This document shows positions 1 to 64,000 of a DNA stretch of 64,000 nucleotides, in pieces (the stretch's first letter is position 1; each line of letters opens with the position of its first letter). The stretch spans positions 397,079 to 461,078 of the forward strand of contig CAMPET010000026.1 in assembly GCA_946803715.1 (NCBI GenBank). Reading direction: 5' to 3'. A program made the position numbers and the translations under genes. The DNA is from Beroe ovata. Its lineage: Eukaryota; Ctenophora; Nuda; Beroida; Beroidae. The notes beneath the pieces were generated by a model. The model had not been told where the DNA came from and made no database searches. It saw nothing but the letters and a program-made list of their open reading frames with translations.

Positions 1-168
1 TATATCACAGTATATCGTATATCACAGTATATCGTATATCACAGTATATCGTATATCACAGTATATAGTATATCACAGTATATAGTACCTATATCACAGT
101 ATATCGTATATCACAGTATATCGTATATCACAGTATATCGTATATCACAGTATATCGTATATCACAGT
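1..168. repeat. 17-bp AT-rich tandem repeat
   Basis: About ten head-to-tail copies of a 17-bp unit (tatatcacagtatatcg) with a few variants run from the window edge. The array lies within the MAN1B1 locus, probably in an intron. Confidence 0.9.
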
Positions 169-922
169 TTCCAAACGATCTACATCAGTGATGATGAATT
201 TACCGCAATACAAAGAATCTTCAGGCCTTAATTTACCGCAATATAAAGTATCTTAATTCTTAAAGCCTTCAAGTGCCACAAAGGTGGCGTGAGGGAATTT
301 CAAAATGTTCGCTGGGACATAATGATTTTTTAAAACACGCTGTAGATCTCATACAGATCTCATAATGCACGCTTAAAATTATAAGGGCTCCTAGCTCATA
401 GTGCACAGCAGTTGCCGTACTTTACAGAGTTTATAATGTGTAGGTGAACATTATGAAAACAGATCGACATCAATGATCCAAGAGAAAATATGATGACGTG
501 AAAATGTTTCGAATGTCAATAACATGACGTCGGTGTGCATGTGTTGATTTTCTGTTGATCACACTGCCCAGTGCCCGTTGACTAAAATAGGCACCGTTCG
601 TCAACCTAATCGTGCAAAATGATCGATCTGTCAGTTTTCACATCGGATTCTTTATAATTTTGAAACCTCAGACTCATTCTTTATGATCAGAATATAATGC
701 ACTCAGACTTGCGGTCTTCGAAGACCCGAGACCGCAATATGTGAAATACAATGCATGATGGTGCATTACATTTCATAGAATATCCGTCTTTTAAAGCTTA
801 TGTAAGAGCCGAGGCAACAATTGCCACACATTCACACATGTACCACACACTCACACATGTGTCGAATACGTGTTAACAAGTGTTACAGTGACAGAGAGTG
901 CGTGTGTGTGTGCAGTATGTAC
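169..922. other. Presumed MAN1B1 intron, no exon seen
   Basis: I found no stretch on the minus strand that continues the GH47 catalytic domain beyond the exon ending at 923. The next MAN1B1 exon should lie left of this window. A short TG-rich patch sits at about 896-915. Confidence 0.5.
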
Positions 923-2686
923 CTTGTACTTGTAGTCATGTGACACTCTGGTAAGCTCGTTGAACTCCAGCTGGATAGTTGTCACCTCGCTAAGGGAACT
1001 TAGCCTGCTACAACCGTTACAGGTAGGCATGTGGGCAACACCTGTCGAGAAATAAGAACTCGTTATCCACCACAATGTTCGCTAACCAAATAGACCTTGC
1101 CATGGGAAGCTATAGACCTTGCCATGGGAAGCTATAGACCTTGCTATGGGAAGCTATAGACCTTGCTATGGGAAGCTATAGACCTTGCTATGGGAAGCTA
1201 TGGACATTGCTATGGGAAGCTATAGACATTTATCAGGTCAATCCACCAGGGAAACATGTGTGTGAAAGATAACCAAAAATTGGCAGTCTCAAAGGATGAC
1301 AGGTACATTCATATATCACCTGTGGATAGGTCAATGTCTGACAGTGGCACTCCTGAGGCAGTCTTGAACGCACCTGATTCGACCAGAATATCACCTAGCT
1401 CAACCTGAAATATTGGGATTACCCAACTTAGATCAGGATTGCCGGGACCATGGGTAGATCTAGATATAGTATGACTCTAGTATAGATCTAGAACTATGAT
1501 TGGAAAGTATATTGCGAGATTTACTCACAGACTTAGAAGTGAAGATTGGATTACGGGTAATGTGAGCCATAGTGAGAAACGCACCAAGAACTCGGATGGT
1601 TATCTCAAATATGTTCACATTGTCAGCACCCTCCCTGAGCATATGATCATCAGAATTCATTCAGTATAAAAGATAGAGGGGTTCCAGAGTATATGATATT
1701 GTCACCTGAAATTGATGTTAGATACAAATTCCAGTGCTTCGTTGAACTCCTCCTTCAATCCCATAAGGAACAAAGTGTCCAGAGAGTCAATGATGGTCAA
1801 TCCTGCAAAAAATTCAACGAATTATTGCAAGGCTACTGATGCATCTGTTTGTACTGAACACTCATCATCACGTGTTGTTATACCTATTCCAAACCAGTTT
1901 GAGCCGGTACAAGTGTCTGGGTGGAGCTTGTCACTGCCCCAAGCACACTCCTTGTATCTGGTCCATGACAATTTCATGGCGGCTCTTATTCTGTTGCACC
2001 GCTGGAAAAAGCATCAGCATTCTCAATATAAGTGGTAGAATGTAGAAATATAAGTGATATTACCACATTGCTGTTTACCACATTGCAGAATAAGATCGGA
2101 TGCTGACCTGTCTAAGTTCACAGGCAGGTACATCTTCATTAAAGTCTTCTCCAGGAAGTTTGTAGTCTTCCGAGTTTCTTTCCTCCAGATCAATCATCCA
2201 TATCTCTGATAAGTCTGCTAATTTGAAGTCATTTGCATCTTCTATTTTCTGAACTTGTTTCCTTTTTTGAGTTTTGTGGGTCGCATTTGCATAGTTGTGG
2301 GACTGATGAGTTATCTGATTGGAGATTTTCACATGCTGATTAATCTGATCGCCATGCCCAAGTGCGTATTCTTTTGATCCTCCATCTTCACCTGTGCCCA
2401 ACAATGCTCTTCTGTCTGGACTAGAATATTTTCTTGAAATATGTACAAAAGAATATCATCAATCATAATAACTCCCTTAATTTCATACTCACATTGTAAC
2501 TATCATATCATCTGATGCATGATTGTGTGTGCTGAGTTCCTCAAAACTATTTATGTGTATCAGTAGGAATATGGTAAATAGGCTGAATAGAGTTGTGCAC
2601 ACACTAAGATTTTGGACAATTCTCTTTCTCCACTGAAAAGTTGAACAGTGATGACAATAATTCAATCTATGAGATTTTGCTATCAA
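923..2686 (-). CDS. MAN1B1: ER mannosyl-oligosaccharide 1,2-alpha-mannosidase, 5' part of gene
   Basis: This type II membrane enzyme (glycoside hydrolase family 47) trims Man9GlcNAc2 in the ER/Golgi and helps mark misfolded glycoproteins for ERAD. Minus-strand exons, in order, are 2493-2686 (start possibly the ATG at 2686, or an acceptor near 2637), 2108-2411, 1884-2001, 1706-1802, 1529-1634, 1320-1404 and 923-1041. All junctions are GT-AG and keep frame. The first exon has a basic stretch (WRKRIVQ) followed by a hydrophobic anchor (CTTLFSLFTIFLLIHI). GH47 motifs follow: a CAWGSDKL-WFGIG segment, then GLTIIDSLDTLFLMGLKEEF, then IQLEFNELTR. These match the MAN1B1 subfamily better than Golgi MAN1A, because the TGVAH and STGV context is shared with MAN1B1. 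The C-terminal two thirds of the catalytic domain are outside the window. Confidence 0.88.
1091..1230. repeat. 22-bp tandem repeat in MAN1B1 intron
   Basis: About six copies of a 22-bp unit (tatagaccttgctatgggaagc) lie in the intron between the MAN1B1 exons 923-1041 and 1320-1404. Confidence 0.9.
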
Positions 2687-3289
2687 TGATCATTGATCTA
2701 TCAATACTTCATTCAAATGGATGTAGAAAGTACTAACCATTATCAATCAATGTGTTTGATATACTTTCAATATGTATATCAGTCATATCCCTGCAGGTAA
2801 CAAGTTTCTTCCATCTAAATTTTATGTCTTAAAATTTCATCTAAGTAAATTAATTAGCCCCAGCTCTTAGTTACTGTAAGACTACTCCCTACCCTTGCTG
2901 GCTGGATTCAATATTGCACATTGCAATGGAAGAGGGATATCCCAGGACTTAAAGTCACAAAATAAGTTACAGTAATTATATAGTAAAATATAGTAAAATA
3001 GTAAATATAGTAAAATATGTCCAGATACTTGCGAGCTAAAGAATACAAGGTTATGAGTACTTGTTTTTGAAAATCTAAGCTAGAATATATCAAATTTCAC
3101 ATGTGAAATAAGGTTGTCACATGATTACGGAAAGCTCCCATGATTTCAAATGTATCATAATATCAAATTGGATCATTTCACTTGAAGTAATGAGGTCATG
3201 CTCTTACAGCTATCAGACTTGCGGCTGTCAGTCATGCTAACATAACAAGCTAACCAGAACTTGTTCAAAATTGTTCTTCGTCTATATAA

Positions 3290-3322
3290 CAGAGAAACAG
3301 AGGTCAGATAAAATCTGACAAC
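3290..3322. repeat. Solo end of the TTGTCAGAT foldback family
   Basis: The sequence gaaacagaggtcagataaa, followed by atctgacaa, matches the right end of the complete elements at 32168-32266 and 53327-53441. It includes the small inner palindrome gtcagat-aaa-atctgac. I see no matching left end nearby, so this looks like a fragment. Confidence 0.6.
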
Positions 3323-3359
3323 AACAAATTTGTAATTTTGTAATTTGTAATTTTGTGTC

Positions 3360-3850
3360 GCAGCGTGTAATTTTGTGCCGCAGCGTGTTCATGTCATGTT
3401 TCGTGTAAGTGTTCCAGCGATAGCGCTGCGCGGCATGACCCAAATACTCCGCGCTGCGCGTCTCTTTCTACGACTTTTCTGTTAATTAGGTAGAATAGGG
3501 GCGCGCAACGCGTGTGCACACAATGCACACACTGCATTATCACATCTAGTTTTGTGAAAACGTTGCAATTGCGCGCCTCTAGTTCTATAGTGTACTCTAT
3601 TCAGTCGCACAAACGCGTAAACGCGCAGCGCGCGCGGAGTATTCAGGTCGCGCAACGCGGGAGCATCACATTTCTGCTTTGTCGATCGATGATAGATCCT
3701 GTCGAGAATTTCGTTTTGCGCGCGCCGCGCGCGGCTCAAACTTATTCTCAAAGAGTTTGAGCTGACGCTCAGACAGTGTTGCTGACGCAAGCCGCCTTGC
3801 GGCTTGCATCAGCGGTGTTAGCATCGCCAGACTAATCTCTGCTTAACGAC
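3360..3850. repeat. GC-rich dispersed repeat, copy 1
   Basis: A CpG-rich island in AT-rich DNA. The part from about 3695 (ctgtcgagaatttcgttt onward, then gcgcgccgcgc, a gacgc-rich stretch, gcggcttgcatcag and gcatcgcc) reappears diverged at 53557-53700. The part near 3490 (gggcgcgcaacg..gtgtgcaca) reappears near 32010. It is non-coding as far as I can see. Confidence 0.65.
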
Positions 3851-4538
3851 CATTTATAGCAACAGGGCAAAAATGCACGCTGTGACAAAGATACATGATA
3901 GGTACAAAAGAGAATTTGCGAGTGTATAACATGATAGATTATTATTATTATTAAATTCCATTATTCTTTTAATCATTTACTAGAAATTCCGCTACACTAC
4001 CCATTGAAAGACACCAAGACGTTACTTTAGAAATAGAACGTCAGCTAAACATGACCTGTGATCAAAATCCAATGGACTTATTTAAAAATTATTTTATGAA
4101 GGAGCACTTGATAACAATTCAGCCATTTATTTGAATAAGCACAGAAAATGGTGCTTGCCTGGTTGTCCGACTTTCGCAAATTGTTTCAATTGGGTCAATT
4201 TGCGTAATGCGTAGTGTATTGTTATTGTTCACGTGAGTTGAGAAGAATAACTGCAGAGCCGAAGCAATAACTGTCAACTCAAAAGAAATTTGACCATTAC
4301 TCGAATCAGAACTTACCTGCATTCATCCCATTGCAACGAAAACTAAAATGTTATCAAAGCACCATCATCAGAAATGAGCTCCCAGTTCACTATTACCGTA
4401 GTAGCATGTGTCCTCGGCAACGCACACTTTAACTTCAAAATCAGCATGTGCATTTTGTGATGAACATAAAGACAAACAAACAACCAAATTATAATATAGG
4501 TTTGTTTATTTGTTTATGAACTGAATTCTGATCAGGCT

Positions 4539-6705
4539 ATGGCAAATAAAAACAAAAAATGTGCATATGTTGAATATGCAAAGGCCAAAAGAGAGAAATA
4601 TGAAAGAATGGCAGGAAGAAACCTATCTGTCCCAGAGCTAGTTGCATATGCCAGTGATGATTGGTCTACAGAACCTGAAGATGTAAAAATCCGTTATAAA
4701 GACATGGCCAAAGGGAGAACCATTCAGAAAGAGGGACCCAAAATGGAAACATCCTCCCAAAGAATAGAGACTGAGGCTCATATTGTAACAGAGTTTTATA
4801 TGTATGTTGTTTGTTGTGATAAATCAAGGCACACCCATAATTTCAAAAATTTTTTTGTTAAGCAATGGTATTTGAGTTTTATTATCTTGAACCATGATGA
4901 TAATGGTATATTTTCAGTGGGAGACAGTGCAACCAACAGCGTGAGTTACAAGCTGATCTTATTCATAAGGAATTCAAAAGCAGAGTGAACTCTTCAGAGG
5001 ATCTGCTCTCTTATGAATTTGGTATAATTGACTTCAACATCCATGTCAATAGTGGCAATGGATCATGTGTTCCTGCAGAGATGTCCCTCTTAATAGGAAC
5101 ACTAAAAGAGGGTATATTAAAGGAGTATGAATCAATCTTTGATATAGATCCCACCAGGTACAAGTAAACAAATATTTAGAATTCAATAGTAAACTAGTAT
5201 GGCAAAATGAGATTAACACATTATCTCAGTAGTCTCAATGATTGTACCACCTCAAGGATTTCTATAATTTTGTTGTTGGTGAAGTTGACTATCTATGCAC
5301 AAAGCCTCCTATAACAGAGCAACGAGATTTGGAAAACAGCAAAATATGTTTCAGGGATCTAGAGAAAGGACAAGCCTTCAAAGTTAAAAATAACTTTGAG
5401 AAGATTCATGGAATTGATATATATGGTAACCGCATCTCATTTGAAAATAAGCATGATATTTTGGAGCAGGTAGGAATTTTAGCATTGCAGACAATTCAGA
5501 AGGTGATATCATGGTAGGTTGGAGAATATATTGATGAAAAAATAACTTAGGTCCTAAGTATCACAAAGAATGGTCAAGTTGTCCTTTTATGTCGTAAGGA
5601 AGATCTTGAAAAAGCCACTGGATCATGGAGTTGGATTCAGAGAAATTGCCATTCTACAGATGTGCCAGATTTGAAGGTTCAAGAGATATGTCATTAAAAA
5701 GAAGTTCCTTGTTAAGAATCAGAATTGATTGAAGAATCTAGAAATACCCAAATTAAAACTTTAATTTTCAGCTCATGTACTTGGAAGAGTTTGTGCTTCA
5801 TTGCAGCAAAATATTCCAGGTTTGAGATTTATGCAAGTCAAATCAAGATACATTTGAAATTGATGTATAATGATCCTTCTCAAGTTTAATCTGTTACCAA
5901 TTATTTTTCCAGAGTACCTCAAAGGCAACTGTATCCATGTTCAGTGACATGTTGAGCAAACCTACTTTTGACTTTGAGAGAATGCTTCGATGTGATTACC
6001 ACAATGAAAATGATAATGCAAGGGATAAGTCTGCATGTGCCAAGAAAAATACAAAGAAATATTTTTTCCTGATGATGCACTTTCTGCTTGACTTTGTTGA
6101 AGGTATAGATCCAGTAGAAGGAAAGCACATGTACAGAAGTGGTGGTGTAGGTTCTAGTAGAACAAAGATGAGAGCACCAAATAACACACCTGCTACTGGA
6201 CAAAGCAATTGCACACAAATGGAATGTGATTATCCCGAGATATATATGCCAAGGAAACCGACGCAGGTTTTCTCAACCAGGGGAGCCCATTATGCATCAG
6301 CACTAAGAACAGAGTTCCCAACGACAAGTATGAGCAGCTCTGGATCCTCATGTGGGGACGAAATTATGATGCCTCGTAAACCAAAACTCGGTTCTCAAAA
6401 ATCTAAGGAAGTTGCGTCTGTTGGGCGAGGAAGAGGACGATCAGACAGGAATGATAGTTCCTCTCAAGGTTTCGTTTCCGAGGGTAAGTCGACATAAGTC
6501 TTACAATCTAACTAAGTCGTTTGAGTACAATTTTTCTAGGCATCGGCTTAATCCTGCATTTATTTCAGATTTCAGTTCGAATATAGCACCACCTGTGCTA
6601 GAGTATCGTGATGAGCATCAAAGTGAAGGTGTTCTTCCAAGAAGGCCTTTGGTTGGATCACAGACTATCAGTTTTGGGCGTGGATCTGCCCCTAAAGCTC
6701 TTTGA
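4539..6705 (+). CDS. MAEL: Maelstrom paralogue A (HMG box plus MAEL domain)
   Basis: Maelstrom proteins act in the piRNA pathway in nuage and nucleus, downstream of Piwi, in transposon silencing. Exons 4539-4801, 4918-5157, 5355-5469, 5551-5676, 5772-5819, 5913-6483 and 6569-6705 join in frame to 499 residues. Residues about 5-60 form a degenerate HMG box (KNKKCAYVEYA, then ASDDWSTEPEDVKIRYKDMA). The MAEL domain (RNase H-like fold in known members) follows. Its conserved Glu lies in CVPAEMSLL, and the Cys-His-Cys part of the ECHC motif lies in RCDYHNENDNARDKSAC. The tail has repeated PRKP/PRRP motifs and a GRGRGR stretch, the kind of arginine context that is methylated for Tudor binding in other piRNA factors. 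Intron phases match MAEL-b and MAEL-c. The open frame at 5242-5354 upstream of exon 3 is intronic. Confidence 0.85.
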
Positions 6706-7997
6706 AAATCGAGTGGGAGAATCGGGTTTCTATTTTATTTTTCCAATGTTTTATTGTGTATAGGGTTTTTAATAATTTTCGAATTGTATGAGTTAACGAT
6801 TAATCAAAATTAAGTTGTTTGTCCTTCACGATTTTCACAATTCACTTGCTGACTATCAAAAGCACATATGCGAAGTTACTATTCGCCCATAATCGGCATA
6901 TTATCCGGGTTTTCCGTGTTGCCATTGTTGCGGGTAGGTACTACTAGTACACAATAGTGACAATCCTGCTTTGATGATATTGCCGTCTCTGTTGATAGGA
7001 AAACATACGTGCTGGTTGCTTGGGCTGTTGTTCCTTATACACTCATTTTGAAGTATGGTAAAATAGTTTATTTCGATTCTTACGCTGTTCAAATGTAATA
7101 GAATTGACTGAAAGATCAACAACTGGACAAACGGCACCTTTTTATTCTTATGGGACATGGGTATAATAGTGCCGAAGCCAATAAAACAGATGTGGGAACT
7201 ATAATTGATGTGTCTATACTTTATGTGCCGGGTGTCCCTTCTTTAATACGCAAGTAATTTTTGACAGGTTTTCTATTGACTAGAATTGTCGATGAATGCT
7301 CTTGATCATTGTTGTTTCCGTGAAGAAAATAATATCGTGTTGTTTTATTAGTTGCAATCAAGTCGTTTAAAATGTTATGGCTATAGGTAGCCTTATTGCA
7401 AATGAAAATTTTTGGATGTCAATAAGTTCATACGGATAGGTAAACCTATCTTCCAAATCATCTAGTCTAATCGAATTGTTCAGGAGTAACATTTGACCTT
7501 TGTGAGTTTTTGCTCAGTGTTCGTGAATGGTGTTGGACCTCATTACTCACTACAATAGAGTGGTGTTATTACCACTTTGTAGGTTATTCTGTAATACATT
7601 GAAGCTCTTTCTGAGCTGAGATTGTGAGATTTCGTCTCAGCTGAATGTATATTTCTTTTCGATTTCTTCCCCTTGTGGAAAAGTCTTGACGTGTCATCGG
7701 ACTAGACCTCTTGTTATCAAGAGCATATACCTACCTGTTACATACCAGTATCAATTTTAAATTTTCTTATGGCTCTTGCTTCAATTTTTTCCCTTGATTT
7801 TCTATCCCATCATTGTCTCATATTAAACTCAAATAGAGCGTCATGAATATTGAAATGTTGAATTGTGTTCTTATCTTGAACTTTGCCATTAGGGGCTGCG
7901 CCTGATGTTGAATATTGCGAGTAATATAAGAGAACTGCTGAATGTAGTTTTCATCACCATACACCTCGAAAAAAAATTGAGTTATACCACTGGAAAT
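6706..7997. other. AT-rich intergenic region, MAEL-a to MAEL-b
   Basis: I see no supported gene. If MAEL-b once had HMG-box and Glu-motif exons they should lie here. The only hint is a short open stretch near 7190-7250 reading TIIDVSILY then VPGVPSLI. This is faintly like the MAEL Glu region but has no Glu, and is too weak to call. Confidence 0.45.
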
Positions 7998-9872
7998 ATG
8001 AACAGCATTGAGGAGACGGGGGACCTTGACAAATTCCTTAATAACTTATGGTAATATGAAATTTATTCGTTCCATAATACCTATGCATTATTGTACGAAA
8101 AGTGAAAATCTATTTCAATGTGATTTATGTTGCTCTCTAGATGTCTTGATTCTTGAAAATGAACCCAAAACCTTGTCAATCACTGATTCGTCAACTTTTT
8201 CAGGAAAATGTCTCGAGGTGACGACAAATCGAAGGTGAGGACTCATTAACTCTAAATATCTGTAAATTCGTCAGGTTGATTTTTTGCGCTATATACAAAA
8301 TATAGGAATGACAGTGAAAAATAAGCGAGAATTTCATGATATTATCATGAAATTCTTAAAGATGATTTTGGTCGTGTATGTTATAGTGTGATAGGTACAG
8401 CTGACGATACAATCATCATTAATATTGTACTGAACTTCTTCGATAGATTCCGTCTTTTCGCTGGAAATTAAGTACTTATCCCAAGTCTTTTCTCGAAAAG
8501 CTTTCCATCCAATAGTTTTCATCTGCTTTTGCAATACCTATCTTACCGACACATTTACGTTCTCTTTTCAGAAACCTAGGAAAGTATTCCTTGTGCAGAA
8601 TAACCAATTTAAAAAATTGAAAGGTTTCCTGAAGAAGATTGAACAGGATCAGAGGGATAATCTGCCTGAGTTTGATGTATGTCTGAGTGTATGATTCATA
8701 CAATTATTATTGTGATTCATACAAGGTGAAGCAATTAAGTCTGCGTGTACACAGTACGTTTGGTATGAATCGGATAACGTCTCCATATGTAGGTACAATG
8801 ATTAATGATTAAATTTTCAGTTGACGACCATGAATAAGTTTAAAGATCATTGTCGTGAAATAATCGAGGTGACTTTATTGCGTCAATTAACCATAGAATG
8901 CTCTATCACATTCTTTTTAATAGTTTTCATATTTTGTTTACTATTATTCAAAACGAATAGAAATTTTGACTTGTTGGTCATAAGAGCCTATCATTCATCG
9001 GTCCCAAGATCTTCAATAACCTACCAACTCACGTCACAACCGTTACCAATACTGACTCATTCAAAAAACTCATTCCTGTTTAATCTCTCAAAATCAGAAA
9101 CTATCAAACTGACAAAGTAATTTCTCAGCCGTTTGTGCTTTCATAACATAAAATATCACTTTTCACTTTCATTACTAGTTTTCTGGGCCTGGTCACCAAT
9201 CAGATGATAGATATAAAGGGCACTACTCTTTTTTCTTTGTTTCTTCATGGTTCAACAATGCTGAGTATAAGCTAGTCGTAAAAGCAGTGTTTATAAATTT
9301 CAATTTATTATAGTTATCATAATAATAAATTTCTCAGGGCGAGACACTCTCCTGTGATCTTATATTTCAAATCGGAAAAATTATCACAACTCCGATTTCC
9401 CACTTGGGAAGCAACGTTGTTTCAAGCGAGTCCCTAAAAGCGTATTTCATGTTACAAAGCTACATTCTCTATCTTCTGGATAGAAACATTCCGAGATTGT
9501 ACCACTGTATTCCTGTTTCAAAAGGAGCCGGACATGAATCAGGTCAGTTGATAAAATAATCATGGTTGAATAATGACTCTGAACCGGAATGAAAATTGCA
9601 TTTTGAGGTTGATACCTGTAATACAGCGCTGTATTTGTTGTAAATCCACTTTCCAGGTCGCATTAACTCCGGGCACCAAGGAAAGGGTAGAGCGCATCCG
9701 ATTTTCCGTATTTTCGGTAAGGACATTGAATCAAAAGTTGATGTGTTTAATTGGCCACGTTTTCTTATTTTTCATTGCTGTAAACTAACACCCAGTTTTC
9801 GTAGCCAAAGAACCTACCAGAAGACCGAAAGAGAAATGTGAGGATGAATGCATAGAATATTATGCTAATTGA
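7998..9872 (+). CDS. Shortened, degenerate Maelstrom paralogue B
   Basis: Seven exons (7998-8050, 8204-8234, 8572-8676, 8821-8868, 9338-9542, 9657-9716, 9805-9872) join in frame from an ATG at 7998 to 189 residues. Homology to the C-terminal half of the MAEL domain shows in several places. The 48-bp exon LTTMNKFKDHCREIIE matches LMYLEEFVLHCSKIFQ of MAEL-a in length, phase and pattern. KAYFMLQSYILYLLD matches KKYFFLMMHFLLDFV. KVFLVQNNQFKKLKGF matches the VVLLCRKEDLEKATG exon. The HMG box, the Glu exon and the Cys-His-Cys residues are absent. A PTRRPK motif near the C-terminus echoes the tails of the other paralogues. All splice sites are GT-AG and the frame is open, so I treat it as a gene and not a pseudogene. 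Function unknown. Confidence 0.6.
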
Positions 9873-11115
9873 TCATACTGTTTTTGTTAGACTGACTCTC
9901 TTTTATCTTTTAACTGCGGGAAGTTAGACTTGGTTCGTGATAATCAAGATTCAAAACTGTCCAACGATCATGGGAGTTGAGACGCTTCTGAGGCAGAATA
10001 TTGTATCGGGCTGATTTGATTATACTCCGGCTAGATACTGGATAATCGTAAGGGACATTTCACATATTACGTAATCAGCCGATAACTGAGGCCTGAGCGT
10101 ATACTCATAACGCTATATATACTTGTGTATCGCTATCATTCACTGTACCCCATTCAACTGAGCGTTTACTCACTGTATATCGCTAGCACTCACTTTGCTT
10201 TCTTTTTCTGAGCGTACACTCAGCCTTCGCCCTTCAAAGAAGCATATAGCGATCCACACTTACTGACGTAGCATATACTACCTCAGTATCCAACTCAAAA
10301 TGGTCGGGAGGCTAAACCGGATACAGTACTCTGAATAATAGTCGGCATACTACCCAATCAAAGCAGTAGGTGTCTTTTAGGGCGATTGCCGTGTGTAGGC
10401 CAATATTTTGTTTGTGAACAGCCGCAGGCTCGCCTGTCGGGTTCTTGATCGAAATGTTCAAGGTTTCCCCTCGCTCTAAGGATCTGATCACGAACAGACA
10501 GCAGAGCAAGTAGAAAGTCATTTTGCCCGCCATTGAGCTTGTTATCATCGGTTCACTGGATAAGACTCTGGAGAAGGCTGGCGTGTAATTACGTAATATT
10601 CACCTAGGAGAGGGAGATTTGAGCCATGATCACGAATGATACGGGAGGGGGTAAAAATGCCGTAATCTTGAACACGATATGTGGACGATCCCAAATGTTA
10701 CGTTGTTTTCTGAGGAAATTTTTTGGGGTGCACGTCTTGAATTGAATATGACGAGAATTGACATTATGTTTCCTAGGAAGACTCAATAGGTGGGAATAGG
10801 TATTTATGAGCAAATTTGTTACCAATAGATTTTTAATATTCATGCACAACTGATTTTTACATTGTCATTTTCACTTTAATTCTCTAATTCTATTTCAAAC
10901 TTTCAAATAATTTGAAGGGACTTTGTCAATCTGGCTTCTATTATACCCATTTTGATTGCTTTTCTTCTGGTGTTCTTCATTGTAGCTGTTAAAAATCATG
11001 CTGCTAAACAACAATATCATGACTGAAATATCTGCTAGCGCATATTTTCACCATTTGCATTGTGCATGTTTGCGTTATTAGCAGATGCTTTAATCATTTG
11101 TACAAATAGGTAGCT
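9873..11115. other. Intergenic region, MAEL-b to MAEL-c
   Basis: One weak minus-strand secreted-protein ORF (10312-10548) is listed separately. A plus-strand stretch around 11020-11090 has aromatic residues where an HMG box for MAEL-c would be expected, but stop codons interrupt it and I do not call it. The stretch 10090-10290 repeats short words (gagcgta, actca, tatcgcta) without a clean period. Confidence 0.4.
10312..10548 (-). CDS. Possible first exon of a secreted protein
   Basis: A 78-codon minus-strand frame has a good signal-peptide pattern near its start (MTFYLLCCLFVIRS). A hydrophilic stretch with one NISI glycosylation sequon follows. A possible donor (gattgg|gtagta) lies near 10353. 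I found no following exon downstream on the minus strand, and I recognise no family. It may be chance. Confidence 0.25.
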   Translation of the reverse strand: MITSSMAGKMTFYLLCCLFVIRSLERGETLNISIKNPTGEPAAVHKQNIGLHTAIALKDTYCFDWVVCRLLFRVLYPV

Positions 11116-14100
11116 ATGGAAATTTACCACACAACTCGGAGTAACTATATCTATGGAAGGATGGAGACGTCTAGTCAACGCCTTGAGACAGAGGCCCCCA
11201 TCACAATGTATAATAAAATGTGAGTCTACCACCAAGTACCTATACTATACTACTATAGAACTGCCTTGTAAAATGTGGTGTGTGATATCTGGGCAATATC
11301 CATGCGCTATAATAGGTACCCTGCAATCAGCTGAAGTGCATTATAGATACTGCTTGAACTGCCAATATCATCCAATATTTCAAAATTAGTGAACTCATTA
11401 CCAGATACTCAGCGAAACATTAAAATGAGTTAAATCTGATCCACTTACTTCTATTTTTCTTGTATGGACTCTCCAATAATCTAGTTTACCATAATATTGA
11501 GTTACTTCTGTACTTCAGTGGGAGAGAGCAAGAGGAAAGGAACCATAGGCAGGCACAGGAGCTATGTACAATGTTAACTTCCCGTCTCCAATCCATGACA
11601 TTGCAGGAGATATGTGAAATGGAAATTGGAGGTGAGGTGTTTGCAAGTATTTGAAAATGTTTGTGGAGGTGTCCTCATTTCGGAGGAAAGTAGAGCGAGA
11701 TAATACTCTTCATTCTCTAACAATGTTCTAGAAATTTCCATTTCTCGACCCTCCATGAAGACCTACTCCTCTTTCAGTTGTTGACATATCTACTTTCGTT
11801 GACTACGGGGACGGCCTGTCCTTACCTGCTGAAGTTGGAATCGCAAGGAGCAAACTCGGCGACTTAGGCACTTGGAGCATTTACTCCGCAATACCTGAGA
11901 TCCTTCCTCAACACCGAAGGTTTTCATCCTATTCCTCTTCATAAAAAAGGGCAAAGTCAAGATTATAACAGAGTAACAGCTAAGAGTGTATTGCAATATA
12001 AAGTTTCTCAAAGATTCTGATTTTGTACTTATTGAGAGGTTAATTAATTGAATCTTATGGGCTGGTCGATGTATCATTGCATCAACCAATGATAAGGTTT
12101 ATTCTTGATGATGTTCTTTGGCTCAGGGTCGGATATGCGTCCGACTGCAAAAAATCCTGCGAGGATTGTCACGGAATTGATGTTCTTGAGAGTCGTCCCT
12201 CAAAGTTACCTCTCAGTGAAATGTGCCACGATGTAAGTAGCGAATTTTGCACTTCTCATTAACGGATCATCGTCTTTGCTCTTATTCTACAAAAATGCTT
12301 GATTTAGCTTATTTTCTATCTATCATGAAAGGAATGCTTTGATAGGTAGGCTCATGCTTGCCACACACACCACTACTCCAGTGATAAAACTCCTACTCCC
12401 AGCTCGTGGATGAGGTACAGTCAAAGATTCTCCTCCTCTGTAGATCCGAGGACTTGGACAGGGTGCTCGGAGGATGGATGTGGATGAGGGAGAATAGTGG
12501 CGCCACCCTGAGGAATGTGAAGGTGAGGACTGAGGAGTATAATAGTTGAGTTGTTGGTGTTATCGAATATCGTGAAAAAGAAATGGACAATATAAAAGAA
12601 GTTGGAGAAGTATAATTACTGGCAAGTGGGATGAAATTTGAACAAAGGGAAGAAATGAGCTCAGTGATGATAAAATGAAAAAGTTTATCATAGCAGTATA
12701 CGGGCACAAAATTTAGATATTCGAAATTTCCTGAAGCCGCTGATTCATTTACCTCGTATTCAAAGTGATGTTTAAACATTGTTGAGTAACATTAAACACC
12801 TACATCAAGATACCGGATTGGTTGATAGCCTCGTGACATCAACGTACCAACCAATCGTGAGAAATCATCAAGTCACGTGTTGACAATTCCGTCGGGAAAT
12901 TAATGCTTAATAAAGCGTTCACAACTGTGGTATAAAGCTGTCAAAATATGAATATCAAAGTATGAGCCACCTTCACCCACTCTCTCCCTCCCTGTTCCCC
13001 TAGTTAAAGCACGTTGTCACATTGCGTGTGGGTCATTTTATATGACACACGCCAGCCACTCTGCATTGCTCCCTTTTGATAGCAGTTGTAACTCTGATGT
13101 TCTAATATAACGTACCCCATTTCCTATGGCTATTCGCAGACGATTGATCGCTGAGCAGTGACGCAGTAATTCAAACACCTTGTAATACGATACTTCCAAA
13201 AGTTGAGAAATTGATCGATTGGGCAGTGTTTGAGGTGAAAATGTGAGGTAGAATGAGATTGCTCCCTGATTCACAATGACGGTGCCCTGGGTTGAAATAC
13301 TTTGTTATATGAGTGCGTGTTTTTGGGTGATTTTTGATAATCGTCGTTTGATAACTTGTTGTGTCTCATCATTCCCCCTCGCAAAGTAACGCGTTAGTCC
13401 AATTATCATCACAGTAATCGGGCAGTAAACCATCAAATCGCGGTGCTAATGTAGATGTTCACTGTTCAGATTGTCTTTAGTTCTCGTTGCTAAGACAACG
13501 CTACTTGTCCTGGATCATCGTGTTTATTAGCGTCGTAGTCGTGTAATAGTCATGACATATCTGCATTTCAACGTATTTGCTTCTACTTGAAACGACCTTT
13601 TCTTGTGTCGCTATGTGGTAACTATGATTGAATATTATGTGTCATAATGAGCATAAATACCGTAATCTCTTGTTGTGGCCATATATATTTTCCGTGATCA
13701 CAAACCGACCAAGTCTTGTTGTCACATATTTAGAGATAGCTACCGAAATTTAATAGGCAAAAGTCTGTAGCTCCCGATTAATATTCTTAATTTCATCGAT
13801 CAGTTTTTTATGCAATCCTGTTCCTGTTATATACTCCGCAATCGCATTAATGGGAGTACCCGGATTACCTTTAGAATTGGGCGATGATTGAGCTCGATGA
13901 TTGATGAGGCTTCAATCGTGAGATATGATGAGGTCACAGTAGACTCATGTCATGCTCGTCTAATATTGAAAACCCATGTCTATACACGATATCATTATGT
14001 ACTTATCAAATGTGACATCGGTGACATGTAATTTTGAGTTAAATATCGCAGAACATAGCGGATAGCTTGCTGATTGCATTCTCTGCCTCTCGTGACATCG

Positions 14101-17100
14101 CTGAGGACTGAGGATGTGAAGTAGACTTGTCAGTAGTATTTCCAAATACATACAGCTGACAAAATGTCATGTCGCTGTGCTCATATTTCAACCTTGTTGG
14201 TAACCATAGCAACGCTATAATAATGCTCTATAGAGGAGTTTTGTCCTACATCTCTGCATACTGCTCACCTTACATCATAGTTCTTTCAAAATATAATGTA
14301 CAATTCGTATTGTATTGATTCTTGCTATACGTCTAGCACTGTGCGTAACAATCTCCCTCTCTGGCTCAGTATAGTTTATTTAACAGTAATTGGATCACGC
14401 GTGTTTCTCTCTGCATGCTTTAATATTATCACTCATGATTTAAATACGATGTGGTTATTGCGTGTTTCTGCCAACTGTTTTCGTGCCAATTGTTCGGCTA
14501 TTGTCGTTCGTTTCAATCTATACATCTAAAGTATAGCACAGGGGAACGGCGTTTATTGAAATTTCCGCCTCACTCCATTGTCTTGTTGACTTCCCCGTTG
14601 CTTGTTACCAAAGAGTCAAAAACTTGTCATTTTTCAGGTCCTTTATTGACATCATGATAAATTGATAAGTCTTGGGTGAAGTTGTAGTCGAAACTCACTT
14701 TTTAAGCCAGTTGCCTCCACACACCCGGGCTTTCTTATTCTGAAAGAATAAGGTGTTCCCTCATAAGATGTTCCTTCACAAGTTCCTCCAGTTGGTCATT
14801 GGCGGAGTGCCAATTATTTCAAAGGGCAGGTTGACCTGTATTTCTGTATGGCCAATATTATAGCTGTGTGTTTATATTTATACTCGATAGCAGCTGCGCA
14901 ATGTGTTCCACTGTGTGTACAGTATAAACATGCTTCAGATTGCTTTATTGCCCATATTTAGATCATTGCACATGATGTTATAGTACTGTAGTATCTGCCT
15001 TGCTTCTCCTCCAGCTAAATTGTTCTTTATTGCTTACGTTGTGTGGTGGTGGTACATAGTACAGTGCTTCCAGCACTATACTTCGAGACTTTGTACAGAA
15101 TTTTGTATTTCGTGACGATATTCATTATCATTGATAGTGGCACTAGAATCCACTAGAAAACCATCTACCTTCAGTCACATGCTACAGTCACATGATTCAT
15201 CGCAGATGTATTATACTGTAGCATCGGAATATGATGAACAGACATAATATAGGTATCATATCGGGATAAATTAATCGATTTGTTCAGATTCATAATGCAG
15301 TGATGGAGATGGGTGGTGCCACAAAAACGTGTTTCATTTTGTCAGGCAACAAGACGTAGTATACCCAGTATAGTTATGTCTCCTAAAGCTCCTCATGTTT
15401 AATTACGAGTTCAAATTGTTTATCTCCAATTTCCATGTAATACTGCAAGCTCCTAGCGCCTTATGTTTAAAACTTGAACCCTCACATGTTGATCACAGAT
15501 TAATGAGTGTTTGTAGTGATCCTAGTGTCAATCTCTGCTTACTGCTAGGCTTTACCGAACTATGTATACCCGTCTTTGTATACTGCAAAGTGCATACTGA
15601 AGACACAATTTCGTGGTAGATAAGATGTCCTTAAATTATGCATCCTGTGGGATTCCCTTCACTCTACTAGTTCTTTATTTTGTGAAGTGGTTTCTATGCA
15701 GTATTTTGCGTATATTTACTTCCTATAATTGGGTCTTATATCCACATCGTTTTGCTACATCATCATATCAGTGATCACGTCACGTACTAAACTCCTTATC
15801 AACAGATGTTCTCCATCTCTCTTCTACTTGTGTTGCTCCCTCCTCTTGCCCTCTCCAAAGTCCAGTCGGGAGACTTCACCTCCCTAACCTCATCCTCTGG
15901 GTGGCACTACCTCGCTCGATTCTGTTTCCGACCTGGCAACGACCACTCAACGACCTCTGATGAACGGAGACTGTCCTGGGAAGTGAAGTTTAGTCGGGAC
16001 ATGTGCTGCCCCATTCTGAACATCTACTACGACACCGATCACCAGTGGCATGGGGTTTACCGATCCAACTTGTCGTGTGTTGGGAGAGTTGCAAAAGCCA
16101 GGGCTAGGATTCCGCTGACAGAACCGACGTGTGTCCTAGATAAGGACTCCAATACTTACAAGTAATCTTCTTATACTTGCTCTTACCTTCCTTTGTCCAA
16201 TGTCCATGATCCACTGATTCAATTTCATACACTTACTCAATATAATATCATTCATGATATCGAGCAATAATTTCACTTCAGATGCAAAGGTTTCCGGTAT
16301 ATCTACAGCAATAGACCACGATGGTGGTACCTAGCTCTTTCCAACTGCGATAGCCCAGGCTACAACTTGGACTACTCCCTTACCTTTACCAACGGTGACT
16401 CTTTCCTAGACCGACAATTCTCCGCCGACGAGCTGGGCATCATGGAGATGAACTTCTTCTCAATCTGCATCACAATCATTCTTATCGGTGGCTCTCTCAT
16501 CTACACACGGCTGCTAAAACTACGGAAGTTCTATCACGTGACATTCAAGACATACCAAGCATCTCTGATATTCTACTGTCTGAGTTGTATCCTCCTTGCT
16601 ATCTACTACACTCTTATCGGGGCAGAGGGCACGGCTCCCATACATTTGTATGTCATCGCTCAGACTCTCCTTGTGGTCTCTACCACGTGTTTCCTGGGGC
16701 TTCTCCTCATGTTCTCTAAAGGATACTCCATTGTCGTTTCCGCGTTGACGACGCAGAGTTTCACAGAAGTCATGTTGTTCACAGCTACATTTGCCATGCT
16801 CATGCTGTACTGTGTCATATGGGAACAAGGTGCATTTGACCCGGCAGATGTGGTTTATCTTTATCAATCACCTCCTGGATACATGCTAACGGGTCTCTAT
16901 GTGGCAGCCTGGTTCTATTTCATCCTCAATTGTGTCAGAGTGGGGATCAAATTTGCAGGGAAACGCAGCTTCTACTCCGTGCTCGGTGGTTTTTACAGTC
17001 TGTGGCTCCTTGTGGTGCCTCTTGTTATTGTTGTCTGTAACACTGTAGTGAAGGACTATTCGAGAATGAAAACAGTCTTCATATGTCAGCAGATCATTTG

Positions 17101-19508
17101 GCTGATGTCCTACCTTTACATGTTCATCCTGTTCAACCCCTCGCGGTCCAACAAACACTTTCCATTCCACTTGCGGTCGACCCAAGTCTCTGATGGAACT
17201 GGTATTCAGGGTGGAGAGAACAACTATAACGTTTCACAGGACAGGGACACTGGAGATATCTTTAGGGTGGGATATGACTCTCAGGGTCCCTACGACCCGG
17301 CCAGTCTCGGTCATAAGGGACCTACCGAACAGAAGCAGGAGAATGGATTGGTTATCAAGAACGGAGTTAATAAGAACGGGGGTCATGAGAATGGGTTTAT
17401 CCCGATTGAAGGTGCGGGTAATCAAGCTAAGCAAGATCATTCTGGTGCAGCTAGGTTTGGCAATCTTGAATCGGACACTGAGCATGTATATGATAATGAT
17501 GAGTGTGGAAACCGGAATGGGATCAAATTGGTTTCCGTGATGTCAAATAGCTCTGACTTTAACAACACTGACACAGATGTCAATACAAATTTCAATACAT
17601 GATACCTAGTGATGTTCCGACATGACTTCATTGTCAAGAAATTTCTTATCAGTTATAAATAAAGCGATGTTATTCCCAACAGAGATTTTCGCCACTGAAA
17701 ATAACTGAATAATATTGATGGTATTTTGCCAGTTTTTTCTATTTTTGATTTTGCATGCTTTTCGAATTATCCAGAACGCATGTCTCGAGAGAAAAACTGA
17801 CCTTGATTTTTACGGCATATTTTAGTTTCTATCATTTGGTTCACTTGCTTTGCAATATCAATTCAAATTTTCAGTAATTGCAGTAAGTAAACAAAAACAT
17901 ATTATTTTCGAATGAAACCTGCTTAGTATAATGCACGCTAAGTACTAAGCGACAAAACTTGAGTTTAAATTTAAATTTGGTCAATTTCAAGCAATGAATA
18001 ATAGGAAGGGATGGGACAGGGGGTTCTACTCGCTCCTTTAGCCGGGACGTTTGCAAATCATTGGTTCAAATTATTACCGATTGTCTTCACTCTATCGATT
18101 TTGACCCTACATCTGTTTCAGGTCATGAAGATCGAAGATTTCCTCATCAGTGTTCTCAACAGATTGAATGCTTTGACTGAGGTAGATTGTGGCTAGGAAT
18201 TAATTATGATATCGTCGACTATCACATTGTTAGGCTACCTACCTCATTGAAGTGTATACGGAGACAAGTTCAAAACAATGTGACATATGTGTCCTATTTT
18301 CAGTCAAATGATGCTGTACCAGTGTTCACACAGTTCACGACTTTATTCTCCACGTCCAAAAATGACTTCAACTGGATGTACAGGTATAACTTATGCACTG
18401 ATAATGAAATTAATCTAATAAACTAATTGTGAAATATGTATAATTATGAAAACAATCTCATAAATCTAATGATAGTTATCTCTTATCTACTACAATACCT
18501 ATATCATTTCGTAATTCTTACCACCTAATTTTCAGGTGTACGTATCACAACGAAGAGGAGAGTGCGTGGGATAAAAGTGCATGCTCCCGAAAGAATGTCC
18601 TCAAATATCTGGACATCATCAATGATTGTTTGGGAGATAAACTGCATCCTGATGTCACTGAACCGTTGGCTGAAAGCACTTCTCCTCAGCCACAACAAGC
18701 TCACTGCTGCGCATCGCAGCAGGAATATGATATGTCCAGCTCAGACAATCCACAAGACGTGTCTCCATCTGATGAACTGGCTGAAAAAAGGAAGTCCCTT
18801 GAAGCATCTCCGAATAGACTCTTAACACCAAATGACTTTGCAATCCCGGCAAAGGAAACCAAAGTCCCACGACGACCATATCCGCAGAGTTTTTCAGCAA
18901 GAGACAAGTGCAGTAAGAAGCGGGCTCCACAGAATTCTGGATCCTCGGCATCTTGCTCTTCTTCTTCTCCAAGACCTCCTCTGTCAGCAGCAGAGGAATT
19001 ACAGCTCCTCTCGATAGAGTTATCCAGCAGTGACACCAGCTCCACAAGCAGTGAACAGAATCCACTATCCAACGTGCAGCAAGTTGACGAGACCGGCACA
19101 GGGATATGCAGCACTTTGGCATATGCTGTCAATGAGGGTGGTGGGGATGGTGATGGCGCTGTCTTTGATTTTGCAGGTCCCACCAATTCTTACAAAGAAA
19201 CATATACCGTCCACGCAAGTGTTAACGGTTGCAAAGTTATGCCCAATGCAGAGAAACCAGTCTTCGAGCGAAGTGATGATAATAAACCGTCCTGCTCTGG
19301 AGTCCCTGCTAAAACTGAGATGAGAATTTCAACAATATCTGAACCTGAGCAGAGAGAACTTGACAGTCCTCAGTATCCACCTGGATTTGGACCAGTACCT
19401 ATGCATAGAGGAGAGCTGGCTGATTTCATATCTATAAGCTCCATCGAGTATCGTGTTAGTGGAACAAACACTTCCGAGAAGAGGCGGAAAAAACGAGGAC
19501 GCATATAA
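11116..19508 (+). CDS. MAEL: Maelstrom paralogue C, split by a gene-containing intron
   Basis: Exons 11116-11219, 11519-11631, 11778-11919, 12127-12232, 12403-12522, 18122-18181, 18304-18383 and 18536-19508 join in frame to 565 residues. The first exon ends METSSQRLETEAPIT, close to METSSQRIETEAHIV at the end of MAEL-a exon 1, with the same phase-2 junction. No HMG box is visible before it, so the protein may start at this ATG or have lost or hidden an upstream exon. The MAEL domain keeps the Glu (SLPAEVGIA) and the Cys-His-Cys (RCTYHNEEESAWDKSAC). Exon CHGIDVL matches IHGIDIYG of MAEL-a. The 5.6-kb intron 12523-18121 contains a TMEM145-type gene on the same strand. Intron phases on both sides (0/0) equal those of MAEL-a, which favours a single gene, but two separate fragments remain possible. 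The tail is Ser-rich with a VPRRPYPQSF motif. Confidence 0.68.
12523..15805. other. Intron / intergenic stretch upstream of TMEM145-like gene
   Basis: I found no coding exon on either strand with convincing splice sites. The short open frames here (for example minus 13038-13274) have no domain or neighbour support. The last part probably includes the promoter of the TMEM145-like gene. Confidence 0.45.
15806..17602 (+). CDS. TMEM145: TMEM145/GPR180-family seven-transmembrane protein
   Basis: Two exons (15806-16161 and 16282-17602, phase-2 junction) encode 558 residues. A signal peptide (MFSISLLLVLLPPLALS) leads an extracellular beta-rich domain with several cysteines. The family signature WWYLALSNCDS and FSADELGIMEMNF comes next. 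Seven hydrophobic segments follow between about residues 175 and 408, for example MNFFSICITIILIGGSLIY. The tail of about 150 residues is rich in Asn and Gly. GPR180/TMEM145 proteins are plasma-membrane or secretory-pathway receptors of the GpcrRhopsn4 type; their ligands are not settled. I prefer TMEM145 over GPR180 from the WW-C and FSADE spacing, with modest certainty. A poly(A) signal AATAAA lies at 17658-17663. The gene is nested within the long MAEL-c intron. Confidence 0.85.
17603..18121. other. TMEM145-like 3' UTR and rest of MAEL-c intron
   Basis: Contains AATAAA at 17658-17663. The remainder is AT-rich, with a clear polypyrimidine tract and tttcag acceptor ending at 18121 that opens the next MAEL-c exon. 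Confidence 0.6.
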
Positions 19509-19939
19509 AATGGCTTTTCTTAAAGAAACTCACTGAGTGACCAACACTCTTCATAGAGAGTGGAGCTGCTATTGGCTGGTCATTAGCAGACTCTGGATAT
19601 GATCTTAGTGAGACAGATTATCTCAGATTATCAACTGATTATCTCAGATATTATCAATTACTGTTAATAATCCTCTAGTTGGAGTTTTGAAGAGACGCTG
19701 GTGGGAGACACCATTAATTTATTTTTTTCATAAAAACTTATCATCGTATAACTTATTAGATTTAAACCAATCTAAACTATTTATTAGAACTTTAACGAAC
19801 AATTAATTATAAGTGTGAGCTACAGCTGATGCCATCATAACATCTTTCTTCAACATTGAACTTCGTGTTATCATGTCGTTTTCAATCCACATTTCATCTT
19901 AAACAAATTAGTGGCGGGCTAAAATAACAGAGTCATCCA

Positions 19940-20055
19940 CGCCAGCACATACACGGTACACATACACAGTACACACACAGTACACACACACACACGCAGT
20001 GCACACACACACACTGTGCCCATGCACACATACACACACAGTACACACACACAAT
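19940..20055. repeat. CA-rich microsatellite
   Basis: Imperfect (CA)n with tacacag interruptions. Minus-strand cysteine/valine-rich reading frames over it are artefacts. Confidence 0.9.
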
Positions 20056-20512
20056 CGCGTACAGATGTATAAATTCCTGGAAAAGGGTAATTTGATCGCA
20101 CCAATCTCGAAATAGAATTAAAGTGTCCATAGTGCTTGTGCGTATTGTGATTGTTTCATTCTACCCCTAAAACTGTGACCATATACACGCCATGCATACA
20201 CACATCGAATCATTGAAAGTGTATCATTATAATTGTTTCGAAAACTTTAAACTACCCTTATGAGAATTTATCTCCATGCATCCTGATTAATTCCCTTGAG
20301 CAGTCAGCCGTTTCACAACTGTTTTTCTGATATCGGCCCTGTCACACTGTCACATAGAATAGTGGTCATGCTTAGTACGACACTATGTCATGACGTGATG
20401 ACGTGATGAGTCTGTGATTACAGCTATGTCTGTAACTGCTGTCTACCCGTGTCTCAGTTTCACTGTCGAGTGTCGCTTCGTATTCTAACTGTTATCAGTG
20501 ACTTTACTAAGT

Positions 20513-20600
20513 GTGCAGCTAAGTGTGTGATTAGAATGCGTGATTAGAGTGTGTGATTAGAGCGTGTGATTAGAGCGTGTGATTAGAGTGTGAGCTGTGC
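20513..20600. repeat. 14-bp tandem repeat
   Basis: About five copies of gtgtgattagagc(g/t) with small variations. Confidence 0.85.
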
Positions 20601-20967
20601 GTGATCATGGAGACAGGTCGTTGGAGGTAAACCTGTAAATCAAAGCTTTTTGAAGGTATGAAGTGTCATCAAATAGTTGAATTTTCAGTGTCAAAGTGAA
20701 ATTTAAGAAAGTTTCGCATAAATGTCCAGAGATCAGAAATCGAGCGTGATGTGATGATACGCTTGTCACTTGTAATTTGAAACATGTCGCTTTGCTCGAC
20801 TTGACAGTGTTATTATCATTAAACTACCAGATTGAAGTCAACTTTCTTGAACAGTGATCGCACGCGATACTTACGCCTATTTCTGATGCGAGATAAAGAT
20901 CAGATAAACGCAATACAATATGAGATGTGACACGTGTGACATGCGAATTTGAGTGGACGCTGGGTCC

Positions 20968-20979
20968 CACGCACACACA

Positions 20980-21020
<41 letters not shown>

Positions 21021-21031
21021 NACACACACAT
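20968..21031. repeat. CA microsatellite with single N
   Basis: A (CA)n run interrupted by one unresolved base at 21021, probably an assembly join or a repeat-length ambiguity. Confidence 0.9.
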
Positions 21032-21521
21032 ACCTCATAGAAACCTGTCATACGCATAACATAGACACATATATAAACACATGAGGTGTGTGTATAAACA
21101 CACACTTCAAAAAACCTGGATTTTTATCGCTATGACGGATCGTTCAAACACTCAAGATAGGGAAGAAATGAACTCGCTGCACCACGATGATCAATATTGC
21201 ATATTAAACAGTGGGGTGTATCTGCGACCCACTTACCTACCTGGAATATATGTTATCATTATCATCCTTATTATTAGTTGTAGGTTATCTTAATTGTATA
21301 TTACCTTAATTGTACAATGTACATTATCTTAATCATCATTATTCTGTCTGAAATCCGTGTCTTACTTTGAATGACGCCTCCAGTAGTAGAACAAGTCTGG
21401 AAAATTCTCGAACTTTCCTTGATCCACATTGTTTCAAATCATCACAATTCCCCAGTCCCCCTATATAAAATCCACTGGCCACGCCCACTAACACCCTGTC
21501 CCCCTGTAGGGAAATAGCGCC

Positions 21522-22370
21522 ATGTTGAAAACACTCCTATCCCGGGCCACGCCCTCCCTCCTACCCTGTGCTAGGAGACTCCTATCCTGCGATGCTGCTT
21601 CATTCGAGACTGTTCTCGTGGAGAAGCGTGACAAGGTGGCACTTATCACCCTCAATCGGCCCAAAGCCCTCAACTCTATCAATCTGCAACTGATTGATGA
21701 TCTGAATGCGGCAGTCCGAGCGGCTAATGAGGATGCTGATATCGGTGCGATAGTGTTGACCGGGTCTAAGAAAGCATTTGCTGCGGGAGCTGATATCAAG
21801 ATGATGGAGCCCATGTCCTTCTCAGACACGTACAAACTCGGACTTTTTAACGACCTGGAGAATGTGACCAAGGGGAAGAAACCTATTATCGCAGCAGTGA
21901 ACGGCTTCGCACTGGGTGGTGGCTGTGAGTTGGCCATGATGTGCGATATTATATATGCTGGGGATAAGGCCAAGTTTGGGCAACCTGAGATTACGCTAGG
22001 TGTCTTGCCTGGGGCTGGGGGCACTCAGCGACTGACCAGATCAGTTGGTAAAAGTAAGGCAATGGAAATGTGTCTAACGGGTAACTTCATTGATGCTACA
22101 GAGGCTAAGCAAATAGGACTAGCTGCTCAGGTATACCCTAGTGAGGAACTTGTTGATAAATCAGTCGAGACAGCCGCTAAGATCGCATCTTTCTCCAAAA
22201 TTGCTGTCGCAATGAACAAGGAGGCCGTGAATGTGGCTTACGAGACCTCGCTACAACACGGTCTGGATTATGAGAAACGGCTATTCTACGCCTCCTTCGC
22301 CACCAAGGACCAGAAGGAGGGCATGGGCGCGTTTGTGGAGAAGAGAAAACCTGACTTTAAGGACGAATAA
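21522..22370 (+). CDS. ECHS1: Mitochondrial short-chain enoyl-CoA hydratase (intronless)
   Basis: This enzyme hydrates 2-trans-enoyl-CoA to 3-hydroxyacyl-CoA in mitochondrial beta-oxidation and valine catabolism. One open frame of 282 residues matches the family length. The N-terminus (MLKTLLSRATPSLLPCARRL) is Arg-rich and lacks acids, as expected of a mitochondrial presequence. The crotonase signature covers KAFAAGADIK, the oxyanion-hole region GFALGGGCELAMMCD and GQPEITLGVLPGAGGTQRL. The two catalytic glutamates are E136 (GGGCE) and E156 (GQPE). No intron interrupts the gene, unlike most neighbours. The stop codon lies inside an AATAAA (22366-22371). It sits between MAEL-c and MAEL-d on the same strand, with no evident functional link. 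Confidence 0.96.
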   Translation: MLKTLLSRATPSLLPCARRLLSCDAASFETVLVEKRDKVALITLNRPKALNSINLQLIDDLNAAVRAANEDADIGAIVLTGSKKAFAAGADIKMMEPMSFSDTYKLGLFNDLENVTKGKKPIIAAVNGFALGGGCELAMMCDIIYAGDKAKFGQPEITLGVLPGAGGTQRLTRSVGKSKAMEMCLTGNFIDATEAKQIGLAAQVYPSEELVDKSVETAAKIASFSKIAVAMNKEAVNVAYETSLQHGLDYEKRLFYASFATKDQKEGMGAFVEKRKPDFKDE

Positions 22371-22371
22371 A
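22366..22371 (+). terminator. Poly(A) signal overlapping the ECHS1 stop codon
   Basis: AATAAA spans the TAA stop (22368-22370). If it is used, the 3' UTR would be only about 10-30 bases. A later alternative signal cannot be excluded. Confidence 0.4.
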
Positions 22372-22761
22372 TACACTCTGAATTATTTTTCTTTCACTAT
22401 TAAAGTTAATCACTACATAACTGATTGAGATATAGTGTTACTTGTTATAAAGATCCAGGACACTGGCAGATGTATGTTTGTATCGGAGTGTCGTTCACTC
22501 TTTTTAACCCTCTCTTTTTGTGTATTATGTTTCACTGTCAGATTTATAGCATTCACTTCTTTTTATTTCTCAGAATTGTGCGCTATTCGCTTCTCTTTCT
22601 GCTTGATACACGTTTCAAAACTTACATATTATGTACATTAATTAATCGCCTGCCAAAGATAGATAGGAAACTGAATTTTGACCCAATCCCTCACTTTCTA
22701 GACAGTTAAGGTAGAGATGGAAATATCTTTGCCTGGGGAACAGGTTCAACCATTGCCAAAG

Positions 22762-25446
22762 ATGGCAAACAAAAATAGGAAGAACAACCAGAAGAACAAG
22801 CCGAATGGGTTTATTTGCTTTGCAAATTCACAGAAAAAGGAACTGGCTTCGCAGTACAATATCCGAGGTTACTCTTTGAATTGCTTGTACATTGTTAACT
22901 TTATTCGAACTTAACTCTTGTGCATTACGTGTGACGTGTCCATTCTATTCTTATCACCTGGAATTAACACTGCAGTCATCTTGACAGCCATTCGATATTC
23001 ATTAGATTTCGTCACGCGCGGTAGCATTTTTCCACAATTTCAGCATGGGTAAAGTACTAATTTTGGCCGGGCCGGGCGCGCGCATAGTGCGTCGCGCCGC
23101 GCATGTATGTTGTACGAGCATTCATGTACAATGTAAACAAAACCATATTTGCTACCATACTCGCTACACTCGCACTTTGTTCAGGTCCACAGATGTTGGT
23201 GCAATTGTGTGACCCACTGTGGAGGAAGCTGACTCCTGATGAAAAGAAAGTGTGGAATCAGAAAGCAAAGGACGAACACGCTAGAAACACGGGTAGAAAG
23301 CCCACTGATCCCGGCCTTAGGATGGATTGTAACAGGAAGATCATATCGGAACGCCAAGACGCTGAGAGGGCGCAGATTCAGCGCAGGAACAGAGAACAAA
23401 GGGTAACTCACCCCTTATTATTTCACTGAATCATTGAATTAGTAGCGGTGTCTTGAAACAACAAATTCCTACCGACCCGGAGTAATTTGAATAACCCCAG
23501 TTCGTGAGAGAAGAACTGGAACGGTGTGGGGAAGTTATGGAAAAGGAGTTCTACATTATAGACGCTCTCTCTATAGTGGAGTATTTGGATGGAGAGTTTG
23601 TGCCGTGTGAAGTGGGCGTGGTCAAGTGTACCATCAGAGATGGGATTATCGGTCATTATCACTTCTTCCCTGATCCTGGACCTCTCAGGTACTGCGACTC
23701 CTAATCATTATAAATCGTCAACATCTGATTCAAGTCTCAGACCGATGATAACCTGTAGTACGTGATATTGTGAAAATTGTGATAGGTGATAACTGTGACT
23801 CTTGTTTCAGGGCCGGATTCTTTGCCGAAGCGCTGGAGCGATGTGATTTGGAACATGAAATTAAACCCAAAGATTTCCCCCTTGCCAGCAATGATTACGA
23901 GCTGGACGTTTCCAAAATGATTGACTTAATGAACCTCCGCTCGCCAAAAACTCCGTTTATCTTCGCCCGATCGAGCGAGGCAAAGAGAGCCGAGAGTTGT
24001 CTTGAATGGTTGGGATTCAGAGTGAACCAGGAGTTCAGACCCAAAGTGATGGAGTTGGAAAGTTTTATTGAAGAGTTGATAACCGCCACACGGAATCAGC
24101 CGCCAACATTCGCTCAAATCAGGAGACTCCTCTTCGAGACCAAGTTTGATTTTGTCCGTGGGAACAGGTGCGATTTCCATAGTCAGACAGACAAGATCGC
24201 GTGCAGCATCGGAAATGTGAAGAAATACCTGTACTTCATGTGCGAGATGCTGTACGATTACTACGAATTTGATCTTCTTGAGGGTCGTCATTTCCCTCTG
24301 GGATACGAGGCTTCGTCCTGCCCCTCACGACCTTCCCTCAGCACTCCATCGTCCATCATTGGAGACGATGGTCTCGATGAAATCTCCTCTCTGGCATCCA
24401 GCTTCTCTATTGGATCATATGAGCACAAACGAAACGTGGAACATCCCAGGAAGCCTGATAATTCATTCTCAAACCGGAAAATTGCAAATGACATTCCAAG
24501 CTCAGGGAGCAGCATTTCTGCGAGAAGCAGCAAGTCACTTCCCAACTCCAGTGCTCCTAACTCTTTCTCTAACATCAACAGTTCCCAATATAGTGACAGC
24601 CACATCCGGACTGCCGACAGTAACGTGACTGACACGTGGTCTATTCACTCAGAGCCACCGCGACGCCCAAACTCTACTGACTGTAGAAAACCGATGTCAA
24701 CTCCCATTAACGCGGCGTATGTGTCTGGGGTGAACTCCTTTGCGTCTGGTGTTTCACCTAGCTACAATCATCCTCAACAGAGAGCAGCACTATATGGCAA
24801 CAGTTCTGTGAAATCCCCACAACAAAACAGCTTACACTACCACTCCCAATCTTTGCACAGCTTCTCCTCTCCTACACATACAAGCCAATATTCCACCAAC
24901 AGCAACACTCCAAACCCTTACAGCAACCCCCCAACCTCTTACAACAACCCATCCAGTCATCATAACAACTCCCTGAGCCCCCACAATATGTCCTCCTCTA
25001 GCCTCCACACAAGCAGCTCCACCTCCTACATAAACAACCCCTCTAACTACAACAACAACAGCAACAGCCTCTCTAGCTACAACAACAGCAACAACAACAA
25101 TAACAATAAAAACCCCTCAAACTACAACAAAAACAGCAACAGCCCCTCTAACTACAACAACAACAGCAACAGCCACTCTTACTACGACAACAGCAACCTA
25201 AAGAGTCTCCCTCCCCACCGTGACTCCATCTCAACTCCACTGACGGGGTTAAGCCCCATCTCATCACTGGGCCGAAGTCGGGGTCGAGGCCTGTCATCAT
25301 CATCGCCTCTCGGTGCCTCCTCCACATTACCTCCCTCAATCCCTACCACTTCGAGGGGCAGGGCAAGGGGCAATGTCCCTGCTGCACCGCTCCCACGGCG
25401 ACCCAATGTCTGCCCGAGTAAAGCGAAGGATAGAACCATTCAGTGA
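22762..25446 (+). CDS. MAEL: Maelstrom paralogue D with long Asn/Ser-rich tail
   Basis: Exons 22762-22867, 23185-23402, 23501-23688 and 23811-25446 join in frame to 715 residues. An HMG box occupies about residues 15-75 (GFICFANSQKKEL, then LWRKLTPDEKKVWNQKAKDE) and is the best preserved of the cluster. Unlike in MAEL-a, an intron splits it. The MAEL domain follows, with FYIIDALSIVEY, Glu in FVPCEVGVVKC, FPDPGPLR, and Cys-His-Cys in RCDFHSQTDKIAC. Its second half is one large exon, where MAEL-a and MAEL-c have several, so introns were lost or gained. The last 430 or so residues are low complexity, with Asn, Ser and Tyr repeats. PRKP, PPRRP and LPRRP motifs and RGR stretches (GRSRGRG, SRGRARG) are present. 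Likely role: piRNA-linked silencing. Confidence 0.88.
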
Positions 25447-26390
25447 CTCTGTATTACACCTGTATTATATGTTAATGTGTTCTGTTAGGTTTTTAAATCG
25501 AGAGTTATCTTATCCATATCCAGTAGCATTAGTTTGTGTTGCTACTAGTTATGGTTATTGAATGTGCTTGTTTGGTTGATCGTTTCATTGTTTGATATCG
25601 TGTTTATAAGTTGAAGTTATCTATTTGATTCTTTGTAGAGGGTTTGTTTCTTACTGTAATATGATGGTGAACGTTGCGACAGGTCTCGAATGCTATAAAG
25701 GATGAAATCTTATTGACCATTTAGTTTGTGAGAAAACATTAACTGTAAACATTAACTCAATTTTCAGTGTTTTACATGTTTTCTTACTTGTTTTCTCACT
25801 TCCCGTTCGTATATATGTTCTCTTACTTCGTTTGCTGTTGTACGAAGCTTTATTATATGCTTCATGATGTCTCTTTTGACTCTGTTTACTCTGATGTCTT
25901 TGTTTGAACTGAAGCGAAATCTCGATCAGAAACTCCAAATGTTTGTGGAGCGTATTATCGTAGCTTCCCCCACTAATGTACTGATGCTACCCGTTGCAAG
26001 TCTCTATGACCTTCGGCTGGTGCGCGACCACGCCCAATGGGCGTGGTCATCGGAAATGGGTGAAGGCAAGGTCGTAGAGACATGAGACCTTGACTAAAGT
26101 TATCCTTTTTCTACGGTTTATATTTGATTAGAACACTTCCACGAAGCTATCTCATCTCTTTCTTCCTCAAAATGGCAATTTTAAGAATTTTACCTGTATA
26201 AGCAACATGGAAAAATGGGCGTGGCATGTGCAGGCATTTCCCGACCGAGTTGGACCAAAAAATTTTTTGTGGGTGATTTTGAGGCTAGGGAGCAATGGAT
26301 GAGCAGGGGTTCGCATTGATTGGAGAAACTCGGGTTTTTTTGGTTCGCCCTATTATCCACCATTCCTCCCTCAGCATAGCGCGATGTGAA
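25447..26390. other. Intergenic region after MAEL-d
   Basis: Nothing supportable. A short inverted motif surrounds a gcgacc-acgcccaatgggcgtgg palindrome near 26022-26047. Confidence 0.45.
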
Positions 26391-27057
26391 GCTGGGCTGA
26401 GGATGTAGTGGTTATACCAGCTGGTGCTCAGATACCCGCTCCCCAACCAACACAACCTCGTGTTGAAGGTGGTGTCAGTGCGGAGCAGAGAGATCTCCTC
26501 CCCAGGTAGAATAATTCTCATTCACAACTGAATTTTTGAAAAAAAAGAACTTTTGGCTGATTGTGACATACAAAACTTTTGAGGTTCTCTTGTTTCACGC
26601 TCAATATAGTGCTAGCCCATTGTCTGTCATTGAAGCTAATGATATAGCTGATTATTGATAGCTGATTATTGATCGTCTCATAATCACAGGGAGGGCGTGG
26701 CAAACTTCATTTCCCCGATTGACACCACCACCATTTCTCCGAGCCCACTCAGCCAGCATCCTGTGTTTTCAGGGACATGGTGGACTTTATTCAGCCTGCA
26801 CGGGTGAGCAGAAATAGGAGAATGTCGTCACGAATCTGTGCCCTGATAGTGATCTGTGCTCAGATGAAATATGTGGTTTCAAGTAAAGATTAGCCAATCT
26901 GTTAATGCCCGATTATTTTCAGTTTGTCTTCACATTAGCTGATCGTGTTAACTACGTACAGCAAGCACTGGACTGGATGAGGCAACAGGCAGGTGGTGCT
27001 CACCACATCGTGACATCATCATTGCGATATCATCACATGGCGACAGCATCAATATGA
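26391..27057 (+). CDS. Unrecognised spliced gene fragment
   Basis: Three possible exons (about 26391-26515, 26773-26803, 26923-27057) join in frame with GT-AG sites. They encode a product containing EDVVVIPAGAQIPAPQP, then LLPRDMVDFIQPARFVF, then TLADRVNYVQQALDWMRQQ. The last part could instead splice from 26993 into an exon ending near 27143 (DELMLSQLPN). No start codon is evident and I recognise no family. An alternative reading of the first exon in another frame (LYQLVLRYPLPNQHNLVLK) is also open, so the frame is not secure. Confidence 0.3.
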
Positions 27058-27249
27058 CGTCATCACGGACTACACTGAGAGAAGGTGGAATCTAGGGAGG
27101 GGATCACTCAGAGACGAGCTCATGTTGTCACAACTCCCCAACAGTAAGTGGACACGTGATTGTGTTGTTCACATCTCTGCATACCTCTGCATTATATAGT
27201 GATTATCCGTATCACAGTGTGAGTGTGTGTGAGTGTGCTCCGGTGAAAT

Positions 27250-27785
27250 TCGTGAACAAGCCTACATGACGACTTCATGCACATTGGACATTGGTCTCAA
27301 ACCTTTGACACCACTGCGTATCGTGACTTAGGAAACTGACTATGGAATGTGTTAACACCAATAACAGGCCTTTATGACGATTGTGTACCTCTTTCGTCAC
27401 AATTCGTTGACACCACTGCATAACTATGACGTAGGAATGCTCACTTTGCTTTTCGTTGACACCAGTTCGTCAAGACAGGCCATTTAACAAATGGAGGGTC
27501 ACACGTCACTACTTGCTGACACCGCTGCATGGCCGTGACGAAGGAATGCGGACTATGGAAATCGTTGACACCATTTCGTCAGAACAAGCATGTATGACGA
27601 TTGAATACCTCTTTCGTCACAACTTGCTGACACCACTGCATAGCTCCGCAATTCGTTGACACCAGTTTGTCAGAACAGGCGCTATGACGTAGAGATCAAT
27701 TCGTCACTGCTTACTGACATCACTGCGTGACTATGACGTAGCAATGCTGACTAGGGAAATCGTTGACACCAGTCTGTTACTGTTG
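27250..27785. repeat. Degenerate tandem array of roughly 110-120 bp units
   Basis: Four to five imperfect units share words such as cgttgacaccagttcgtca, gaacaggc, ctgacaccactgcata and tatgacgtaggaatgc. Point changes and small indels blur the period. Confidence 0.7.
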
Positions 27786-28115
27786 GTCTGTTACAGCCAG
27801 TGTCACACACCATGCATATATACACACACATGCATGCACATGGACGTACTCCATGCACACAACTTTTACTAGGAATTATAGTATGTCACATACAACTGCA
27901 TGAGCTATCAGTATCATGTGAGTGTGTGTATGATTAAAGTATTCATCCCAAGAAGTAATTTACTTCTTTACCATGACCTCAGACTTGTTGAAAACCTGCT
28001 GACATGTTTGAACTAAACAACAAACCCCGGCATTCCTTGGACTCCGTCCAATTTTCATACACACCTGACTGAAGGGGAATCAGTTTGTTGATATCGTCTT
28101 CCTACTTCCATGCAG

Positions 28116-28255
28116 TGCGCACTGTGCGCACACACACAGCCTCATCCCCACACAACACCACTACCACAGACACAGTACACAAGCACACAGTACACAAGCA
28201 CACAGTACACACACAGACACACGCGCACACACACTCACACACAATACATTGAACA
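28116..28255. repeat. CA-rich low-complexity repeat
   Basis: Short (CA)n runs with an internal (acacaagcacacagt) repeat. Confidence 0.8.
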
Positions 28256-28338
28256 TACAGTTGAACACCAATTCGTAGCCCGTTATTACGTGAGTCGATC
28301 CCACTTAATCTCAGAATGTTTTCGTATGGTTGAACTTG

Positions 28339-31185
28339 ATGATAAAATTTCTCTCTGAGGAGCTTTTGGTTAAAATTTTCTGCTTTCTTTCGCCACTGGT
28401 AAGAATAGAGCTGTTTCTATTTTCAACTATAAATAACATTGAACTGCATAACAATATCAAACAGAAATGGTCACATAACATCTATCCTTATAGTTTCTCC
28501 CAGCTAAGCTTTTTGACTAAATGTTCAGATATTCCAATGAGATTCATTGACGTCAGATTATTTTGATTGTTCAGATGCCGATGAGCATTAAGATTGAGTA
28601 TTAAAATCCAGCATTATCATCAATAGCAGCACCATTCACTCTCAGGAACTTGTTAATCAAGTGGGTCTGGTGTGCAAGAGATGGCGGAAGATTAGCTGTG
28701 ACCACAAGGTGTGGTCGACACTCGACCTCTACCTCCACCACTCTATCCGGGAGAGCGTGGTGAGGAGTATAGTGAGGTTGCACCCCCACCCCACCCGGCT
28801 CATTCTACGTCACAGACACGACCTCTCGGGGAGAACACTCGTGTGGTGCTTCTTCCATCTGAAACACCTCCGGTCACTCGACCTTAGCCACTGTCATCAG
28901 GTTTACTTGTCAAAGTCATGTTATTGTCACACAAGTGTGAGTCAAGGCTAGCGACTATTTCATTTCATAGGTCCCTGTATTAGCTGTGATCCTATCACCG
29001 TTTTATAGGTTCCTGCATTATCATTGATTATTGCATTGTGTTAGTCGGGATACCGTGATCTACAGGACAATCTGTGTCTGCAATACATTTCTTTGCAGCA
29101 ATATTTGGCCCATATATTTCCAAATCTAATACCCTGCAGGTTAACCCCCGGATAGTTAGTGCAATAGTACAGTTCTGTAAGAATCTCCGTCATCTCAACG
29201 TTGACGGGTGTCCGGGATTCGACAACGAGTGTCTGCTCATCCTGACCGGGTGCCGGAAACTGCGACACCTCAGCTTCTCCGAGTGCGAGACTGTCACTGA
29301 TTTCGGGGTGAACGCCATGGCATCGTTCCTGCCCAAGTTGGATTCCGTTCTGTGTGACGGAGTGCTGGCGCTACATGATGAGTTCATACAAACGTGGGTA
29401 GGGTGTGACAGGGTTTAGTATACCGGAAACAATACCCTTGTTTAAAATACCGGAAAAATGCCCGGATATAGCGAGAAATGTTTGATGACTGTCAAAGATT
29501 ATCCGTTACTGATGACATTACATAGTATGTAAGATACTATTGCAGAAATAGTATGTAGTCACCTCAGCATTGAGCAATAGTATTGCTCAAACCGAGGTGG
29601 CAATACCTTCACTTGACCGCGAATCAAGGAATTTTGGTTTGATTGTCATGTCATGATCCCACCTCAGGATGATAACCAAGAAGTGTAACACAATCACTGA
29701 TCTCCAGCTGGACGGGGGTAACTTGACTGATGAGGGAGTGGAGATGATAGCAGAGGTATGTGTGTGTGTGTGTGTGTGNNNNNNNNNNNNNNNNNNNNNN
29801 NNNNNNNNNNNNNNNNNNNNNNNNNNNNNNNNNNNNNNNNNNNNNNNNNNNNNNNNNNNNNNNNNNNNNNNNNNNNNNNNNNNNNNNNNNNNNNNNNNNN
29901 NNNNNNNNNNNNNNNNNNNNNNNNNNNNNNNNNNNNNNNNNNNNNNNNNNNNNNNNNNNNNNNNNNNNNNNNNNNNNNNNNNNNNNNNNNNNNNNNNNNN
30001 NNNNNNNNNNNNNGTGTGTGTGTGTGTGAATGTATTATGCGACTATACTGCTAGTCTAAAAGTACTACAAGTGTCAGTAGAGTGTATCTTCATCTTGGGA
30101 GTGTAGACGCGTGGTGTGCAAGCGTGGTGTGCAAGCGTGGGAACACAGCGGGGTCATACTCATTAAAGTGATCATACCATCAGTAACACCATTTCTAGTT
30201 CAAAATAAACCTCCACAAGTCAATGTTTTCCCCAGCTGATATATCTGCGACGGTTGCGTATACAGTACTGCGACAACCTGAGTGACGATGCTATCCTCGA
30301 CTTTCATCTACTCCGATACTTGGAGGAGCTATCCCTCACGCGAGCTCACTCCTTCACTTCGCGGGGCATTGTGGCAGCGTTCTCTAGACCCAGGCATTTC
30401 ATCAGGATTGTCGAAATCACAGAGTGCAGTGAGTACCCAGAGTTATTTCTGCGTGCAGTACATTAGTTGACAATTTCTTGAGCCCTGATGATACCAGGCT
30501 GCGCATGACCAATAACATTCATTTAAGCGACCATATTGTGTGAGCTTTGAAAACACCATCCCGATTTCATGATATCCAATTTTAGATTCCGAAGAGTCGC
30601 CTAATTAGGAAAGAACTGAAGCTGATCTTGATAACCCCCCCGCCCCTAGGTGGGCTGGATGATGCGGGTGTGACAGCAATTGGACGATCATCGCCCAACC
30701 TGACCCACCTCAACATATCGTGGAGTGTGAATGTAACTGATGAGGGCATGGCCAACTTTCTGGACCGAGTGCCGCACCTCACGGTAAGAGAAGATGAGGG
30801 GGACGACGGGAGGGGGGACTGGAGTGGAGCTTCGTCCCTCGTATCAATTCTCACTAATTCAATCTCTCATTCTTGACATTACGGTGTTTGAGACACTCCT
30901 AATTCATCCCTCCCCCAGAATCTGAAGGTGCAGTGTGTGCGACAGTTGTGCGAGTTTGTGCTCCTCATCCCGGCATACAACCCCGCCCTGGTCCACCTCA
31001 ATGTTGTGTCCTGTTCCCTCATCCGAGAACAGGATCTCGTCACACTTTCATCCCAACTTCCTGATCTGGAAATAGCGTACAACAGGGACCTGGGATGCTC
31101 GCCCAAGTGTAACAAGATTCTACGGTACTTTGATGTCATGTCCCCCCGGCAGTTTGCAAAGATGGATCATAAGGTCAGAGGATGA
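28339..31185 (+). CDS. F-box/leucine-rich-repeat protein (FBXL type)
   Basis: FBXL proteins are substrate receptors of SCF ubiquitin ligases: the F-box binds Skp1 and the LRRs bind the target. Exons 28339-28398, 28646-28900, 29140-29393, 29668-29755, 30236-30428, 30650-30783 and 30919-31185 join in frame to 416 residues. The F-box occupies residues 4-46 (FLSEELLVKIFCFLSPLELV, then GLVCKRWRKIS). Cysteine-containing LRRs of about 26 residues follow, for example LRHLNVDGCPGFDNECLLIL and LTHLNISWSVNVTDEGMANF. An N gap in intron 4 (29779-30013, inside a TG microsatellite) does not break the frame. I cannot assign a specific FBXL orthologue. The start is the first ATG in frame with the F-box. Confidence 0.82.
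29757..30028. repeat. TG microsatellite with 235-bp N gap
   Basis: (TG)n flanks on both sides show that the assembly broke in a long dinucleotide repeat within intron 4 of the F-box gene. The gap covers 29779-30013. Confidence 0.95.
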
Positions 31186-32167
31186 ACCATGAAAAAGTCA
31201 ACTTGTTGACAAGGTTGACAGGTTGACACGTTAGACCTTAACACGTCAAACAGAGACTGAGAAGAGTAATTCCCAGGACACAAAAAAACTGAGTCTGCCA
31301 AGTTTCTCTCTGTGTACGAAGCTCAAATTGGGAATTAGAGAGTGAGGAACTTTGAGAGACAAATATTACTCTGCCCTACTCTTCTTTTTGGAAGTTTGAG
31401 TGAAGTGACCCTTCACATAGATCTAAAACTGATTGTGAGAGACACTGATATGATTTGAGATTGAGATGCCTAATCAAATTCAATAATCAAAATATCACAG
31501 GACACTCTTCCAGTGCCTTTAATCATTGATGTTATGTTGTTATTTGCTCTTTCTGATTTTATTTTTATTTTTATGAATATTGAACCGATTTTAATTAAAT
31601 TTAAATTGAATTTGATGATTTATTTGAAAGAGCTACGTTGATCATTATGCGTTTATGCTCAACTCAAATCTAAATCGCCTTCTCTCGGTCCTCGGATGTA
31701 TACAGATCAAGTAAAAGAAGTTGAACTTTAACTTTATCAACTTAACTTGAGTTGAACTTTCATTTAACTTTGAGTTGTTCATTTGACTCATTATGAATAT
31801 GATTAAGTTTATTCATTTGATTTTGACTTGAGAGGTTTCAAAAAGTTGAGAAATTTTGAAACCTCATTTCAAATTTAGTATATCCCTTGGACTCTTAATT
31901 ATGTGATAAATTTTGCGCTTTTAGCTTTAGTCTTTAAAATTGATCATATAATGTTCATTGTTCTTCAAAATTTATTTATCGAGATTCGAAATTTCATTNT
32001 TCACTGAGTAGAACAGGGGCGCGCAACGTGTGCACAGATAACATCCGACAACAGATAAATGCAAATGCTCATGCTTTCATTTCTATGAGTATTTGTAGCA
32101 TTGATCCAATCTGCATTCTGCGCACCCTAGCTTCAGAGCTGCAGATATGATGTGAGCAGTGACTGAG

Positions 32168-32266
32168 TTGTCAGATGTTCATGTTAGGTTACCTGATCCT
32201 GACCTGTTTCTCGCGCGAGCGCGCCTTCATCGAAGGCCGAAACAGAGGTCAGATAAAATCTGACAA
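32168..32266. mobile_element. 99-bp foldback (MITE-like) element
   Basis: Starts ttgtcagatgtt and ends aaaatctgacaa. Inner parts (cctgtttctcgcgcg, tcatcgaaggccgaaacag) match the element at 53327-53441. Flanks tgactgag and tgactgac look like an 8-bp target-site duplication with one change. It has no coding capacity. Confidence 0.75.
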
Positions 32267-32425
32267 TGACTGACCACTTGTCAGATGTTATCTGACCTGC
32301 TAGAAGTTGAAGTAGCTGAGCTGTTTCTGATTTCTCGCGCGCGCGTGATCGAGAAACACTAACAGCTACTGCTAGACTAAGACAGTGCAGGTCAGGTAAC
32401 AAGTAAGCATGAGCACTGAGCTGCA

Positions 32426-32523
32426 ACCAGTACCAGAATCACTATAACACAGTAACACTAACAGTGACTTAACTGTTAAGTCACTGTTAGCTGTTACTGT
32501 GTTATAGTGATACTGGTTCTGGT
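32426..32523. repeat. Long near-perfect palindrome, arms about 48 bp
   Basis: Left arm 32426-32473 and right arm 32475-32523 are reverse complements except for about three differences, around a single central base. The core is cagtgacttaac-t-gttaagtcactg. It could fold as a hairpin in RNA or DNA. Confidence 0.9.
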
Positions 32524-33081
32524 TAAGTTAACAGCAGTTGCATTGATCAACATCTTAAATCTATACATCAGTTGTCGGATGTCATCATTCCTTTTTTAGT
32601 AGTTTTTGGCCAGTCTTCATGAAACGAAACAGTGGAGCGGACACTGGCAGACTGGCTGTATCAGCGGCTGAGCGGCCTGTATTGATGCTGGGCGACCAAG
32701 GGCGAATTCAAACGTTCTCATATCAAAAACATCAGGCTTTAAGTACGATGTAAATCGAAAATAACATCTTCAATAACAACAGTTTCAATTAAATATTGTT
32801 ATCCAAACTAAAAAAGATTAACAATTATAGTTGTGTAACGATAGTTAAAAATGATAATTTCATAACGACTTAATACATTGGCAAAAATCCTTTATTGTCG
32901 CATCACCCAACCCGAAATTATGTGTTAAAAAACGCGATAAAAATTTTGGACTTTTACATTTCATAAAGTTCATCTGACAGTTTCATGATGACATCACTCT
33001 TTAAGTTTATCTGAAGTCTATCTATGATTTATCAATCAAGTGATCCATCAAGTGATCCACTAAGTGATCGGTAAGTGAGTG

Positions 33082-36203
<3,122 letters not shown>

Positions 36204-36850
36204 CTTCTTGCGGTTTGTATCGTGTGAGGAAGAGGGTTTGGAGGAGGAGGGTTTCCCAGTTGAGGATGAGGAGGAGTGTCGAGTGGATCGAACTGGGAGG
36301 GTTTGCTCTACATAACTAGGTAAGGTAGCGGGTTTGAGTCATGCGAACATTTACCATGCAGTCGGGAACATTGTATTTAGTGGAATCGAATCATTCTGTT
36401 ACAAGTTCGGAATTGAGTGGAATTTGGCACTAAATGAGGTAACTTTTGTATATATTTGAATATTTCATTGCCCAAGCCTCATATGGGAACACGGCGAACA
36501 AATTTGAAAATACAATGTTCCCAAGATGGTTCCCAATGCTTTCCACAGCTTTCAGCAAACAACGAAAGCACTGAAACCTCAATGTAGAATGCTGAGTAAC
36601 AAAATAAATAGGAGCACCGAGCATCTAATCGAAGTGCATAATATCTAAAAACATATCAAAATAACATTTTAATGCAGCATTACGGAATATGCACGAAGAA
36701 ATCAAAACAAAATGGAACTGAACAATTAATAAATCCATGAAATCAAAAACAAAACTCATACAAAAGAAACGATGAATTACATGAAAATTATGTGATTGAT
36801 AAAAACTAATCAATGAATTTGAAGGTAAACAATCTCTCCAAATTTTTACG
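36204..36850. other. Region between SPAST and the Ser/Gly-rich gene
   Basis: On the minus strand, 36204-36340 is an open Ser/Pro-rich extension of the spastin frame (SSSTGKPSSSKPSSSHD). The rest is AT-rich and I see no gene in it. Confidence 0.5.
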
Positions 36851-37504
36851 TCAACAGTGACAAATCGTACATAAATTCACAACACTGTTAGAAAGATAAA
36901 TCCACAAACAGATTAAACCTCTCTCAGACTCTCCCTCTCGGCCTCGTTTCAGTGGGTATGTGTTTGCCAGAGGATCTGCTTTCTGTCCCATATTCTGTCC
37001 CATATTCTGTCCCATATTCTGTCCAGTATCGGGCCGCCTCTCCCCTGAACTCTCCCCCCTTCTGCACAAGAAGGCACTATCACTCTTGTGTCGCGGTTTG
37101 ACTGGCTGCCGAAGCACATCTAACACAGACACAGGCGGATCACTCATCTGAGAGTTGAATGCTCCACCCTGTCTACCGCTAGCACTCCCACTGGCAGCAC
37201 TCCCACTGGCAGCACTCCCACTACTCCCACTCCCATGACTACTTCCCGGACTTGTCTGCCCCGTGAGACGCCTCGGTCTCGAGCTCAGCGAGGTGCTGGT
37301 CAGGTGGTCGGGGGCAGGGGGTGGGGCTACCACCCTCGTGTCTCGGAGTTGACGGAGAGTTGCCTCATCTCTGAGAAAAAAAGAGAGTGTCACGTGATTT
37401 GACCAGGGTTCAACTGTAAGAACGATGCTAAATGAAATACAGCTGTCAACATATCCTGCTACTTACAGAGTTGCTGCTCGTTTACTAGGTTCATTCCCTG
37501 ACAT
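36851..37504 (-). CDS. Unrecognised Ser/Gly-rich 185-residue protein
   Basis: Two exons (37467-37504 and 36851-37370, phase-2 junction, GT-AG) encode 185 residues starting MSGNEPSKRAATL. The region after the junction reads DEATLRQLRDTRVVAPPPAP. A Gly/Ala/Ser repeat (GSAASGSAASGSASG) sits in the middle. Later come SVLDVLRQPVKPRHKSDSAF and a four-residue repeat (NMGQ, three copies plus a partial one) encoded by a 12-bp tandem repeat. The C-terminus is hydrophobic with cysteines (LICLWIYLSNSVVNLCTICHC). I recognise no family. The conserved-looking blocks at both ends of the disordered middle suggest a real protein. Confidence 0.6.
36983..37022. repeat. 12-bp coding tandem repeat
   Basis: Three copies of ctgtcccatatt, with a partial fourth, encode NMGQ repeats on the minus strand. 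Confidence 0.85.
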
Positions 37505-38160
37505 CTAAGTTACTCTATGCTGACAGTAGGGTCTTTGTTCTTAGTGTGGCTACAAGGAGCCAAATCTCTATCACTCTTACTCACATGACTTGCTATGATG
37601 GAATTGATTAGATTAGATCAAATTTAGTATTCAATTGAAATGAGTTGAATTTTTAATTTGAAGAAGATGGTTGGAAGTGGGAAAATAGTAATTCAGAATT
37701 AATTCAGACTCCGTTTCAGTTTCGATTGCATCACTTTGAAATTAAAAGTTGAAACATGCACCAAATACAAGATACATTATAAAGTTGACAAGAAATCATC
37801 GACCAAAACCAGAATTACAATGGGAACATAAAACTGCTAAAAATTCTGAAATTGTAATGACTTTTGAGGAAAAAGATCATTCTCAATTCTGACTGATGAA
37901 TACTCGACAGTCATTTCAACAAATATCTGATACGATAAAACCGTTAAAAAGTTCAAACCAGAAAATATAAATTCGATCCCCTTTGAATGACTATTTATGA
38001 AGAAATAACTAAACTGGTCGACAAAAGTTGAAGAAATAATTTACGATCAATATGTTATCTCATTAAGTTATTATACGGTAATATTTTTGTCATTTTATCC
38101 ATTTAACAGAAAAAAAAAAACTTCTGGTTTGATTCTCATCGAAGGTTTATAATCAATATT
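37505..38160. other. AT-rich intergenic region before PERK 3' end
   Basis: No gene or clear repeat seen. It contains an A-run at 38109-38120. Confidence 0.5.
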
Positions 38161-40890
38161 TCATGCTTCTATCCAGGGGGGGGTCCAACTACCAGCGGCC
38201 ANAGTGTCTGAAAAGAATGTCTTAACTTCTGTCGCCGTAGGTCTGTCATCAGGGTTATTGGCTATCATTTGAAGTAGGATGAGTTTATACTTTGCATATC
38301 GTGATTCAAGTGAGGATGGTACAGCTTTCCTCTTCCTCAGGTCCTCAATAAGCTCAACTCTTTCCATCACTGTACCGAACACCACCAGTAACTCAAACAG
38401 TATGATACCTAGAGCGTATATGTCTACTTTGTAGTTGTACGGTTGGCTCGTCTCCAATTCAGGACTCATGTAGAGTTTAGTTCCAAGGTTGTGAGTTAAA
38501 CTCGGACCCCGGAAATCAGGAGTTGAGGAATCGGTTGATGGGAAGTCAGTGGAAGTTATGACAGTTGCCAACCCGAAATCAGCAACCTTAACCCTGCCAT
38601 CCTCCCCAAAGAGAATATTGCTCGGTTTCATATCTCTGTGAATGTGATTGTGGGAGTGAATGTACTCGACAGCATCAACTATCTCACGGAAAATGGTCAG
38701 AGACCTCTCATCTCGGACTGTGTTCCGCACGAGCCACTCTTTGAGAGTCTCCTCACTACACAACTGCATCTGGATGTAGAGGAATAGCTGACGGCCTGGG
38801 GGTATACCATCCGAGCTTAGCTCACTGCTTCCCATACTTCCAAATGTAACAGATCTTCTCCCAGAGTTACTAGTCTTGGTAGTTTCATTGGACTTCATAG
38901 ACAATTCATTCTCGTTGATGACAAGTAAGTGCGAATCTTCCGAGATGACTTTCACCAGATAATCCGTAGCACTGTCGTCTCTTGAAATACTACTATCCTT
39001 GAATATGATGGAATCACTCTTTTCGGTATCATTGAGGGCATGAAGTGCACTCTCATCTCTAAATACGATTGATTCGCTCTCTTCCTCGAATACAATCGAT
39101 TCGCTGTCTTCCCTGAAGACTATTGATTCGCTTCTATCAGCAGATTTTCTTCTCTTGGGTCGATAGTCTTTTTTCAATACATCTGATATAGAGTCATCAT
39201 CAACCTGAAGTCTGAAGCATCTATCGCTAGTCTGAGTCCTAACATTGCTCCTAGTTCCCCATGAGAAACTTGCAGACATACCTGTCGACGTCCCAGAATC
39301 CACACTGTCGGAGGTATGGGTATATTTCCGAGTCCTAGTCCATTCTGTCGTGGGGGACTCCTTCCAACTGTTGTAGTACCTCAGGATGTTGGGATGCTCG
39401 AGTTTAGCCATCGCTGCCACCTCCCGTTCCATCTTCTTCACATCGTCATGCTGACTCAACTTGATTATTTTGATAGCGTAGTTGTGCTCACTGATCTTGT
39501 GTCGAGCTTCTATCACTTTCCCAAATCCACCCTGACCTAGCTCCCTTACAATTTCAAAGTCCTGCTCGAATCTCGATTCAAAGGGCGGTGAAGGGTTGTC
39601 GAAGTTAAACCCAACATTGTTCACCAGAGGACTTGATGTGGAATACATAGGGAGATTATCATCAACGTCAGTTTCAGTGCTCATATCAGCCAGAAGAGGT
39701 TTTCTCTTGAAAACCTTCCTATACACACCATAAGCAGTAATGATACCAAGAAGAGCAGTGAGAATCATGCCTTGTATCCAGGAATAAACCTCTCCCTTAT
39801 CAATCACTATCTCTGGATCAGGGGGTAGTATCGGTGGGATGTATCCTATTCTTTGACTCCAGACTTTCCCTACAATATCATGATAATACGGACGTCCTTC
39901 AGTTTTCACAGTTGCCACGGCGGTGGTCGATGGGTGTTCCCAACTGATTGTATTCCGTCCAGACCTGCCTCCCATTCTCTCCGATTCCAGATAGAATATT
40001 TCCTGATTTATTCTATTCAACTTGAACATAGTGTCCTGTGTGGTGAATGGTTGGATGTAGATAGTATCCTTCCATTGACCCAGGTAGATGTTGACAAGTG
40101 ACGCTGGGTCACCGGGACTAGGTTCTGTGTAGAACATGTTTACACTTTGGAGGAACTCCTTGTTAAGGATCCAGGACTGAGAAAGTGGGCCCGGTAATTG
40201 GATACTGGCAAAGTGCCCGCTCGTGAACAGAGCTCTGATAAGTCCACTCTCCACATCAAAATGCAGGTCCACAGGTAGAACTGGGGGCATGCAGGAGCTG
40301 CGATGCTTGACCCCGATATACTGGAGCTCCACACTGGTTACAGACCAACTCCACTCCTCAACTCCACGTCTCAGATCCAGCAATCTGACAGTCTTCTTCT
40401 CATCGGTGAGAGCTATCATCGGTTCCACACCTACCAAACTGTCATTGTACTTGTGACAGTTGTCAATGTTACACTGGTACAACACACGACCATCCGGAGG
40501 CGAGAGACCCCTGGTAGTGACAACTTTACCACCCACCCATCTTGAGTCAGGACCAGCTTGCTGAGACAATAGAGCGTCCAGGGACGAATAGGGCTGAATA
40601 GAACTGACCCCTGCCTCGTTCTGTATCATTGAATACAAATTCCCATCAAGAGACGGTAGAATTTGTTCGTCGTCTTTGAGGGCCATGTTAGTAGAAGCGG
40701 CTAGGAGAGGGTGTCCCAAGTCCACCTCCCATACTTGTTCCAGTGCTGGAGTTAGAGAGAGAGCTGTGACCTTGCCATCAAGCCGAGACACTATGAGCAG
40801 TGGGGTCAGGGTATCCTGACTGTGGAGACAGAGTTCTGAAGAGAGGATACTTGGCGCCAATAGTAGCAGCAGTGAGAGGAAGGGTGTCAT
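38161..40890 (-). CDS. EIF2AK3: PERK, ER-stress eIF2-alpha kinase (intronless)
   Basis: PERK senses unfolded protein in the ER lumen and phosphorylates eIF2-alpha Ser51 to slow translation. I start at the ATG at 40890, which precedes a signal peptide (MTPFLSLLLLLAPSILSS). An in-frame longer frame to 41037 lacks this feature and may be 5' UTR. A beta-propeller-like luminal domain runs to about residue 365, with one TM helix near 370-390 (GMILTALLGIITAYGVY). The kinase starts near 445: glycine loop LGQGGFGKV, lysine in NYAIKII, a long acidic insert, HRDMKPSNILF near 750 and VADFGLATV. The insert carries repeated SESIVF/SDSIIF motifs. A single N at 38202 falls in the last codons, so the C-terminal dozen residues after FFSDT are unreliable. 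No introns interrupt 2.7 kb. Confidence 0.93.
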   Translation of the reverse strand: MTPFLSLLLLLAPSILSSELCLHSQDTLTPLLIVSRLDGKVTALSLTPALEQVWEVDLGHPLLAASTNMALKDDEQILPSLDGNLYSMIQNEAGVSSIQPYSSLDALLSQQAGPDSRWVGGKVVTTRGLSPPDGRVLYQCNIDNCHKYNDSLVGVEPMIALTDEKKTVRLLDLRRGVEEWSWSVTSVELQYIGVKHRSSCMPPVLPVDLHFDVESGLIRALFTSGHFASIQLPGPLSQSWILNKEFLQSVNMFYTEPSPGDPASLVNIYLGQWKDTIYIQPFTTQDTMFKLNRINQEIFYLESERMGGRSGRNTISWEHPSTTAVATVKTEGRPYYHDIVGKVWSQRIGYIPPILPPDPEIVIDKGEVYSWIQGMILTALLGIITAYGVYRKVFKRKPLLADMSTETDVDDNLPMYSTSSPLVNNVGFNFDNPSPPFESRFEQDFEIVRELGQGGFGKVIEARHKISEHNYAIKIIKLSQHDDVKKMEREVAAMAKLEHPNILRYYNSWKESPTTEWTRTRKYTHTSDSVDSGTSTGMSASFSWGTRSNVRTQTSDRCFRLQVDDDSISDVLKKDYRPKRRKSADRSESIVFREDSESIVFEEESESIVFRDESALHALNDTEKSDSIIFKDSSISRDDSATDYLVKVISEDSHLLVINENELSMKSNETTKTSNSGRRSVTFGSMGSSELSSDGIPPGRQLFLYIQMQLCSEETLKEWLVRNTVRDERSLTIFREIVDAVEYIHSHNHIHRDMKPSNILFGEDGRVKVADFGLATVITSTDFPSTDSSTPDFRGPSLTHNLGTKLYMSPELETSQPYNYKVDIYALGIILFELLVVFGTVMERVELIEDLRKRKAVPSSLESRYAKYKLILLQMIANNPDDRPTATEVKTFFSDTXAAGSWTPPWIEA

Positions 40891-41869
40891 TGGAAGAGGT
40901 GTTTCGAGGATATCTTGATGTTCGCTTCCGCGGCCAGTGGACCTGAAAAGGACATGTATGATATGGATACTTCTGATCCATAGTCCTTGTTCATTGTTCA
41001 ATATTAAATCAATGCCTATGCCTATGTCTACAATCATTTCGACAATAAGTTCTCTAATAGGATCTCTTATAGTTATAGGTGATAATTATTATAGTGACAG
41101 TATAATAGTAAAAGTGGCCCTCACCTTGTTGGTCACTGGACTCCTCTACCAGCACTCTTCACTACATAGTTCAGCTGTAACAGTTGATATATGTTAGGAT
41201 ACACACTTAATCATCAAAGAAAAGAACTGTTTTGTGGAACTCGCGAATTTATAAATGAGCAAAGTCAGACCATCCAAGAAGAGATGCTTAAATAAAACTA
41301 AAACACTGGTGAGTGATAATTTTCAAATAGAAATAAATATAAAAATATTTCATTCAAAAGCAAGTTTGATGTGTCATTAATCTTGTTTGGAAGTCTGTAA
41401 TTTACATTGCATATTGTAAAAAAAGTCATGTTGTCAAAAAGCTTCAAAACTACACCACATTTTAAAAAACTAAAAAATTGGGATCACATAAAATAGAATT
41501 ATTTCAAATTTTGAAACAACCCTCAATTTTAGGAAGGTATCTTACCTTCAAAAGATAACAAAATTCTATATAAGGCTCATTCTTCATTCAAAGGTATGAC
41601 GGCTCGCAAGTCAAGAAAAATTAACAGTCAGTGTTCATAAAATATACTGAGACGAAACAATACTGATATGACACTTTTGATTCCAACACAACTCATAAGA
41701 AACACTACTTCAACCTTGGAATTATTTCTGTTCAGTGAAAAACGTGCGTCCATTTGCATAAATAAATGAACATATTCATGAATTAGTACTGCAATAAAAG
41801 TTTTCTGAAGAAACTATATTCAGAGAATTCGAGCTTTTGTTCAAAGTTCCAATTCTCGGAATCTAGTTT
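40891..41869. other. Intergenic region, NEDD1 to PERK
   Basis: The minus-strand sequence just upstream of PERK is its probable 5' UTR/promoter. The rest is AT-rich, with no gene seen. Confidence 0.5.
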
Positions 41870-44800
41870 TTATGTATTGTACAGGTTGTCCCTAATGAAG
41901 GAAATGTCCTGCTCTATGTTGCTTAGACGTTGTTCAATTCCCTTCTGTCTCTCTTCCATGACATTGAGGCGATCCTCCAGTGCAAACTGTGTGTCACATG
42001 CCTGGAACGTGTCATCGGAATGTGACGTAGCACAGGATTGATCGAAAAGAAAAACACGTTTACACGCATAACTCATTCCAGTACTCTTATCAACTGCTTA
42101 CCAACATGAAACATGAAACATGAAAAATATGACAACAACAGTGATAGCTCCTGTACCTGTCTGACAACCTCTGTTTTGATCCACCTTGCTTGACTCCTTA
42201 GAGTCTTATCAAGCTGTGAAACATCTGATATGAGAGTGTGGAGGGATGCCATGGTGTCACCTAGCAACACACTGTCTCCATGTTGCAACCTGCTGGGACC
42301 GCCAGTCGTGTTGTCTGTGTCTTCCGTCCCAGATGTCAGGACATTCTGACTTAGTCCACTAGTCATCGCACTCACATCAGCACAGTAGCCAACCTGACAG
42401 GAATACATTTCTTGAAGTCTTGACAACGATTAGACGTATTTCATGATCTTAGTTGGTGTTATGGTTCGTTTTGAAATTATTCTGGTGCAGTAACCTTACC
42501 TTGGGTCCCATGGACTTGAGCTTGTTTGATAGATCGGTTACTGAGGGGTTTTCGGTATCGATGGAAGAAATCAGAGACGAGATGGAGCCTTGATCGACGC
42601 TTGAAGCCCTGGGGCGATCGATTGTGATGAGAATCGGGTTGTAATGAACTACTAATACAGAACCATACATAATCCAATAATTATGCAAATCACAAACATC
42701 GTTTCTGATAGTTTGTTTTCCTTGTGTTCAGTCATATGAGATGACGTGATAGATTCATGAGGTTCCATAGACAATCTGCTTGTGCTGCTAGGTGAGTTAT
42801 GATCACGGTTCTCTAGTGATGATCTGTTCAAACTATCATGAAACTGTCTACGGAGAAGTGAATCTCTGAGTGGCTTGGTCTGTGGCTTTGTGATCGTGTG
42901 AATCCCTTCGAGTGAAGTGCGTTGTGGGTTTGATCTGTATATGAATGTATGTTTTTAAATTACTTGCAGTTTTATTTTCATGATACAATTTAGGTGAATA
43001 ATAACGACTTCAATAGATTATCAGTTTAACCATTACCTATCATTAGGAGTGGGAGATTGTTGGAAAGGGAGACCATCACCGGGTTTCCCAAATGGAGGTT
43101 TAGTGGCTGATGTCATGGGTACAGCCGGAGTACTGGACACCAACCTTGCCGGCTTCTTGGTTTGGATTGGCATATTCTGTCTTGTTGGAGTATCATTCTG
43201 TGCGATGGATTATGAAATAAAATTGTGAGGAACGTAAGAAAGAATAGGTATCGAATTTGACATCTGTTCACAGGAATGTTCGAGATTACTCTACCTCTCT
43301 AGCTACCCTGTTTACAGGAGGGTGATTCTCTTTTCCACCCTCGTCAGTCTCATCGATTCGTCTCATCTTATTCGGACCTTCTGATCCACGACTCTTGCTG
43401 GATTGGGATACCTCAGGGGTCGATTGCATGACCTTACTGCTATCAGTCAGTTTCTCCTCGCTGTGGAGCTTCCTGCCAACTAATCCACTGATAGGTCTTT
43501 TTTGATGTGCATTCAGTCGTTCTAGGAATATTGAATTCAGTGAAGCAGTTCATTTAATTTTGTTTGACGGATTACCTTCATCAATTGCATATGAATGCGC
43601 CAATTATACCTGAACTGAGGGCAGAAGGAGGAGGGGGTGTTTCATCCTTGTAGGTGTAGTTCACAATGTCACTGATGTTAAAAGAGCAGTCACTATCTTC
43701 AGTTGCAATCTCTGATATGTCCGATATCCTCTTGGGGAGGGGTCTTCTGCTCTTATCTGCACCTGCTCATTAAGCCCAGTAGGTATTTGAACCATATCAA
43801 TTAGGTAGGTAATAGCAGTGCTCCTGCTATCAAACTCATGCACATTGCACATCCATTACAGTAGCTACCTTTATCTAGGACGTTTGGTTTGCCCACTTTT
43901 GCATCCTTGCTCTCCTCTAAACTCTCAGAGACCTGTTTGGAAGGTACCACACGGTCATTGAAGGAGTCCAGTGTCTCTGGTATAGGTCCACGTGACTGCT
44001 GGTATCTCAGAATACAAGCTCCTGAAATCTCCTCTGTTCTTCTTTCGTTCCAAGGGCGGTTCAGGCGAAATGTTACCAGCTGATAGGATTTTTGAATATC
44101 AATTATAATAGGTAGCTGATAATTAACTTGCAAGTTGATAAGCAGTAATGAACAAGGTTCCCCGTGACTCTATCCCAAGTCTGACTTACAGAATGCTGAG
44201 TGGAAAAGACAAAGTGTTGTGCATTTCTGAGAAACTCCACACACAAGATCGGTGAGTTTTCCGTGAACCGTTTCACAACGTTACCGGACTTAAGAGATAC
44301 CAAGTGAATCTCACAGTCCAGACCTAGAAAAAGATTGCAATCATGCATTTACTTTTCTCGACGAAGAGAAAGGATCATTTTTCCACGTGGAGCTAAATTT
44401 TTTACTAACTAGCAGTTGCAAGTAGCATCCCGTTGATGGTACTGTAAGCGATGTCAGTGATGGTGCTCTTGTGTTTGTGTAATGTGAAGTTCAGCTGACG
44501 TTTGGTGATGTCCCACACTTCCAGTACTCCAGTTGAATGCCCTGCGAATATGGTTGCCAAACTGAGTCTAGAAATTTCGATAATTTGGAATTGTAATTCA
44601 CGGAGCTGCAATTGTTGTTGAATAGTTAAGTAGCGTACCAACAGCTACTTCAGGGGTTTGGTAAGGAAAGAAGGGATGACACATCAATGCAGTTACTTCA
44701 TCTCCCTGAGCATTGAACAAGTCAACAAGCCTTTCCTTGAACTTGAGTGTCTCATCGGTCGCCCTATCATCTTTGTGAAACGCAGTGACATGCCCTTTAG

Positions 44801-45766
44801 TATCTCCTGTACAGAGAATGCTGGAAGTCGCATCCCAAGCCATGTGTGTAACAGTGGCTCGAGTTAGATTGGAAACCTCCCTCACTTGTTCCCATTTGTT
44901 CTGGGAAGAATAGAAGTTTGAACTAAAGCTTTATAAGCACTAAGCAACTGTAATATTCATTATTGATGACTAGTTGATGGCAATCGAAGCTTTTGCTTGA
45001 TGTATGGTACTTCTCACTTGTTTGAGTTCCCAAAGGAATACACTCCCTCCTATGCCAGCAGTGGCTAGACAACCTGTCTTCCCACCAAACACACAACAGT
45101 TCTGATACCTTCCACTTGGTATGGGAATCTTGTCCTGTCCAATGATGATCATAAGCAAATGTAGGGTCAGGCTCTTAGAAATCAGGCTCAGTAATCAGAG
45201 AAAGAAGGTATGACTTCATGTGTTCACGAGCGACTTCCTACCTACCTAGTGACATCACTCACCATACGAAAATTGGCACCATCTGTCTGGTCAACATGAA
45301 TAATATGGATGTGCTCCCACTTTCGCCCACACAGCGCTGCCAATGTTCCATTAGCTGACCAGGAAATACCACTCACCTCACTACCTGGAGAAACTAGGAT
45401 TTCTGTTTGGTGTCGTGGTATTCTGGTAAAGAGTGGTCAAGAGGGGCACAAGTAGACCTTTCGATGTATCATATGATTGAGTAATAATAGGATTTTCCAT
45501 GTTTGCAGCTTCAATCAAATAGGATTGGCATTGCTGATAATCATATATTATAAGGTACCTGAATATATTATAAAGTACCTGAGAATATGACATAACAAGG
45601 TACCTGAATCCCCTATATCAGAGATATCAACTTCCTTTAGATGTGTCCAGGTGCATTCAGTCTTGGATTTGGTTGACAAGAGGTTGACCTTGTGTCCACC
45701 AACTATCAAAACCATCCTGTCGTGGGGTCGATGAGAAAAACACACCCCTAAAGATTTAAGTCTCAT
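41870..45766 (-). CDS. NEDD1: NEDD1-like WD40 centrosome protein
   Basis: NEDD1 targets the gamma-tubulin ring complex to centrosomes and spindles. Minus-strand exons with GT-AG sites are 45604-45766, 45263-45384, 45018-45134, 44649-44900, 44410-44605, 44190-44323, 43869-44079, 43610-43756, 43295-43521, 43037-43197, 42698-42934, 42500-42608, 42157-42393 and 41870-42001, giving about 800 residues. An N-terminal WD40 propeller is visible (LAALCGRKWEHIHIIHV, ATAGIGGSVFLWELK, GVLEVWDITKRQLNFTLHKH, ATASLDCEIHLVSLKSGNVV). A long disordered middle and a C-terminal coiled coil (DRLNVMEERQKGIEQRL) follow. The order and spacing of WD repeats resemble vertebrate NEDD1, and the coiled coil would be its gamma-tubulin-binding part; this assignment is by resemblance. 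The junction at 44606-44648 implies a 43-base intron or a sequence error. The start ATG is tentative. Confidence 0.65.
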
Positions 45767-46396
45767 AAGTAAACTGCTTTACTGTATAAACATTAATGCC
45801 GCTTCCTTGAGGATAACTAAGACGTAGATTAAGACTTGAACCTCCCATTAGAAACATGTAAATACTAAATAGCAACCAATTAACAAAAATAAAAATCTGA
45901 AATATACCATGCTTTGGATATAAAGATCTCTATCTTAACTTATTAACTTATATCAATAAACATTAAACATCATAAAAGAACTCTGGTGTCTATTCAGTCT
46001 TTGATAGGTGATAAATTCATCTCCCCATAGTATCCACAAACTTTCATTAACAGTATTCACTAGGTATTCATAAACCTTCAAGATCAATGCCTCCCTTCAA
46101 CCTCATGAACGCTGATTCAATTCATACATTAATAAATTATCTAATTAAGTGCAGTAGAAGTCTCGAAGTGGTCACGATTTATCAAAACTAAAACATTCAT
46201 TTGATAAAGATAGTTTCTCAACGTATAGTAGGTAGTAACCCAATGCAACTCAATGCAGTCCAACATAGCCAAACATGAATAAAATCACAACAAATTAAAA
46301 TTGTCATTGACACCCGTATAAAACTTACAAACATCGAAATTTTCAGTGGTTCAACCTAACCAAGCCGGTTTGCTGCGCTCCTGAATCAAAGGAATG
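45767..46396. other. Intergenic region, KLHL to NEDD1
   Basis: AT-rich, presumably the KLHL 3' UTR and NEDD1 5' region. No gene seen. Confidence 0.5.
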
Positions 46397-48310
46397 CTAA
46401 GAAGGCATGTAGCAATTCTGGAGGACAGCGATGCCCATTGCCCCTCTTTTGCAGGATATAGGCGCAAGCTGGGTCCACTGAGACCCATCAAACATCTCCA
46501 CAGTATCCAGGTAATTCTCTCCACTGTGACCCCCTAGCACATAGAGACTCCGAGCAGCGCTAACTGCGCCTAACCCTGTTCTCTTCGTGGACATTGGGGT
46601 GGGGAGTGGAGCCCAGGTGTCTGTGGTTGGAGAGTACAAGTATACAACATCCAAACAGTGTCGACTGTCAAACCCTCCGACAGTAGCTATGTGGTCACCC
46701 CAAACACTGAGGCCGTTAGCACCGAATGCGTGTGGTAAAGGTGCCACGGGGGCCCACCTAGCTGCCCTGATGTCATATCTCTCGCAAGATGAGAGATAGT
46801 GAGTCCCATCATTTCCTCCCACCACGAACAAGCTGTTGTTCAGGTAACACATGGCTCCATACTTCCGAGCAGATTGCATGGTCTTCTTGTGACACCTCCA
46901 CAAGCCCTCCCTGGGATCATATGTCTCCAGTGTATCTAGCGTGGTGCTCGAGTTTACCTGACCGCCCACAGCATATAACCTGCTCTCATCTGCACACATA
47001 GCCAGATTCCTCCTCGGAACTTGTAACTGGGGTGTCCATGTCCAGACACCTTTACCAAAGTCGAGTGATTCCCCTAATTTCAGAGACTTGGATCCATCAT
47101 GACCCCCAATCACATACAGAGCATTATCCATGATAGCACAACCCAGTCCACTACGAGGAAGACTCATGTCAGGCATTTCAGAACTCTGCTGCAGGGGTAG
47201 GTCATATCTTTCCACACTGCTAAGGAGAGACCTCTCCTTCACTGATAGACCTCCCACCAGAAAAATGTAACCGACAGTGCTCCTTCGCGGAGTCATTCGC
47301 TCTGTGGAAGATAATTTGATTTTATCTGAGCATGTTGAAGAGATTCATTGCTACATGATACATCAAATATCATTCAACAAGTCATTTTAAGATTATAGCT
47401 GATCTACGTAATTTCTAACCTGAGTGAAACCCGTGGGTCCTAGCTGGTAGAAGATGCCTGTTCTTAGCCTCATCTACAAGATCCCTACACCTGAGGTCCC
47501 CTCTCACCAGGGGACTCTTTTCTACAACATCCACCAGATATCCAGGATGGAGGAGTGGCAGTCGGACATGTTCCAGCAATGTTGTGAAGTGAGAAGTCCG
47601 AGATGCTCTATCGTGTTCAACCCAACTGGGAAGGGAGGAATAAGGCGAAAACTAAAAGAAGTCCTGGAATAAAATTCTATTGCTGATTTAACTCACCTAG
47701 ACAGCATGGTAAAGGCATCTTTCTCATCTTTAACTTCGAGGTCATCGCTCTGAAGCACTCTTTGGAACGTCAATAAACCCAGCCGCTCAAAAACACCCCT
47801 CCCATTCAACTCCTTAGAGTTCTGAACTAGAACCTGCACTGTTGCATCCAGAAGCTGGCTCATCCCAAACTGTTCAGCAAGGAGTGAGTAATTTACCGCC
47901 GTGGATGGAGAAAGGGGACCTAAGAGAACTGCACAGCAAGCTTCCTCAACAGCAGGGAGGCAGAGAAGATTGGCAGCCTTCAGGACAGAAAGTGCTGACT
48001 CGGGGGTAATGTCTAGTTCTGTGGTGTAAAGGTATCTGAGGATGGTCTGTAGGGTGGATGTGGATATCTCATACATCCTCACCTCCTTGCTACTCGATTC
48101 CTTCATATCACAGCTGAACATACGCTTGAAATAGGAGGATGTGGCAGCAAGGATCACTCTATGAGCTGGAACTCTTCCATCATCACACACGATGTCCACA
48201 TCACACAGCCAACCTTCTTCAAGGTAGGAAAACAAGGACAAGAACCGCTCCTCAAAGCAGAAGGTTGCTCTCTCCAGGTGTTTGAGAGAATCGGTCTGTA
48301 TCATGGTCAT
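46397..48310 (-). CDS. BTB-BACK-Kelch protein (KLHL family)
   Basis: KLHL proteins are substrate adaptors for Cullin-3 ubiquitin ligases. Three exons (47697-48310, 47420-47625, 46397-47301) join in frame to 574 residues, a typical family length. The BTB domain occupies about residues 25-130 (LCDVDIVCDDGRVPAHRVIL, AATSSYFKRMFSCDMKES). BACK spans about 135-270 (LLEHVRLPLLHPGYLVDVV, then RDLVDEAKNRHLLP). Six Kelch repeats follow, with GG and spaced Y/W (YVIGGHDGSKSL, YAVGGQVNSSTTLDTLETYD, FVVGGNDGTHYLSSCERYD, YVLGGHSGENYLDTVEMFD). I do not assign a specific KLHL number; the architecture resembles the KLHL8/17/18/20 type. Confidence 0.92.
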
Positions 48311-48864
48311 AGTCGGAAGATAGGTGCTATATCATTTGAGATAGTTCGCATCTCATTTATTGATGAACGCCTATAGCTAAGAATAAACAGATAAGTTACT
48401 TCTAACCATAGAAGGCCGATTATTACAACTATGGAAGTAGGTATAGAAAGATTCGCGTCGAATTTTGCTAAATAAAGTCGACGAAGTCAAGGTTCTAGCG
48501 ATGTTTAGAAAGTAAGTAGGTATAGTTCAACTCAAACGGTATTATATATCAGGGTGATGAAGCAATAATGAGTTTCAAATCTATATGTAGTGGGTAGTGG
48601 GTACCTACAAAATATACAAGTATAAAAACATAAGAACGCATAAAAATCATTTCAAAGGCACCAACAAAGCAAAGAATACCTCAAAGATTTGTTACAATAT
48701 CGACACAAACGGAAAATAAAACAGTTAATCAAACATAATCAAATGTACTTCCATTATTATTGCGAATTTATCAAAGAATTGCATACAGTTACGATTTAAT
48801 CAAAATTAAATGTTCATAAAAATCAAAATGAACCCTCATCAAACATACATAACAAGTGATTCCA
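48311..48864. other. Intergenic region, RAB9 to KLHL
   Basis: AT-rich, with no gene seen. It probably holds the RAB9 3' UTR and KLHL promoter. Confidence 0.5.
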
Positions 48865-49784
48865 TCATTTAAGAAAGCAACAGGATTTCTTTTTTGGTTC
48901 TCTGTTTATTTTGATAGTCCCTTTGTACTGTTCATCTGAATTTGCACTGCCTCTAGCTTTCTCCCCGACTTCCTTTACCATTTGCAGTATTGTCGAGAAA
49001 CCTTTTTCGACCTGAGAATTGAGGATACTGTAGCTGAGTGGTATGATCGGTATTTGGTAGCAGATGGTTAAGATTAAAGGAAGAAAAGCAGAAGGAGGGG
49101 AGACCTTACATTTGAGCCAAGTTTAGCCGAAGTCTCAATGTATGGCATATCTGACTTATCCTTGCACCATTCATAAATCCTCTGGCTATCAACTGCCCTG
49201 TTTCCTAAATCAGCTTTGTTTCCAACAAGGAGAAAAGGGACGGTTTCTGTAGAGAAACTGTACTTCACAAATTCATCCAACCAGTAGTCAAGTTCAGCAA
49301 AACTGTCTTCATCTGTCAGATCAAAAACCTGGTGAAGTAGGTTGCTGAGTTGAGAAGACATGAGCTTCATTCCCGGAAATCCTTAACTCGAAATCCAATG
49401 ATCAACTCACCAGAATACACATATCGGAACCCTTGTAAAAAGGGGTGCGGAGACTTTTAAATCTTTCTTGGCCACCAGTGTCCCAAATCTAACAGGTGAC
49501 TCGGTTCAATGATGAATCTCATACCACATGAAAAGGAATACCTGAGTACTTGAAAGAAAAGATGATTGCTTAATGTCCAGTGTTAACTGATGATAACTGA
49601 CCTGCAGAGAAAAGCTAACATTGTCAACAACTGCATTTTTGTTTAGGAACTCTACGCCGATGGTATGCAGAGTCCTCTCTTCGAACACATTGTTAACATA
49701 GCGGGCCATCAACGAGGATTTCCCGACACCCCCATTTCCAAGCAGAATGACCTTCAATACCTCCTTATTATCATGATCACTCAT
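48865..49784 (-). CDS. RAB9: Rab9-type small GTPase
   Basis: Rab9 works in late-endosome to trans-Golgi transport. Exons 49602-49784, 49411-49488, 49110-49328 and 48865-49011 join in frame to 208 residues. G-motifs: P-loop GNGGVGKSS, switch I HTIGVEFLNK (Rab9/Rab7-like), G3 IWDTGGQERF, G4 GNKADL, G5 ETSAK. RFKSLRTPFYKGSDMCIL is typical of Rab9. The C-terminus ends KKKSCCFLK, a CCXXX double-cysteine prenylation site. The G3 motif has Gly in place of the usual Ala (DTAGQE). The start is the only ATG before the P-loop at the usual distance. Confidence 0.92.
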
Positions 49785-50288
49785 GTGCAGTCAGCATAAA
49801 AACCAATTGGTCACCTGCTGTTTCTCATATCTAAATATTGTGATTAGCTGTTGTCGCTGCCTGCTGGTAAACCCAACAAGCACAGACTTTTGCTTCATAG
49901 AAATTGGTAAGTAAAGGAGAAACAAATAATTGAAGTTATATTGCAAATGAGGTTGTGCTACATGTTATATTTGGCAGTATTTCAACATAGATTCGAAATG
50001 GGCGACCTCTGTTTTTATATTAAGGCAAGGAATGCTCATAAAGCAAGGAATGCTCATAGAAATGTGAATGCTTACTACTACGTCTTGCTAACTCGAATAA
50101 GAAAATATCGAACATAACGAAATGTAAGAAATATAATATAGTTTTTGTAGCACCATAGGTACAAGTGTGCTACAAATTGGGGTTATTCATATCAGGTCAT
50201 GGAGGATAGTGTATTGCACACATTAAACTCAAGAAACATAATATGAGTCACATTTTATCCACAAATATCACATCAATTTCCAAATGAG
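49785..50288. other. Intergenic region, PSMD4 to RAB9
   Basis: No gene seen. A short local duplication (caaggaatgctcata twice, at about 50025-50058) is present. Confidence 0.5.
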
Positions 50289-51362
50289 TTATTCATCTTT
50301 CCTGGGCTTTTTAGGAGCACTTTCCCCATTTTCATCATCTTCTTCATCCTTTTTGTTCTTACTACCCTTCTGAATGTTCCCCATTACACTTTTGACTGCT
50401 TCACTGCTAGGATCAACTCCTGGTAGATCTGTAAGGACTTGCTGCAGGAATTCTGGGTCCGCCATAACATCTGCTAAAACATCTGGATCAGCAAGATCGT
50501 CGTCAGGCAAGTCGGTAATGCCTTCTGAAGTCTCACCCGCCTCATCCTCGACACCAGCAAGACTCATTTGCATGGCAAGAGCAATTTGCTCCTCCTCTGA
50601 AAGTTGAGATAGATCTACGTTATCGCCCATTGTAGGTGTTTCAGTTACACCAGCATCAGTACTTCCCTTGTTTTCTTCTTCTTGTCGTTGCCTTTGCTCC
50701 TCCAGTGAAACTCTTAGTGCTAGTGCAAGTTCAGGATCTTGGTTTGCATCAATAAAATCAAATCCACCACCTCCAACTCCACCCATGTCCTCACCAGCAA
50801 GAATTGGTGACTTCATCAAGGCATCTGATAATGAAGGTCCTATGCTAACTGTGATTATATGAGAACCTGTTCCCTCTTTACCATTCAATGTGTTAACAAA
50901 GTTAGTTAGCTTCTCAGTATTCATATCAGATTCACCAAAGCTAACAATATCGACATTAACTTTTTCTTTCTTCAATTTTTTTGCAAGACGCTGCAAATCT
51001 TTTTCATCAGAAAGAATTGGTGACCCAACAAAAACTACAATCCTGGTTTTGTGGTTCTTACTCTGCCGATGCTTCAAGGCTAGCTGGGCAATTTTGATCC
51101 CAGTCATGAAATTAACTTCGCCCTCTGGTTCAATGGAGTGCAAGCAGGACATAACTTTTCCAACCTCAGTAGTTAGAGTTGATAATACTTTCAAGGAAGA
51201 TAGTGTCAAGAGGCCGACAGTGTTTTCAGGGTTAGCTCTAGTTTTCGAGGTACAAACCATATTAACAGCATCTTGTTGAGCTAGAAGACGAGTTGGTACA
51301 AAGTCGCCATTCCTCATAAACTCACTGTTATCAACACATATAACTGTACTCTCAAGAACCAT
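50289..51362 (-). CDS. PSMD4: 26S proteasome ubiquitin receptor Rpn10/S5a (intronless)
   Basis: Rpn10 binds polyubiquitin in the proteasome 19S regulatory particle. One open frame gives 357 residues, near the usual 375. The N-terminal VWA domain begins [19 protein letters not shown] and contains [18 protein letters not shown] and [11 protein letters not shown]. Two ubiquitin-interacting motifs follow: [20 protein letters not shown] near residue 211, and [16 protein letters not shown] near 260. The C-terminus is Lys-rich (KKPRKDE), as in animal homologues. No introns interrupt it. Confidence 0.97.
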
Positions 51363-51800
51363 CTCTAGATTGGGAAATCAGATGGTGACTGGTGATTCAT
51401 TTCATATCTCAACAATAAATTGCAATATACTTTGAGACATCACAGATGAACTAAACCAAGGATAAGTATCTTCATCAATAAATCCATTGGCAACTATAAA
51501 TCATATTTATTAGCAATACAGAAACCCCAAATGTGGTCAACTTTGAAACAAAAAGCTGATATTACCTTTCTGATCCAAAATATGGTCTCACTATGTTCAT
51601 TGTTTGCATGCAATATGGTTACTTATGAAGCTGGTATGTGATCTGAAATAAAGCATTGAGACAAATAAATATACACAGTATTACAATTTAACTAATCAAT
51701 AGTCATGCAGGCCAGTTCTGTTGAAAAACTAGTAATGAGTCCATAATTTATTTACATTTAATTACAGTTATGTAACACATAAGGGGGGTGTGAGAAGTTG
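51363..51800. other. Region between CFAP97-like copy A and PSMD4
   Basis: Probable PSMD4 promoter. The duplicated block begins near 51787. No gene seen. Confidence 0.5.
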
Positions 51801-52857
51801 CTATCCCTTTTCCCATTTGCTTGGATCAACACTTTTAGCACTTTGAGCAGGGAGACTGACAACACTTCCACCAGCCTTGTTATTGCGAGGTTTGCAAGTT
51901 GCTGAGTTTGATGGCCGGGTGTTCAGAGTACTCTTAGTAGTAAGTAGTCGATTCAAGAGTTGCTGGGTATATTGGAAAATCAGATTATCTTATAAAATAG
52001 AAATATTCATAATCAAGGTCTAATAATGGCAAGGAGAATGACCTACATGATTTTCATGCTCAATTTTTTCATTCTGGCGTTTTCTATTTATTGCAGCATG
52101 GTGAGGACGGAAAGGAGGTGTCTTCTGCGGCTTAAACTTTGGCTCCCTGACCTGGAACAATGGAAAAGTGTCAAGACTACGAAGGTCCCTAACTTTATTT
52201 TACTGTATTTACTTTTACTGCATTTACTGCTTTAATTTAGATGGAATGAGATGTAACAGCCAGCAACAGGAGATTGTTGACATTACAACATCATTTACGT
52301 CTTCATGTGTAAATTTTGTGCTATTAGAATTACATGGGTAGAACTACCCGTTTATTATTGATAATCATAACTGCAATAACAGAGATGATTTCAAAAGCAA
52401 TTACCAAGTTTTCATCCCTTCTAATAGTAATCCACAGTTACTTGATCCTTTTAGAATCCCATTTTCAGATAAGAGTGGGAAAATTCATCTATTGAGATGT
52501 AACATATGATTACCTGAATATCTATTAGGTTCTTGAGAATTTTTTCATTATCCTTCTGCATTTTGTCAATTTCAAATTGATTAAAAGATAAATTCCTGCC
52601 AGAGACTGGAGCCACTTGCTTAACCCTCTTTATCTTAACATCTTGTCTGAATAGTTAACAGAGGTATAAATAATCAACGCCAAAGGCTAGGCCAGTTTTC
52701 AAGAAATGCAGTACACAAGCTTGCATAAAATGCTCTTCACACTATCAATAAAAGAAATATATTTTTCACAGACTAACAGTTTCAGTTTTTCTTCTATTTC
52801 AGGGTCTCCTCCTGCCTGAACTTCATCACAAACAACCTCTGTCTCATAAACCTCCAT
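51801..52857 (-). CDS. CFAP97/hemingway-domain small protein, copy A
   Basis: Four exons (52778-52857, 52514-52646, 52047-52151, 51801-51962) join in frame to 159 residues. The core resembles the KIAA1430/CFAP97 (hemingway) domain: NLSFNQFEIDKMQKDNEKIL, then PPFRPHHAAINRKRQNEKIE, then HENHQLLNRL. Members act in cilium/flagellum formation, for instance in sperm. Exon 1 uses a GTTAGT donor. The tail is basic and Ser-rich. The assignment rests on motif resemblance. Copy B is nearly identical. Confidence 0.65.
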
Positions 52858-53173
52858 TCTGCACCTACAAATATCATTATACAGTCATGACAGACTGTGA
52901 GTGGAAGAAGCCTCACCAGCAAAACAACTCCTGACAATCCCATGTTCACCCACAAAAAAATTCCTTAATAACTCTTCAAACAACTATCAAGCCATCAAAC
53001 TGACAAAGAAAACCCAGCTGTTTGTGTTTTCATACAACAACATGAGCCACAATCTTCACAAATTTTATAAGTGGTGTTTCTAAATTCCAATGCATAATTT
53101 TCATTGTATCTTCGGCAAACATAAAATGATAATGCACGGCGCAGCATGAGATTTAATATATTCCAAATTCATG

Positions 53174-53289
53174 TTGTAGGATTTTACCCTACCGTCGGTG
53201 CGCGCAATTTTTAATCCGCCCCTTGGCCAATGGCCTTGCCATGGCCAGGGATAAAATCCCGCCAGCAAGGGTAGGGTGAAATTCTACAA
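53174..53289. mobile_element. 116-bp MITE with 9-bp target duplication
   Basis: Terminal inverted repeats (ttgtaggattttaccctac and the reverse complement of gtagggtgaaattctacaa) match at 17 of 19 positions. Both sides carry aaattcatg (53165-53173 and 53290-53298). Copy B of the duplicated block has a single aaattcatg and no element near 55610-55620, which is an empty site. A 9-bp duplication fits a Mutator-like origin. It has no coding capacity. Confidence 0.88.
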
Positions 53290-53326
53290 AAATTCATGTA
53301 ATCACAATCTTGATCAATGAATAACC

Positions 53327-53441
53327 TTGTCAGATGTTACCTGACCTGTTTCTCGCGCGCCTTCATCGAAGGCCTGTTTCGGCCTTCGATGAAGGCGCGC
53401 GCGCCGCGCGCGAGAAACTGAGGTCAGATAAAATCTGACAA
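53327..53441. mobile_element. 115-bp foldback MITE with 8-bp target duplication
   Basis: Almost the whole element is a palindrome: ttgtcagatgttacctgacc at the left, ggtcagataaaatctgacaa at the right, and a GC-rich centre (cttcatcgaaggcc / ggccttcgatgaag). It is flanked by gaataacc on both sides (53319-53326 and 53442-53449). Copy B shows an empty site (caatgaataacgat, about 55635). An 8-bp duplication suggests hAT-type mobilisation. Confidence 0.88.
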
Positions 53442-53549
53442 GAATAACCGATAACGATAATAAAACGATATGATATCTGCAGTGCAGTTTTTGTTAATTC
53501 AAAATCATTTGGTTTTTAGCACTGATTTCACTCAAATATTGTCAATTGA

Positions 53550-53790
53550 TAATAGACCCTGTCGAGAATTTCGTTTCGGGCGCGCCGCGCAAATTTATCA
53601 TCAGACAGGTGACGCAGTGACGAACTGACGGCTGTCGCAAACTGCACTGCTTCGTGGCTTGCATGATTAGCAGGATCTGGCATCGCCCGACAAATTCCCT
53701 TGCTGCGTGACCCACTGACACACTGACCATATTTAAAACCCAGCTGCTATTCTGCCTCGTTTCCCTACGAAAACTTCGCACTCAAAATCG
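53550..53790. repeat. GC-rich dispersed repeat, copy 2
   Basis: Diverged copy of the 3695-3850 segment: ctgtcgagaatttcgttt, gggcgcgccgcgc, a gacgca-rich part, gtggcttgcatgattagc and ggcatcgcc. Confidence 0.65.
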
Positions 53791-53817
53791 CGAATTTTGC
53801 GANGTGTGAGAAGTTGT

Positions 53818-54881
53818 TATCCCTTTTCCCATTTGCTAGGATCAACACTTTTAGCACTTTGAGCAGGGAGACTGACAACACTTCCACCAGCCTTGTTATT
53901 ACGAGGTTTGCATGTTGCTGAGTTTGATGGCCGGGTGTTCAGAGTACTCTTAGTTGTAAGCAGTCGATTCAAGAGTTGCTGGGTATATTGGAGAATCAGA
54001 TTAGCTTATAAAATAGAAATGGTCATAATCAAGGTATAATAATGGTAAGGAGAATGACCTACATGATTTTCGTGCTCTATTTTTTCATTCTGGCGTTTTC
54101 TATTTATTGCAGCATGATGAGGACGAAAAGGAGGTGTCTTCTGTGGCTTAAACTTTGGCTCCCTGACCTGGAACAATGGAAAAGTGTAAAGACTACAAAG
54201 GTCCTTAACTTTATTTTACTGTATTTACCTTTACTGCATTTACTGCTTTAATTTGGAAGATTGAATGAGATGTAACAGCCAGCAGCAGGAGATTGTCGAT
54301 ATCACAACATCATAAACATCTTCATGTGTTAATTATGTGATAAGAATTATGTGGGTAGAACTACCCATTTATTATTGATGATCATAACTGTAATAACAGA
54401 GATGATTTCAAAAGCCATTACCAAGTTTTCATCCTTTCTTATAAGAGTCCACAGTTACTTGATCCTTTTAGAATCCCACTTTTAGATTAGAGTGGGGAAA
54501 ATTTATCTATTGAGATGCAACATGTGATTAGTGATTACCTGAATATCTATTAGGTTCTTGAGTATTTTTTCATTATCCTTCTGCATTTTGTCAATTTCAA
54601 ATTGATTAAAAGATAGATTCCTGCCAGACACTGGAGCCACTTGCTTAACCCTCTTTATCTTTACATCTTGTCTGAACAGTTAACAGAGGTATAGATAATC
54701 AAAGCCAAAGGCTAGGCCAGTTTTCAAGATATGCAGTACACAAGCTTACATAAAATGCTCCTTACACTATCAATAAAAAAATCTATTTTTCACAGACTAA
54801 CAGTTTCAGTTTTTCTTCTATTTCAGGGTCTTCTCCTGCCTGATCTTCATCACAAACAACCTCAGTTTCATAAACCTCCAT
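53818..54881 (-). CDS. CFAP97/hemingway-domain small protein, copy B
   Basis: Exons 54802-54881, 54539-54671, 54063-54167 and 53818-53979 have the same lengths (80, 133, 105, 162) and splice sites as copy A and encode an intact 159-residue protein. It differs from copy A by a few residues (for example DEDQAGEDPE against DEVQAGGDPE). It may be the same gene from the other haplotype rather than a second gene. Confidence 0.6.
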
Positions 54882-54896
54882 TCTGCACCTACAAAT

Positions 54897-55310
54897 CTAT
54901 AATATAAAGGAATAAGGCACTTACGGGAAATCGGTTTTTTGTATACAAATAACTCAACCAAATGGAGTTGGAGAGTTGGGATTTTTTGCAAGGTGGTAGA
55001 AAAAAGGATTCTGCTTGTGATAGTCATTTCGGATTTTTAATTTAGGTCTTTGAGTTTTTGTAATTGGCGTCGGAAGTTTTGGGAAGAGATGCAAAAATCA
55101 ATATAAGGGTGTAGCGGAATTTGCATTTAACACCGTTGCTACCCAATTAAGGAGTTGCATGTGCAAATTAAATGCGGGCGTATGGATGTGTCCTCATTTC
55201 GTAGCTTCTTTGTTTTGAAACGTTTTGATTTTGATGCTCATTCAATCTAGCGCAATATTTTATTCTTTCTGATATTCAGTGCAGCACACCCACTTGAGGG
55301 GTGTTCTAGT
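54897..55310. mobile_element. Insertion of about 410 bp present only in copy B
   Basis: Aligning the two blocks, copy A runs from ctacaaat into attatacagtcatgac with nothing between (about 52868-52890). Copy B has about 410 extra bases there. I see no clear terminal repeats and no coding frame. The type is unknown. Confidence 0.5.
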
Positions 55311-55763
55311 AACATTATAAGTCATGATGGACTGTAAGTGAGAGAAGCCTTACCAGCAAAACAATTCCTGGCAATCCCATGCTCACCCACAAAAAATAAT
55401 TTCTTAATAATTCTCAAAACAACTATCAAGCCACCAAATTGACAAATAAAACCCAGCTGTTTTTGTTTTCACACAACAAGTACAACATGAGCCACAATCT
55501 TCATAAATCTTATAAGTGGTGTTTCTAAATTCCAATCCATCATTTTCATTGTATCTTCAGCAAACATAAAATGATAATGCACGGCGCAACAAGAGATTTA
55601 ATTAATTCCAAATTCATGATATTACAATTTTGAACAATGAATAACGATATTATATCAATTTTTGTTAATGAAAAATGATTATGTTTTTCACATTTCGCTC
55701 TAATATGATTGATTGCGCATGGCTGATTGTTCAAGAAATTTATCACTATCATGTAACGCCGCG

Positions 55764-56030
55764 TTGTCAGATGTTACCTGACCTGTTTCTCGCGCGCGGC
55801 GCGCGCGCTTTCATCGAAGGCCGAAACAGGCCTGTTTTTTGACATGGGCTATTATCGACAGCCAACAAAATACGAAATAATAATTGTCAAATTTAAATTG
55901 ACCTCTGCACTCTGTTTCTCGCCCACGCGCCTAGCTTTTCCGTAGGGAGCTTGATCATCGAAGACAGAAATTGGAAACAGCACTTTATCGGCCTTCGAAG
56001 AAAGACAGAGGTCAGATAGAATCTGACTAA
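55764..56030. mobile_element. Larger or interrupted foldback-family element
   Basis: The left end is ttgtcagatgttacctgacc and the right end is aggtcagatagaatctgact. The interior has the family words (gtttctcgcgcgcggcgcgcgcg, tcatcgaaggccgaaacag), here separated by about 100 bases of other sequence. It may be one element with an internal insertion or two adjacent ones. Confidence 0.6.
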
Positions 56031-57855
56031 GATATTGAATAACGCGAACGATTAATGGTTCCCATTTTTGTTCACTTTCATGGTTTCTTCAAAAATTGAA
56101 TCATGAATACGCAAAAATTATTGTTCATATCTGATATCTTTTATGCTAATTGCTCAAAATTACAAAACTCAGAAGCTGATGTCTAACATCATTCGTGAAA
56201 TTCAAACATGTTGTTGATTGATATATGTAACAGTGGTTATGTAATTTATTCTACTTATCAATCTATCATTGTGTTAGAAATTCAAACATGGGTATATGGT
56301 GTCCAAAGATATGAAAAAAGAATTGTTACCTATTAGCTTCAGATGATTGAACATTGTAGACAGTGATACAAAGTCAATTGAATCAAACCCACACACTTTT
56401 TCACCACAAATTTACTGACATTTTCAACACATTATAGTCTCTTCTTCAGGATCTCCACAGTGTGTGGCCCTCGCTTCTCAAATTTGATTGTAATAAGTAG
56501 TGTTGATAAGTTTAAAACCTATTAGCTGTGCACTTTACAAGTGATGTCTAATCTTATATTCACATTAATATAGTATTTCTTTATACAAACTGTTTTTCAA
56601 TATCCATATCATAAACTTTCAAATTCTGTATCATCTATCATCTAATGATAACAAATTAAACATAGACAGTACAATTTAAATTTACCTATCCATCATCTAT
56701 CTATGTAAGGAAATGCACATGCAAGTTTTGCGCTAAAATGAGCATCAGTTGTAATTGGAGGAGAGTGCATTAATTGTTAGTCTTTTCTGGTTGCATTTGT
56801 GGATTGTTTTGAGGTGGGTGAGCAGTGGATTTTGATTTCATGATTCTTCCTACAATTCTAAGCATTGGGCACTTACCCCACATAACATTCCATAACAGTC
56901 AGTTATTCATAATCTTCCAATATTCAAACTGTTCTTTAGATTGAAGAAACTTCTTAACTTCACAGTTAAAACAACCTGCATTACCAGTTGTTAGTGATGA
57001 TACACTATGATGGTTTATTTACTTATTTACATGAAATTTTTTTTCAATTTTCCTTATCATGAAGAGTAACCACAGTTCAATAAGTAATGATGGGTAAATA
57101 CAATTGTTGGGGAGTTTCACTCGTCACATCTGTACATTTAATCACCTCACCTCATGTCACCTCATGTCTGCTTTCCTTGGAGACCCANTTAGAATAGAGT
57201 TGCCTGAAGGCAAAAATTTTTATTTATTTATTTTATTTATTTACCTATCCATCATCTATCTACGTAACAAATTTTGCACTTGTGAGTTTTGTGCTCAAAT
57301 GGGCATCACTATAGTTGTAAGTGGAGGAGAGTGCGTTAATTGTTAGTCTTTTCTGGTTGCATTTGTGGATTATTATGAGGTGGGTGAGCAGTAGATTTTG
57401 ATTTCTTGATTCTTCCCACAATTCTAAGCATTGGGCACTTACCCCACATAACATTCCATAACAGTCAGTTATTCATAATCTTCCGATATTCAAACTGTTT
57501 TTTAGATTGAAGAAACTTCTTAACATCACAGTTAAAACAACCTGCATTACCAGTTGTTAGTGATGATACACTATGATGGTTTATTTGCTTATTTACATGA
57601 AATTGTTTTTCAATTTACCGTATCATAAAGAGTAACCACAGTTCGATAAGTAATGATGGGTACAATTGTTGGGGAGTTTCACTTGTCACATCTGTACATT
57701 TAATTGTCAAAATCTTTAGAATCAATACTGATATGCCATGTGAGAATACAAACGCACGTATGATAATGATGTTATAGCATAATTGAACCTCTACAACACA
57801 TCTCAAAACTTGTCTGGGGATTGCTTATATCTGTTACTTATCAGCCTAGTGTGTC
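56031..57855. other. Divergent region between CFAP97-like and UGP2
   Basis: Contains the 560-bp tandem duplication listed below and otherwise AT-rich DNA. The UGP2 promoter should lie in the last few hundred bases. Confidence 0.5.
56682..57703. repeat. 560-bp tandem duplication around a single N
   Basis: The segment from ttacctatccatcatctatc to gtcacatctgtacatttaat occurs at 56682-57140 and again at 57241-57703 with minor differences. A single N (57187) lies between the copies. Confidence 0.85.
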
Positions 57856-63964
<6,109 letters not shown>

Positions 63965-64000
63965 GTCAGTTGTTAGCAATATGTGAACATGATTTGATTT

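Follow-up and report, generated by a model that had tools for sequence, protein, structure and literature searches.

The Maelstrom genes at the locus

We analyzed a 64,000-nucleotide stretch of DNA from the ctenophore Beroe ovata (contig CAMPET010000026.1, positions 397,079–461,078; hereafter the window, to which all positions refer). An initial annotation had proposed four Maelstrom-type genes within 21 kb of this window, of which three, MAEL-a, MAEL-c and MAEL-d, are certain as predicted genes and the fourth, MAEL-b, is a weak candidate with no Pfam match. The three lie on the + strand within 4539–25446, as annotated; the labels b and c were assigned to loci through the exon features that the annotation had named. 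Against the curated cut-off of 22 bits for the Pfam Maelstrom family (PF13017), MAEL-a scores 48.6, MAEL-d 75.6 and the joined halves of MAEL-c 29.5 bits, and all three exceed chance in Pfam, in a profile built without MAEL-c and in pairwise shuffles. As judged from the gene models, the Maelstrom copies at this locus are old, differ strongly from one another and lie close together.

MAEL-d (22762–25446, + strand; exons 22762–22867, 23185–23402, 23501–23688 and 23811–25446) encodes 715 aa and is, as modeled, a complete Maelstrom gene and the most canonical of the copies. It matches the PDB Maelstrom chain 9nhc_F with an E-value of 4.3e-13 over both the HMG and MAEL domains, and can be aligned with Bombyx Maelstrom (PDB 5af0) across the MAEL domain. 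Upstream, MAEL-a (4539–6705, + strand; 504 aa) is likewise complete as predicted, with an open frame over all seven exons and AG/GT borders (4539–4801, carrying the HMG box and linker, 4918–5157, 5340–5469, 5551–5676, 5772–5819, 5913–6483 and 6569–6705). Its predicted intron phases are 2,2,0,0,0,1, the acceptor of exon 3 having been picked by phase. Its best PDB E-value is 0.064, and a protein database search with MAEL-a returned none of 6514 candidates at E ≤ 10, so that animal relatives were not reached by this route. Between MAEL-c and MAEL-d lies an intronless ECHS1-like (enoyl-CoA hydratase) gene (21522–22370, + strand; Pfam ECH_1, 279.8 bits), whose other genome matches show at most 39% identity.

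Candidate HMG boxes lie at the expected N-terminal place in MAEL-d (24.2 bits) and MAEL-a (16.8 bits), both below the Pfam family cut-off of 25.4 bits; none was found for MAEL-c or MAEL-b. Using the ECHC zinc-binding motif as defined in the excerpted text of PMC4408791, we located all four residues in MAEL-a (E142, C296, H299, C311), MAEL-c (E91, C243, H246, C258) and MAEL-d (E145, C291, H294, C302), and did not recognize them in MAEL-b. Among the DEDD nuclease residues, with roles taken from the same excerpt, we examined the first pair (DxE), which is lost in each: at the position of Bombyx D122-x-N124 the sequence reads DFN in MAEL-a, DIS in MAEL-c and DAL in MAEL-d. A tail motif, PR(K/R)P, is common to the three, and GRG motifs are present in MAEL-a and absent from MAEL-c.

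A candidate fourth copy next to MAEL-a

The MAEL-b candidate (7998–9872, + strand) is an open chain of eight exons encoding 222 aa (7998–8050, 8204–8234, 8275–8373, 8572–8676, 8821–8868, 9338–9542, 9657–9716 and 9805–9872), which we tentatively regard as a degenerate relative of MAEL-a. The initial annotation described a 48-bp phase-0 exon shared by the two genes; such an exon is present in MAEL-a (5772–5819), and a phase-0 candidate of the same length was recovered in MAEL-b (8821–8868). In the profile alignment, both borders of this exon fall at the same residues and in the same phase in MAEL-b and MAEL-a.

MAEL-b is probably a Maelstrom relative, with our confidence reduced because the model includes an intron of just 40 bases (8235–8274) and because the most similar stretch was chosen after the alignment had been seen. 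A less probable reading, which retains appreciable weight, is that MAEL-b is a small gene with no relation to Maelstrom, or a set of open segments that line up by chance, adjoining MAEL-a. It would explain why MAEL-b has no Pfam Maelstrom match at E ≤ 10 (the best family being ARM_Cnot1, at 0.11), and it gains from the origin of the candidate in a scan of 196 48-bp segments in the window, although the shared exon borders speak against it; in that scan MAEL-a's own exon scored 85, that of MAEL-b 27 and the next best 9. The 68-residue stretch spanning exons 3–5, picked post hoc from the profile alignment, was as similar to MAEL-a in none of 1000 shuffles (z 4.7), and whole MAEL-b in 11 of 1000, which an unrelated gene would not predict; yet the same stretch showed no significant similarity to MAEL-c, MAEL-d, Bombyx or Drosophila, and exon 6 was significant against none of five MAELs. 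Similarly, the profile score of 6.4 bits was equalled in 3 of 3000 shuffles, but in 187 of 3000 when MAEL-a and MAEL-c were left out of the profile and in 64 of 3000 when MAEL-d was. The codon score of exons 3–6 exceeded that of all 800 open non-coding chains (800/800), and their codon use resembles that of MAEL-a, a further point against an unrelated origin.

Two other assignments in this region were set aside. Exons 4–5 of MAEL-b had been read by eye as an HMG box; the profile places them in the MAEL core with matching borders, and Pfam returned no HMG match for MAEL-b. A frame near 8980, considered as a MAEL C-terminal part, was dropped because it sits in a dispersed repeat (8974–9326, + strand) within the putative fifth intron of MAEL-b: the interval 8869–9337 has 43 genome matches counting itself, and the other 42 fall within query positions 106–458.

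MAEL-c lies in two halves around a seven-transmembrane gene

The 5' half of MAEL-c (11116–12522, + strand; start codon assumed) carries the linker and the first half of the MAEL domain in exons 11116–11219, 11519–11631, 11778–11919, 12127–12232 and 12403–12522 (phases 2,1,2,0,0). The 3' half (18122–19508, + strand) carries the second half of the domain followed by a long tail, in exons 18122–18181 (60 bp, the counterpart of the 48-bp exon), 18304–18383 and 18536–19508. Between them lies a two-exon gene of the TMEM145/GPR180 seven-transmembrane family (15806–17602, + strand; exons 15806–16161 and 16282–17602; Pfam GPR180-TMEM145_TM, 95.1 bits, and TMEM145_N, 67.2 bits). The idea that this gene is a retrocopy with a living parent is unsupported, as a genome search with its second exon gave no match at E ≤ 0.001 other than the exon itself.

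In our best reading of the exon structure, MAEL-c is one gene, and the TMEM145-family gene would be nested on the same strand in its 5.6-kb fifth intron (12523–18121), an arrangement with which position, strand and phases are compatible. Joined, the halves match Pfam Maelstrom over positions 7–200 of 215; the 5' half alone, without its first exon, reaches 14.2 bits, below the cut-off, and the 3' half alone has no Pfam match. Of the Maelstrom matches that the initial annotation had expected of MAEL-b and MAEL-c, then, the first is lacking and the second appears only when the halves are joined. With the profile built without MAEL-c, four of the eight exons were detected at 10.7–14.7 bits (20 shuffled windows reached 7.5 at most), in the order 122–161, 166–191 and 200–242 for the 5' half and then 285–327 for the 3' half, with no second set of exons at E ≤ 10; with MAEL-c itself included, the exons tile positions 64–325 a single time. 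Each half was more similar to MAEL-a than any of 500 shuffles (z 37.8 and 19.8). Against a profile of MAEL-d and insects only, the exons fell near background (9.8, 7.7 and 5.7 bits, the best unrelated match reaching 6.4), and no PDB Maelstrom entry matched at E ≤ 10, so the identification of MAEL-c rests on its likeness to MAEL-a and on Pfam.

Alternatively, though we consider it unlikely, MAEL-c could be two separate remnants, an upstream gene truncated at its 3' end and a downstream gene truncated at its 5' end, each lacking the other half, with the TMEM145-family gene and its regulatory DNA now between them. The gap is large for this locus, where introns in the four MAEL models otherwise measure 40–469 bp, an AATAAA at 12909 could mark the end of a separate 5' gene, an in-frame methionine is the second codon of the 18122 exon, and the frames are intact in each half; the size of the intron and the AATAAA count against a single gene. 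The halves are, however, complementary with neither overlap nor loss, and they abut exactly at the intron between the 126-bp and 48-bp exons of MAEL-a, a single junction in phase 0 in both genes. The zinc site is divided, E91 coming from the 5' half and C243, H246 and C258 from the 3' half, and so requires the two together; all four residues are nevertheless retained, neither half by itself would form the fold, and further MAEL pieces between the halves were not found. The single-gene reading is also in keeping with the frequency of nested genes elsewhere: according to the excerpted text of PMC10282587 they make up 12.4% of genes in Aphrocallistes, typically 5–10% in other genomes and close to zero in several. 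A simpler scheme of three genes, with MAEL-b and MAEL-c as halves of one, was dropped once the 48-bp exon scan had yielded the candidate at 8821–8868.

Shared structure and duplication history

The phase-2 HMG/linker junction that the annotation had assigned to both MAEL-a and MAEL-c is found in the two models (exon ends 4801 and 11219), and 12 of the 15 residues beside it are identical (E 0.076 by itself). The strong divergence it described is borne out by local identities of 30.8% (a–c), 22.8% (a–d) and 28.1% (c–d). A tree of five sequences, with MAEL-b left out and a partial Drosophila sequence, separates MAEL-a and MAEL-c from MAEL-d and the insects with 98% ultrafast bootstrap. Elsewhere in the 77.8-Mb genome (534 contigs) we found no further Maelstrom match, a search that a copy as diverged as MAEL-b would escape.

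Old local duplication is supported by the intron positions and phases shared by MAEL-a and MAEL-c, their divergence and grouping, and the lack of matches elsewhere; MAEL-b is only probably included. Of the tandem layout, the local same-strand copies stand, but because the TMEM145-family gene interrupts MAEL-c, the cluster does not form a plain tandem row of four units; the ECHS1-like gene, too, separates MAEL-c from MAEL-d.

Discussion

The explanation that we consider likely overall combines local duplications, a MAEL-c with a nested gene, and products that are dead RNase-H-fold RNA binders. An ancestral Maelstrom gene would have undergone two or more ancient local duplications, which may belong to this lineage. 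MAEL-d would have stayed near the canonical form, with HMG box and MAEL domain, and a second lineage would have given rise to MAEL-a and MAEL-c, the degenerate MAEL-b probably being an offshoot of MAEL-a.

Because the zinc residues are kept and the first nuclease pair is lost, MAEL-a, MAEL-c and MAEL-d are predicted to be RNA-binding proteins. Their products would be catalytically dead RNase-H-fold proteins held by the ECHC zinc site which, if expressed, would bind single-stranded RNA in PIWI–piRNA transposon silencing, presumably in the germline. Matches to the PIWI clade are present elsewhere in the genome, on contigs C56 and C200. A whole MAEL domain in MAEL-c would have to come from a transcript spliced across the TMEM145-family gene. 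Bombyx Maelstrom (PDB 5af0), as described in the excerpt of PMC4408791, likewise keeps ECHC and has lost DxE, as in MAEL-d, and differs from MAEL-c, without a detected HMG box, and from MAEL-b, without a recognized ECHC.

The specialization that the annotation had proposed may have occurred; MAEL-c, with neither HMG box nor GRG motifs found, and MAEL-b, with no recognizable zinc site, bear on it. A divided cluster, which seems to us doubtful, would comprise MAEL-d as canonical HMG-MAEL, MAEL-a as diverged HMG-MAEL with GRG, MAEL-c as an HMG-less form without GRG made by splicing across the seven-transmembrane gene, and MAEL-b as a stripped-down remnant without the zinc site, serving different PIWI proteins or tissues. 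Slightly less probable still is that MAEL-a, MAEL-c and MAEL-b are decaying under little constraint and that only MAEL-d is active in the piRNA pathway. PDB matches that weaken from MAEL-d, the copy nearest known Maelstroms, to MAEL-a and then MAEL-c would fit such decay, but MAEL-a and MAEL-c have no internal stops in seven and eight exons, retain four of four ECHC residues despite 23–31% identity, and have the tail motif in common with MAEL-d.

That MAEL is usually single copy holds for the majority of species, with exceptions published in 2008: the excerpted text of PMC2628886 gives two copies in Ciona and Aedes aegypti, three in Culex pipiens and five in Entamoeba. As here, several old, diverged copies share a genome; the copies described here sit together on a single strand in a 21-kb stretch, one apparently hosting another gene, whereas that excerpt leaves the arrangement of its copies unstated. 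An additional maelstrom copy, with adaptive evolution of the new duplicate, is also reported for the Drosophila pseudoobscura group, where an autosomal gene gave rise to an X-linked duplicate about the time of the obscura/pseudoobscura split (PMC6505081, excerpt); by comparison, the copies here are local and would be far older. Lineage-specific MAEL expansions are thus already published (PMC2628886, PMC6505081), and the present cluster adds another case.

The cluster bears on two questions in the biology of the family. To our knowledge, the mode of action of Maelstrom is not settled, and a set of three diverged copies in which the zinc site is retained but HMG box and tail differ would allow the roles of these parts to be separated. 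The apparent same-strand nesting in MAEL-c would, in turn, offer a clean case for studying how splicing of a host gene proceeds across the gene nested within it.

Gene models and Maelstrom identity

The genome searched was an assembly of 77.8 Mb in 534 contigs, with the window lying on contig C26, and exon chains were assembled by hand with AG/GT borders. These chains give full-length frames for three of the Maelstrom (MAEL) copies on the plus strand: MAEL-a (4539-6705; 7 exons, 504 aa), MAEL-c (5' half 11116-12522 and 3' half 18122-19508; 8 exons over both halves, 565 aa) and MAEL-d (22762-25446; 4 exons, 715 aa). The initial annotation had proposed four Maelstrom-type proteins; MAEL-d (75.6 bits), MAEL-a (48.6) and MAEL-c with its halves joined (29.5) pass the Pfam Maelstrom cut-off of 22, but MAEL-b has no match to this family.

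Searched against the PDB, MAEL-d matches the Maelstrom chain 9nhc_F over both domains (4.3e-13), Bombyx 5af0 (5.4e-6) and Drosophila 4ybg (7.4e-5). MAEL-a finds 4ybg at 0.064 only, and MAEL-c retrieves no Maelstrom entry at E <= 10; the case for MAEL-c as a Maelstrom therefore depends on its Pfam match and its resemblance to MAEL-a and MAEL-d. Between MAEL-c and MAEL-d lies an intronless ECHS1-like gene (21522-22370, plus strand). By eye, reading frames of F-box/leucine-rich-repeat-like character were also noted at 28598-30106; they are interrupted by a run of unread sequence (X).

Relationships and copy number

The copies had been described as strongly diverged, and local identities are indeed just 30.8% (a-c), 28.1% (c-d) and 22.8% (a-d). 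In a tree of five sequences, from which MAEL-b was left out, MAEL-a and MAEL-c are joined, separate from MAEL-d and the insect proteins, with 98% ultrafast bootstrap. Both carry a phase-2 linker intron, confirming the shared HMG/linker junction noted initially, as well as phase-0 introns flanking the short exon, and a linker peptide is identical between them at 12 of 15 residues. MAEL-a, MAEL-c and MAEL-d have a further phase-2 intron in common, which falls within the first half of the MAEL domain.

Exon-by-exon searches of the whole genome, using the Pfam family as well as MAEL-a, -c and -d, gave matches in this cluster only. Divergence like that of MAEL-b escapes such searches and all of them missed it, so further copies as diverged may exist. 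The premise that MAEL is usually single copy is true for the majority of species, but a 2008 study gives Ciona and Aedes two copies each, Culex three and Entamoeba five (PMC2628886); a 2019 study adds a maelstrom duplicate in the Drosophila pseudoobscura group (PMC6505081). Among the papers listed by literature searches, judged by titles and abstract openings, we recognised neither a clustered MAEL expansion nor a MAEL gene hosting another gene.

MAEL-c and the gene between its halves

The two halves of MAEL-c have no overlap in coding content. A profile built without MAEL-c (MAEL-a, MAEL-d and two insect proteins) matched four of its eight exons in the correct order (14.7, 10.7, 13.7 and 14.7 bits), the last lying in the 3' half and the other three in the 5' half, against a top score of 7.5 bits in 20 shuffled windows and 7.2 for the best unrelated real match; the other four gave no match at E <= 10. 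With MAEL-d and the insects alone, three exons scored 9.8, 7.7 and 5.7 bits (top unrelated match 6.4). The break corresponds to the intron of MAEL-a between its 126-bp and 48-bp exons, with phase 0 on both sides. It also splits the zinc-binding ECHC tetrad, all four residues of which are kept: the 5' half supplies E and the 3' half CHC.

Between the halves, in the same orientation, sits a TMEM145/GPR180-family gene (15806-17602, plus strand) with a single intron. No second copy was found in the genome, its second exon matching only itself. We take MAEL-c to be one gene with this putative nested gene in a predicted host intron of 5.6 kb, compared with 40-469 bp for the other modelled introns. 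Nested genes make up 12.4% of all genes in one sponge, typically 5-10% elsewhere and almost none in several genomes (PMC10282587).

MAEL-b, a weak candidate

MAEL-b (7998-9872) was located only through a scan for 48-bp phase-0 exons resembling that of MAEL-a (5772-5819). Over 196 open AG/GT segments on both strands, MAEL-a's own exon scored 85, the segment at 8821-8868 scored 27 and the runner-up 9. The candidate chain has 8 exons and 222 aa, one intron being just 40 bases. Against the MAEL profile it reaches 6.4 bits, equalled by 3 of 3000 shuffles; equally good shuffles number 8 when MAEL-c is removed from the profile, 64 without MAEL-d and 187 without MAEL-a and -c (each of 3000). Exons 3-5, a stretch chosen after the profile alignment was seen, were equalled against MAEL-a by none of 1000 shuffles (z 4.7), and the whole protein by 11 of 1000. 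Shuffle tests were not significant for MAEL-b against MAEL-c, MAEL-d, or Bombyx or Drosophila MAEL, nor for exon 6 against any of five MAELs. Codon use in exons 3-6 exceeds that of 800 of 800 open non-coding chains and is near that of MAEL-a. For MAEL-b, the lowest E elsewhere in the genome was 1.7. Inside a putative intron lies a dispersed repeat (8974-9326; 43 genome matches, itself included, for the surrounding 469 bases), one frame of which may correspond to the terminal part of a LINE reverse transcriptase. Taken together, MAEL-b is probably a degenerate sister of MAEL-a.

Predicted function and the piRNA pathway

Piwi domains are encoded on four contigs (C56, C200, C151 and C62); the genes on C56 and C200 are closest to PIWI proteins and that on C151 to AGO proteins. 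Contig C295 encodes two CHHC fingers side by side, a GTSF1-like arrangement. Given the PIWI-like genes and the finger pair, a piRNA pathway is likely to be present in this genome.

The ECHC zinc residues occur in MAEL-a, -c and -d, and the first pair of the DEDD nuclease residues, DxE, reads DFN, DIS and DAL, respectively, a combination that would be expected of animal Maelstroms. Among these, Bombyx Maelstrom is nuclease-inactive and binds single-stranded RNA (PMC4408791), and the HMG box of mouse MAEL binds structured RNA (PMC4373776). The C-terminal tails hold three PR(K/R)P motifs in MAEL-a, one in MAEL-c and three in MAEL-d, with one TRRP in MAEL-b; GRG occurs twice in MAEL-a, once in MAEL-d and in neither MAEL-c nor MAEL-b. 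Tudor domains bind motifs of this sort. The differing HMG boxes and tails suggest that the copies may have specialised roles.
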